From: Branchiostoma lanceolatum
Taxonomy: Eukaryota; Chordata; Leptocardii; Amphioxiformes; Branchiostomatidae
Length of the DNA stretch: 64,000 nt
Assembly: GCF_035083965.1 (NCBI RefSeq)
Contig: NC_089727.1
Location: forward strand, 19,657,269 to 19,721,268
Direction: 5' to 3'
The notes below the pieces were generated by a model. The model was not told the DNA's origin, ran no database searches, and was given only the letters and a program-made list of their open reading frames with translations. A program made the translations under genes and the position numbers. Positions 1 through 64,000 of the stretch are shown here, one piece after another. The first letter of the stretch is position 1. Every line of letters starts with the position of its first letter.

Positions 1-420
1 TCAGATCACAGAAATATACATGTTTATAAACATACATATACTTGAACAGGTGACTTTACCAAGGGACAGCTGTTCACCATACGTTCAACATGGCTGGAGA
101 AATATGTATCAAATGAATAAAGTTTGATATGAAGTCTATTGCAAGTTCTTCTCGTAGGCTAATTGCAAAAACATTAACATGAAAAGGACGGACAGACAGT
201 GAAAAATGTTAGTATTTTACAACTGTAGTTTAACGACCATGGGACTAAATTCTAACTTACTGGGTTCGGCTTCTTTTTCCGAGACAGTAGAAGATAAATG
301 ATCCCACTTTTTTCTGTAAAGTGTGGGTTTTGTGAAGCTAAGAGGAGGGTAGTTTTTTTTCTGCAAACGTGATAAAAAAAGGATATAATTTTGTGGCCTC
401 TTTAAACAGCTCTTTACATA
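1..420. other. No gene seen
   Basis: AT-rich sequence without a credible ORF, splice-supported exon or recognised repeat. Confidence 0.6.
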
Positions 421-670
421 ATTATAACTTTATTGCACAACAATTGCACAAGGTACAAAGTATGGCATTCACTGGTATATAGATAACACTCTATTAGGTT
501 AATCAGTCTATCTTATACAATATGGTGTAGTAGTATGGGATGACAATGGGATTTTACAATCATTGGAGGAGTTTCTAACGTGTAGACATTCTTTGATATA
601 CTTCCCAATGTATACCATGCATGGGTTGTCACATGTCATGTACTTAAATTTGCTATTCAAGTCCATTGAG
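421..670 (-). mobile_element. Interspersed repeat 3' end, copy 1
   Basis: The reverse complement ends GTACCTTGTGCAATTGTTGT then GCAATAAAGTTAT, matching 23290-23545 on the plus strand (shared acatgtgacatg and tactttgtaccttgtac). Confidence 0.65.
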
Positions 671-800
671 ACATGTACTTCGTAAGTGAGAGACCCCAGT
701 TCGAATCCGGGAAAGGACATCCTGGTCGGAGCTGCATTCGTAGTTCGGAAGGGACGCAAAAAATGGTTCTTGGTTCGAGGAGGTGCTTCGAACATGTTAA
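660..800 (+). mobile_element. 5'-truncated SINE, second family
   Basis: The B-box-like CCAGTTCGAATCCGGGAAAG is followed by tcggagctgcattcgtagtt and cggaagggacgcaaaa, as in 59140-59340. Confidence 0.7.
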
Positions 801-1239
801 AGGGCACTACAACAGCCTTATTACTCAGTTTGGTACCTACTAGCTGTACTGCAGATTGATATAAAGGTAAAACACACCTTCCATGAATGTACATACCTTT
901 CACGTGAAGCCTGGTCCTACTATAACGGGCGTGTTCCCCAGAATCTACGGGAGCTGACGCGAGGGGCTCCGTACGACTGATGTCTCTGGCGCTCCGGTAA
1001 GACGCACTACTTTTTTTCCTATTTTGATGTGAGCCGTGAAATGTGACGATAAAACCTCCTTCTGGTTAACACACTGCGTGGACAAGTTACATTATTCTCA
1101 CGTCTGTGGTCCATAACCGGTTCGGCTCAAGGCCATGCACTCTCCGTGACGTCATAAAAACATGACGAACTCATGAGCATTTGGGGGGAGGGGGTAGCTT
1201 AATCCATATATTTCTAGGAAAACATTGTAAAACGATATT

Positions 1240-1660
1240 TATTACATGTCTGTCATTATCCTCTGCAATATTTGTCAATATTGTAATTTAGATAGAATTG
1301 AGGACGAAAGTCATTTTGTTTTGGAATGTTCATTATACAACGATGAGAGAAATATCCTTTATAATTATATACAAGATAAGTTCCCTAGTTTTGAATATAC
1401 AAACAGCACTGAAAAATTCCAATATATTATGAAACTGAACAAACCATGTATTGCGAGCTCCATATCTACATACATCTACAATTGCCTTAAGAAGCGAGAA
1501 GTCGAGCCTGTAAATAGTAGACAAGTATAGATTCCTATTAGACATAGTAAGATATCACATTCTATTACGTTATATTATCACCACTGTATGTATTCCTTTG
1601 CTTATCACCATGACCTGTACTTAGCTTGTTTAAGGATAAATGTACAATAAAGGTCTTTCA
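1240..1660 (+). mobile_element. LINE 3' end (C-terminal reverse-transcriptase ORF fragment)
   Basis: An open frame at 1246-1530 has CNICQYC..H..HFVLEC, the C-terminal zinc-type motif found after the reverse-transcriptase domain of many LINEs. It is followed by a short 3' tail with AATAAA. 5' truncated, inactive. Confidence 0.7.
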
Positions 1661-2429
1661 TTCATTATATACATGCCGTCTAGTCATAATTACATTGCTC
1701 ATTTAAGGGCGTGGGCTAAAAGCTTCTTTTAAATAGGCTGGTAGTGAGGTGGAATAAGTACAGGGACGAAACATTCATGTACGTGAAAAGGGGGCATTGT
1801 AGTCTCTTGGTGTTTGTGTGTTTTTGACAGTCGGTCTGTACACACTAGATTCCGCTGTTGGCATTTGTCTTCGACACTAACAGGAAGTGATAATGGGTCA
1901 AAATTGAGAGAATAAAAAACGATGGTCAGATGCAGGAAGTGAAAGGTCAGAGTTCATGAATGAAACATACCAGAGAGGTATTGAAAGAAACTACTTAATT
2001 CACGGTCTGTCTATTGGCTCGCCTATTCCATTTGTTGCATTTTGCCAAGAGCCCAAAATACACAATTTGTCTAAAAATGGCAAAAAACATAAAATTTATC
2101 TAAAAGCCTGTTTTAAAAAAAAATGGAAAAAGACGTAAAGGGGTACTTGCCTTCTTTACCTCCATGCTAAATTGCAGGTCGTTTGGCCCCAAAAATGATG
2201 GAGTTGAATCGATTTGAATATTTGGCAGGAGGGGGAAAAGAACATGACAAAAACAAATACATTTCACTCTACCTAATCTATATATTTCACAAATTATAAC
2301 AACAACAAAAATGTTCTCGGCTAAATTATGTTTCTCCAGATGTACGTATGGGGCGTTCAGATTTCAATGGACATTTCAATGAATGACTGAATGAAGACCG
2401 TTATTGTACGCATACATGCACTGTGTTAA

Positions 2430-2661
2430 GCCCCTGTCACACTTGTGCGTATATTCAAATGCGCGTGACTTGCGCATTAACATTTTTTTGGGTAAAGTAA
2501 GGTTTGCGGGGAAAAAGTTGTTTTCTACTTTGACCCACCGTTGTGCAGCCTAGTGATCTAACCTAAGAAATCACTTATTCGGCTGTAAACCTAACCCAAA
2601 CCAAAGACATGTTATACGCAACTCGTGCGGACTTGTCTATACGCACAAGTGTGACAGGGCT
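2430..2661. mobile_element. Inverted-repeat MITE, family with GTCACACTTGTGCG ends
   Basis: Left end GCCCCTGTCACACTTGTGCG, right end CGCACAAGTGTGACAGGGC, about 232 bp, next to TTAA. The interior ctactttgacccaccgttgt is shared with the copy at 43371-43604. Confidence 0.85.
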
Positions 2662-4439
2662 TTAAGCACAGGTCACAACTTGATGTAGGAAAGCCGGATT
2701 TGTGAACATGTAACTAGAGTGAAACACTCATAATGCATCAGTCGAAAATATTAAAATCATTTCACGAAGTTATGAGGTCGTTGAACTCTAGTAATGGCCA
2801 TAGTTTGGCGTGTCCTCAATGTGGTGCCATCATGTGTAAATCGTGAGTTTTTCTTGCTTGTGCGGTACAACCTATCGGGAGTTTAGATTTGTTATATTTC
2901 ATCCATACTACAGTATGGTTGAAATATACTGTTTTTGGTCATGTTTCTTTCTTCTCTTTCTTCTTCTTCTAAAGTTTATGTTTGGTAATGCCCGTGGAAT
3001 AGTCGATTCTTGCATATGAGGTCAGTTTTTTTTTGCCATTTCGGGCTGGTATGACTTTCCAATTACAATAGTCTATTTTTGGGCAGAATTTTTTGGAATA
3101 TTTCAGGTTTGCTCAGGTGTGACTTTAAACAGGCCATTTTTGAATGGGGAGGGATACGGGTGAAATATGATGTATTTTCTCGTAAAAATGTTGCCTTTCT
3201 ACTAGTAGTTAGAACTGCTCTGGTGCGCAGTCTGTCAGCCATGGTAAACTTCGTGAAGGTAGTCGGTCATGAAAAATCAGACAACACAAAAGGATTGAAT
3301 TTCAGGCAAAATAACCTTTTTTTTGCCATACAACTGATGGTGACGTAGAGTAGAGCCAACATGGCATGGTCAAGAAACATCAAATGTTTGTATAGAACTC
3401 AAATGGTCCAGTATCTTAGTTCTTGCTGTCATTTCTACCGTCATTTTGCTAATTGAGTTTTAATAAATGTTGAACAACTACGACATATTTCATAAGATAG
3501 CGATAGAGTACAGTTAAAGTGGTGTGTTAACAGATTCGAAAGGTCAGGCTAGTTTGCCCGGATTTCCACCAAATTCTCTTTAACAGTTTTGAACATGAAC
3601 ATTTTTTTTTTCAAATTTTTTTATGAAGGGTTTGAAGAAAAAACAATACTTTCGGAACTCTTTTGATTATTAACAAATATTGGCAATGGGTATATGTCTG
3701 GGCCTATATTCTCTGGTCCGACCCTTCGACACCGGTGAAATCCACGGGACTGTCTCTTTAGTTGCCGGCACAGCCTGGCTCCTGCTGGGCGGGGCTGATC
3801 GTGTGGGGACGGGCGAGCTTCTTAGCCTTGGAGACGGTAGCCACCACGTGATCCTGTATGTGTCGGAGGAAAAAATTAACTTCATCTCGAAACAGTTGCA
3901 GAAAGTCTAATGCTACGGTCCCAATTGCGCCGGTGCCCGTAGGGGATGTAGTCCCGGCCGGGACCCGAAGCCACAAATTTGTCCCGGTGAACTGCCAGGT
4001 ACGGGAGGGAGCTCCCGGTGCTCGCACGATTACCCCACGACGTATATTTGTTACCGGGTCCCGCGTTGATTATAAGGCCGGGTTGAAATGATTCAGGGTC
4101 CCGGCCGGGCCCAAAAATTAAGCCCGGCAGCCACAGGGTGTCCCACGAGGCCACGAAGGGATCAAGCCCCTAAGTGCAAAAAAAAAAAAAACAGCGCTAG
4201 CCCGTGCCCTATCCAGCGGGGCCCCATTTCCAATACGGACCTTAGCATAAGGCGTAACCTTTCTCAAGTTCCCAGTTGCGTTAAGCACGGGGCCTGTCCA
4301 CATCTGCGGCAAAATGCAGCAATGGACAAGCATTGGAGGGCCGCCGTTTGAAAAAATTTAACCGAGAGCTTGGGAAACGTTACGATTCTGCATGTCTACA
4401 TCTGCTTGGAAACTGGAATGGATGAAACAGAACCATAAC

Positions 4440-5900
4440 GCTTACGTATGGGGTGGGGGGCGAAACTTTGGTCAGCTATAACTCCGTAACCATGTATAAG
4501 AAAATAAAGCGGTTTCATTCCTCCAATACATACCAAGTGCCCTATCGTTTGAATGTAAAGTTTGAAAATTCCGGTATAGAGATTGATTTTTCAACCTTGG
4601 TCTGTAATGCTTAACGTATCCTGCGGAGGTGGTGGTGGGGGGGGTTGTGTGGCGAAACTTTGGTCAACTATAACCCCGTAACCATGCATGATAAAATAAA
4701 GCGACTTTAGTCCACCAATACCTACCAAGTAGGCTATCATTTGAATGTAAAGTTTGAAAATTCCGGTAAGGAGATTGATTTTTAGACCAGTGCCATTGGT
4801 CTATAATACTTTACGTATGGGGACGAAACTTTGATCAGCTATAACTCCGTAACCATGAATGAGAACGTAAAGCGGTTCCATTCCTCCAATACCTACCAAG
4901 TGCCCTATCGTTTGAATGGAAAGTTTGAAAATTCCGGTAAAGAGATTGCTTTTTTAGGCCAGTGCCATTGGTCTATAATGCTTTAAGTATGGGGTGGGGG
5001 GCGTAACTTTGGTCAGCTATAACTCCATAACCGTAAATGTAAAAGGAAAGCGGTTTTATTCCTCCAATACCTACCAAGGGCCCTATCGTTTAAATGTAAA
5101 GTTTGAAAATTCCGATATAGAGATTTATTTTGAGACCTTGGTCTATAATGCTTACGTATGCGGTGGGGGGCGAAACTTTGCTTAGCTATAACTCCGCGTA
5201 ACCATGAATGAGAAAATAAAGCGGTTTCATTCCTCTAATACCTACAAAGTGCCCTATCGTTTGAATGTAAAGTTTAAAAATTTCGGAAAGGAGATTGATT
5301 TGTAGGCCTGTGCCATTGGTCTATAGTGCTTGCGTATAGGCTGGGGGCGAAACTTTGGTCAGCTACATGTATATCCCCGTAACCATGAATGAGAAAATGA
5401 AGCGACTTCATTCCTCCATTTCCTACCAAGTGCCCTATCGTTTGAATGCAAAGTTTGAAAATCTCGGTAAAGAGATTGATTTTTAGGCCAGTGCCATTGG
5501 TCTATAATGCTTTAAGTATAGGGTGGGGGCGTAACTTTGGTCAGCTATAACCCCGTAATCATGAATGAGAAAATAAAGCGACTTCATTCCTCCATTACCT
5601 ACTAAGTGCCCTATCGTTTGAATGTAAAGTTTGAAAATTCCGGTAAAGAGATTGATTTTGAGACCAGTGCCATTGGTCTATAATGCTTGAAGTATGGGGT
5701 GGGGGGCGTAACTTTGGTCAGCTATAACCCCGTAACCATGAATGAGAAAATGAAGCGAATTCATTCCTCCATTACCTACCAAGTGCCCTATCGTTTGAAT
5801 GTAAAGTTTGAAAATTCCGGTAAAGAGATTGATTTTGAGACCAGTGCCATTGGTCTATAATGCTTTAAGTATGTTGTGGGGGGCGTAACTTTGCCAGCTA
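4440..5900. repeat. ~175 bp satellite-like array, about nine units
   Basis: Units contain GAAACTTTGGTCAGCTATAA, CCAAGTGCCCTATCGTTTGA and GCCATTGGTCTATAATGCTT. Unit starts lie near 4446, 4613, 4812, 4986, 5155, 5333, 5516, 5693 and 5868. Units are moderately diverged. Only short chance ORFs. Confidence 0.93.
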
Positions 5901-8450
5901 TAACAGGACAGGACTTGAACTTTGGCAAAGATCTCCAGAAAAGAAGTGGAAGTTTGAAGCGAAGTCGATTCAGGCCATTTCTATCTTCCGCCGGCGACAG
6001 GTGGCTTAATAGCAGACAAACGGAGGCACGGAGGTTGCAAGTGGTTCGTAGGCCGAGAAAAAATCAGCGTCGTGCACCCCCCTCCCCACTACCAGTGCCC
6101 CACTACAAATCATTTTGGCCGGTCGCATCGGGCTGACGTTGTTTCCGCTGTTTTCCCCGGTTCACCGCCAGTTATAGCCACACTAAATATACTCCGGTAG
6201 TTACCAGGCTTTCCGTATTTTTTTGGTAAACATTGTTAAAGTTTTAAAGAGATTGATTTTGATACCTGTGCCAGTTTCCGGTTTGGAATTGTTTTGACCG
6301 AATTACCCAAAGAGTCCCTAAAATTTGACACAAATTCTAGGTTTTCTCGATAGTTTTGGCTCCCGATTTGTCGGCTATCGCTATAGCAGCGTGTTATGTT
6401 TTATATTTCCAGAAAGACCCGATCTTCGTAGCGTTTTACGGTTTCCGAGTTTTGGTCGTGCGCGAAGACTTCCTGGTATTAGTGCGCGATGACGGTAACG
6501 CGGCCTTGTGGCCTGATTACCCGAATCGTGCGTTATATGTGCGCTTTGCATGGTTTCGTACCATCGGGGATTGCGGAAAACGTATCCTCACGATCTTTTT
6601 CATTTTTCCTAATTGCACAGACAGAATGATGACCTTTATTCCCATATCAGTCATTATCCTATGAAAAGTTTTATTTTCCTTCCATCGAACTTGGAAGAAT
6701 GCCCTAAAAATAGCAGTTTTGGGTGATGAAAATTGCTTTAAATGACCGTTTTCACCAAAAATGATGTTTCAACAGAGAATATCAAATTCATCTGTCGTTC
6801 AAGGCAAGGCATCCCTATCCATAGGAAACATTGATTTGGCCGAAAAAGGATGTTTGGAAAAACGCTATTGCCTTTCTGGGAACGAGTAAGGTCGGCCCCG
6901 AATTTAAAAAAAAAAACTCCGAACCGAGACCTTAACAGATGCAAGCATTCGGCTTATTCTTAGCGTTTAACTCTTGTTTTTGCAACTTTACTTCACCATT
7001 TGAGAATTGTACTTTCAACAGGCCTTCTCCTACTGTTTGAAAAGAAAGGTACCCTTAACCCTTACTTAAAAATATAATACAGTACTAGAAACGGTACTGC
7101 CATACGTCAAGATACAACACATATCGGATGATCCACAGCAAGTGAATCTTATGAATACCTTTGAAGTATAGTTTGTAAACAGACTAAATCGCTGTAAGAC
7201 CCCAGTTAAAGTGTAGTGTTGAGTTTTATTCAGTTTTGTGAAGTTTGATATGAAATAAACTGTTTTCAAAGTCACCTTCAAAAAAGCTTTTCAAAAAAGC
7301 TGACGGGCGCATTTGGAAGAAATGAAATGAAAGTTTCTGCATAGAAATACCAATGAGGTATCATTAGCATAATGTATTTGGTGCATTCACTTTCCTAAAG
7401 GCACCTGCAAATCAAATATGACATCTGCAGCATTTATCGTTAGGCAAATACAAGTTCCTGCATAAATTATGCAAAAGACGTTGAATGTCACTACACGGCA
7501 CCATATTTTGGTCACCTTTTTGTCAATTTTCTTAACAAAATCAGTTCCTTTTTGTGTAATTTTCTGGTAATATATGTAATATGGCCATTTATGGGGATCT
7601 GACAGGGCATACAAGCCCGGATGACGGCGGAAATGCCCAAACATATGCATGCGGAACGGCTTTTCGGAAGTGAACTACCATACCATGCCCCTGCTGCGGT
7701 ATGATAGATGATAACAGTCATGCATTGCGACATATCCCAGTGTTGTACAAGCGAGACATTTTTAACGATTCATACCAGGCTCTAGCCAGCCTGAAATTTA
7801 ATTCCGTAAGCCCAAAATTTTAGTATAAACCTAACATATCGAGCGCCGAAGGCGCTACGACGCGACAATTCTAGTGGGGTATTCCACCCCGGGAAATTTT
7901 GAAATCTAGACCCTCTAAAACGCTATCTCCAGCATTTTGAGGGGCAAGTTTTGCTGGTTGACAAAGCTTTAATAATGCCATATTTTTTTTGCGAAAAATT
8001 ACTTGGGCCTTCGTTGTATACAATGGGCAAATAAATGAAATTTAGCACCACAAAACTTTCTTATTTATTTGACAAATAGACACGTGGATTTAAGTCGGCA
8101 GAAATAAAACATTTTCAACACCGGTCCCGTTTGCTCCCTGTACTAAATATATTAGGAAATGAGACACCCTACGCCCTAAAGACGCTCAATATTTTCCTTC
8201 CATGTTTTACATGGTCGATTTCTCCGGTAACTTCCACTTGATTTGATCAAAATTCGTCGACTCAAGCCTTCAAACAGCACCATCGTCTAACCAAATATCA
8301 ATTTCCGATAAAACCTCGCAGATTCGCGCTTCAGATAGCATCTCGTGAACCGCGAGACTTGTATCTCATTAGTCGATTTTCTGGCAGGTATAAATGTCCA
8401 AGGAAGCGCAATCTAATATCGGGCATTATGCCATGCGCGTCGCAACAACA
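5900..8450. other. Non-coding, no recognised gene
   Basis: The end of the satellite decays by about 6270. The ORFs at 6356-6664 and 7387-7650 show no recognisable motif. Part of the extra DNA in duplication copy A. Confidence 0.55.
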
Positions 8451-8840
8451 AGAATCAAAGCGACTAAACTTGGTATCACAGCTGACAAGTGCAGAACGTG
8501 ACAATAGTGTGGAGTCCGAGTTTCACTACTACTTCATCGTAATTAACATATATATTCAGAGTTTTGGTATAAAACCTAGTTCTACCAGATATTTCTATAG
8601 TCACTGACGAAAGATAGCGGATGCTGTCTGAAACGTCAGACTGTTTCAAAATTTTATCCAGTAACTATTTTTGGCGTACATCCACCGCTACCTCACTAGT
8701 GTCACGTGTACAAGTAACTGTAACACAAGGCTACAACACGACACATTTTCGTCTCGTTTTGAAATTTTCTTATGTATCGCTGGAAGAGAACGAAATTTCA
8801 GCTTTTTTTTCGAAATTAGGCAAAAATCGATGCTCGTAAA

Positions 8841-9375
8841 GCCGGCGTCACAATTAAGAAATTCAGCTCGGTCGATGGGTTGGCGAGCTTCGAATGTGCA
8901 TTTTCGGCCGAAGTACGGCCGACGTCCTGTCGATTACGCGGGCTTCGGGCGATTTTTAGAAATAAAAGTTGATCCAAATATTGGCCTTTTACCAGGTTAG
9001 TCGATACTGACTAATCTCCAAGCAGATCCACACCGGACGCGAAAATCGTATATGCTAGCCAGAGAAGGTCCAGTCAGCCAGAGAGGGTCCAATTAGCCCG
9101 TAGCAGAATAAACAAGTTTTGAAAATACCGGGCTGATTGGACCCTCTCTGGCTGACTGGACCTTCTCTGGCTAGCATATACGATTTTCGCGCCTGGTGTG
9201 AATCTGCTTGGAGATTAGGAACCGTCTCATGGGGATGCTTAGTTTTTAGTGTTCGACGGACGTCGCCCGAGATTTTCATTGGAAAATACGGTCGACGCTC
9301 GGGCAAGTTTGACATTCGGCGAGCTTCGGGCGATCTACAAAGTCGGCCGACGCTCGCATGGATTGTGACGCCGGC
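8841..9375. mobile_element. Foldback MITE with internal hairpin
   Basis: Ends GCCGGCGTCACAAT and ATTGTGACGCCGGC. Inside is a near-perfect inverted repeat: arms of about 86 bp at 9015-9100 and 9129-9216 (gctagccagagaaggtccag against its complement). The paralogous site at about 12640 lacks it, so it inserted after, or left after, the segmental duplication. Confidence 0.87.
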
Positions 9376-9603
9376 TAAAAAAAGGCGCCCATTAGATTTT
9401 CTTGTTACGGCCACGAAGATTTTTCCTATCCATTCGTAGATTCGAGTGCGCATGTACAGTGTCAAAGGGTAAGGCCCCTGGCTTGTATACAGTTTTGCCT
9501 CGACCATTGTATCGATTTTTATAACAACGGGTTTTGTTTACGTCTCAGGGGCCTTCACCTCTGACACTGCACATGCGTATTCGAATCTACGAATGGGCTT
9601 ATA

Positions 9604-9680
9604 GTTGACTCATCATGCGGCGTTTTGCGGCGAGGTTCTGACGCGTTTCAAGTGCACTTGCGTACTGGAATCTGAGAATG
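9604..9680 (-). pseudogene. Decayed fragment of stathmin-like exon 3 (third copy)
   Basis: gcggcgaggttctgacgcgt and its flank match the end of exon 3. The donor is mutated (gactcatc in place of gactcacc on the plus strand). It is cut short by a (GTTT)n tract at about 9681-9724. Confidence 0.65.
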
Positions 9681-9724
9681 TTTGTTTTGTTTGTTTGTTT
9701 GTTTGTTTGTTTGTTTGTTTGTTT
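9681..9724. repeat. (GTTT)n microsatellite
   Basis: About 11 GTTT units between two copies of the stathmin-like exon 3 fragment. Similar short tracts at about 17903-17935 and 37257-37275. Confidence 0.95.
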
Positions 9725-9755
9725 GGACCTTCGAATGGGCTTATAGTTGACTCAC

Positions 9756-9933
9756 CTTGCGGTGTTCTGCAGCGAGGTTCTGACGCGTTTCCAGTGCGTC
9801 CGCTGTCGCTGTCTTACTCACACGCGCTCTTCTCTCAGTCAGGCGTCTCTCCATCTGTTTGGTCCTCTGGGATTCCCGGGTAGCGATGACGTCAGAGTCG
9901 CTAGTGGAGGTGACGACGAAAGCGGTGCTGCTC
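9756..9933 (-). pseudogene. Truncated duplicate of stathmin-like exon 3
   Basis: Codes SSTAFVVTSTSDSDVIATRE then SQRTKQMERRLTERRARVSK and TATADALETRQNLAAEHRK, with the GTGAGT donor kept at 9755. Homology to 12938-13204 stops abruptly at 9933, without an acceptor at a matching place. It is the broken copy at the edge of the segmental duplication. It could only be a real exon if a new acceptor is used. Confidence 0.7.
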
Positions 9934-10067
9934 CGAGAAATGTGTCCACTTTCTTCTGTGATTGGTCAGAGTGTTGGACGAGTTCCAGGATAACTGTTGC
10001 AGACTCTGCTGAGCATTATCTGGAAGCAAATTCCGAAAATACACTGGTGCAGTGTGAGAAAGTCTTA

Positions 10068-13000
10068 TTTGTGAACATGTAACCGGAGCTAAAATGCATC
10101 GGAGCTGAGGCGAGATCAGCCCAGTGCAGAATTTGTGTTTTCAGATTCGGAACGGGAATAACTCAGGATCGAAGCCGCATCTTCAGGACTTTTAATATGT
10201 AGATTAGCCTCCTTTTCTGGAAAGACCGAGCGGCGTTTTTTTAGGGGGGGGGGGGCGATGGTGCTGGGGTAAAACACCCATAATGCATCAGTCGAAAACA
10301 TTAGAATCATTTTACGATGGTATGAGGTCGTTGAATTAATGGCTATAGTCTGGCGTCTTCTCATGTGATACCATCACATTTAAATCGTGAGTTTTTTTGT
10401 GTTTTGTCGCCTTCGCTTGGCTCTTACCTTGCATACCTGCTGGATCAATGATACTTTGGTTTCCTTGGTTCAACACTGTGTCGCACACCATGACCTTATA
10501 TGGCAAGACCTTCTAATCTTTCTAAAATTGTTGCATAGCCGTTGCCCTATATGGCTGGGGAGCAAGAAAAGCCAGACAGGCTTGATTCGCATGACACATA
10601 TATAGGAGGGCGACCGCATGTAACTGCTACAACTGTTCAGAAATATCATTGCATTGTGGTTTCGGACTTTGATATCCTGAAAAATGGCCATATTACATCT
10701 ATGCCACAAGAAAACGACAAAAAATCGACATAAATGATACCATGTAGTGAGGTTTAAGCCTGATGTACTATCACAGTCTTGACACCACAACTTAGCTCAA
10801 CTGGTAACGTCGTAGACCTTCGGATCGGATTTTTTTTTTTTTAAATATCCATTTAATGTAAACAAGGCCTTTGTCTTATGAACAGGACTTCATAGATTCC
10901 AAACCCGGCATTCAAATTTTTCTGTTTGAAAATGGAAAATACCGTGCAGCGGCTCCTATGCGCGGTAAGATGATTCTTGCAAAACACTCGCCACTAAACT
11001 ACTATTCCCGATGTAAACAGAGGCTCTTGATGTTGTTTGCAAAACAGCGATCCTTTGTTACAATAGAAAATGCTCCATTGTTCAGTATCGACTTCATTCA
11101 GAAGTTTTTACAGCAACACGGACGTGGAAAGTGACTCCACTCGGCACAAAAATATAGGAATTTTAATGAATTTTAGAAAAATTATCCAGGCCAAGACCAG
11201 CTTTTTTCAAAAGCACTTATGTTAAGTGCCGTAACTTCTAAATTGCTTCCCCCAATCTGCCTTTCTCTATTAAAACACTCATTTCTCAAAATGACATTTT
11301 TTCTTATAGGCTCAACAGCCCTTGAGTGACTTTCTCTTGCAGATTTTACTTCAAGAAAAGGGAAAAGACAATTCACACTCATAAACGTAAACAAAACACC
11401 AGCTTTTTTGAAAAGCACTTTTTTTTTATTTGTGCAGTACAATCTATCAGGAGTTTAGATTTGTTAGAATTGTGCTGGTGCGCAGTGTGTCAGTCATGGT
11501 AAACTTCGTGAAGCTAATCAGTAATGAAAAATCACACAACACAAGAGGATTGAATTTCAGGGAAACTAAACTTCTTTAACGTACCATTGAATGGTTGTGA
11601 CATAGAGTAGAGTCAACATAGCATGCATGGTCCAGAAACATGAAATGTCTGTATAAAACTCCAGTATCATAGTTTCTGCTGTCAATTCTGCTGTCATGTT
11701 GCTACATGGCTTTTTAAAATGTTGCACAATAACATTTACGACATATTTCATAAGATACTAATTGTTAACAGATTCGAAAACTAGTGGAAGGTATGCTGGA
11801 AGCTTAATCTAGTTAGCCTATTCTGTCTGGATTTCCAACAAATTCTGTCTGAACGTTTCGAACATTTTGAACATTTTGAACGTTTTGAACATTTTTTTCT
11901 CTTTTTTCTATGACGGTTTGAAAAAAAAAAAAAAAAGCAAGAGTCACCAATCAATATTACCAAGCATTGGCAATGGGTATATTTCTCGGCTTATATTCTC
12001 TGGTCCGACCCTACTACACTGATGCAATCCACGGGACTGTCTCTTTAGTTGCCGGCACAGTCTGATTCCTGCCGGGCGGGGCTGATCGTGTGGGGACGGG
12101 CGAGCTTCTTAGCCTTGGAGACGGTAGCTACCACGTTTTCCTGGTACGTGTGGGAGGGAAAAATTAACATAATCTCAAAAAGTTGAAGAAAGTCTAATGC
12201 TACGGTCCCAATTGCGCCGGTGCTCGTCGGGTGTGTAGTCCCGGTCGGTCCCCGAAGCCACAAATTTGTCCCGGTGAACTGCCGGGTACTAGGGGTAGCT
12301 CCCGGTACTCGCACGATTACCACACGACATCTATTTGTTACCGGGTCCCGCGTTGATTATAAGGACGGGTTAGAATGATTCAGGGTCCCAGCCGGGCCCA
12401 AAAACTTACCCTCGCCATGATCAGGAAGTGCAGAAAGTGTATTCATGATCAAGAAGTGCAAAAATTGACACTAGTGTAATAGCCGAGTTTCACTACAACT
12501 ACATCAACGGCTATACATCACTATTGTCACTTGTACAGTCAAGTAACTGTGACGTATTTTTTCTCAATTTCGAAATTTTCCTGTCATGTATCGCCGGCAG
12601 GGAACGAAATTTCTCCTTTTTTTCAAATTAGGCAAAAAGCGATGCTCGAAGGAATCTTACCCATTAGATTTTCTTGTTATGGCCAAGAAGATTTTTCCTA
12701 CATTGTGGTATTTATCATAGTGAATAAGCCCATTCGTAGATTCGAGTGCGCATGAGCGGTGTCAAAGGGTAAGGCCCCTGGCTTGTATATAGTTCTGTCA
12801 CGACCATTGTCTTGATTTGCATAGCAACGCCCAGACGTGTTTTGTATACAAAAAACAAAACAAAAATATCAGGGGCCTTCACCTTTGACACTGCACATGT
12901 GTACTCGAATCTACGAATGGGATTATAGTTGACTCACCTTGCGGCGTTGTGCGGCGAGGTTCTGACGCGTTTCCAGTTCCTCCGCTGTCGCTGCCTTACT

Positions 13001-13120
13001 CACACGCGCTCTTCTCTCAGTCAGGCGTCTCTCCATCCGTTTGGTCCTCTGGGATTCCCGGGTAGCGACGATGTCAGAGTCGCTAGTGGAGGTGACGAAG
13101 AAAGCGGTGCTGCTCGTCTT
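10068..13120. repeat. Segmental duplication, copy B
   Basis: Begins at atttgtgaacatgtaac (about 10068), which also opens copy A at about 2694. It carries an extra ~1 kb at 10.4-11.4 kb. It contains the intact third exon of the stathmin-like gene, whereas copy A has only part of it. Pairwise divergence suggests an old event. Confidence 0.75.
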
Positions 13121-13204
13121 CCTGGCCGCCGTCTTGGCCTTGGCCTTGGCTGCTTTCTCCGCGGACTCTGTGGAAATCCTGGCGCTCTTCTTGGCTAACA
13201 GATC
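12938..13204 (-). CDS. Stathmin-like gene exon 3
   Basis: Codes 89 codons, DLLAKKSARISTESAEKAAK and onward to LETRQNLAAQRRK, phase 0 at both ends. It is rich in Lys, Arg, Ala and Glu and likely helical. Acceptor attacag ends at 13205, donor GTGAGT starts at 12937. Part of it is duplicated at 9.76-9.93 kb and again, more decayed, at 9.60-9.68 kb. Confidence 0.6.
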
Positions 13205-15809
13205 CTGTAATGATCGGTATCTGTTTAAGTTCCACCTAATAAAAGATAATTACGTTACACTTATGTCATACCTGGGCCACGAAAACGTTCGATACGGGTG
13301 TTCCGGACCGGGTGATAATTTTCCGTATCACACGGGGTTCTAAGTTGTATCACACGGGCTTCCATAGAATATTTAGAATGCATTCCGAGTGCGCCGGTTG
13401 CGCCCCTGTCGATTTTTGTTTTGTTTTGTTACGATTTCTTTGTTCGAGGACACAAAAGTCTCTCAACCTCAGGCGCATTTTGCATAAAAAATGTGTGGTT
13501 TTTCGGGTTGGTATGAAGTACTATTATATATGGCAGCCTCTACAAGGCTCGACAGGTCGCTGGAAAAGTAAAAAAAAGTGGCCAAATAGACGTAATAATA
13601 TAGATATAAAGATATAACATGCCAGAAAAGTTAGTCGGCTATAAAAGTTACAATTTGCGACCTCTAGATATGAATGGAAAATGATCACTATTCCGTAGCC
13701 GACTCCCTTAGCATACTATTTACTCCATTTGGCCAACTTCTACTATTTTTTTCCAGCCATCCGCGGGGCCTGGTAGAGGCTACTGTTATGGAAAGCACCG
13801 GACTTAGAGAATGTCGGCATTGATTATGCAAGTTAAGTTCTGATGTACATAATTTGCATTGAATTATGTTTTTTTTTTCTGTCTAAGCTAACTGCATGCC
13901 CAAAATCATCGTCATCGTTTCTTTGGTTATTCTCTTTGAAAGATTTACACCAAAACGCCACAGTGGATCTCACCTGTTGACGTTTTGTTTTCTATCAGTC
14001 ACCTTCTTCAGAGCTTCTGACAGGAGTACTGATTCTCACCGCTATAAGTAGCTGAAATAGCGAGGTGGCTACTTATAGCGGTGAGAAGCAGTACTCTAGT
14101 CAGAAGCTCTGGAGAAGGTGTCTGATAGACACCGAAACGTCAGCGAGTGAGATTTACTGGTTGTGTAAAAAAAATCTCCAATATCCTATGTTCTACCAAC
14201 CTGATGAAATTATTTTTGGTGGTTCTAGAACAAGTTGCTAGGGAACACAAGCCTACGCCACTATGTCCAAGCATCAAAATTGTCACCAAAATATCAAGAC
14301 CCTAGTACCTGTATGTCAAGGACCGAGAGATTCAAAACCCGGTAGTTCCGTTGCAATACCAAGGAATGTCGCCCGGAAACTAATATTCTGCCCTGACTTT
14401 CGATATCTACCCACATCCCAACTATCATGATTACAATCAATCCAGAGTTAACACCTCAAGTTATGCGGACCACATCTGGAAATGCAAACAAAGAAACAAA
14501 GAAACACACAGACATACCGAAAACAGCACCTAACAATTATACTGTAAATCGAATTTTTTTATTACTTTTTATCCCGATTAGACCCCCCCCCACCCCCCCT
14601 GTCTATACATCCCCATACCAATGAGCCTTCATCTCTGTTGTTTTCATCCGATGTTTTAAAGTTCATATCCAACCTTGTCATTTTCCAAGTCCGAAGTCGA
14701 ACCATTTCTTTACCTGTCTCCTAACCTCCGCGTTGCTAAGCTGCCTCTTCAGATCGTCAGCAGATTCCGGGCATGGCTTCTTCACCTTCTCACGCCGTTC
14801 CTCCATCCTCTTTTCGAGTTTCTGCAGCCTCATGTGGTAGCGGGGAGGAGTGTCGGGGTTATCGGCCGGTACTTGGAAGGCGACGGCATTGTCGCGCTGT
14901 TTCAGACCGGGTAGCACTCCCTCAGATCGTAGCTGGGCAAGAATGTCGGTCGAGGATTTCTCCGGTCGTGGCTGGGCCATGATAGGAGTGGGCGGGCTGC
15001 TGATTGAAAGAATTGCTGACGCTTCTGAAAAGATGTCAAAACCGGGAGTTCTCCTACAGTTCCGTAGAAAGCTGCCAGGTGGCCCATTATGAAACTCGAC
15101 CTTCGTTTTTTTACCCACATACAAAATCATGAATCCACAGCCTCTCGAGGTAAATGCTGTCCCCCAAAAAGAAACAAACAAACAGACAGACAAACAAACA
15201 ACCAGAATTAGAAACACACCCAATCACTAGACCAACCACACTCAACGGCGCCGAAAACGCAACCTTCTTGGTGAAGTTTAAAAAAAAAAATTGAAATCGA
15301 GAAGAACAATCGAGTCAGTCCATGGAAACGGAGGGATTTGTGTTAGCCGACAAAATTCCTATGGCTTTTCAACCTTTTTTCCCATTGAACGTATTAGTAC
15401 AAGTTAAGAAAATAACCCTCAATAATCTTGTAAAAAAGGAGAGCTTAATATGATTCTCTGATATATACGACAGTACAGTCCAAACCAGACTCACATCTCT
15501 CTTCTGTGTAGCCTAGAGTCCAGCCTTAGCCTCAGGAGTGCAGTTTTAGTCCATTACCGGGTCGGAGCTAGGGTAGCGGACAGAACCTAAGAAGAATGGA
15601 CTCCAGGCTACTTCTGTGGCCATAAAAGACTCGAACCAGACGATACCGTTTGGTACATTTTTGTAAAGGTGCGTTAACTTACCCGCGGTCTCTCTGACCA
15701 TAGTTTCGTCTTCATGTTTATCTGCTGGCGTCTCCTCAGGAGAAATCTTGTTCGAAGTCGTGCAACACGACAGAAACGTTAAAATCGTCTCCCACATCTT
15801 GGGAGGCAC
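12938..15809 (-). CDS. Stathmin-domain-like protein, three 5' exons (3' end not found)
   Basis: Exons in order: 15809-15683, 15024-14714, 13204-12938. Donors are gtaagt, gtaaag and gtgagt; acceptors ttttcag and attacag. Phases agree (1, 0, 0), giving 235 codons so far. The N-terminus MWETILTFLSCCTTSN has a paired cysteine that could be lipidated, as in membrane-anchored stathmins. EKSSTDILAQLRSEGVL, PPRYHMRLQKLEKR and ADDLKRQLSNAEVRRQ resemble, from memory, the linker and helix start of stathmin domain-containing protein 1. Exon 3 repeats the helix (RMERRLTERRARVSK..AEELETRQNLAAQRRK). Stathmins bind tubulin and destabilise microtubules. It is head to head with PRMT7. If exon 2 were not spliced at 14713, it would end at a stop at 14678. 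Confidence 0.6.
13270..13385. repeat. Dispersed repeat, copy 1
   Basis: catacctgggccacgaaaac, atacgggtgttccggaccgg and atcacacgggcttccataga match 38688-38800. Confidence 0.75.
13962..14160. mobile_element. Foldback element (long inverted repeat)
   Basis: Arms of about 85 bp: ctgattctcaccgctataag at 14030-14050 pairs with cttatagcggtgagaagcag after 14075, with an ~18 bp loop. Near its outer end it carries GAAACGTCAG, also seen near 8630. Confidence 0.75.
14714..15024 (-). CDS. Stathmin-like gene exon 2
   Basis: Codes EASAILSISSPPTPIMAQP through KSSTDILAQLRSEGVLPGL to NAEVRRQ. Acceptor catcttttcag ends at 15025. Donor GTAAAG starts at 14713. The exon end lines up with the end of exon 3 (RRQ versus RRK), which supports the donor. 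An unspliced reading adds ten codons and a stop. Confidence 0.62.
15683..15809 (-). CDS. Stathmin-like gene exon 1
   Basis: Codes MPPKMWETILTFLSCCTTSN followed by an acidic stretch to VRETA, 42 codons plus one base. A strong donor GTAAGT reads from 15682 downwards. The ATG at 15809 is the first in this frame; the second, at the fifth codon, is also possible. Confidence 0.6.
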
Positions 15810-16662
15810 TGTATCCGTGTCCAGTCAGTGGGACGAACGGGGCTTGAATCTTTGTTGTTCCAAACAAAGATTGGAGATGGAATATGACATCATAAACGAT
15901 GTATAAACGTTCGAGGAACGTTAGCAAATCGTTGCGCGTCTTAAATGGCGTTCGAGAACTCATATTCATCTCTAAAATCTATCCGAATTTCTCTAAGCTT
16001 ACAGACAAAGAAAACACTATTCTTCTTTTAACTACCAAAACCCCACAAATTATAGAAAAGGTGGGACATTACGTATTCCATCGCTTACAAAAGAAAAGTC
16101 CACTTGTTATAGACAATTACGTTTATATAATCTAAGTTTAGCCGCTTTTATACCTATTTTGTACCCTGTTCTTTTATGTATGTTATTTGCAATCAGCCTT
16201 CGGGCAGGAATTTGCAATAAATTTTGTCACAGCAAAGCTCGTTCCTTCTCCCCTGTACGTTCATTGATACTGTCTTCTGATGTCGGTATACTGTACATGT
16301 ATAACGGTCTAGCGACACTTCTGTCTGTACACTATACGGGTAATGAAATCTTTAGGTCAGGTCATTTTTACGTCACAGGTTACGAGTCCACTTTCACATG
16401 TGGTTTCTCCGTTCTTGCAGCAGATTTTGTCCCAGCAAAGCCCGTTCCTTCTCCCGTGTGAGTTCACTGATGCAGGTATTTTGTGTATGTTGCTAGTCCC
16501 ATAACGTTCAATCGATTCTTGCACACTATTTGTGTAACAAAAACACAGGTCAGGTCATTGATAGGTCAGAGGTCACGAGTTCACTTTCACATGTGGTTTC
16601 TCCGTTCGTGGCGCAGATTTTGTCCCAGCAAAGCCCGTTCCTTGTCCCGTGTGAGTTCCCTG
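15810..16662. promoter_or_regulatory. Head-to-head interval of the stathmin-like gene and PRMT7
   Basis: 853 bp between the two start codons must hold both 5' ends if no upstream exons exist. It contains a LINE 3' end (15965-16225) and the repeated PRMT7 5' flank. No clear TATA box or CpG island is seen. The promoter call is inference. Confidence 0.4.
15965..16225 (+). mobile_element. LINE 3' end between the two head-to-head genes
   Basis: The reading frame LLLTTKTPQIIEKVGHYVFH matches the fragment at 61.8 kb. The tail TGCAATCAGCCTTCGGGCAG..TTGCAATAAA is shared with 62016-62051 and, inverted, about 59352-59390. It lies in the interval that should hold the divergent promoters. Confidence 0.7.
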
Positions 16663-16671
16663 ATGCAGGTG
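16221..16671. repeat. Three tandem copies of the PRMT7 5' flank
   Basis: A block with CACATGTGGTTTCTCCGTTC, then GATTTTGTCCCAGCAAAGC, then CCGTGTGAGTTC.CTGATGCAG occurs at about 16355-16476 and again at 16548-16671. A third, partial copy is at 16221-16270. The spacing is roughly 190 bp. The last copy supplies the PRMT7 start ATG; the middle copy has the same ATG context (MQVF) but a TAG soon after. Each full copy holds a palindromic CACATGTG E-box-type site. Confidence 0.8.
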
Positions 16672-16757
16672 TTCCGACAGACCCTAAACCCGACCACAGG
16701 CCGGGCGGAGTGGGCCGCTATGGACGAGGACTACGACTATAACCAGGAGGTGGCGAG
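16663..16757 (+). CDS. PRMT7: PRMT7 exon 1 (coding part)
   Basis: Codes residues 1-31 plus two bases. It contains NPTTGRAEW and DYDYNQEVA, matching the PRMT7 N-terminus. Donor is gtgagt at 16758. The reading frame stays open upstream to 16483, but the ATG at 16663 aligns with the family start. Any 5' UTR exon is not resolved. Confidence 0.93.
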
Positions 16758-19700
16758 GTGAGTATGCATGGGGGAGGGGGGCGTGAACTACAGGCTGTTG
16801 CGTTGGGCAAGGGTAACTTGCTAGCTCTAAGCTCTACACCTATCTAAGTTGTATTCATGACTGCCCTTTGATGTAGCACACTAGCTTCGCAGTTTGTGCT
16901 GGTGCCTACATGTAGTTCTATAGATAGATAGAAGGAGTCTTCACGCTAAGCTAAAATTTGAATTAGGTCGTAACTATTTACTGTACGTGATGCAAATTCC
17001 TAGTACACGTATATAACTATTAGGTCACAGCAAGTAATTTTGATGGATGACATCAGCGCGCTCATTAATTTTCGCCTGATTTCGAAAAAAAACACAAAAA
17101 AACTGGAAATTTCATTGTCCTCGGACGGTGGTGAACATGCCAAAAATTGGCAAATATGTCGTAAACTTTGACAGTCTAAGGTGTTTCATTGCAAATGAAT
17201 ACCCAGTGTAGTTCCTGCCCATGATGGTATAATAACAAGCTGTTTTCTGCATTTGTCCTAGCAAGGACATTATATAAATAATGGGGGGGGGGGGGGTCTA
17301 GGTAATTGAACTGTATACACAAGGTGTTTCATTGCATATGAATACCCCGTGTAGTTGCTTCAGATGATGGTACAACAAGCTCTTTTCTGCATTTGTTGTA
17401 GTTATAGTCTATTGAGATGTATACACATCTACAAGGACATGTTTACTGTTGAATCAAGGTTTTATATTATATATATATGAAACCTTATTGGTGGAATACA
17501 GGAATAAAAGACATATTTCGTCACCTCAATTGTTGTTTAAAAGGATTTATGATCTCAAAATTTGAAAATATAGGAATCTTGTTTTTTTTGGCCCGCCTTG
17601 TTTTTTTCCCGCCCTATCTCATTAATTTTGGAGTCTGCGGAGGATGTCTTCCATAAGATTTACTTGCTACATGGCCTTATATTGTCATCCAAGGTAATGA
17701 ATACAATGTAGTCTACTTAGTAGATAAATAACCATGATCATGAAGAGGTCCTCAATTTATTTTTCCGTTATCTTTCTCCTTACCTTTGCCCTTCATGTAG
17801 GTCTTCTTACACAGACATGCTGCATGATGAGGAGAGGGTGAGTCTGAAATACACTGCTTCAAATGTCTTGCATAATCAGAGTACCGCTCAAGTGGAAATA
17901 AAGCAAGTATTTTGTTTGTTTGTTTGTTTGTTTGCTTTGCATGTACAGTAGACTGACTTTAGTCATAACACACCAGTTCTGTATAGTAGCTACAAGCTGC
18001 ATAAAGCCCCAGTTACACATAGCTGAACATGGCTCACCCGAACGCTAGCCGACCAAGTTCGTCGGTATAGGTCGGGAGCAGTCTGACCAGTTTTTAGGCC
18101 ATGCCTGTCTTTGGCGCCAAACATGCGCCTCTCATCTCCTAACCAGTACACGAATTACTCCTGAATGCTTTCTAGCGCCAACAATCCCGACCTCTATAGC
18201 CGCAGACTGATCTTACCTGACTACTAGTAATTCCCGACTGATTGCAGACCCTCTCACCAATTGAAATTGACATATTCAGCAAGTTTCAAAAGAGGGGTCA
18301 TTTTCATTTTTGATTAAGATAATCCATCCTTCTATGTTGTTAACAGCATCGAGAGATCGAATTCGGATCATGACTACATTTGATACGGCTTTAGTGTTCT
18401 CCTTTGTTTTTGGTCGTCTGAAGGTCAGTCCACGTTCAGATAGTACTCACTTGGTTGAGAATTAGTTAACAGAGATTTGTCTACGGCCTTGGGGTGAGTC
18501 ATGGGTAGGTTGGGAACTACATGTAGTTGGGAGTAAGTCAACAGTGTTTCTGTCGTGGTTTAAGTTCTAATTTTACTGCGGACTCACTCTCGAATACCAG
18601 CCGAACACTAGCCGACCGCGCCAAACACCAGGCAAACACCAGCGGACTCATTCCAGAGCCGAATGTTTTGAAAACAGCAGCCGAACGCCAGCCGATTCAG
18701 CCGAACGCCAGCTGACCTAGCTCCCAAATCACTCCCGAATCACTCTAACCATGGTCGGGGGAGAGTCGGGAGGCCATGTTCGGCTATGTGTAACCTGGAC
18801 TTAAAACCGGGCTGTAAAGTTTCATCTTCTTACACCGGGAAGGACCCCTACTTATTTAGACAAGTGTGGTGGTAGCCGTGGCGACTGTTGGAGGGCATCT
18901 TCTCCTTACGATCGTAAGAAAAAGAAACCCTCCAACTGTCGCTGTGGCTAGTGTGGTGTGTTCTTTGACATGCTAAAGGTGTGGTTCTCCTAAAACACAG
19001 GGCCTCTTATCTTGCTTTATGTCCCATTCAAGAGGATATTCCCAGCCAATACACATTATTATCCATTCTTATACATTTATGTATAGGTTTATTCATTTGT
19101 ATCCACTTGACTGTTTATATGTATAGATGTAGTAGACCTTACAAAAGCCGTCCGCTGTACTTTGATCTGTAGTGTCCATAAAGATTGCTATGTGTAAGTA
19201 CTAGTACTAGTAGTTAGGACACTGAAATTCCTATATTTTGCATCGAGAGAATTTAATCCAACTGTACGTGTTTTTCTTCCACACAGAATAAGAAGTACAA
19301 GGCAGGTTTGGAGCTGGCGATTGGGTGTGTCCGTGGGCGTGGCCAGCATGTGCACGTGCTGGACATCGGGACGGGCAGCGGACTCCTGTCCATGCTGGCC
19401 GCACAGGCAGGGGCAGACAGGGTCACCGCTTGTGAGGTTAGATCACAGGTTACAAAGTACTGCCTGGAATCCATTAATTTTTATTTTTAGAATAAAAAAA
19501 GCTATTTTATTCTTAAAGTCTAAATAGAATAAGATTAAGTTCTTTTTTAGCCTACTAGAAGCTACCTAATAGTATCTAGTATCTATCCAGTAGTTACAAT
19601 TAGAGCTGGCCTCTAATCCAGTCTATTCTTTAACCTATCTATGCTGTAGTTCTTGTTTCTTTAACTGTAAATTTATGGTTCACTGTTTTCACAGTCACCT

Positions 19701-22700
19701 CTGGACTGTGAACTTGTCATCACCTTGAAAAACCTACGTATGACACATGTCATAATTCCTTTGCACATTTAGGGGTTCATCTAAATCAGCAAAGAGGGGT
19801 GCTGTGCCCTCTTGTTTCAGCCCAGCGCTCCCTTGTCAAATTCAGATTTTAGCGTAATATCCAGCATACAGCCTTCACTCAGCGATTGATTCATCCATAA
19901 ATACATAGAATTCACTCCCTCGCCTGTGTGTATTCCCTCTTGTTCAATTTTTCTAGAAAAACCCCTGGTACTACCAGAGCTAGCTAGCTAGGAAATCATA
20001 ACAATTTGCCTCCCAACTTTGAGATTACAGTGAAATTAGTGTATGTTATTTAATACCGTAAAATCCCTATTTACATACGCACTTTTTAAACTTTTCAAGT
20101 CACAAGCAGGTGCTCCAGGCTGACGCCAAAGTCGGGGTGCGTACGTTACGAGGGGTTCTTCCTCGTAAAAATCGCATATCAGCTTGAGAGTATGGTACAT
20201 CTTCATGCAAATGAAGTGTGGAATGCTACCACACAATCAATCAGTAATAAATAATAAATAATACATATATTTAAATTGTTTGACATTTTCTACCCAGAAA
20301 CATTTTCTCAGTAACGCTGTAAGTTGGTAAACATCATCAGAAGAATGATCATGTCAACCTCGAACTATCCACCAAAATGCTGGAGAGGGGGTGCGTACGT
20401 TAGGAGGGTTTTTCCCCTGAACGTTTCAACTCACTGAGTCAGGCCCACAATCGTCCCCAAATCGGGGGTGCGTACATTAGGAGGGGTGCGTACGTAAATA
20501 GGAATTTTACGGTACAGCATGCTTCCAACTGTAAAACAACAACTCATGCCTCATGTATGCTGTGTATATGTACTTAAATAAGTTAAATGATTCATTTCAG
20601 TTTACATAATACTTTCGTATTGCATTATAATGGTATAACTACAATGTATTTTCACATGGAAGTCAACAGCTGAATTCCATGTAAGTCCAGACACAAGTCT
20701 TAAATGCATACTATACACATCTTATTAGATATATTGGATTATAGAAAACAAGGGCCTGGGTTCTTTCTTGAAATTGATTAAATGTGATTTTCCATTCCCA
20801 CCCTCAGTGTTTTAAGCCCATGGCAGGAGCAGCACGAAAGATCATCAAGAAAAACGGCTTTGCTGACAAAATCACGGTCATCCCTAAACGCTCAACTGAC
20901 ATGACAGCTGGGCCAGGTATGTTTAAATGGACCGATTCAATTCGAACACCATAAACCCCGCCCCCTGTTCTATTTCGAATAGTCCGTCAAAAAACGGTCG
21001 CGTGCGCTTGGCTGTTGAATTTGCCGACTATCTTCTCTTGAGCTTTTTTGGCTCTGAAACCCTTTCAGAGCGGACCAAATTAAAATGGTATGCCTTCTTT
21101 GTGGACTGATGTATCCACCGAGTAGGGTTCAACTTGTTTGAGGAGGGGGTAAATGTAGTTACGGTGAGGGCGTAATGTTTTCGGTCAATGCGGAAGCGGG
21201 TTGCGTCGCATAGCATTACCTTGTTGGTGACCATCAGTGCCTGATTTTTGACAAGCAGCCGATGCACGTGTAAAACAGGGTACGTATATCTGTGACAGGG
21301 TTCCCACTGTGTTGATTGCCGAATTGCAACTTAACACGTGCCATTTCTGTCCAACTAGCGCTGTTCTTGACGGAGGTATTCCAAATAGAATAGGGGGTTC
21401 TATATGTTCGATATGGTGTTTCACTGGATTAGTCCATTACGAAGTAATGGTTAATGACCCGCCTATCCCTCGGTCGGTAATACATGTATTGTATATGGTG
21501 CCATAATGCCTGGTCATTTGCTGTCACCACCAAATTACGCCGTCATAACTGACATGCAATGGGGACTTCTGATTGGTCAACGTCATCAGGTTATATAATT
21601 ATAAACATTATAAGAGGTTTAGCTTCTGTTCTCTTTTAACCCAGAGATGCTCACTGTCACAGTGTTAAATATAATAACTGCTTTTCAGTAAAGCCTTAGA
21701 CATAGCTGTTTACAGCAATACATGTGCAAGTAAACATTGTCAAGCAAAAATAAATAAATAGTTCAGTTTGAATAATCTGAAACCATATACATGATGTTAT
21801 CCTTAGTCACCCCTGCTTCTCCTAATGGTTCAGTGAAGTCAATACTTGTCTCGAGCATTGATATTTCTGACCTAGGGTGAAGAGATGCTGCTACAGTAAC
21901 AATTGAGCCGACTTTCTTCGTAAATCGATGGCAACATCAGGCTCTTACGAATTGATTTAAAAAAATATATATATATATATTTCTCTAAAAAGGGATACTG
22001 ACTTAAAGCACAGTCATATGCAAAGTCCTCCCTAGAACTTTTCTGATAAATCTGATACCATGCCCTTTTCTTTCCATTTGCAGGAGGTGACATGGAGGAA
22101 AGAGCGAACATTTTAGTGGCAGAACTTCTGGACACAGAGCTGATAGGAGAGGGGTGTCTGTACACGTACCAACATGCACTCAAGCATCTTGTCACTGTAA
22201 GTCTAGCTTTGATGCAACAGTGCAGGGTTTAAAATGTACTTAAAATGAAAAAAAAAACAATAGGTCAGGGCTCTCTTCAGCTTCCGTCTTTCCATTCCAG
22301 GACAAAATTTTGCTGCTGATCATGAGGACAACCATTCTGTCCCCCTAGATGAACAAAATTAGGATCTTAACAGCATTTTATTAAGCCATCAACAGTGCAA
22401 CAAAAATGTCTTTTCAAATTTAGAATAAACAGTATTACAATCATGATGATAGGAGTATGTGATTGACTTGCAATGATAATCTGACAGTCATGTGATGATC
22501 ATGTGATGATCATGTGACAGTCATGCAATGATCATGTGACAGTCACATGATGACCACCTGGCCATTTGAAATTTGACCCTCAAAATGCTTGAATTAGCAT
22601 TCAGGAGGTTTAGATTTGAAACATGCCTCCATGGACCCCCTAGACCAAACTGTAAGGACAGTATACACTGGAAAGAGCCCCGGACATCACCATGTTCAGC

Positions 22701-23901
22701 ACACCTGGCCAAGGTGATCATCATGTGACTGTCACATGATCATTGCATGACTGTCACATGATCATCACATGACTGTTACAATCATTACATTTCTATCACA
22801 TGCTCATAAGATAATCATTGTTAAACTGTCACTTGATAAAAATTTCAAGCCATGAATGTCGCATTATATTGAAGCTTTATTACTATTAATGTAAAATATA
22901 TACAAACTATCAATGTCATTTTCATCTTTTTCTCCATCCTGTTGTGCCCCCCTCCCCCACAGCCAGACTGCATATTTGTGCCCCACGCTGCCACAGTCTA
23001 TGCCCAAGTGGTAGAGTCCGACTTCATGTGGAACTGGCACAGGCTACGGGACCTACCACTGACAGGTAGGGGGAGGAAAAGAAAAGTTCAAAGCATTTAC
23101 CTGTCTTAGGTTGTCATATGACTGTGGTGTCATCCAGTGTCCATCTTTATTTCTATATCCCTTTGGCCACACTTCTATTTTGGGCCAAAGCTACACATGA
23201 ATATCACTATTTGATGGTATATCCCAAATTTATTGATACATAATTCACTATACACAAGGCTATCATCTTATATACCAGGGTTTATTTCAATGGACTTAAA
23301 TAGCAAACTTAAGACAAACAAACAAAGGCACAAATAACAAACAAGTACATATTGACATGTGACATGTTGGAAAATATATTAAAGAATGTCTAGACGATAG
23401 AAACTAGTACTCCTATCATTCTAACCCCATACTATACACTCTTGTAATTTAGTTAGACTAGCCCTTAGATATAGAACTGTAGGTATGTACCAGCCATACA
23501 ATGTACTTTGTACCTTGTACAGTTGTTGCACAATAAAGTTATCTGTAAAAGAGCTGAGTCCTCAGCAGAGAATTCAAAGCAATATTGCATTATTTGGTTT
23601 AACTTTGCCAGGGAAACTAAAAAATTAAATGTAAGTTAGAGCTTTTTGTGTGTTCTGTCCATAAAAGCTTGTGAGGTCTAACAATTGTTCCCTCTTTTTT
23701 TCAGGTTGCGAGAAGGCTTTGGTCCCCTCATTAGACATGGAGGCCTGCACGGGGGCTGCAGCAGTCCATGATATACAGCTGAGTCAAGTCAAGCAGGGGC
23801 AGTTCAAACCCCTTACAGAGCCCATCAAAGTTTTCAGGTGCACAATTTTTTCAAATGATTGACACCAACAAGAGGGAACACCTAACACAATTATATATTA
23901 G

Positions 23902-23950
<49 letters not shown>

Positions 23951-26900
23951 AGTTTTATGTCTTTTGTTCCCCATCATCTGGGGGTTAGACGTGCTTACAC
24001 ATGGATGGGGGAGCCCCAGAACTCCTCATCAAGTGCAAGTCTTTTTTGGAGCAAGAGGGCATACGGCTGTATGCCCTTCCTAACGCCAACCCAAACCCTA
24101 TTGCTGGGCTTAGGACATGGGAAATGTGTGTTAAGTGCCTTTCCCAAGGGCACAATGTCTGGGTGCATGTCCGGACATGTCTGGGTATCCCACTGGGGAT
24201 TGAACCTGGGTCTTATTGGTTCATAGCCGGATGCTCTGCCACTATGCCACACTGACGCCACTTTTTTATATAACTTAAAGTACAATGAACAGTTCGCAGT
24301 CACGTTCTATATATTAAGGACTGCCACCTTTTACAGTAGCATCCATGTTGCATGAGCAGCAAAAGCCGGGATTTGTGCTCCCAACCTCTTGGTCCTGTGG
24401 TGGGGTCGCTAACCACCACACTACAAAAGTTAGGGCTGTGTTGTGAAAAAGAACAAAGTTATCAGTTTCGAATTGATTTGTATTTTTTTTTTTAGTACTA
24501 AGTTTCTTATCACAGCATATTTTTTTTTCTTAATCAGGTTTGAGTTTGACAAGAAGACAGAATCTCTGGAGCGCCAAGTCGATCTGAGTGTGACGGTGAC
24601 AGAAACCGGGCAGGCAGAGGTGGTTCTGATGTGGTGGGACATAGAGATGGTCCCAGACAGCTCAGTTCTACTGTCTGTAGCTCCGTCATGGGCACATCCT
24701 ACTCCTCATAACATGCAGGTATGTAGGGCTGTACATGTAATGTTAGTTTAGCTGGTCGTACAGACTGGCACAGGTGGTTCTGATGTGGTGGGACATAGAG
24801 ATGGACCCTGACAGCTCAGTTCTACTGTCTGTAGCTCCGTCATGGGCACATCCTACTCCTCACAACATGCAGGTATGCAGGGCTGTACATGTAATGTTAG
24901 TTTAACTGGTCATACAGACTGGCACAGGTGGTGGTGGTGATGTGGTGGGACATAGAGATGGACCCAGACAACTCAGTTCTACTGTCTGTAGCTCCGTCAT
25001 GGGCACATCCTACACCTCACAACATGCAGGTATGTAGGGCTGTACATGTAATGTTAGTTTTACTGGTCATACAGACTAGCACAGGTGGTTCTGATGTGGT
25101 GGGACATAGAGATGGATCCAGACAGCTCAGTTCTACTGTCTGTAGCTCCGTCATGGGCACATCCTACTCCTCACAACATGCAGGTATGCAGGGCTGTACA
25201 TGTAATGTTAGTTTAACTGGTCATACAGACTGGCACAGGTGGTGGTGGTGATGTGGTGGGACATAGAGATGGACCCAGACAACTCAGTTCTACTGTCTGT
25301 AGCTCCGTCATGGGCACATCCTACACCTCACAACATGCAGGTATGTAGGGCTGTACATGTAATGTTAGTTTTACTGGTCATACAGACTAGCACAGGTGGT
25401 TCTGATGTGGTGGGACATAGAGATGGATCCAGACAGCTCAGTTCTACTGTCTGTAGCTCCGTCATGGGCACATCCTACTCCTCACAACATGCAGGTATGC
25501 AGGGCTGTACATAGTTAAACTGGTCATACAGACTGGCACAGGTGGTTCTGATGTGGTGGGACATAGAGATGGTCCCAGACAGCTCAGTTCTACTGTCTGT
25601 AGCTCCGTCATGGGCACATCCTACTCCTCACGACATGCAGGTATGTAGGGCTGTCATGTAATGTTAGTTTAACTGGTCATACAGACTGGCACAGGGCATC
25701 ATGTGGTGGGACATAGAGATGGACCCAGACAGTTCAGTTCTACTGTCTGTAGCTCCGTCATGGACACATCCTATTCCTCACAACATGCAGGTATGTAGGG
25801 CTGTACATGTAATGTTAGTTTAACTGGTCATACAGACAGGCACAGGTTGTTCTGATGTGGTGGGACATAGAGATGGACCCAGATAGTTCAGTTCTACTGT
25901 CTGTAGCTCCGTCATGGGCACATCCTACTCCTCACAACATGCAGGTATGTAGGGCTGTACATGTAATGTTAGCTTAACTGGTCATACAGACTGGCACAGG
26001 TGGTTCTGATGTGGTGGGACATAGAGATGGATCCAGACAGCTCAGTTCTACTGTCTGTAGCTCCGTCATGGGCACATCCTACTCCTCTCAACATGCAGGT
26101 ATGTAGGGCTGCACATGTAATGTTAGTTTAACTGGTCATACAGACTGGCACAGGTGGTTCTGATGTGGTGGGAGTCACCGTGGGACATAGAGATGGACTC
26201 AGACAGCTCAGTTCTACTGTCTGTAGCTCCGTCATGGGCACATCCTACTCCTCATAACATGCAGGTATGTAGGGCTGTACATGTAATGTTAGTTTAACTG
26301 GTCATACAGACTGACACAGGTTGTTCTGATGTGGTGGGACATAGAGATGAACCCAGACAGCTCAGTTCTACTGTCTGTAGCTCCGCCATGGGCACATCCT
26401 ACTCCTCATAACATGCAGGTATGTAGGGCTGTACATGTAATGTTAGTTTAACTGGTCATACAGACTGACACAGGTTGTTCTGATGTGGTGGGACATAGAG
26501 ATGAACCCAGACAGCTCAGTTCTACTGTCTGTAGCTCCGCCATGGGCACATCCTACTCCTCACAACATGCAGGTATGTAGGGCTGTACATGTAATGTTAA
26601 ACTGGTCATACAGACTGGCACAGGTGGTTCTGATGTGGTGGGACATAGAGATGGATCCAGACAGCTCAGTTCAACTGTCTGTAGCTCCGCCATGGGCACA
26701 TCCTACTCCTCACAACATGCAGGTATGTAGGGCTGTACATGTAATGTTTAACTGGTCATACAGACTGGCACAGGTTGTTCTGATGTGGTGGGACATAGAG
26801 ATGGACCCTGACAGCTCAGTTCTACTGTCTGTAGCTCCGTCATGGGCACATCCTACTCCTCACAACATTCATGTTACACAGAAGTCAAACCATCATGGAA

Positions 26901-29900
26901 AGTGCAGTGTCTCAGTTACATGACTTGTAATTCCTGGGAAGTAAAAAATGACTGTAGTTAGTGTATCTCCTGCAATTCCTCTCCAGGTCAACAGGTGGCG
27001 CTGCATGGCAGACATGGTGCAGCTGTACATTGTGCATAATTATCAACAAGTACAATAGGGGGCAGGGTCATCTTCTCTGTATCTGTATCTGTATAGCCGG
27101 TATAACCGCCCTTCAGCGTAACACACCAGCTTCGCAGGCACGCGGCGCGACAGCAGCTGGTTATATTACACTGAACGGCCTGTCACACCTAACCTTTGCA
27201 CATCTGGCTGCAATCGTTCTTTGAAGCTATTTAGTGAAGGTGTTCCTACAGTATCTGATGACAACGAGTTCCATTCTACTATGATTCTTGGAAAATATGA
27301 ATTTTTGAACACATCAATCCTTCTCTGCATAGTTTTAAAGAACACTATAGGTTTGTCTTGCAGCTAGATGTGACAGGTCGTTCAGTCCAATGTAACCAGC
27401 TGCTGCCACACTGCATGCCTGCAAAGATGCTGTGTAATGCAGAAGGGCAGTTATACCGGCTATGTAGAATATAGAATGCAATTTAACACCCGGCCCTTGA
27501 GCCTTAACCCCGAAATAAACCACTGAATGAGTTTACCAAATGCATTCATGACCTGCTTTTCCCTTTTGTGTTTACGGTGACATAGTGCCTAGTGTGACAT
27601 CGATATAACCTCCAAATAAACCACCATGTGAACAAAGTGATTGATGTGCCTTATAACTTGTGAGATTCGTTAACATTTTTTAAATTTTTTGTTACCCAGT
27701 GGCGGGACCATTGGATGCAGGCCGTGTATTTTAACCCCCAGTCCATCCCTGTGGAGAAAGGTACGTACTACGTACAATTGTTTGCTCTAACATCATCTAC
27801 ATTGTACATTCTTGCCTGAAATCTGTCGTCAAGATTAAATGAAAATATTTTCAGTTTGGAAAAAAAAATTGTCAGGGAAAACATGTTTTAATAGCTTGTG
27901 GAACTCATAAAATCATGTAAGAATCTATCTTTAGATGGATTGCCTCTAGTGTTTTATTGTTGTATTCAGTGTAACTGTAATACTCAGTGGTCCGCAACAT
28001 CAGCTTGTCTGCCTTGTGCTTCACTATGTATTGTCTTGTTGCGATTTTTGATAAAGAATAAAGAAGTTAGAATCTAGCACTTCCAACATGTGTGTTTCCT
28101 TTCGAATTTACTCTCTAAATGGAAGTGACTATAGTTGAATATGCTGCTCTCATTGAATGATATTCTTTGTGATTGGTGAATTTATTTTACACAGAAGTCA
28201 AAACATCATGTGTGTCTCAGTTAATTCCTGGGAAGTAAAAAATGACTGTAGTTGTTGTATCTCCTGCTGTTCCCACTTAGGTCAACAGGTGGCGCTGCAT
28301 GGCAGACATGATGAGTACAGCCTGTGGTTCCAGGTGCAGCAGCAGGGGTCAACGAACTCTACAGGGTAGACATCTTTTTTTTTTTTTTTTTTTCACAAAA
28401 AGTCTAGAAATCCTTAGATCTGGAAGCTGTTATATGTGAAAAAACAAAATGAATGGAATGAAAGAAGTTTGATAATTTTTTCGGTCCATCCAAACCTCAT
28501 CCACAAAAAACGTAAACAATCCCAGACACAACCACAATCATTTATTAAAGAATAAGCAACAACATATTGATATTTTTGGCAAAGGTAAAAATCTTAATGT
28601 AAATCTTTTTGCAGTGGTTTTATCTTTAAGATAAGCTTTCCATTGCAAATAACACATTTCAAATATATTAAACAATAATTATTGTTTCAGCCACAAACTT
28701 AGAACACTGAAATAGATGAATATGCAGTATTTCATGACCATTGTTTTTATGGTGACCCCAGGTCAGAGGTCAGCTTGGAGAGACCTGTGTGTCGCTGTGG
28801 GGGTCACATGGTGTGGAGCCGGCCGCGGCTGGGCATGATAAACGACACAGCCAGGTGGCACACGTATGCAGCTGCTCTGAAACAGGTGCTGGCACCTGGG
28901 CAGACGTGTGTGAGCGTGAGCGATGCATCGTGGTTACCGCTCATAGCAGCACGGCTAGGAGCACATGAGGTGGGTTTGATTTAGTTGTCTGTTTCACTAT
29001 AACACCCCAATCAAACTCCTTTCGAGCCGTACCCGGCAATCGGTCTGTACCCACTCAAAATTTGGGCCGTACCCTAAAATTTGAGTCGTCCCTGCAAAAA
29101 TTTGAGCCGTACCCGGTAAATTGGGCCATAACCGGTAAATTAGGCCATACCTGGTAAATTGGGCCTTACCCTGTACATTTGTTCTTTTAGACCGTACCCA
29201 ATAACGGACATCGCTTGGCCACAGTGTGTGTAGTCACGTGAAAGTGGCGTCGATCTAGACACCCTGTACCACATAGGCTATGTGGGATTATACATCATTG
29301 CCGTACAGGGTGTCTAGACGTGACTTTTATGTGACTACAGGCACTGTGGTCGAGCGATGTCCGCCATTGGGTATGGTCAAAAAGTACAGGAATGGTCCGA
29401 TTTACCGGGTACGGCCCAAATTTTTATCGGGTACGACCGGAATTCAAGACTACGGACCAATATTCGAGCGGTAACTTTCCAAGTACAGCCGGAGGGAGTT
29501 TGATGGAATGTATCAGACAGTTCATAGTTCCAGGTGAAAATGTGTTCAAATGTGCAATGTCAAAGGTTAAGGCTCCTAAATGGTCAACTGTGCTCTGCCT
29601 AAACTTGTGTTGCTTATAACATTTCAGCACTAAGGACAGGACCATGTACTGTAATAGGGGTGGTAGGGTAGGATCACATTTCAGCACTAAGGACAGGACC
29701 ATGTACTGTAATAGGAGTGGTAGGGTAGGATCACATTTCAGCACCAAGGACAGGACCATGTACTGTAATAGGAATGGTAGGGTAGGATCACAGTTCAGCA
29801 CTTAGGACAGGACCGTGTTCTGTAATAGGAGTGGTAGGGTAGGATCACATTTCAGCACTAAGGACATGACCATGTACTGTAATAGGAGTGGTAGGGTAGG

Positions 29901-32900
29901 ATCACATTTCATCACTAAGGTCAGGACCATGTACTGTAATAGGAATGGTAGGGTAGGATCACATTTCAGCACTAAGGACAGGACCATGTACTGTAATAGG
30001 GGTGGTAGGGTAGGATCACATTTCAGCAGTAAGGACAGGACCATGTACTGTAAAAGGAGTGGTAGGGTAGGATCACATTTCAGCACTAAGGACAGGACCA
30101 TGTACTGTAATAGGAGTGGTAGGGTAGGATCACATTTCAGCACTAAGGACAGGACCATGTTCTGTAATAGGAGTGGTAGGGTAGGATCACATTTCAGCAC
30201 TAAGGACAGGACCATGTACTGTAATAGGAGTGGTAGGGTAGGATTACATTTCAGCACTAAGGACAGGACCATGTACTGTAATAGGAGTGGTAGGGTAGGA
30301 TCACATTTCAGCACTAAGGACAGGACCATGTGCTGTAATAGGAGTGGTAGGGTAGGATCACATTTCAGCACTAAGGACAGGACCATGTACTGTAATAGGA
30401 GTGGTAGGGTAGGATCACATTTCAGCACTAAGGACAGGACCATGTACTGTAATAGGAGTGGTAGGGTAGGATCACATTTCAGCACTAAGGACAGGACCAT
30501 GTACTGTAATAGGAGTGGTAGGGTAGGATCACATTTCAGCACTAAGGACAGGACCATGTACTGTAATAGGAGTGGTAGGGTAGGATCACATTTCAGCACT
30601 AAGGACAGGACCATGTACTGTAATAGGAGTGGTAGGGTAGGATCACATTTAAGCACTAAGGACAGGACCATGTACTGTAATAGGAGTGGTAGGGTAGGAT
30701 CACATTTCAGCGCTGAGGACAGGACCATGTACTGTAATAGGAGTGGTAGGGTAGGATCACATTTCAGCACTAATGACAGGACCATGTACTGTGATATGAG
30801 TGGTAGGGTAGGATCCCATTTCAGCACTAAGGACAGGACCATGTACTATAATAGGAGTGGTAGGGTAGGATCACATTTCAGCATTAAGGACAGGACCATG
30901 TACTTTCATATGTGTGGTAGGGTAGGATTACATTTCAGCACTAAGGACAGGACCGTGTACTGTAATAGGAATGGTAGGGTAGGATCACATTTCAGCACTA
31001 AGGACAGGACCATGTACTGTAATAGGAGTGGTCAGGTAGGATCCCATTTCAGCACTAAGGACAGGACCATATTCTGTAATAGGAATGTTAGGATTGGATC
31101 ACATTTCAGCACTAAGGACAGGACCATGTACTGTAATAGGAGTGGTAGGGTAGGATCACATTACAGCACTAAGGACAGGACCATGTACTGTAATAGGAGT
31201 AGTAGGGTTGGATCACATTTCAGCACTAAGGACAGGACCATGTACTGTAATAGGAGTGGTAGGGTAGGATCACATTTCAGCACTAAGGACAGACCATGTA
31301 CTGTAATAGGAATGGTAGGGCAGGATCACATTTCAGCACTAAGGACAGGACCATGTACTGTAATAGGAGTGGTAGGGTAGGATCACATTTTAGCACTAAG
31401 GACAGGACCATGAACTGTAATAGGAGTAGTAGGGTTGCATCACATTTCAGCACTAAGGACAGACCATGTACTGTAATAGGAGTGGTCGGGTAGGATCACA
31501 TTTCAGCACTAAGGACAGGACCATGTACTGTAATAGGAGTGGTAGGGTAGGATCCCATTTCAGCACTTAGGACAGGACCATGTACTGTAGCAGGAGTTGT
31601 AGGTAGGATCCCATTTCAGCACTAAGGACAGGACCATGTTCTGTAATAGGAGTGGTAGGGTAGGATCACATTTCAGCACTAAGGACAGGACCATGTACTG
31701 TAATAGGAGTGGTAGGGTAGGATCACATTTCAGCTCTAAGGACAGGACCATGTACTATAATAGGAGTGGTAGGGTAGGATCCCATTTCAGCACTTAGGAC
31801 AGGACCATGTACTGTAGCAGGAGTTGTAGGTAGGATCCCATTTCAGCACTAAGGACAGGACCATGTTCTGTAATAGGAGTGGTAGGGTAGGATCACATTT
31901 CAGCACTAAGGACAGGACCATGTACTGTAATAGGAGTGGTAGGGTAGGATCACATTTCAGCACTAAGGACAGGACCATGTTCTGTAATAGGAGTGTTAGG
32001 GTAGGATCACATTTCAGCACTAAGGACAGGACCATGTACTGTAATAGGAGTGGTAGGGTAGGATCACATTTCAGTACTAAGGACAGGACCATGTACTGTA
32101 ATAGGAGAAGTCGGGTAGGATCACAATTCAGCACTAAGGACAGGACCATGTACTGTAATAGGAGTGGTAGGGTAGGATCCCATTTCAGCACTTAGGACAG
32201 GACCATGTACTGTAGCAGGAGTTGTAGGTAGGATCCCATTTCAGCACTAAGGACAGGACCATGTACTGTGATAGGAGTGGTAGGGTAGGATCACATTTCA
32301 GCATTAAGGACAGGACCATGTACTGTAGCAGGGGTGATAGGATAGGATCACATTCCAGCACTTAGGACAGGACCATGTACTGTAATAGGAGTGGTAGGGT
32401 AGGATCCTATTTCAGCACTAAGGACAGGACCATGTACTGTAGCAGGGGTGGTAGGATAGGATCACATTCCAGCACTAAGGACAGGACCATGTACTGTAAT
32501 AGGAGTGGTCGGGTAGGATCACATTTCAGCACTAAGGACAGGACCATGTACTGTAATAGAAGTGGTAGGGTAGGATCACATTTCAGCACTAAGGACAGAC
32601 CATGTACTGTAATAGGAATGGTAGGGCAGGATCACATTTCAGCACTAAGGACAGGACCATGTACTGTAATAGGAGTGGTAGGGTAGGATCACATTTTAGC
32701 ACTAAGGACAGGACCATGAACTGTATTAGGAGTAGTAGGGTTGCATCACATTTCAGCACTAAGGACAGACCATGTACTGTAATAGGAGTGGTAGGGTAGG
32801 ATCACATTCCAGCACTAAGGACAGGACCATGTACTATAATAGGAGTGGTAGGGTAGGATCACATTTCAGCACTAAGGACATTACCATGTACTGTAATAGG

Positions 32901-35900
32901 AGTGGTAGGGTAGGATCACATTTCAGCACTAAGGACAGGACCATGTACTGTAATAGGAGTGGTAGGGTAGGATCACATTTCAGCACTAATGACAGGACCA
33001 TGTACTGTAATAGGAGTTGTAGGTAGGATCCCATTTCAGCACTAAGGACAGGACCATGTTCTGTAATAGGAGTGGTAGGGTAGGATCACATTTCAGCACT
33101 AAGGACAGGACCATGTACTGTAATAGGAGTGGTAGGGTAGGATCACATTTCAGCACTAAGGACAGGACCATGTTCTGTAATAGGAGTGGTAGGGTAGGAT
33201 CACATTTCAGCACTAAGGACAGGACCATGTACTGTAATAGGAGTGGTCAGGTAGGATCACATTTCAGCACTAAGGACAGGACCATGTACTGTAATAGGAG
33301 TGGTAGGGTAGGATCACATTTCAGTACTAAGGACAGGACCATGTACTGTAATAGGAGTGGTAGGGTAGGATCACATTTCAGCACTAAGGACAGGACCATG
33401 TGCTGTAATAGGAGTGGTAGGGTAGGATCCCATTTCAGCACTTAGGACAGGACCATGTACTGTAGCAGGAGTTGTAGGTAGGATCCCATTTCAGCACTAA
33501 GGACAGGACCATGTACTGTGATAGGAGTGGTAGGGTAGGATCACATTTCAGCATTAAGGACAGGACCATGTACTGTAGCAGGGGTGATAGGATAGGATCA
33601 CATTCCAGCACTAAGGACAGGACCATGTACTGTAATAGGAGTGGTAGGGTAGGATCCCATTTCAGCACTAAGGACAGGACCATGTACTGTAGCAGGGGTG
33701 GTAGGATAGGATCACATTCCAGCACTAAGGACAGGACCATGTACTGTAATAGGAGTGGTCGGGTAGGATCACATTTCAGCACTAAGGACAGGACCATGTA
33801 CTGTAATAGAAGTGGTAGGGTAGGATCCCATTTCAGCACTTAGGACAGGACCATGTACTGTAGCAGGAGTTGTAGGTAGGATCCCATTTCAGCACAAAGG
33901 ACAGGACCATGTTCTGTAATAGGAGTGGTAGGGTAGGATCACATTTCAGCACTAAGGACAGGACCATGTACTGTAATAGGAGTGGTCAGGTAGGATCCCA
34001 TTTCAGCACTAAGGACAGGACCATGTACTGTAGCAGGGGTGGTAGGATAGGATCACATTCCAGCACTAAGGACAGGACCATGTACTGTAATAGGAGTGGT
34101 CGGGTAGGATCACATTTCAGCACTAAGGACAGGACCATGTACTGTAATAGGAGTGGTAGGGTAGGATCCCATTTCAGCACTTAGGACAGGACCATGTACT
34201 GTAGCAGGAGTTGTAGGTAGGATCCTATTTCAGCACTAAGGACAGGACCATGTTCTGTAATAGGAGTGGTAGGGTAGGATCACATTTCAGCACTAAGGAC
34301 AGGACCATGTACTGTAATAGGAGTGGTAGGGTAGGATCACATTTCAGCACTAAGGACAGGACCATGTACTGTAATAGGAGTGGTCAGGTAGGATCCCATT
34401 TCAGCACTAAGGACAGGACCATGTACTGTAATAGGGGTGGTAGGGTAGTATCACATTTCAGCACTAAGGACAGGACCATGTACTGTAAAATGAGTGGTCG
34501 GGTAGGATCACATTTTAGCACTTAGGACAGGACCATGTACTGTAATAGAAATTGTAGGGTAGGATCACATTTCAGCACTAAGGACAGAACCATGTACTGT
34601 AATAGGAGTAGTAGGGTTGGATCACATTTCAGCACTAAGGACAGACCATGTACTGTAATAGGAGTGGTAGAGTAGGATCACATTTCAGCACTAAGGACAG
34701 GACCATGTACTGTAATAGGAGTGGTAGGGTAGGATCACATTTCAGCACTAAGGACAGGACCATGTACTGTAGCAGGGGTGGTAGGGTAGGATCACATTTC
34801 AGCACTAAGGACAGGACCATATTCTGTAATAGGACTGTTAGGATTGGATCACATTTCAGCACTAAGGACAGGACCATGTACTGTAATAGGAGTGGTAGGG
34901 TAGGATCACATTTCAGCACTAAGGACAGGACCATGTACTGTAATAGGAGTAGTAGGGTTGGATCACATTTCAGCTCTAAGGACAGGACCATGTACTGTAA
35001 TAGGAGTGGTAGGGTAGGATCACATTTCAGCACTAAGGACAGGACCATGTACTGTAATAGGAGTGGTAGGGTAGGATCACATTTCAGCACTAAGGACAGG
35101 ACCATGTACTGTAATAGGAGTGGTAGGGCAGGATCACATTTCAGCACTAAGGACAGGACCATGTACTGTAATAGGAGTGGTATGGTAGGATCACATTTTA
35201 GCACTAAGGACAGGACCATGAACTGTAATAGGAGTAGTAGGGTTGGATCACATTTCAGCACTAAGGACAGACCATGTACTGTAATAGGAGTGGTAGGGTA
35301 GGATCACATTCCAGCACTAAGGACAGGACCATGAACTGTAATAGGAGTAGTAGGGTTGGATCACATTTCAGCACTAAGGACAGACCATGTACTGTAATAG
35401 GAGTGGTAGGGTAGGATCACATTCCAGCACTAAGGACAGGACCATGTACTATAATAGGAGTGGTAGGGTAGGATCACATTTCAGCACTAAGGACAGGACC
35501 ATGTACTGTAATAGGAGTTGTAGGAAGGATCCCATTTTAGCACTAAGGACAGGACCATGTACTGTAATAGGAGTGGTAGGGTAGGATCACATTTCAGCAC
35601 TAAGGACAGGACCATGTACTGTAATAGGAGTGGTAGGGTAGGATCACATTTCAGCACTAAGGACAGGACCATGTACTGTAATAGGAGTGGTAGGGTAGGA
35701 TCACATTTCAGCACTAATGACAGGACCATGTACTGTAATAGGAGTGGTAGGGTAGGATCACATTTTAGCACTAAGGACAGGACCATGTACTGTTAAGGGA
35801 GTGGTAGGGTAGGATAACATTTCAGCAATAAGGACAGGACCATGTACTGTAGCAGGAGTGGTAGGGTAGGATCATATTTCAGTACTAAGGACAGGACCAT

Positions 35901-38900
35901 GTACTGTAATAGGAGTGGTCGGGTAGGATCACATTTCAGCACTAAGGACAGGACCATGTACTATAATTGGAGTGGTAGGGTAGGATCACATTTCAGCACT
36001 AAGGACAGGACCATGTGCTGTAATATGAGTGGAAGGGTAGGATTACAATTTAGCACTAAGGACAGGACCATGTACTGTAATAGGGGTGGTAGGGTGGGAT
36101 CACATTCCAGCACTTACGACAGGACCATGTACTGTAGCAGGGGTGGTAGGGTAGGATCACATTTCAGCGCTAAGGACAGGACCATGTACAGTGATAGGAG
36201 TGGTAGGGTAGGATCACATTTCAGCACTAAGGACAGGACCATGTACTGTAATAGGAGTGGTAGGTAGGATCACATTTCAGCGCTAAGGACAGGACCATGT
36301 ACTGTAATAGGAGTGGTAGGGTAGGATCACATTTCAGCACTAAGGACAGGACCATGTACTATAATAGGAGTGGTAGGGTAGGATCACATTTCAGCACTAA
36401 GGACAGGATCATGTACTGTTATAGGTCTGGAATGGTAAGTTAGGGTAGGGTAGGAGGTATCATTAGGAGCTCAGGATTCTTTATCACAGTGACTATGAAA
36501 ATCAATCCAATAGGAGCTCAGGATTCTTTATCACTATGAAAATCAGTCCAATAGGAGCTCAAGATTCTTTATCACTGAAAATTAGCCCAATAGGAACTCA
36601 TGATCCTTAATCACTATGAAAATCAGCCCAATAGGAGCTCAGGATTCTTATAAAATCACTATAAAAATCAGTCCAATAGGAGCTCAGGATTCTTTATCAC
36701 CATGAAAACCAGTCCAGTAGGAGCTCAGGGTTCTTTAGCACTATGAAGACCAGTCCAGTAGGAGCTCAGGGTTCTTTATCACTGTAAGAATCAGCCCAAT
36801 AGGAGCTCAGGATTCTTTATCACTGTGAAAAAAAATCAGTCCAATAGGAGCTCAGGGTTCTTTGTCACCATAGAAACAAGCCAACACAGCCTCCAACATC
36901 ATGATGACTGACAGTTGAGCTTTTATGGGCTTGGGAACTGGATTTAGTTATTATGCCAGCCTGCAATTATTATTGAAAATTTAGCAAGTACTGAAAATCC
37001 ATCTTGAGTCTCACGCAAATAGCTTATCCTGGTGGATGGTAACAATGACATAAAAGACCTCCGCTCTAGAGGTGTGGCCAAAAATATTACTGTTAACAAT
37101 TTTTTCATGTACCTGTAAGATTCTCAAGAGACTTGCCTATTATAAAGTACTAATTGAATGGTAAAAGACGGAACTTTTTTCTTGCAGGTTTTTGCATTAG
37201 AGAGTTCGGACCTTGGCTCAAGAGTTACACACAAGGTAAGAAGTGTACTTTTGTGTTTTGTTTGTTTGTTTGTTTTGAAATCTTTGTCATGGGTGTATGA
37301 AGAATGTAAATACATACATTTTGTAATTCAGGATATAACACCCAATATCATATTCTATCAGGACTTTTAATTAGATATGTAATGTATACCATATAGATAT
37401 GTGCATAAAAGTTTATGTTTAAATGCTTTGTCATGGTTGTATGATGAAGAAAAACATACATACATTTTGTAATTCAGGATATAACGTTAACACACAATAC
37501 CTTATTCTATCAGGACTTTTAATTAGATATATAATCTATACCATATAGGTATGTGCATAAAAGTTCACGATGTCACTCGTTCTCTTCAAGTGCTTTTTGG
37601 CGACGCCTTAGGGGCGAGCCAAATTTTTACTATATTGTGTGCAGATTGTAAGAATTCTAGGAATTGTACAGGAATGTGAAAGTCCATGGGACGATAACTC
37701 AAGAATGCTTGGATGTATTGTCTTCATATTTTGTAGGTGGGTAGGTCTGTGGGAGACTTTGTAATGATTGGATTTTGGGCCCCCTAGCGACTTTCTAGGT
37801 ACTGCAGGGGAAGTTTCACTTTTTAAATCTCGTCTTCTGAACATGCTATAGTCATGATTTTTAAGTGGTGGATATCTCTTTGTTAGGAAAATATGTCCTG
37901 TAGATTTGGACCCCCTAGCGGCTTTTTTTGGAACTGCAGGAGCTGATTTTGACTCAAACTTTGAAAGAAAATAACGCAAGAAGGGGATGACGGATCATCA
38001 TAATTTTTGGTGTGTAGATAGCTTAAGTGATGATTTACATAATCATTTGCCAATTATGCAAATCCTTATCTGATTTGCATAATTAATGAGGACAGTTAAT
38101 GAATCAGCTGAATTCTATTATAGGACCCTCAAACACATGACATATGTAGCTGAGAAAGAGACAAATATCAATAGATATGGATTATGCAAACTGATACTTG
38201 ATTTGCATAATTAATGACAAAATACTATAAATCCATAGTGCTAAATGATGGGGATTTCATTTTTGCACCATTTGGAAGTTAAGTAAATGTGGCCACTATT
38301 AGACACAAATCTTGCATAGAGGGCCACATTTACATAATTTATTAGGAAATGGTACGATATCTTTTTTTGTGAAAACAAGATTTTCATACATTGGACAACT
38401 TGTGTTATTTTGGTATAGAAGGTGATCGACTGATATGATTTATGCGAGGTCCTTATTTGCATGTGGGCTAAAAACGAAAACGTTAACAGAGACCACCGTT
38501 GCCATGACATCTTTTTACGTTCCAACAGTTTTTATTGCATGTTATGTCTCCTCTCTATTTTTGGCCAGTTGATAGAAGCAAACAATCTCCAGGACAAAGT
38601 TCACGTGGTTCAGGGTTCAGAGGAAGACTTAGAAGCTGCACTTATAGACAAAAAGGTGAGTATCACACTAAATAACATAATTCATACCTGGGCAGGTATA
38701 ACGTTCCATACGGGTGTTCCGGACCGGGCAATAACTTTGGTTTTGTAATCACACATGGTTCTACTTTTACATGTATCACACGGGCTTCCATAGAATATTT
38801 GTGTTTGCACCACTGTCAAAAATTTGAATACCGGATTTGGACGTTGGAATCAATGTTGTTACTGACAATTTTTTTTTTGAGGACACAAAGCTCTCTCAAC

Positions 38901-41900
38901 TGCCGAATGCGAAATGTGCTAGTTGTGTGGGTTTTTTTGAGTGGGTATGACACAAAAGATAATATACAATACGGTGTATTCCGCATCGCCCTCTGGCCTT
39001 AGGCACATACGGTACAACCCGGGGTCAGACCAGTACCTCGGGCTTTACAGATTACACCGTGTTGTATAATCTATATGTCTAGGGCACGGCATTGGAAGGC
39101 GGAGCCCTCCCTCCCCTTCCACTGCCTTTTAGTTACTAACCGAAGTTAGGCACCCATTTTTACACCTGGGTGGAGTGAGGAAAGTCAGACTCTGTAAAGT
39201 GCCTTGTCCCAGGACACAACGTCTAGCAAGGAAGACCGGGAATTAAACCCGTAACTTTTCAATCTCCTATTACCCAACCTAACCATTTGGTCATTCAATG
39301 CCACTGTGTTGAACCACACTTAAGGCCCTGAGATATGTATGCAGGGTTAAAGTGTGGTTTAACAATGTAGAAAAATGAGTTATATCTTTGTTCGTTATCA
39401 TATTTTGGTCAACAACTTATCCGACTGGAGAAAACCATATTAAACACACTCAGTCTGTCAATGCAAAGAAGTGCCGGTTTGAGCTTATCATGAATAAACA
39501 AAGGATCAAACAAACAAACAAGTAGGATCAAAATTTAGAATTGAACATTACCTTTAATCAAGGCTGTCTCCAGCTTTAAAAATTTTTCCGTCCCATTCAT
39601 TGTTTGGGACCCATGTTTTTGATTTTCAACGTTGAATCTGTTATTCTAAGCTTTCAAAATACATTTTCATTGGTTTTAGGTCATGAAATTTATATTTTTT
39701 CGACGGACAGGGTTGAATTTTTTTCCGTCTTAACAAGCAAATTTCCATCCTGGGACGGAAGGACAGGTCATGGGGACACCCCTGCCTTTAATTCTGTACA
39801 CTCAGGCTCAAGGCTTCTTGTGTTTTTACCATGTAGATTTTAATATCAGGGATACCTGAAAAACAGGCTTGTTGCCTGAGTGTATATTTCCCTGTATGAA
39901 TAAATATCAAATGAATGAATGAAATGACTTGGACATTTTTCTAGCACCATATGTTTTTAAATGAAAAGTACCAGCCAATCCCATCAAAAAGAAAATTCTT
40001 TGGCACGTGACTCAGAGTGCGACAATCGCAAACATACAAAATGTATATTAAAGTAGCGCTTCTGAATTATGTATGAAGGTAGACATTATACGTTGGGCTA
40101 CGTCCATGTAAGACCCAAATTGTACAATTTTGCAGTGACAGACAAATCGGCAAGATGGTGCAAAACACGGTACTGCTTTACTCGTTACTCTTGGTGTCTT
40201 GTCATCTGCTGCTTGCGTCGGCAACAGTGCTCCGTGCATCTAAAGCTCTTCGATGCCCGGATAGCTGTAGTTCTAGAACGATAAGAGGGGAAACGCAAGT
40301 CGTCTGCCGCTGTCCAGATGAAAACTGGGAGGGGTCCGCCTGCAGCTGGGTTGGTTACGGAGGAACGTACAGCTTCCCCGTGTGTCTTGACGCAATACCG
40401 ACCGACTTCGACAAAGCCACGGTATCCATCTTCATCAAGCATCTCCGGTCTTCTACGATTCGGGAGCGGGCTTTCCCCAACAGCGCGGAAGTGACGGACA
40501 TTCGCATCCACGAGTCAAACGTATCCATTGTGCAGCCGGGGGCTTTCCGAGGTCTCCCATTGGTGCAAACCCTCAGCCTCGCTGACAACCGCATCTCAAG
40601 CCTTGGTATGTTCAAATTATCATTATTTTGTTTTATTACTTTATTTGTATATGTTTACTGAGTATTAGGCAGGAAGCGATTGCTTATTTGAAGCCTTTTA
40701 CTCAACACATAGAGTAAACAAAGAGACATAATGACATGCATAAATACAAAATGGATAAAAGGAAAATAACAATAGACAGTACAAGTTGGTATCTATCATT
40801 AAATGAATCTGCCTGTACAATGGATGTAAGTATGAACTATATCGAGTATGTTACAGTTTTGTAAGTATGAGAGTGACGTGGAACCGCGTAACAGAAGAGA
40901 ACATAATGAACTGTCGTTAAGTAGTTGAAGGTCAGTTACGTTGGAAAGGGATATTAACATAGTACTTCTTTGCGTGGTATAAAGTTTACAATGTAAGAGA
41001 TAATGTTCGATTGTTTCACTAAAATGACCACATTTATATGTAGGACAATCTATACAATGGTGTAGAAATAGGTGGTGGTTTAACTGACTGAAATTTAAAC
41101 GAAGTCTTGTAAGATGAACTACTGAATGTCTTTGGCCGTGAGAGAAGTGAGGGTATTTAGTCGGTCTGTTAAAATGTGAGTCCAGTTCCTTTTTATAAGT
41201 GTTGATCGTAAGCGATGTTTGGACATTAGAGGGCAGTTCATTCCACAAGTGAATCGTTGAGGGTAAGAAAGATTTTCTTTTCAGTTATCATTATTGATAT
41301 CAGGACACACTTTAGAATAGTACTGGTATTGCATGACAGCAATACATAGTAAAATCATTCTTGTTTTGGAAAGAAAGTAGGTCACAAAGCCCAGGTCCCA
41401 ATGATCTTGGTCTGACCAAATGTGCAGGGACGGACAAATTAATTACCAATTATTAATTGCATAATTATAATGTAGTGATGAAATACTGTGGTTCAGAATT
41501 TTCTCATCAAGGCAGTTGACTAAAATTGTAAAAAAAAGGAGGGGTAAGTACTACGGTATACTGTATACATGCAGAAATTTTTGCGGGGATTTGATTTTGA
41601 GGGAGGGAGAAAATGGAGTGTTTGCGGTGGTTTTGAATTCGCGCTTGAAACAATAGTAGCACTACAGTCACACGATTTAACGGCTTTTTGCGCGGTTTGA
41701 AGTTTGCCGTTAAGTGTTTCCGCGGAAACCGCAAACTTAAAATCACCGCGAACATTACTTCATGCATCATTCTTTATTACAGTTCATTTTTATGCACAAA
41801 GTTCAAAATATCTTTCTTTTCCTTTCATATTTTGTTGAATTCATCCACAGCCACTGGTTTTCAGCAATCCGATATTGCCTGCCCACTGCATTCATTTGGT

Positions 41901-44900
41901 GTTCTAATCGATTTTGCTTACTAGTTAGTAATACGTGAAATGCTGGTTTTGTGGAATATTTTGATGTGTTTCAAATTAAACATTGCCAACTTTTTATGTT
42001 TTAACTCCCCTTCAGTTAATACCGTTAATAGAGATGGCAGAATGCAATGAATGAGACAAAAAAATTATAACAGACCCCTTTGGCACACTTACTAGTAGGC
42101 TGTTTAATGGATTCTTCCTCCAAATATTTTCCCTCTGTGTGTACATTTTTTTTTACCATAAACAATATTCAACTGAGTGTGTATTGTATGTTAAAGGCAC
42201 CCAGAGCAATTTATGAGGCTTGAAAACTGGAAATATTCTAGTTGCTGTAATCTTTATGAAATTGACAAATTGTTTACCACATTTGCGTGTGGATTTCTTA
42301 TCAAAAGTGCTCAAAAGCGGCACAAACATAAGAACTGGTACCTGATGATCTTTTAGTTTCACACGCCTTGTGTACTAAATAGACCGATACCATAGCCCCG
42401 CCCACCTCCATCAAAACGTAGAAATGCAAAATTAAAACATAAAAATGCATGCCGTCACTCTCTCATTGGTAGAACCGCTAAATGTCTATTAGGGCTTGGA
42501 TTTTGTACAGTTCTCACCACACAACAACGACATTGTATCTTTGCTCCTTTAATGTCGATATGTGATGGTATAGTGTTATTGAAACTTACTATGTGTAGGA
42601 ATGACTAGAAATTTGAGGTTTTTTTATTCAAGTCTCAAGCCTCATAAAATGCTCTGGACGCCTTTAACTAAACATACTATTAGTTAAACATTTATTGAAA
42701 ACTTATAAGACTATCAAAATTCACAGAGCTTGAGATTCAAGCCGTGGCTCTATGGTGTAGCCTACATGTATGCTAAGCCTTTAGTTGAGGTTGCCCACTG
42801 GGTAGCCTCTATAAAAAAAGTAATTCAAAGATTATGTCACAGCACTGACATGGCGGAAAATACCAGTTCTTGTCGGATCACAGTGTTAGTGATCCTCTCC
42901 TCCCCTTATCAATCCCAGATGTTCCCCCCCTTCCCTTCATTCGTCGTTCACCACCCCTGGCGGTTGGACGTGTTAACCCCCACCCTCCCACCCTCGGGCA
43001 ACAGACTGGCTGTCTTTAGCTTCTTAGATAACATACTAGAGTTGCCTTGTGAGGAATATACTTAGTCTAACGTTGAAGTTATTCCTCGGTACTGTACTAG
43101 TACTTCTGTATTGCCAGTGGTTGGCCGTACTTGGGCTGTAACTTTACCTTGTTAAAATCACTGTACCTATTGTATTGTAGATCTCCTTATCAGAGCACTT
43201 GCGTTCTTAATTATACCTCTCTCATTTGTGATACACAGTTTTATCAGAGTGAGTAAACACTCTTAGGCTGGACAGAGCATGGATAAATCGTACCTCCCCC
43301 TTCCCGGCAGGCACCGGGGAGTTAGGGTTGGGTAGCCCGCTCGCAGCGATAGTCGGCCTCAAGTAGGCCTTAGGGCCCTGTCACACTTGCGCGTATGTTT
43401 AGGTGCGCGTGGGTTCCGCGGTAGCAATTGTTGGGTTATGTGGAGTTGCAGGGAAGAAGTTGTTCTACTTTGACCCACCGTTGTGCAGCCTTGTTATTGA
43501 GCCAACGAAATTGCTTTTGACTGCAGGCTTGGCCTGAACTAACGACATGTTGATGCGTGGCTCATGCGGGCCTGTTTGTGCGCACAAGTGTGACAGAGGC
43601 TTTACGTAGATGACAAGTCTCCAAAACTAGACCTCAAGAAGATTGGCTGATCTGCACTTGAACAGACTTCTGACATAGAAAATGTGTACTACGAGCTTAC
43701 CTACTTGTTCATCCCTTATCTACCGTTGTAACCACGTCCATTGAAGTTATAATAGACTAAGGAAATCCTGAATATGCCATTAACTGTAATGTCGGAGTTA
43801 TCCGTTCTGTTACTCTCCTGTTATATACGTGCGGTTACCAACTTTCTGTCAGTGGCATGACTGATCTGATGAGGAGCCAATAAATGTCCGACCGCCGTAA
43901 CGGTGTCGCGACTATCGTAACGGTGTCGCGACTATCCTACTTGTATTGTATTATCTGTGAGTAGACAAGAAGTGGAGTTCTCTTCGGAACTTGTGAAGAA
44001 GAGAAGTGTCTGTCACCTACAAATAACTGATGTGACCTCCAGTGATGAGTTTTTTAATCTTTCCCTGTTGCTGTCATAGTACTTTTATCAACTTGAAGAT
44101 AAACGTGACGATGTGTTCTCTTTTTTTCATTCTCAGAACCTGACACCTTCCTTGGGCTTGAGAAGGTGGCAACCTTGTACCTTCAAAAGAACGCCATCTC
44201 TGTCATATCCCAGCATGCGTTCCGTCGCCTGCCTCGCCTTTCCAGGCTGCATTTGACCCAGAACCGCCTGCATTCCGTGCCCGTTGATGCACTCCTGCCG
44301 CCTAAAGCACTGGCGATTGCCAGCCTGGTATCAAACCATATCACCACGATCGACAGCCAAGTCCTGCGTCTAAGGCAAAACCAGAAGTTGCGTGTCGTGA
44401 TAACGGGCAACGAGCTGAACTGTGATGGGAATCTGATGTGGTTCATCTGCAACCTACCAGACCTGGACCAGATTTCTGCTCAGAACATCCTGGAGTGTGC
44501 ATCACCTGCTGACCTGCACGGAACTCTCCTCACCACCATGGGGAAGGATGTCTGTCAGACCGTCACGGAAGGGTCACGACATGGTATCACGTCCATCACA
44601 ACAGCTCCTCGTATCAAAACCAGTCTGTACAACTACACCATTCCCACAGAGATGCCGGACACTAGCAACCTGCCAGGCTCTGAGTATACGACAGGGATCA
44701 ACGACGTCACTCGCCTTGACAGCCCAATCATCCCTGAGGATGATGACAGCCGCCATGTCAATGCCATCATCATTGCCATCGTTGCGCCCGTCCTCCTTGT
44801 GTGGGCATCGGTGGTTGTTGCCTACTTGTACAACCGCTGTCGTGGCACAGGTTTGGCCGGTCACAACGCACCTGCTGACACAGATGGAAGCGATAAGATT

Positions 44901-47900
44901 GAGCCGTACGCTGTTGTCTACTCAACCTCGGCTGGACTGCGAGCTTCAGACAGAGCCACGGCCAGACGGCCAACACCTGCTCAGGACCAGACAGCAGAGG
45001 ACAATGATGACATTGAGCCGTATGCTGTGTCATACATGGATGTGTCAGGGAAAGGGAAAAATGGCAAGCTTGCGCCGTACGCAAAGACTTCCTTTGCTCA
45101 CATCAAGGCATCAGATCTAGAGGACAATGATGACATTGAGCCGTATGCTGTATCATACATGGATGTGTCAGGGAAAGGGAAAAACGGCAAGCTTGCGCCG
45201 TACGCAACGACTTCCTTTGCTCACATCAAGGCATCAGATCTAGAGGATAATGATGACATTGAGCCGTATGCTGTGTCATACATGGATGTGTCGGGGAAAG
45301 GGAAAAACGGCAAGCTTGCGCCGTACGCAACGACTTCCTTTGCTCACATCAAGGCATCAGATCTAGAGGACAATGATGACATTGAGCCGTACGCTGTGTC
45401 CTACATGGATGTGTCAGGGAAAGGGAAAAATGGCAAGCTTGCGCCCTACGCAACGACTTCCTTTGCTCACATCAAGGCATCAGATCTAGAGGACAATGAT
45501 GACATTGAGCCGTACGCTGTGTCATACATGGATGTGTCAGGGAAAGGGAAAAACGGCAAGCTTGCACCGTACGCAACGACTACCATCAATGAAGACCAAG
45601 GTCCACAGCTTCAGGCACACTCCATGACCTCTGATGAAGACCCAGGGCCACAGCTTCAGCCGTATGCAGTGACCCACGATGAAGACCCAGGGCCACAGCT
45701 TCAGCCATATGCAGTGACCCACGATGAAGACCCAAGGCCACAGCTTCAGCCATATGCAGTGACCCACGATGAAGACCCAGGGCCACAGCTTCAGCCATAT
45801 GCAGTGACCCACGATGAAGACCCAGGGCCACAGCTTCAGCCATATGCAGTGACCCAAGATGAAGACCCAGGGCCACAGCTTCAGCCGTATGCAGTGACCC
45901 ACGATGAAGACCCAGGGCCACAGCTTCAGCCATATGCAGTGACCCACGATGAAGACCCAGGGCCACAGCTACAGCCATATGCAGTGACCCACGATGAAGA
46001 CCCAGGGCCACAGCTTCAGCCATATACTAAAACCTTCCCTGATAACCCAGAGCAAGGTGATGACTCTAAGATCCAGCCAAAAGCAATAGTCAAGGCTGAC
46101 CCAAGCAACAGTCAAGGCTGTACAAGGGCAGGTTATACGTCACTGACAAATAACACTAACCAACGGGCAACAAACGTCAAACAACCAGTCATCCAATCAG
46201 AGGGCCAGTCACTGCCAACACAGGCCAACATCAAACCAAACTTTGAAAGAGGCCATGGTTATACGTCACTGACAAATAACACTAACCAACGGGCAACAAA
46301 CGTCAAACAACCAGTCATCCAATCAGAAGGCCAATCACTGCCAACACTGGCAAACATCAAACCAAACTTTGAGAGAGGCAATGGTTATACGTCACTGACA
46401 AATGCCACTGGCCAATGGTCAACAAACGTCAAACAACCAGTCAACCAATCAGAGGGCCAGTCACTACCAACACAGGCCAACATCAAACCAAACTTTGAAA
46501 GAGTCCATGGTTATACGTCACTGACAAATACCACTGGCAGATGGTCAACAAACGTCAAACAACAAGTCAACCAATCAGAGGGCCAGTCACTGCCAACACA
46601 GGCCAACATCAAACCAAACTTTGAGAGAGTCCATGGTTATACGTCACTGACAAATGCCACTGGCCAATCGGCAACAAACGTCAAACAAGCAGTCAACCAA
46701 TCAGGGGGCCAATCACTGCCGACACGGGCCAACATCAAACCAGACTATGAGAGAGGCCACCCATCAATGAGAGACAGCAGGGGTCCTTATGGAGTGGACG
46801 AGGGACAGGAGATTCCAAGTGTAAGTGGGATGCTGTACAGGAGTCGTTCACAGCACGCTGGTGCAGAGAAGCTGTACAACACAGCTCATGGACAGCCTGA
46901 GAGTTAGGACAGCACATCTTACATGCTCTGCAACACAGCTGATGGACAGCCTTAGAGTTAGGACAGCACATCTGAAATGCTGTACAACACAGCTGGTGGA
47001 CAGCCTAAGAGTTAGGACAGCACATCTCACATGCTGTACAGCATATATAGCTGATGGATAGCCTGAGAGTTAGGACTGTCACAGCATATCTGTACAAACA
47101 CTGATTGACAGCCTTAGAGTTAGGACAGCACATCTCACATGCTGTACAAAACAGCTGATGGACAGTCTGAGATTTAGGTTGTCTCACATGCTGTACAACA
47201 CAGCTAATGGGCAGCTTGAGATTAAGGACAGCACATGAACATTCAGTGGACATTAATACTTAAATCAACAACCAAAATTGATGACATACAAATGAAGGTA
47301 AATGTCATTGATTCTAATATAATTGTACAAAGTACAAACTGGATCATGTAGAAATCTTCACATCATAGCAAAATTAGAAGCACTTTTTGTGCTTTAAAAA
47401 AAAATATATATAAATCTACCCAAATTTAAGACCACATTTGACGGCTTGTTGAAATTTGCTTTAGCTTAACATAACAACAATATGGAGTTTATAAACTGTG
47501 GACATTTCTTGTGAGTTGTATCATAAAGGTGTATATGATGTGCAAATATCAAGGGGGAGTCTTATTTTAACCTCCTTGCAAATATGAAGATGTTTGTACA
47601 GTTTGTGTACAGGGCAGCTGAATTGAATACAAAATGATATTTTAATGTTATCCTTATGTGTGTGGTTCTATCATTCTTTGATCATTGCAGCTTTCTATTA
47701 CATGCACATACATAAAAAACACCCCTGCAGTTCCAGTACAAGCTGCTAGGAGGCCCAAACCTACACCACTTCTTCCTTACATATCTCTAAGCTACATGTA
47801 TCTGCCACAAATAAATCAAGACCATAGCTGCAGGTCAAAAGATACAAAAAACGGAAGTTCTGCTGCAGTACCAAGTTCACATACCAGGGGGCCAAAATCG

Positions 47901-50900
47901 ACCTTGACCTTTGTCTTCTCATCACCTACCCACATACATGTACCAAATATCGTCACAATACACCAAGAGGTTCTTTTATTAGTAATTATGCTGACTACAA
48001 AAAGTCAGAAACAAAAACACACACACACATGCTCTCAAAACTATATCATTCTCCATTTTTCATGGAGGTAAAAAGCCACTGTGACTTACAAGTACAATAT
48101 ACCAGTCATCCGGTAAATCAACTCATTTGTCTGGAGTAACCCCTCCCCAACCATAATGCATTTTCCCTCAGTCCCTTCACTGGTTACCGGTAGTTTGAAC
48201 GTTTATCTGTGTTCAACTTGGTAGAAATCTTCCTAATTAGGCAAGGTTAAAGTGCAATTTCTAACACAAACTTTAGAATAGTCAAATTTTTGGCTGTCGA
48301 ACTCCAGTCTTTGGTCTTTGCAAAGGAATGAGCAATCCACACTTCTTTGAGATCACGATATTCAGATAGTTCACGTGGCTTGGTGAGCAGTGGATCATAA
48401 AATAAAGTTTTATATTAGGATTAATGTTGCCCCCATAACTGTTGGAACCAGGATTGACTGTACCTGCATGCCTTCTCTAAATCAACAAACTTAAGGCAGA
48501 ATAAAGTTAGGGGCTTCTTTGCCAGAATCAACTTCTCTTGTGGTTGATGCACCATTAAGCATTGTGGTGGGGACATCCCTAACCAAAGATCATTTTCACC
48601 TGAGTCGTAAAATATAGGTGTATCTGTGTAAAGTACCTTAAGTTTCCAAAATGGCACAATATTGGGGGCTTGCTAGGGATTTGAACGCAGAACCTGTAGA
48701 TTCTAAAGCAACAACCCTAGGCACAAGGCTAGTCCTTATAATCATATTCAAGCTGTGTATGGTATCCAGAAATGAGTCTCCCACACAACCGCAATATAGA
48801 GAAAGAATCCCTTTGATATCCCCTCCCTGTCCTACATGTGTGCCATGTATTTACTCTCAAGGGCTGAGGGCTTGGATAAAAGAGATGCCACTGGGAAGTG
48901 GTATTTAGTATTTTCAGACGTTTCGCTGAAGTGTTGAATATTATAATCATATAAAGCCTTTGTCGTAAATGATGAAGGGTGAATGACCCATGAATCAAGC
49001 TGTCCATTGAATAAACGAGTACAAGTCAGGTAACGTTATGATTTAACGATAATTTGTTTTAAGATTCATCTAATTCTACTAATAACTGGAAAACCTGAGT
49101 GTATAATAAAAACAAATCCTGAGGTCGAAATTATGCCTCGGTGAACAGAGTAGTACATTAGTCAGGACTGGTTATCATTTAATGACAATTTGTTTTAAGA
49201 TCCATTTAATCTAATTTTGAATCATATAGTAGAATGAATCTACATTTCATAGTTCATAATGGGTTAACTAAGAGCTGTATGCCAACAGGTTTGTAAGATA
49301 TTGTCTATGGCCAGCCCTAATTTTCAAAATGGAAAAGTCATGAAAGGTCACAAAACTTTTAAATTAATTTGTTGCCTTTTTGAATACCAAAAGTAGCTTG
49401 AAAAGCCTTTCATAATACACAATATATAACATATACGAAAATAAATCCTGAGGAACCAATTTATGCCTTGGTGTGCTCTATTTTATAGAGTGAATATAAA
49501 TGTTCATGCTTTCCTCCCTGTCCTCTGCTTTAATGATTCCTGCTTGATATAACATTTAGCACACTGAAGTATCTGAGTGTTGACACCTTATTCTCTATAA
49601 TTGGCTACAGAGTTACTAATTAGGCAGCAGGTTATTTTTTAGAACCAAGGAAAAGAAAATTGTACGCTTAATTTGTGTGAAATGATATTATGTAGCTTAA
49701 CATAGGCTTGCGAAGGGGCATGTCAGGGGTTTGAACCCAGGACCTTTCGATTATTGGCCATTACACTAAAACCATTACAATTTAATTTCAATTTCAACTT
49801 TATTTCAGGCACCTGGCCCATATAATGCAATATACAGAGAAGAAGGACTACGTAAAAATACAAAACAATATACCAGTCCTATGACCTAACTTATACATGA
49901 CCTTTTAAAAACAAGGTTAACATACTTTTATTTATTAGTGTCTCCAGAAGATACTGTAGTGAAATGGCTCAGAATATATGAGTGTCTTCAGATTTTGACA
50001 CTCTTGCAGCAGAGCAGACGGGAAACGAAAAAGTACGACAGTTTCTGAAATCTGGCATCAAATGTATTGAGTCCGTTGTTACCAACTATATATCTATAGT
50101 ACTAGACTGATCTACTCACGCCAATCATTTATTTCTGAGCGCTGTGATATGCCACACGTAGTTTAGAGATTACGCCCACAATATAGTTTGATCAGATGTG
50201 AGCACAGTACATAAGGGAACAGACAAGGCCACCAGTTGTTGAAGGTGGGCAGTCCTGTCCGCAATTGTGTCTTGGACTTAACGATTGGTGGTAATCACTC
50301 ACTCAGCATGGCTTAACCTCAACAGGGGGACAAGGGCGCTGTGCCCCCATGACCATGCCATGCACCCCCTTATCCTGGGAAGCTGACTATTTGACAATAA
50401 AATTCTGATTGACCAGGGATGTTATTATTATAAACTAGATCACATGTTGCCACAGTCTTCAACTGCGACCTGTCTGACAGTAATTTTACCCCCAGGAAGC
50501 CTTGAAATGCCCCATTTTGACTTGAAACTCCACACCGTGGAAGAGGAAAATGCTTGCAATGGTTCCCCTTCCAATTTTTTCCAAGAAAAAAAAACACACT
50601 AAATGAGTGTTGAAAAGTAAGACCTTTTATTTATTTATGTATGGTAGCGTTAAACGTAAACTGAACAACAATATTAAACAAAATGTATTTAACAAGCAGA
50701 TTATGTTATAATGTCATGTCCACATGTCCAGGCTGTGAATAATTTCAATCCTGAAGAAAAGTTCCTCCCTCACCCTATTCTGCCCCCAGGTTGCCATGGT
50801 GATTGCGGAACCGTACTACACCTCCAGCCTCCTGCCATGGCACAGTCTCTACTTCTGGTACGTCTGCACGCGACTCCGTCCAAAACTGCATGAGGGCGCT

Positions 50901-53900
50901 GTTGTACTGCCTGCGCAGGCTTCACTGGTTGGTGTAGCAATGGAGTTTGAGGACTTGTGGAAGTTGCGGGCTCCCGTTGGGACCGTGGAGGGGTTCGACA
51001 TCAGCGTCATGGACCAGATGGTCAAGGTCAGTCCCAAGGTCAAGTGTGTTGTCCAGAGCAGTCTCCAGCTTTAAATTTGTTTCTGTCCCACTCATTCTTT
51101 GAGATCCAACGTTTTGATTATCGTTGTTAAATCCTTTTAATATTTTGAGCCTACAAAAATGCATTTCATCACAGTTAAATGTCATGAAGTTCCCATTTTT
51201 GTGACGGACAGGGTGACATTTTTTTCTGTCCCAACAAGCAAATTTCCGTCCTGCGACAAAGGAAAGAGAGAGCCCTCATGCTGTCCCGAAGTCAGGCCCA
51301 AGGCTTCCCAAAATTTTCTTCTCCTAAATAGACAAATTCGAACCAATTACAAACAGACTTCATCATTTTGCTCACAAACTGTATATGTCGTCGAACACGT
51401 CTGATCGTGTTCAAACGACATTCTCCAAACCCCAACCGGTGCCACAGGATATTCACAGGTATTCACTTCCCACGGGCGTCCTGGCGCCCATGCACATGCC
51501 GTCAAACGTTTCCAAATATTGCTGTACAATGTGGGTGGCTATTCCCCACTTGAGTAAAATACCGAGAAAAACAACACTTATTTTGTGGTTAATAATATCT
51601 GTCGTAAATCAGATTGTAATCAAGCACCTGCCTCCCCCGGGTTCGGCAAATGTCATTCAAAAAATGCATTTTATAATATACAAACATGCGCGATGACATA
51701 GACGGTTTATGAGCATAATCACTCCTATGATGAAACCAGATCGTGTCTGAATTTGTCTTTGAAGCATATGCAGGTCTGATTGTCTCCGATTATTGTTTGT
51801 GTCTGCGGGATTGGCGCGGGGTTCTAATCCCGGGAGCGGCATTCTTGCCCCTTTAGGTTTTTACAGTGGTTCCCACACCGGCCCTGTGAGTAACGATCAG
51901 ATCACACAGGGAATGCCGTACTCGGAGACTTGGGACAAGTCTGAAAAGAAAAGGGGGAGTAATGTAACAGTGGGGATCAACCTCCACTAACTGACCAGTC
52001 TAACTGGTCCGTACCATTTAGCCTAGTGGTTAGCGCGTTGAGTTCCCGCAAGCCGTGCAGATCGGGATTGGCGCGGGTTCTAATCCCGGGAGCGGCGTAC
52101 TCGCCCCTTTGGGTTTTTACATGTACAATGCAGCGTTGCGATACATACTTCCTCACCGTTGATATTTTTTGGGTCCTTGGGACTGGAAGGGTTGCAAAGC
52201 AGTATGGGTAAGGGGGTGAAGTCTGTCCTTTCTGATGGCTTTGTTTCATCTTCATTTCAGATTATTCTTATTATTATGTAAATGTTTATCCAGAAATCAA
52301 ATAATAATACTGAAGTCAATCAGTGGATTAACTGAACGTAAAATAACTGCAAATTTGCATATCAATAGGGAAGAACGTCTCGTACAGATCGTAAATAAGT
52401 TATGGTGCAAGAGAAAAGAAACATGATAGTACGTCAAAAATGTAAGTCAGTCTTAATATAAAATCAAAAATAACCATTAGCTTTTAGACAACTAGCAAAT
52501 ACAAAAATCAAACAGAAACCGAGGGAAGACACCCTTCTCACAAGTCCTAGGGAAAAAACCCTAGCACAGAAAATCCAGGGGGGTTGAAACACCCCTGTCC
52601 AAAAAGTCCTAGGGAGCACACCCTAAAAAAAGCCAGTGGGTATGGCTCCTGTAATAACATGTTACTGTGTACATGTTTATCACGTACTAAATGTTTGTTT
52701 TGAAATGATGATGTGAAAAAAATGAAAACAAAATGATCCCGAGAAATTTGATTTCATAATACACGTGTCAGTAGTCAGGTTCCCATGTTCATTTGAATAC
52801 AGTACGTGTTCTGCTAATTTTAAGCAACTGGTGATATTTTAGGAATTCCAGAGCAGCGCCCATGAGCAAAACAAACTTAAAGGCACCAAGAGCATTTTAT
52901 GAGGCTTGAGAACTGGAAATATTCTAGTTGCTGTAATCTTTATGAATTACATCTAATGCCACTGTTTACCACATTTGCGAGCGAATTTCTTATCAAAAGT
53001 ACTTAAAAGCGGCACAAAAATAAGCAACATGGTGATATTTTAGTTTCACGCGCCTAGTGTAAATAGACTGATACAATTGCCCCGCCCACCTACGAGAAAT
53101 GCAATATCAAAACATAAAGATGCAGATATTTGACGGACAGGCAGTCACTCTCTCATTGGTCGAACTGTTAATTGTGATGGACAGTCTGGATCAGTCTATT
53201 AAGGCTTGGATTTTTTATCAGTTCTCACCACACAACGACATCTTAGCTTTGCTCCTTTAATGTCGATATGTAATGGTATTGTGTTATTGAAACTAATTAT
53301 TTGTAGGGATGACTAGATATTGGAGTTTTTTTATTCAAGTTTCAAGCCTCATAAAATGCTCTGGATGCCTTTAAGGTTATGGCATAGCTAGTGCTCGGTG
53401 ATATTCAAAATTGTCTTAGACTAGTACTCTCTTCAAAGCTAGGGGCTGAATTGTTGGGCCGTGTAACCAGAAATAGGTCTTGGGTTAACACTGTTGTGGT
53501 GGTGTCGCGATGGCATAGTGGCATGGTGTTCAGGTCCCAGAACCCAGAGATACCGGGTTCGAATCCTGGGTCCTCAGCACGAATTTCCCCACTTAACTCA
53601 GGTGAAAATGCGTACCTAGCTTTGGTTAGGGACGTCCCTCGGATAGGAAGTTAAATGGAGGTCCCGTGTTTGAGGAGAGCCACACCACAAGCACGTTAAA
53701 GAACCCAACACACTTATCGATAAGAGTAGGGGTCCTTCGAATTCCCGGTGTGTGTGTATCATATAGATCTGTCCGGATATGCAGCTTGTACTTTTCAGTA
53801 CAAACCTGGTGTGTTACGCCTGGTGTGTTACGCCTTGCGTTCTGCGGTTTACCGGGTATGCAATACAAACAAACATACAAACAAAATGTTGTAATCACTT

Positions 53901-56900
53901 TCCTGACCTGTAGAACGAAACACAAATCACACCCTGTGAACACTTTACATTGTGTGTCACCATTACCTCTTCTCTCTTGACCTCAATGAAAAACGACCTG
54001 CAGGCTGATTTGAGCTTCTTAACATGAATAAACAAATTAGGTTCAAACAAATGTGGAATAGTGTGTGTACATGTAATATAATGATTGAATGTTTTAATTA
54101 TGTTTGCAATATCATGCATCCATCTTTTCATTCCTAAAGTGCAATATTGATGTACAATATAAGCCCAAGTTGATGATTTTAAGTTTGAAAATTGAATGTT
54201 ATTCAGTGTTCAACTGTGACATTTCAATAGATTTTAGATACATATATGGACTCTTGAATTGAATCTAACATGAAGTACAGTGTATTTAGTTCAGCAATAC
54301 TTAAGGTCTCATTCATGAGTTTTTTCGTCCCATAGGCTTACATGTTATAAAACGTGTTTTACATGGGCGCGTTCGTAATGAAGCTATTGGAAATGCACCA
54401 AAACCTTTTTATGGCAATTACAAACTGCACTTAGCTACACCCCCTAAAGGCACTTTCCAGCTGAATGCGATCGACCAAATTACCGCCAATGTCCGGCTGT
54501 GGACATCCGACCTCGCGCGGCTGCCAAACTTTACCTGTTAATTTCTTCCGTTACAAACAAGCTTTCATCAGTTTGACGCTTGAGATCAGGTTAAAAGGAA
54601 ATTTCCCACGATATAAACACACGTTCATGCAGCCTTTCATTTTTTGGGGCACGGACTCCTTTAGGATACCCACTCATAGTAATACAGGAATGAGACCTTG
54701 ATCCATATCTGATGTCTCTCTTGTTTTCCCTAGGACCATTCTAACCAGACAGACGAGCGTGTGGAGCCCCACCCCCTATGGGAGTACCCCGGGGTGGGGG
54801 TGAGCGACCCCGTCACGCTGCTGAACTTTGACCTCACGCAGCCTGTTCCCACTGAAAACATGGTGGCCAGTGGAGAAATTCCCTTCACTTGGTATGAAGT
54901 CACATTCACAGTCAATATAGATGGATGGGTATATCAAGGCCACACCAATTTAATTTCTTGGTTAACAGATTTTTATGTAAAAAATTTAGCACGAGGACAT
55001 CATTAAAGCAGAAGGTGGTGAAAACTTGCACCTGACCCTGTTCACCCCCAGAAACTGAGTGCACCAAAGTACAAAGTAACTTTCCTCTGAGATTCTGTTT
55101 TCATGTTGATTTTCCAATGTAGCAGTTTTTTTAAATTCCGTTAACCAAGAAATTAAATTGGTGTGGCCTAAACAAATAAAACATTAAACAAACAAGAGTT
55201 CCGTGACCTCATATCTCCATGAACTATTCTGTTTATGCAAATGACTTACACATTTACATAATATATACTTGGTCATGAACACATGTCGCGATATTGACAG
55301 ACCTATCATTTACCACTTAGATGAATTATCGCGTTTTGCATTAATTATGCAAATGAGGAATGTACATGCATTTGCATGATTGATATCTGTTGATGTTTCA
55401 CTTCCCATAAACTACATATCTTACATGTATTTGAGTCTTATTATGGAAAACATTTCAAAAACAGGTTTTCCTCATTAGTTATGCAAATTAGGTCCCAATA
55501 AGTATAATTTGCACTTTATTATGTACATCTCTGTCTAAGCTACCTGCATACTAAATATCATGGAAATCCGTCGTTCCTTTGTTCAGTTATTCTCCTTAGA
55601 TGATTTTCACAATAACGCCCCTGCAGTTCCAGAGCAAGCTGCAAGAGGGCCCAAACCTACACCAAATCTTCATTACATCACAAGCTATCTGCCACCAAAA
55701 AATCAAGACCATACCACGTCCAGGTCAAAAGATACAAAAATGGATTTTCTGCTGCAGTACCAAGGTCACATACCAGGGGGCCCAAAATTGACTCTGAATT
55801 TCGGCTTCCCAACAGCTGCCCACATACCAAATATCATCGTAATCCATCAAAAGGTAAATGATCCCTGGCCTGCTCAGGGGGCGGTTACAATCGGGCCGGC
55901 TGCTAGGAGTGCAATTTAGTCAGGCTACCAGTTGCACCTCTTTCCAAATTTCTGTACCCAGTTTTGTCAGTTGTAGCACCCAATTCAACCTCTTTCCACA
56001 TTTGTACAGTCCTACATCTGGTACAGATGTAGCACTTAACTTAAACTCCTTCCCTCTTTTGGCATTATGATTCAGCATCATAATTATAGCACCCAATTTA
56101 ACCTCCCTCTATACTGATTGTACAATGTACATGACTAAATTGTACATGTGCCCCCATCTTTTATGACAAATTATGGTTGTGCATAATATAAATTCGATCT
56201 CCTAACATGTTTGTGTCCCCATTGTTTGCAACGATGTTGCAACCACGTTTGACCTCCATCTGCATTTTGAACCCCCAGCTTTGACTGGTTTTAGAACATA
56301 ATTGTACCTCCCTCCACATTTGGGCCCCCAGTTTTGGTACAAGTATAACATCCAATTTTGTACAGTATACCCCCAGTTTTGGTGCAATCGTAGCACAGAA
56401 ATAAATTTCCTCCACATTTGTGTCCCTTGTTTTGGTACAATAATCATCATAGCATCCAATTTATTCTGAGTGACTCCCTTTACATGTTGTACCCCCAGTT
56501 TTTGCATCTGGTTATAGCACAAAATTTGAACTTTCTCTGCATTTGTGTCCCCAGTTTTGGTACAGTGAGTTGTAACATCCAATTTATTCTCCCCTCTTTG
56601 AGACTTTATTTAGAAAATCCATTCTCGAGCACACTGCTAATCTTCCTGGACTTCTTGACAGATAATTCTTTTTTTGTAGTAAGTTTTACCACAGTTGTAG
56701 CACACAATTCAAACTCCCTCCCCTTTTGTGTTTCCAGTTCTGGCTCCTGCAATGCGGTGGCCCTATGGATGAACTACGACCTCCTAGGCGACGGCCGCCA
56801 CACTGTCAGCACCGGACCCCGTGCCCCCTACACTGGCGGTAGTCCGCAGTGGGACCCCCACATCAGACAGGGGGTGTTCTTCATGGAAGAACCGGTTCAA

Positions 56901-57011
56901 GTTTCGCCAGATTCCAGACTAGTCTATCGTGTTACATTCTCTCCCAAAGATGGGCAGATGGACTTTTGGTTTGATGTTAAAGGCAACCAAAGCAATATCA
57001 GGGACCAATAA
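16663..57011 (+). CDS. PRMT7: Protein arginine N-methyltransferase 7 (16 coding exons, complete)
   Basis: Joined exons: 16663-16757, 17801-17837, 19287-19436, 20808-20916, 22084-22196, 22963-23065, 23705-23837, 24538-24718, 27700-27760, 28281-28365, 28762-28969, 37188-37235, 38569-38655, 50790-51026, 54734-54891, 56738-57011. They total 2,079 nt, or 692 codons plus TAA, the same length as human PRMT7. All introns are GT-AG and all phases agree. The enzyme transfers methyl from S-adenosylmethionine to arginine (type III, monomethylarginine) on histones and splicing factors. Visible motifs: SAM motif I LDIGTGSG (69-76), double-E loop with E144 and E153 in [16 protein letters not shown] (279-284), the THW-like DHW (310-312), and a CRC..H zinc-type motif (366-371) between the two tandem cores. 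The second core keeps [13 protein letters not shown] but lacks a clear SAM motif, as in the family. Start ATG chosen because [13 protein letters not shown] aligns with the known PRMT7 N-terminus. Odd points: tandem exon 8 copies, a nested gene, and a MITE-derived C-terminus. Confidence 0.96.
17801..17837 (+). CDS. PRMT7: PRMT7 exon 2
   Basis: A 37 nt micro-exon coding (R)[12 protein letters not shown], residues 32-44. It corresponds to the conserved SSYADMLHD segment of PRMT7 that helps cover the SAM pocket. Acceptor is cttcatgtag, donor is gtgagt at 17838. Confidence 0.93.
18003..18802. mobile_element. ~800 bp inverted-terminal-repeat element, PRMT7 intron 2
   Basis: Left end AAAGCCCCAGTTACACATAG, right end reverse complement AAGTCCAGGTTACACATAGC. 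The interior repeats ccgaacgccagccga-type motifs. Fragments with related ends occur at about 60225-60545. No transposase ORF. Confidence 0.8.
18868..18955. repeat. Small hairpin
   Basis: ggtagccgtggcgactgttg followed by gagggc pairs with ccctccaactgtcgctgtgg. The loop is centred on the palindrome TTACGATCGTAAG. Confidence 0.7.
19287..19436 (+). CDS. PRMT7: PRMT7 exon 3 (SAM motif I)
   Basis: Codes residues 45-94, with motif [16 protein letters not shown] and the following [10 protein letters not shown]. Acceptor is tcttccacacag; donor is the weak gttaga at 19437. Phase 0 at both ends. Confidence 0.95.
20054..20514. mobile_element. MITE with TACCGTAAAAT ends, PRMT7 intron 3
   Basis: Left TACCGTAAAATCCCTATTTA, right TAAATAGGAATTTTACGGTA. 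The interior has repeated gggtgcgtacgtta. About 461 bp. Confidence 0.85.
20808..20916 (+). CDS. PRMT7: PRMT7 exon 4
   Basis: Codes residues 95-130 plus one base: [18 protein letters not shown] and [12 protein letters not shown]. This matches the VFKPM...NGF.DKI...STE segment of PRMT7. Acceptor caccctcag, donor gtatgt. Confidence 0.95.
22084..22196 (+). CDS. PRMT7: PRMT7 exon 5 (double-E loop)
   Basis: Codes residues 131-168: [19 protein letters not shown] followed by LIGEG. The two catalytic glutamates fall at 144 and 153, the same numbers as in human PRMT7. Acceptor ccatttgcag, donor gtaagt. Confidence 0.95.
22462..22800. mobile_element. Inverted repeat built of CATGTGA/TCACATG motifs
   Basis: The left arm (about 22471-22562) and right arm (about 22711-22790) are complementary. 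Each is made of short tandem atgatcatgtga units. Many CACATG sites result. It lies in PRMT7 intron 5. Confidence 0.7.
22963..23065 (+). CDS. PRMT7: PRMT7 exon 6
   Basis: Codes residues 169-202 plus one base: [19 protein letters not shown] then DFMWNWHRL. It aligns with the PHRATVYAQLVES region. The acceptor follows a C-rich tract (ccccccacag); donor gtaggg. Confidence 0.94.
23290..23545 (+). mobile_element. Interspersed repeat 3' end, copy 2 (PRMT7 intron 6)
   Basis: tacaatgtactttgtacctt and gcacaataaagttat match the inverse of 421-670. Probably the 3' UTR of a LINE. Confidence 0.65.
23705..23837 (+). CDS. PRMT7: PRMT7 exon 7
   Basis: Codes residues 203-246 plus two bases. It includes [20 protein letters not shown], matching the [20 protein letters not shown] segment of PRMT7. 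Acceptor ctctttttttcag, donor gtgcac (weak). Confidence 0.94.
23908..23947. repeat. (CT)n microsatellite
   Basis: About 20 CT units in PRMT7 intron 7. Confidence 0.97.
23990..24262 (-). mobile_element. tRNA-derived SINE in PRMT7 intron 7
   Basis: On the minus strand: GTGTGGCATAGTGGCAGAGC, then CCCAGGTTCAATCCCC, then the body gtgcccttgggaaaggcact. Downstream of a (CT)n microsatellite (about 23908-23947). Confidence 0.82.
24538..24718 (+). CDS. PRMT7: PRMT7 exon 8 (source of tandem copies)
   Basis: Codes residues 247-307, from RFEFDKKTE to AHPTPHNMQ, with [10 protein letters not shown] in the beta-barrel. Acceptor ttaatcag, donor gtatgt. The last 99 nt (24620-24718) are repeated 14 more times downstream. 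This copy reads WWDIEMVP, whereas most downstream copies and human PRMT7 read WWDIEMDP. Confidence 0.93.
24620..26872 (+). repeat. Tandem array of 15 copies of PRMT7 exon 8 3' segment plus 5' intron
   Basis: The unit is ~154 bp: 99 nt of coding sequence (33 codons, [10 protein letters not shown] to HPTPHNMQ) plus ~55 nt of intron. Copy starts: 24620 (real exon), 24774, 24928, 25085, 25239, 25396, 25542, 25695, 25846, 26000, 26154, 26320, 26474, 26624, 26774. Copies 2-14 begin after an AG (mostly ggcacag) and end at CAG followed by gtatgt or gtatgc. Their lengths are 99, 102, 99, 102, 99, 99, 96, 99, 99, 111, 99, 99 and 99 nt, all divisible by three and all open. Copies 3-4 and 5-6 are a duplicated pair. 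Copy 15 loses its donor where it joins the exon 10-like segment. Confidence 0.95.
26870..27020 (+). pseudogene. Ectopic partial copy of PRMT7 intron 9 end and exon 10 start
   Basis: From ttacacagaagtcaaa through cctgggaagtaaaaaatgac to gtcaacaggtggcgctgcat, this segment repeats the sequence at about 28190-28310. The acceptor-like ctccag is at 26981-26986, followed by about 30 nt of exon 10 (26987-27016), after which the match ends. It lies before exon 9, so it is out of gene order. It directly abuts the last copy of the exon 8 array. Confidence 0.85.
27085..27478. mobile_element. Foldback element with ~100 bp arms, PRMT7 intron 8
   Basis: catagccggtataactgccc (read on the minus strand from 27478) matches tatagccggtataaccgccc at 27094, and the similarity continues through cagcagctggttat. 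The single-copy loop is about 170 bp. Confidence 0.75.
27700..27760 (+). CDS. PRMT7: PRMT7 exon 9 (THW-like loop)
   Basis: Codes residues 308-327 plus one base: [20 protein letters not shown]. It is nearly identical to the WRDHWMQCVYF of PRMT7, which holds the substrate-side THW-equivalent loop (here DHW). Acceptor gttacccag, donor gtacgt. Confidence 0.95.
28281..28365 (+). CDS. PRMT7: PRMT7 exon 10
   Basis: Codes (G)[19 protein letters not shown] and on to the exon end, residues 328-355. It matches the ALYLVAHHDDYCVWYSLQ strand pair. Acceptor tcccacttag, donor gtagac. Its first ~30 nt and upstream intron were copied to 26.87-27.02 kb. Confidence 0.92.
28762..28969 (+). CDS. PRMT7: PRMT7 exon 11
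   Basis: Codes residues 356-425. [20 protein letters not shown] marks the linker with a zinc-type CxC..H motif and the start of the second core. [19 protein letters not shown] is the degenerate SAM motif I strand. Acceptor gaccccag, donor gtgggt. Confidence 0.94.
29009..29505. mobile_element. Inverted-repeat MITE next to the minisatellite
   Basis: Ends: AATCAAACTCCTTTCGAGCC against the complement ATCAAACTCCCTCCGGCTG. The interior has long arms (acatcgcttggccacagtgt pairing with acactgtggtcgagcgatgt-type sequence). The left arm repeats gccgtacccggtaaattggg several times. Confidence 0.8.
29620..36434. repeat. 57 bp minisatellite, about 119 units, in PRMT7 intron 11
   Basis: Consensus pieces: CAGCACTAAGGACAGGACCA, TGTACTGTAATAGGAGTGGT and AGGGTAGGATCACATTT. 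Most units are exactly 57 bp. A 55 bp variant (tgtagcaggagttgtaggta) recurs near 31578, 31808, 32204, 33453, 33851 and 34193, and units with CAGACC in place of CAGGACC are also present. Because 57 is divisible by three, long ORFs appear on both strands (up to ~520 codons); the variants shift the frame. No spacers, so not CRISPR. Confidence 0.97.
36455..36875. repeat. ~41 bp tandem repeat beside the minisatellite
   Basis: Unit AATAGGAGCTCAGGATTCTT followed by TATCACTATGAAAATCAGTCC, about ten imperfect copies with small indels. It is unrelated in sequence to the 57 bp unit but directly follows it. Confidence 0.9.
37188..37235 (+). CDS. PRMT7: PRMT7 exon 12
   Basis: A 48 nt exon coding [16 protein letters not shown] (residues 426-441), equal to the VFTVESS segment of PRMT7. 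Acceptor tttttcttgcag, donor gtaaga. It lies 8.2 kb from exon 11, across the large minisatellite. Confidence 0.92.
37610..38240 (-). repeat. Interspersed repeat with CCTGCAGTTCC motif, inverted copy
   Basis: On the minus strand it reads gctcctgcagttccaaaaaa and gccgctagggggtccaaatc, matching the family. Contains AT-rich ttaattatgcaaat stretches. PRMT7 intron 12. Confidence 0.65.
38569..38655 (+). CDS. PRMT7: PRMT7 exon 13
   Basis: Codes residues 442-470: [20 protein letters not shown] then LEAALIDKK. It aligns with the IFKANHLEDKINIIEKRPE region. Acceptor atttttggccag, donor gtgagt. Phase 0 on both sides; the next intron holds a nested gene. Confidence 0.93.
38688..39070. repeat. Dispersed repeat, copy 2 (longer)
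   Basis: atacctgggcaggtataacg, atacgggtgttccggaccgg and atcacacgggcttccataga as at 13.3 kb. It goes on to an inner inverted pair around atacaatacggtgta / acaccgtgttgtata (38965-39068). PRMT7 intron 13. Confidence 0.7.
39120..39320 (-). mobile_element. tRNA-derived SINE in PRMT7 intron 13
   Basis: On the minus strand: ACAGTGGCATTGAATGACC, then GGGTTTAATTCCCGG, then ttgtgtcctgggacaaggca and tttcctcactccacccaggt. Confidence 0.72.
39555..39800. repeat. Dispersed repeat, copy 1
   Basis: ggctgtctccagctttaaaa through gacggacagggttgaatttt to aacaagcaaatttccatcct matches 51056-51300. Confidence 0.75.
40155..40605 (+). CDS. LRR receptor-like gene, exon 1
   Basis: Codes residues 1-150: signal peptide, an N-terminal cysteine cap (CPDSC..CRC..C..C) and the first leucine-rich repeats up to LADNRISSL. 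The ATG at 40155 starts directly with a hydrophobic signal. An in-frame ATG further upstream is not needed. Donor gtatgt at 40606. Confidence 0.85.
40155..46907 (+). CDS. LRR single-pass membrane protein with tyrosine-rich tandem repeats, nested in PRMT7 intron 13
   Basis: Two exons, 40155-40605 and 44137-46907, joined in phase 1 (gtatgt donor, tctcag acceptor), give 1,073 residues. The order is: signal peptide (1 to about 23, [17 protein letters not shown]); cysteine-rich LRRNT-like cap (34-77); leucine-rich repeats (about 90-255, e.g. [15 protein letters not shown] and [15 protein letters not shown]); LRRCT-like cap (NELNC..C..C..C); Ser/Thr linker; transmembrane helix (360-381, [20 protein letters not shown]); then a ~690-residue cytoplasmic tail. 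The tail holds three repeat arrays: 5 x 41 residues, about 10 x 15, and 5 x 42. Family rules suggest a surface adhesion or immune-type receptor; the ligand is unknown. It reads in the same direction as PRMT7. I do not recognise a named ortholog. Confidence 0.88.
40799..41284 (-). mobile_element. LINE C-terminal fragment in the LRR gene intron
   Basis: The frame [20 protein letters not shown]...[20 protein letters not shown] is typical of the region after LINE reverse transcriptase (W.N.LP motif and C..C..H..C). Truncated at the 5' end, runs against both genes. Confidence 0.8.
41562..41768. mobile_element. Short imperfect inverted-repeat element
   Basis: The left part atacatgcagaaatttttgc resembles the complement of the right end (atgcatgaagtaatgttcgc). 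Imperfect, so a decayed MITE. Lies in the LRR gene intron. Confidence 0.45.
42195..42663. mobile_element. TTAA-flanked MITE in the LRR gene intron
   Basis: Ends AGGCACCCAGAGCAATTTAT and, reverse complemented, AGGCGTCCAGAGCATTTTAT, flanked by TTAA on both sides. The interior is about 80 percent like the element at 52881-53370. Non-coding. Confidence 0.88.
43371..43604. mobile_element. Second copy of the GTCACACTTG-ended MITE
   Basis: Left GGCCCTGTCACACTTGCGCG, right GCGCACAAGTGTGACAGAGGC. Same interior as 2430-2661. It lies in the intron of the LRR gene. Confidence 0.83.
44137..46907 (+). CDS. LRR receptor-like gene, exon 2
   Basis: Codes residues 151-1073 from [10 protein letters not shown], with the remaining leucine-rich repeats, C-terminal cap, transmembrane helix and the whole cytoplasmic tail, ending ...HGQPES and TAG. 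The acceptor follows a T-rich tract (tttttttcattctcag). The stop falls inside the first unit of a 54 bp tandem repeat that continues into the 3' flank. Confidence 0.9.
44997..45587 (+). repeat. Coding repeat A: five 123 bp (41-residue) units
   Basis: Units start at 44997, 45120, 45243, 45366 and 45489. Each codes [19 protein letters not shown] followed by GKLAPYA and a [12 protein letters not shown] spacer; the last is shortened. Each has three tyrosines. VSYMDV fits the ITIM pattern [SIVL]xYxx[ILV]. Copies are almost identical at the DNA level. Confidence 0.95.
45588..46037 (+). repeat. Coding repeat B: about ten 45 bp (15-residue) units
   Basis: The unit codes [15 protein letters not shown], repeated from 45633 in exact 45 bp steps after one degenerate unit at 45588. 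The last unit diverges at QPYTKTF. One tyrosine in each PYAV unit. The antisense frame is also open, which explains long minus-strand ORFs here; those are shadows. Confidence 0.95.
46131..46760 (+). repeat. Coding repeat C: five 126 bp (42-residue) units
   Basis: Units start at 46131, 46257, 46383, 46509 and 46635. They code GYTSLTN..T followed by [19 protein letters not shown] and KP.FER. Each has one YTSL (YxxL type). Copies are more diverged than in repeat A. Confidence 0.95.
46875..47245 (+). repeat. ~54 bp tandem repeat across the LRR gene stop codon and 3' flank
   Basis: Unit: ACAGCTGATGGACAGCCTGA, then GAGTTAGGACAGCACATCTC and ACATGCTGTACAAC. It starts at about 46881, 46935, 46989 and four or five further times with indels. 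The TAG stop of the LRR gene lies in the first unit. Confidence 0.85.
47246..50789. other. Rest of PRMT7 intron 13
   Basis: Holds the CCTGCAGTTCC repeat (47.7 kb), a SINE-like fragment on the minus strand (about 49705-49790, gggtttgaacccaggacctt) and otherwise AT-rich sequence. No exon seen. Confidence 0.6.
47680..48070 (+). repeat. Interspersed repeat with CCTGCAGTTCCAG motif, copy 2
   Basis: aacacccctgcagttccagt, aggcccaaacctacaccact and gcaggtcaaaagatacaaaa match 55610-55760. Just downstream of the nested LRR gene. Confidence 0.75.
50790..51026 (+). CDS. PRMT7: PRMT7 exon 14
   Basis: Codes residues 471-549, including [20 protein letters not shown], which matches [20 protein letters not shown], and [22 protein letters not shown]. 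Acceptor ctgcccccag, donor gtcagt. The longest and best conserved exon of the second core. Confidence 0.96.
51056..51300. repeat. Dispersed repeat, copy 2, directly after PRMT7 exon 14
   Basis: gcagtctccagctttaaatt, gacggacagggtgacatttt and aacaagcaaatttccgtcct match 39555-39800. Confidence 0.75.
51790..52120 (+). repeat. Two tandem SINE heads with GGTTCTAATCCCGGGAGCGG
   Basis: The B-box-like motif in the title occurs at about 51820 and again at about 52070. Each is followed by cgcccctttgggtttttaca-type sequence. The second has an A-box-like TTTAGCCTAGTGGTTAGCGC. Confidence 0.65.
52881..53370. mobile_element. TTAA-flanked MITE in PRMT7 intron 14
   Basis: Same family as 42195-42663: ends AGGCACCAAGAGCATTTTAT and AGGCATCCAGAGCATTTTAT, with TTAA on each side. 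Shared interior features include ggaaatattctagttgctgt and ccccgcccacct. Confidence 0.88.
53500..53850 (+). mobile_element. tRNA-derived SINE, copy 1
   Basis: The head has an A-box-like ATGGCATAGTGGCATGGTGT and a B box GGGTTCGAATCCTGG. The body ggacgtccctcggataggaa, gtttgaggagagccacacca, acttatcgataagagtaggg is shared with 60962-61290. Confidence 0.88.
54303..54700. mobile_element. MITE with AAGGTCTCATTC ends, PRMT7 intron 14
   Basis: Left AAGGTCTCATTCATGAG, right complement AAGGTCTCATTCCTG. About 400 bp, non-coding, ending about 35 bp before exon 15. Confidence 0.75.
54734..54891 (+). CDS. PRMT7: PRMT7 exon 15
   Basis: Codes residues 550-601 plus two bases: [20 protein letters not shown] and [10 protein letters not shown] match EPHPLWEYP...FDFQQPVP. 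Acceptor gttttccctag, donor gtatga. Confidence 0.95.
55480..55860 (+). repeat. Interspersed repeat with CCTGCAGTTCCAG motif
   Basis: Contains acgcccctgcagttccagag, agagggcccaaacctacacc and gctgcagtaccaaggtcaca. Other copies: 47680-48070 (+), about 14190-14400 (+, weak) and 37680-38000 (minus). It produces ORFs of about 120 codons by chance. Confidence 0.75.
56738..57011 (+). CDS. PRMT7: PRMT7 exon 16 (terminal)
   Basis: Codes residues 602-692 and stop TAA at 57009-57011. [22 protein letters not shown] and [17 protein letters not shown] match the family C-terminus. The acceptor follows a pyrimidine-rich tract ending tttccag. The last codons ([10 protein letters not shown] and stop) are encoded by the left terminal repeat of a MITE (56981-57344). 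AATAAA sites at 57017 and 57291 could serve as polyadenylation signals. Confidence 0.95.
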
Positions 57012-57344
57012 ATGGAAATAAAAAAAATGATGAAGTCTTTATTGTAGAGACATTTAGATTTACTAACACTGCCTAGCACATTTGCGATAAAACTACATAC
57101 TTTGAGCATTTTCAAACCGTGCAAAAACATGCCATATGATGATCCCCTTAGTTTTGCCAGCCTACAAAAACCCCGGTGATGATTTTCAGTGAGTTCTCAC
57201 ATTACACTGAAGTCATGTTTTTGCATCATGGATGTCACTATACATTGTGATAGTAATTTGTTGGAACTGATAATATATAGAAATGACTAAATAAATTGAC
57301 TTTCAAAAGCCGATTCTCGGGCCCTAATATTGCTTGGGTTGCCT
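56981..57344. mobile_element. TTAA-flanked MITE overlapping the PRMT7 3' end
   Basis: Inverted ends AGGCAACCAAAGCAATATCA (left) and, reverse complemented, AGGCAACCCAAGCAATATTA (right). Both are flanked by TTAA (56977-56980 and 57345-57348), the target of piggyBac-type elements. The left end codes the last residues and stop of PRMT7. About 364 bp, no transposase. Confidence 0.85.
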
Positions 57345-57627
57345 TTAAGAATTGTCAGGGAAAGAATCAATGAAAAGTCAACAACAGTTGTGGACCAAAT
57401 GGACCTTAACTAGCCAGCTACATGCTTTGGAAAACCATGCAGTGGTGTCATTGTGTTATCTGTGTATACATGTATGCTGGCATACAGACAAAATGGCGGC
57501 AAAATGGTCTTGAACAAATACTGAATTTAGTTTAGTTAATTCATGCTATAAACTATTGTGGACTAATCATGAAGTAAGAACTTAGCAGTCGGAGATGGCA
57601 GATGCTTTGGGACTCTTGCAGTCGCAC

Positions 57628-57676
57628 AGACAGTCACACAAAGTCAAGCGCACACACACACACTGTTTCTCTTTCT

Positions 57677-57740
<64 letters not shown>

Positions 57741-57965
57741 CACACCCACTCTCTTTCTCACACACACACATCATCATCACACATACCCACACACAAACAC
57801 ATACATGACACACACACTCACACACATACACGTGCAAACACACACACACACACATACACATGCACTTAAACACACACACACACATACACGTGCAAACAAA
57901 CACACATACACTCACACGCACATGTACATACATCAACACACACACTCAGATATACACACAATCAC
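57628..57965. repeat. (CA)n microsatellite and CA-rich flank
   Basis: Near-pure CA run at about 57680-57738 in a longer CA/TACA-rich tract. It gives His/Thr and Val/Cys ORFs by composition only. Confidence 0.97.
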
Positions 57966-58580
57966 AAACAAAACTTTGCTGCATTGACTTTTGAGTATAC
58001 TGTATAAGAGGAAATGTTTACAGTGTATTCATGTCCATGTTTTTTTCCGTGTCTTCTTCACGAAACCACTGTTATCAAAATGTCTTCTACTCACCTAGCG
58101 CTTGTTTCCGCCCTACTTTTACTCATAGCCACCGCAGATACTTTCTCCCAACCCCAAAATTAAATCCCTGCCAATATTTCCCTTTTTTACAGTATTACAT
58201 GCATCGATCAATATTGTGCAAGCAATCAGTAAAACATGAGAATAATGCATAGGTTACAGAGAATAGACATCAGGGAGAAACTTTGTACAATGTACTTATA
58301 ACAAGGATAACAAAGTTTTTGTGGGTTGGAAATAAGTACCTATTATGTTAATTACTAATGACAAGTTTTTACGAAAAGAGAATCGCTTATTATAAAAACT
58401 TTTTTTACAGTTTTTCTTACTAATGTCACAGTGATACTAGTACTGGTCAATTTAAACTTTTTCAAAGTTGTATTTTTAAGGTCACAACGACTTATAAGTG
58501 AAAATGCATAGAGTAAAGCTATACACGAATGCTTACTCCTTCAGTATATCTTTCTGACCTTTCTTTTATTCAATCTGTAA

Positions 58581-59006
58581 GGCTACACGGAGTAATTTTT
58601 ATGGATGACGTCCTTTGGAGACCCTAAATCTAATGCGAGAGTGCGAAAAAACAACAAGAGGGGCCGAAAAAAACAAGATGCCTAGATTTGAAATATAATA
58701 GTCGACGACACATGTTAGGACACAAATTGAATAAGAGAACACAGTGTAACAACTAACAATTCTTTTATTCATCATGAAAACAGCAATGATTTGAATAAAT
58801 CAGTTGAAGTTGAACAGCAGTTGTTGTCCTGTCCTGTTCCTTTCCATATCCCATTCGTTTTGTAGGCCTTCAGAAACATAGTATATCAAAAAGGAACTCT
58901 TTGGTCATAGTTACAGGAAAAGGAATTTCTTGTTTTGTTTTTTCTGGGAACAGACCGAAATCTATGCGCGCACGGACGTCATCCATAAAAATTACTTGGT
59001 GTAGCC
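58581..59006. mobile_element. MITE with 34 bp inverted ends, TAA flanks
   Basis: Left GGCTACACGGAGTAATTTTT then ATGGATGACGTCC; right is its complement with two or three mismatches. TAA on both sides looks like a target duplication. About 426 bp. Confidence 0.88.
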
Positions 59007-59139
59007 TAAGTATGAATTTTCAAATCATCAATGTCTTTTTAGATGTAAAATTTCTCGTAAATGTCTAATGACTTTTTTCTTGTCCTTTATTAATTTTTCA
59101 TTATTATCTGGCTGTTGTAATTGTTTGTAAGAGATGTCC

Positions 59140-59340
59140 TTGTAGCTCAACTGGTAGCAGCGTCACAGTTGAACTACTGGTTTTAATTAGTTGCTAACTG
59201 GGATACTCTGGTTTATATCTTGGGAAGAGCATCTCGGTTGGGGCTGCATCCGTCTTTCGGAAGGGACGTAAAATGGGGGTCCCGCGTTCAAGGATTTGGC
59301 TTGAGAACATTAAAAGGGCAAGGCAAGCCCTCCCCGTAAG
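59140..59340 (+). mobile_element. tRNA-headed SINE, second family
   Basis: The head GTCCTTGTAGCTCAACTGGT resembles a tRNA A box. The body has gagcatctcggttggggctg and tctttcggaagggacgtaaa, shared with 660-800 (catcctggtcggagctgcat). Confidence 0.75.
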
Positions 59341-59400
59341 AATAGTACTGTTTTATTGCAAGTTCATGCCCGTGGGCAAATTGCAAATACATGGTAGAAA
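59340..59400 (-). mobile_element. LINE 3' tail fragment
   Basis: ttttattgcaagttcatgcc then cgtgggcaaattgca is the reverse complement of the tail at 16187-16223. Confidence 0.6.
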
Positions 59401-60961
59401 AATAGGAAAAAAACATTCATGCGACAGTGAACTGTGACTGACTTTGTTGTAACAATAGGCTGCTAATACTAAATACGACTGTTGGCCATATCTAGACAAG
59501 CTGGGTTTGACTTCTTATTTGGAGGCAATGGAAGACGAAAAGTTCCGCTTTTTCTAGAATATGTCAGTCAAAAGTCAAAAGATCTTTATTAGCATTTTGC
59601 AGACAACAGTCTGAATTTCAGCTAATTGACACAAATTAATCTAAAATATTCATAATTTGTGGGTTCTGTAACTTTAAGAGAAAAGTAGCTTTTTGTACAT
59701 TAGGAATGTGTAAAAATAGGGGCATTTTGTGGTAACCTGTTTAAACAATTCGGTTCTTTCGTCATGGTTAGCGGGAAATAAAATGTGTTTCGTCTTCCAC
59801 CGCTTTGGACGTACAGTCTTTACAAATTCTTTGGCACACTGGTAATCTCTTATACCCTTCTGCAGTTAAGGAAACCTCCTGATCTATGTGTCACTGTGCA
59901 CTACAAGCTGAACAAATCATGTTACCCCAGGTAGTTGTTTTGTACAAACCCAGTCTGGCTCTCCAAAAGCTATCAGAGCACGGAGCCTCAAGGGACTCTC
60001 ACGCTCTTTCTTTAAGAATTCTTCAAGAAAATCCTCTCGCTCTTCCAGAACGTGAAGCCGTCTTAAGATGATGCGGTTCCTTACCTCTTGAAACACTGAA
60101 GACGCGTCACAATGTTACATGTTTGGGGAAGGGGTGGAGTGACATGGGTTCGTTAAAATGGAAGGGCTGGTAGCAGAATACTGTAGGTCCCAACGAAGAA
60201 AACGCCCTCAAATACCATTACGTTAAGCCCCTGTCACGCATAGCCGGCCATATGGCCTCCCGATCTTCTCCAGACCATGGTTGTGAGTTCGTCGTAAGCA
60301 AAGTCTTGTGTGTTTTACAGTTGGTTGCTTACTCTACAAAAATTCGTTATCGCCAGCATAGTATAAATTTTGAAAACTCAAAGTCGGGGAAGTCATATCC
60401 GGCTTAAATGTGATCAGAGTAGCGAACTGGATCTAAAACAGCATGGATTCCTGGCTAATCCCAACCTAGCAACGACCTTTGTTGGGGAGTGGTCGGGAGA
60501 AGTTGCAGAGTAGTCGTGGGAAGTTTCTTGATGTGTGACTCACTGGTCCCACAGTATCAAACGTAAGCGAGGCACAAACATCTCAAAATTGCGAAATATA
60601 AAGCAGTAAGTTTTATGTAACGAATGTGTTTTCCGACAACGATCACTAAACATTGCGTTTCAGAAAACCCGCAGGAAATCCTCTTAAAAACAGATTACAC
60701 TTGTCTCATAAAAGCTCCGGTTTAAAGTTAATCCACGATAATGCTCTTATTGTTTCAAGGTTGAATTTTAGAAGATACCTTATTATACCGATGTAGAGTT
60801 CAATGCCACCAAAATACAGCTTATCTTGATATGCATGCAATGAAAGCATAATTCGAATATATAGCTACATGTAGCTTAAAGCGTCGTTTCAAGGTTGAAT
60901 TAAAGAGGACACCCTACTGTTGATATTGTACTGAGCTCGAGGTCACACAAAGCTTACCATA

Positions 60962-61290
60962 TATTGCGTCGGCGTCGTGGTGGCGCAGTGGCAGGGTGTT
61001 TGGCCCCAGAATCCAGAGGTATTGAGTTCGAATCCGGGGTTCCCTGATTTGTCCCGTTGACGTTGTGCCCTTAGGAAAGGCACCTTACACGACTTTACTC
61101 AATTTACTCAGGTGTAAATGAGTGCCTAGTTTCGGTAATGGACGTCCCTCCGATAGGACGTTAAATGAAGGTCCCATGTTTGAGGAGAGCCACACCTCGA
61201 GCACGTTAAAGAACCCGCCGCACTTATCGAAAAGAGTAGGGGTCCTTCCCGGTGTGAGGGGTTCAAAACCTACAGTCCTATGGCCACACA
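60962..61290 (+). mobile_element. tRNA-derived SINE, copy 2
   Basis: A-box GTGGCGCAGTGGCAGGGTGT, B box GAGTTCGAATCCGGGG. The body matches copy 1 and adds the segment gtgcccttaggaaaggcacc. Confidence 0.88.
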
Positions 61291-61794
61291 TGGGGCAATT
61301 GTCGTATTGAGGTCACCTGCGCGCCGAATGGCAGTCGCTACAGAACCTTGCGATGTAGCCCCGCCAATTGTGCGCTCCTCGCAATTCAGCCCCTGGCTGC
61401 GAAGAGAGAGTAATTGGCCAACCCAATAATAATAAATATATAGCCTTTTGACCTTCTCCAGACTATGTTTGTTAGTCGTGTTCAACGTCATCTGTGTTCA
61501 ACGTCATATGTGGTTTGGAGTTGGTTGTTTGGTCAGTTGGTTACTCTTTGAAAAGTCGTCTGCACCTGCCGACTATAAATTTGGAAGAGTCAAAGTCAGG
61601 AAAAGTAATATTCTGCTTGGGTGCGATCAAACTAGCGAACTGGAGCTGGAATAGGATGGATTAATGGGCCTACTCCCAACAAAGCGCCAATTTTGGTTAG
61701 TTGGGGAGTGGTCGGGGTCAGTTTCAAAGTAGTGGGAAGGTCCTGAATGTATGACGGGGCCGTACTTACATTCAACGTGAGAGAAGCACAGACA

Positions 61795-62055
61795 TATTCT
61801 TTACAGACGAAAATAAAACTACTGTCCTCTTAACATCACGAAACCCACATATTACAGAAAAATTAGGATCATTCGTCTTCCACTGTCTCGGAAAAAGAAT
61901 TAAGCCGAACCTAATAAGTTAGAACTTAGTGTCAGTAGTTAAGACAAGAGTAGTGATATGTTATATTGTTCATCACTGTCTGTCCACTCCGTGTTACATG
62001 AACATTTACCTGTACTTGCAATTAGCCTACGGGCAAGAACTTGCAATAAACTTTC
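61795..62055 (+). mobile_element. LINE 3' end
   Basis: The decayed frame ...ITEKLGSFVFHCLGKRI and the tail GCAATTAGCCTACGGGCAAG..TTGCAATAAA match the element at 15965-16225. Confidence 0.65.
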
Positions 62056-63221
62056 CATCAAAAATATTAAATACAAAGCAACAGGTTTTGTGCAATAATT
62101 CAATTTTCAAAAGATAAAACAGATATCATATTAAAAACTTTGTTTCACATAGCCGACAAAAAACGCCTTTATGCATAACACACCAATTTTATACATTTCT
62201 GGTTCAATAGGAAGTACAAGCTGCGAAAAACCGAGCTGTAAGGTTTGCTCGTAACACACCGGATGAATCCCTACTCTTTTCAATTCTGATGTGTGAACTT
62301 TGGAACTTCCGGCTTTACGTACCATCAGAGGATGTCCTTAGGTGTAGCTAGTAGGTAGTCTTTTTTACCCGATTAGCGTAAGGAAATGAATAGGTGTATA
62401 AAAAAACATCCGATCTAAAGTTAATCCCAAATAATGCTCTTATTGTTTCAAGGTTGAATATAAGAAGATACTTAATTGTACCGATCTAAAGTTCAATGTC
62501 ACCAAAATACGGCTTACTTTGATATACAAGCGTAGTACTCATTTTTGTATTCTGTATGAATTAAATCGTGTTATTTTCAAACAGACTTGTCAGTTGAAGG
62601 CAGCGATTTGATAATATTTATGTAGTTTGAAGGAACATCAAATTCTCCACATTCTTGTTAATGCTATAACATCATATGATAACAATAATACCATTGTAAA
62701 GAAAATACAAAAATTAGGATATAGTTATAGCGCTACACCCAAGTTAAATCACTAATAATGCATTAGAGCGCCACAAAGAAACTACTTAGTAAGATTAACC
62801 AAAACAAAACCTCGGCACAAATTGAGAGTAAACTGGATTGATATAGATTAAATCCAATCAACATTGGATAAATCAAAGTAATGTAATATGTTATATAGCA
62901 AAGCGACCTAAATTACTTAGACCCCACAAGCGACCAAAATGTTTAACGAAACAAAGAAATGGTAGTCGACTCAAAATCTCTTTCCCATTTCTCTTAATTA
63001 AAGGCTCTTAAATAAAAATAAAATTTTTTAATTCTATTTGGAGGATACTTTATGAGGTCTTTTGATAAAAAGGTCTTATAGGGCGGTTTTCAGAAATGTT
63101 AGTGTTAGATTTATAGTCTGTCCAGAAATGTAAGAAATTTGAAAATAGATTTTTGTTGTATCTACTTACTAATAGTCTATTGCAATTCTGTTAAAACTGT
63201 AGATACCAAATATTTGTTAAA

Positions 63222-63338
63222 CTCCAGGCAGAGATTGGTGGGGAAGATTGTCACCGTTTTACCAAGTAGGGATAGCTGACGAAAAACGGGGCATATGATA
63301 AAACGGTCATAATCTTCCCCACCAAATTCTGCTTGGAG
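63222..63338. mobile_element. Short foldback MITE
   Basis: CTCCAGGCAGAGATTGGTGG, GGAAGATTGTCACCGTTTTA pairs with its complement at 63299-63338. About 117 bp with ~40 bp arms. Confidence 0.82.
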
Positions 63339-63384
63339 AGTAGTATTTGTACATGTAAGTATTTTCTCGACGCGTTTTCGTTGT

Positions 63385-63535
63385 GGCTTTGAGTGACCGA
63401 ATGTCCAGGCTAGCTAACGCGAGATCTTAATGTCACGGGTTTGGTTCCTGGCGTTCCTAGTTAAACGATGTTTACCTTGGAAGAACACTTAAAGCAACTT
63501 TCCTCACTCCACCCAGGTGCAGAATAGGGCATCCA
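63385..63535 (+). mobile_element. SINE fragment
   Basis: The tRNA-like stretch with acgggtttggttcctggcgt is followed by cacttaaagcaactttcctc and actccacccaggtg, the body also seen (inverted) at 39.2 kb. Confidence 0.55.
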
Positions 63536-64000
63536 TTGTCTCCATGGCCTCGCAAAAGGCTCTAGAACGACCTTTACCTGTTCGTTGCCAGGATAAAAAT
63601 CCGCTGGGATATTTACCGATTTTATGGTGATCTTAGGATCTTCGGATGCACAGCGGTGATTTCTAATCCTTAGTAACAGCCTAAACATTCATTGTAAACA
63701 CTGTACGGCTACGCCCTGTCACGTAGAAGCACTAGCCTGGAAACCATACCATCGGCCGCGGGGGCTCGCCGATATCTCTTCGGCGCGGGGAGATCGATCC
63801 CCGCCCGCCCAGACAGCTTAGTCTGTTCGGGGTGGGTTTACGGCCTTGGATCAAATTAGTTCGCGAACTATCTATGGCAGCTCAAGTAGACAGGCTGCGA
63901 AATTCTATTTGGCAGCTTAGTAGACAGGCTGACAGAAACGATCGAATTTATAAGGCAGACTGGGCCCGGTATAACCCCTAGGCCGACCCCTAGAGACTGG

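Follow-up and report, generated by a model that had tools for sequence, protein, structure and literature searches.

Several amphioxus genes are described as carrying minisatellites whose units span an exon-intron boundary. Such arrays were named mirages earlier, in the Adh3 gene of B. floridae and B. lanceolatum (PMC3087553), and the original Adh paper, as cited by PMC3087553 and PMC3902484, is Canestro et al. (2002). The mirage units of the globin gene BflGb6 are given as 150–160 bp long, with six units in one haplotype and three in another (PMC3087553). Many mirage units carry AG/GT signals, according to the same report; the arrays are reported to be harmless to regular splicing, and it has been suggested that new introns arise from them (PMC3087553). 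PGBD5 is reported to contain 60- and 108-bp repeats across splice sites, with troponin C mentioned as a further gene, and at the B. floridae PGBD5 locus the copy number differs between two versions (PMC3902484). Here we describe an array in lancelet PRMT7; as judged by titles and the opening lines of abstracts, we found no PRMT7 mirage in the literature.

The window, a 64,000-nucleotide stretch of B. lanceolatum DNA, contains a 16-exon PRMT7 gene whose reconstruction encodes 716 amino acids followed by a stop codon. Exon boundaries were placed by hand using the splice consensus, with a lancelet PRMT7 protein as guide. Each of the 15 introns of the reconstruction begins with GT and ends with AG, and joining the exons yields a single open frame of 716 residues. 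The initial annotation had assigned the locus to PRMT7, and this assignment was borne out: one exon after another, translated stretches match the PRMT7 structure 4c4a, and lancelet PRMT7 proteins support the same identity. The host gene is from a cephalochordate, given that two public B. lanceolatum proteins, P0003 and P0198, match the window. In the numbering used here the source of the array is exon 8, and the exon at 27700 is exon 9. Intron 8, which bears the array, is 2981 nt long. The coordinates of the features are collected in Table 1.

Table 1. Features of the PRMT7 locus, numbered from the first nucleotide of the window; c1 to c15 are successive copies of the array.
Feature	Position	Strand	Basis or remark
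PRMT7 coding span, 16 exons	16591..57011	+	Reconstruction
Duplication of exon 1 start and 5' flank	16240..16673	+	
PRMT7 exon 8, residues 271–331; its final 99 nt are array copy 1	24538..24718	+	
154-nt tandem array; unit of about 99 nt from the exon 8 3' end and 47–55 nt from the intron 8 start	24613..26868	+	Tandem Repeats Finder, segmentation
c1, authentic exon 8 end	24620–24718	+	Segmentation
c2–c14 including spacers; all 13 are complete and bordered by AG and GT	24774..26722	+	Segmentation
c15, truncated; lacks the final 4 exon bases and the donor	26774..26868	+	Segmentation
Psi-exon 10, displaced copy of intron 9 end and exon 10 start	26867..27019	+	
Palindromic element in intron 8; 104-nt inverted arms, 82% complementary	27088..27468	.	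MITE-like by shape only
PRMT7 exon 9, expected splice partner for exon 8	27700..27760	+	
PRMT7 exon 10, authentic	28281..28365	+	

Tandem Repeats Finder reported the array with a period of 154 nt, 14.7 copies, 92% matches and a score of 3846, and repetition with that score is far beyond chance. The unit crosses the exon-intron boundary, with 99 nt from exon 8 followed by 55 nt from intron 8. Segmentation divided the array into the authentic end of exon 8 (c1) and 14 extra copies, of which all but c15 are complete, and agreed almost to the base with the initial annotation, which had counted 14 extra copies, 13 with splice-like borders. The exon-like lengths that it had listed for c2–c14 were exact (99, 102, 99, 102, 99, 99, 96, 99, 99, 111, 99, 99 and 99 nt), and its phase 0 to 0 geometry was correct; all of the lengths are divisible by three, and all 13 complete copies read openly in frame. 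Each of these copies lies between CACAG and GTATG(T/C), and both the AG and the GT signal are kept in 13 of the 14 extra copies. The spacers between copies are 55 nt long in 10 of 14 cases and 47, 54, 51 and 51 nt in the others, with indels of 8, 1 and 4 nt, again as had been noted.

Part of the array has been duplicated as a block at an offset of 311 nt, and 392 nt are identical between the two versions (24810–25201 versus 25121–25512). Because of this block duplication the two 102-nt copies represent one event, and the indels of the array amount to few independent events. The pattern of homogenisation is mixed: there is no difference between the c3 and c5 units, and the first spacer (s1) has two private changes, yet the most divergent unit, c8, is an interior one, and an effect of distance was sought among the copies and none was found (Mantel rho 0.02, P 0.40).

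The copies could in principle be real cassette exons, of which one or several are included, each adding approximately 33 residues to the barrel, or which replace copy 1 through a cryptic AG|GTGG donor. We consider this very unlikely, even though the 13 complete copies all combine phase 0-0 and freedom from stops with AG and GTATG borders. The donors also speak for cassettes: those of the complete copies score 7.7–9.0, the real exon 8 donor scores 9.0, and the cryptic AG|GTGG donor at 24620, within exon 8, reaches 5.7. The acceptors argue against them. Acceptor strength was assessed with a matrix built from the 15 introns of PRMT7 alone, which is a small set and gives a consensus score only. 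On this scale the true PRMT7 acceptors (n = 15) score 4.3 to 11.0 when each is left out of the matrix in turn, and their pyrimidine fractions are 0.65–0.94. The AG|GTGG acceptors of c2–c15 score −3.5 to −0.7, below all 15 real acceptors and at the 46th–70th percentile of the 4098 AG dinucleotides in the window (median −3.1), so by consensus scoring the copies are not each preceded by the good acceptor that would be expected in an array of cassettes. Their pyrimidine fractions of 0.35–0.41 confirm the lack of a polypyrimidine tract that had been remarked on from the start.

A better acceptor lies beside each of these sites. CATACAG|AC, 10 nt upstream of AG|GTGG, scores −0.2 to 4.9 (72nd–95th percentile) and outscores AG|GTGG in 14 of 14 copies, and splicing to it would insert 109 nt, shift the frame and introduce a stop. 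The CATACAG acceptors of c4 and c6 (both 4.9) overlap the weakest real acceptors (4.3 and 4.8), and some cryptic, frame-breaking use at c4 or c6 is conceivable. The spacers, previously described as very short, measure 47–55 nt, versus 396 nt for the smallest true PRMT7 intron; skipping of copies would lengthen the introns. The proposal that any copy could be included, swapped or skipped is therefore poorly supported, with AG|GTGG acceptors at background level and a stronger frame-breaking site just upstream.

The initial annotation had also seen coding constraint in the copies. After tests of variability, substitution, indels and border survival, this claim was set aside as unproven. Of the 99 positions in the exon-like part 21 are polymorphic, as are 10 of the 55 spacer positions (Fisher P 0.83), with pi at 0.050 and 0.040, respectively; the exon-like part is as variable as the spacers, whereas cassettes would be expected to be the more conserved. 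Changes per site are 0.175 for non-synonymous positions, 0.182 for spacers and 0.40 for synonymous positions, under an assumed 75:25 split of sites. With the synonymous rate as the neutral yardstick these figures would suggest mild constraint; with the spacers as the yardstick they would suggest none.

There are 23 distinct changes among the copies, 13 non-synonymous and 10 synonymous. The dN/dS comparison that had been proposed gave an omega-like ratio of 0.38–0.48 under simple models, but its significance is borderline and depends on the model. The synonymous excess has P values of 0.022, 0.040, 0.055 and 0.067 at transition weights from 1 to 4, and 0.071 in a permutation that keeps the mutation spectrum; without two complex blocks, which leaves 17 changes, P rises to 0.26. 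The contrast drawn earlier between indels in the two parts of the unit is present in direction, with multiples of three in 3/3 independent events in the exon-like part (+3, −3, +12) and 0/3 in the spacers (8, 1, 4), but the events, counted by eye, are few (one-sided P 0.05, two-sided P 0.10). If both 51-nt spacers arose separately, the spacers stand at 0/4 and P is 0.029. The indel contrast and the weak synonymous excess are points for cassette exons, and are hints at most, no proof. By chance, the copies would read without a stop with a probability of 0.27–0.39, and four AG/GT border sites would go unhit with a probability of 0.41. Splicing would not be needed for such hints: variants could be filtered while a sequence serves as copy 1, the real exon, and later be passed to inner copies; c1 has GTC in common with c7, and CAT in common with c11 and c12.

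One residue in the authentic exon deserves separate mention. Codon 309 (24650–24652) of exon 8 encodes V. With P0003 set aside, all 119 aligned homologues have D at this position, as do 299 of the 301 PRMT7 proteins that have the motif in a fetched set of 315 proteins (14 lack the motif). V is found in P0003 from B. lanceolatum and in P0121 from the fish Erpetoichthys calabaricus. Among the extra copies, 11 of 14 have D, c7 has V, and c12 and c13 have N. The WWDIEMVP reading that the initial annotation had singled out in copy 1 is thus real, and c7 has it as well. The odd residue in copy 1, set beside the D of most other copies, favours cassette use, but the same D-to-V change in Erpetoichthys PRMT7 suggests that D309V need not be damaging. 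D309V is the strongest motive for a search for conversion or splicing that links array and exon, but does not itself show either. There is only a slim chance that the array is a living exon reservoir, from which copies with D reach the PRMT7 barrel by splicing or conversion, with the result that individuals with different array content make different PRMT7 proteins. Immediately before the copies, the residues are A-Q in most units and A-E in copy 1, and the Q is also present in most homologues (105/119 aligned, P0003 set aside). On the simplest view, the spacer end would be a remnant of the exon itself.

Public records mostly lack the copies. P0003, a B. lanceolatum model of 386 amino acids, continues from exon 8 into two VVVV-type copies treated as exons; only c3 and c5 are of this type. 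It then enters c8 at CATACAG|AC and runs in a shifted frame to a stop (25685–25798), without exons 9–16. A second B. lanceolatum model, P0198, begins just upstream of exon 12. The first exons peculiar to P0003 and P0198 were found in the window, at 18370–18423 and 37158, respectively. The B. lanceolatum models that we found therefore split PRMT7 in two and lose exons 9–11, probably because the repeats led gene prediction astray. P0003 is the one record in favour of cassette use, although only as a gene model, and one that stops in a frameshifted copy.

In both full-length lancelet PRMT7 records (P0001 and P0002, from lancelet hybrids) exon 8 is joined directly to exon 9. No residues are inserted at the exon 8/9 junction in any of the 119 aligned homologues (P0003 set aside), and among the 315 fetched proteins a repeated exon 8 motif occurs in P0003 only. 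A 1150-aa query representing a longer, array-bearing protein gave 866 matches out of 7986 scored candidates, and the best 120 of these included no Branchiostoma protein beyond P0001 and P0002. P0003 also bears on the possibility that the array was produced by an error of assembly or sequencing. In favour of such an artefact, the repeat number at PGBD5 in B. floridae is reported to differ between two versions of the locus (PMC3902484), but private variants distinguish the copies, and P0003 contains identical c3/c5 and c8 translations, although possibly from the same assembly. We regard an artefact as exceedingly unlikely.

The sequence around the array contains further duplications. Directly behind c15 sits psi-exon 10, which aligns with its source over 26867–27019 against 28180–28313 (78% with gaps). 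Its acceptor (26986/26987) is of normal strength: it scores 10.3 with the full matrix, compared with 10.8 for exon 9 and 10.4 for exon 10. A matrix built without exon 10 gives it 7.9, compared with leave-one-out scores of 6.4 for exon 9 and 5.4 for exon 10. Splicing of exon 8 to psi-exon 10 is predicted to lead to a stop after 23 codons, and AATAAA or ATTAAA motifs are present at 27514 and 27615. These features would suit a splicing decoy, in which exon 8 or the array donors are joined to 26987 and the premature stop lowers or regulates PRMT7 output; we think such a role very improbable.

At the other end of the gene, the start of exon 1 and its flank are duplicated (16240–16480 versus 16443–16673, 79% over 243 nt). 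The copy lies upstream of the real exon 1, and a stretch of 28 residues is still readable in it. In a scan of exon edges, direct duplications crossed the edge of 3 of the 16 PRMT7 exons; a fourth overlap, at the end of exon 16, was excluded as too short (30 nt, inverted). Other introns contain repeats and coding sequence of their own. In intron 11 (29619–36425), a 57-bp unit is repeated approximately 120 times; each strand has long open frames there, a likely consequence of a unit length divisible by three. Intron 13 holds leucine-rich-repeat coding exons on the same strand as PRMT7 (40083–46907); a long open frame at 44109–46907 carries in-frame tandem repeats (123-, 45- and 126-bp units) rich in PYAV/PYAT tyrosine motifs.

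The array is very probably a mirage minisatellite that straddles the exon 8/intron 8 boundary of lancelet PRMT7 and is most likely spliced out with the intron. A young minisatellite had been the initial annotation's own counter-reading, and it proved the better of its two. The composition of the unit, the block duplication, the weak acceptor consensus and the lack of extra conservation in the exon-like part were all demonstrated. An initial duplication would have fused intron 8 sequence with exon 8 at a point upstream of the GCA-CAG/GAG-GTG codons. The AG before each copy would then derive from an exon codon rather than having evolved as an acceptor. The array may have grown by unequal exchange or slippage, including the recent 311-nt block duplication, and each complete copy would have inherited a strong donor and a poor acceptor. 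By exon definition, the spliceosome would therefore most likely join copy 1, as the end of exon 8, to exon 9, and the array would be removed with the intron. It is most likely, judging from the sequence, that splicing disregards the copies. Variants, including D309V, may also move between the array and the real exon when copy 1 exchanges sequence with inner copies. Points against the mirage reading are the use of copies as exons in P0003, the strong donors, the CATACAG acceptors of c4 and c6, the synonymous excess and the indel contrast, and a further one is that the Mantel comparison showed no spatial homogenisation.

As a mirage, the PRMT7 array would be a large and well-resolved addition to those of lancelets. 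It suggests why mirages can sit harmlessly in genes, in that a strong donor is copied and the acceptor is poor. The split public models show how mirage arrays can derail gene annotation. If the copies were ever spliced, the locus would allow intron gain and the birth of exons to be tested directly.

Among known systems, tandem exon duplications and clusters of mutually exclusive exons (for example PMC9013439 and PMC6071210) resemble the PRMT7 array in having adjacent, in-phase and similar units with splice-like borders. Unlike mutually exclusive exon clusters, the PRMT7 array has background acceptors, spacers of only 47–55 nt and no extra conservation of the exon-like part, and its copy 1 is fused to the unique half of an exon. 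The Rogers model, named in PMC3087553, derives intron gain from duplication of an AG|GT proto-splice site; the AG|GTGG of exon 8 qualifies as one and is followed by a duplicated donor, but PRMT7 shows no sign of a new intron in use. The closest likeness in anatomy is to the amphioxus mirages. In the published accounts, those of Adh3, BflGb6, BflGb9 and PGBD5 share with the PRMT7 array a lancelet host gene, tandem units over an exon/intron boundary and AG/GT signals in many copies. Their units are given as 10–160 bp, compared with 154 nt in PRMT7, and 15 copies in PRMT7 compare with six and three in BflGb6 and up to seven in PGBD5 (PMC3087553, PMC3902484). The PRMT7 array differs from the published mirages in its host gene and in the displaced boundary copy that adjoins it. 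In its anatomy it fits as a new gene for the mirage minisatellites already described.
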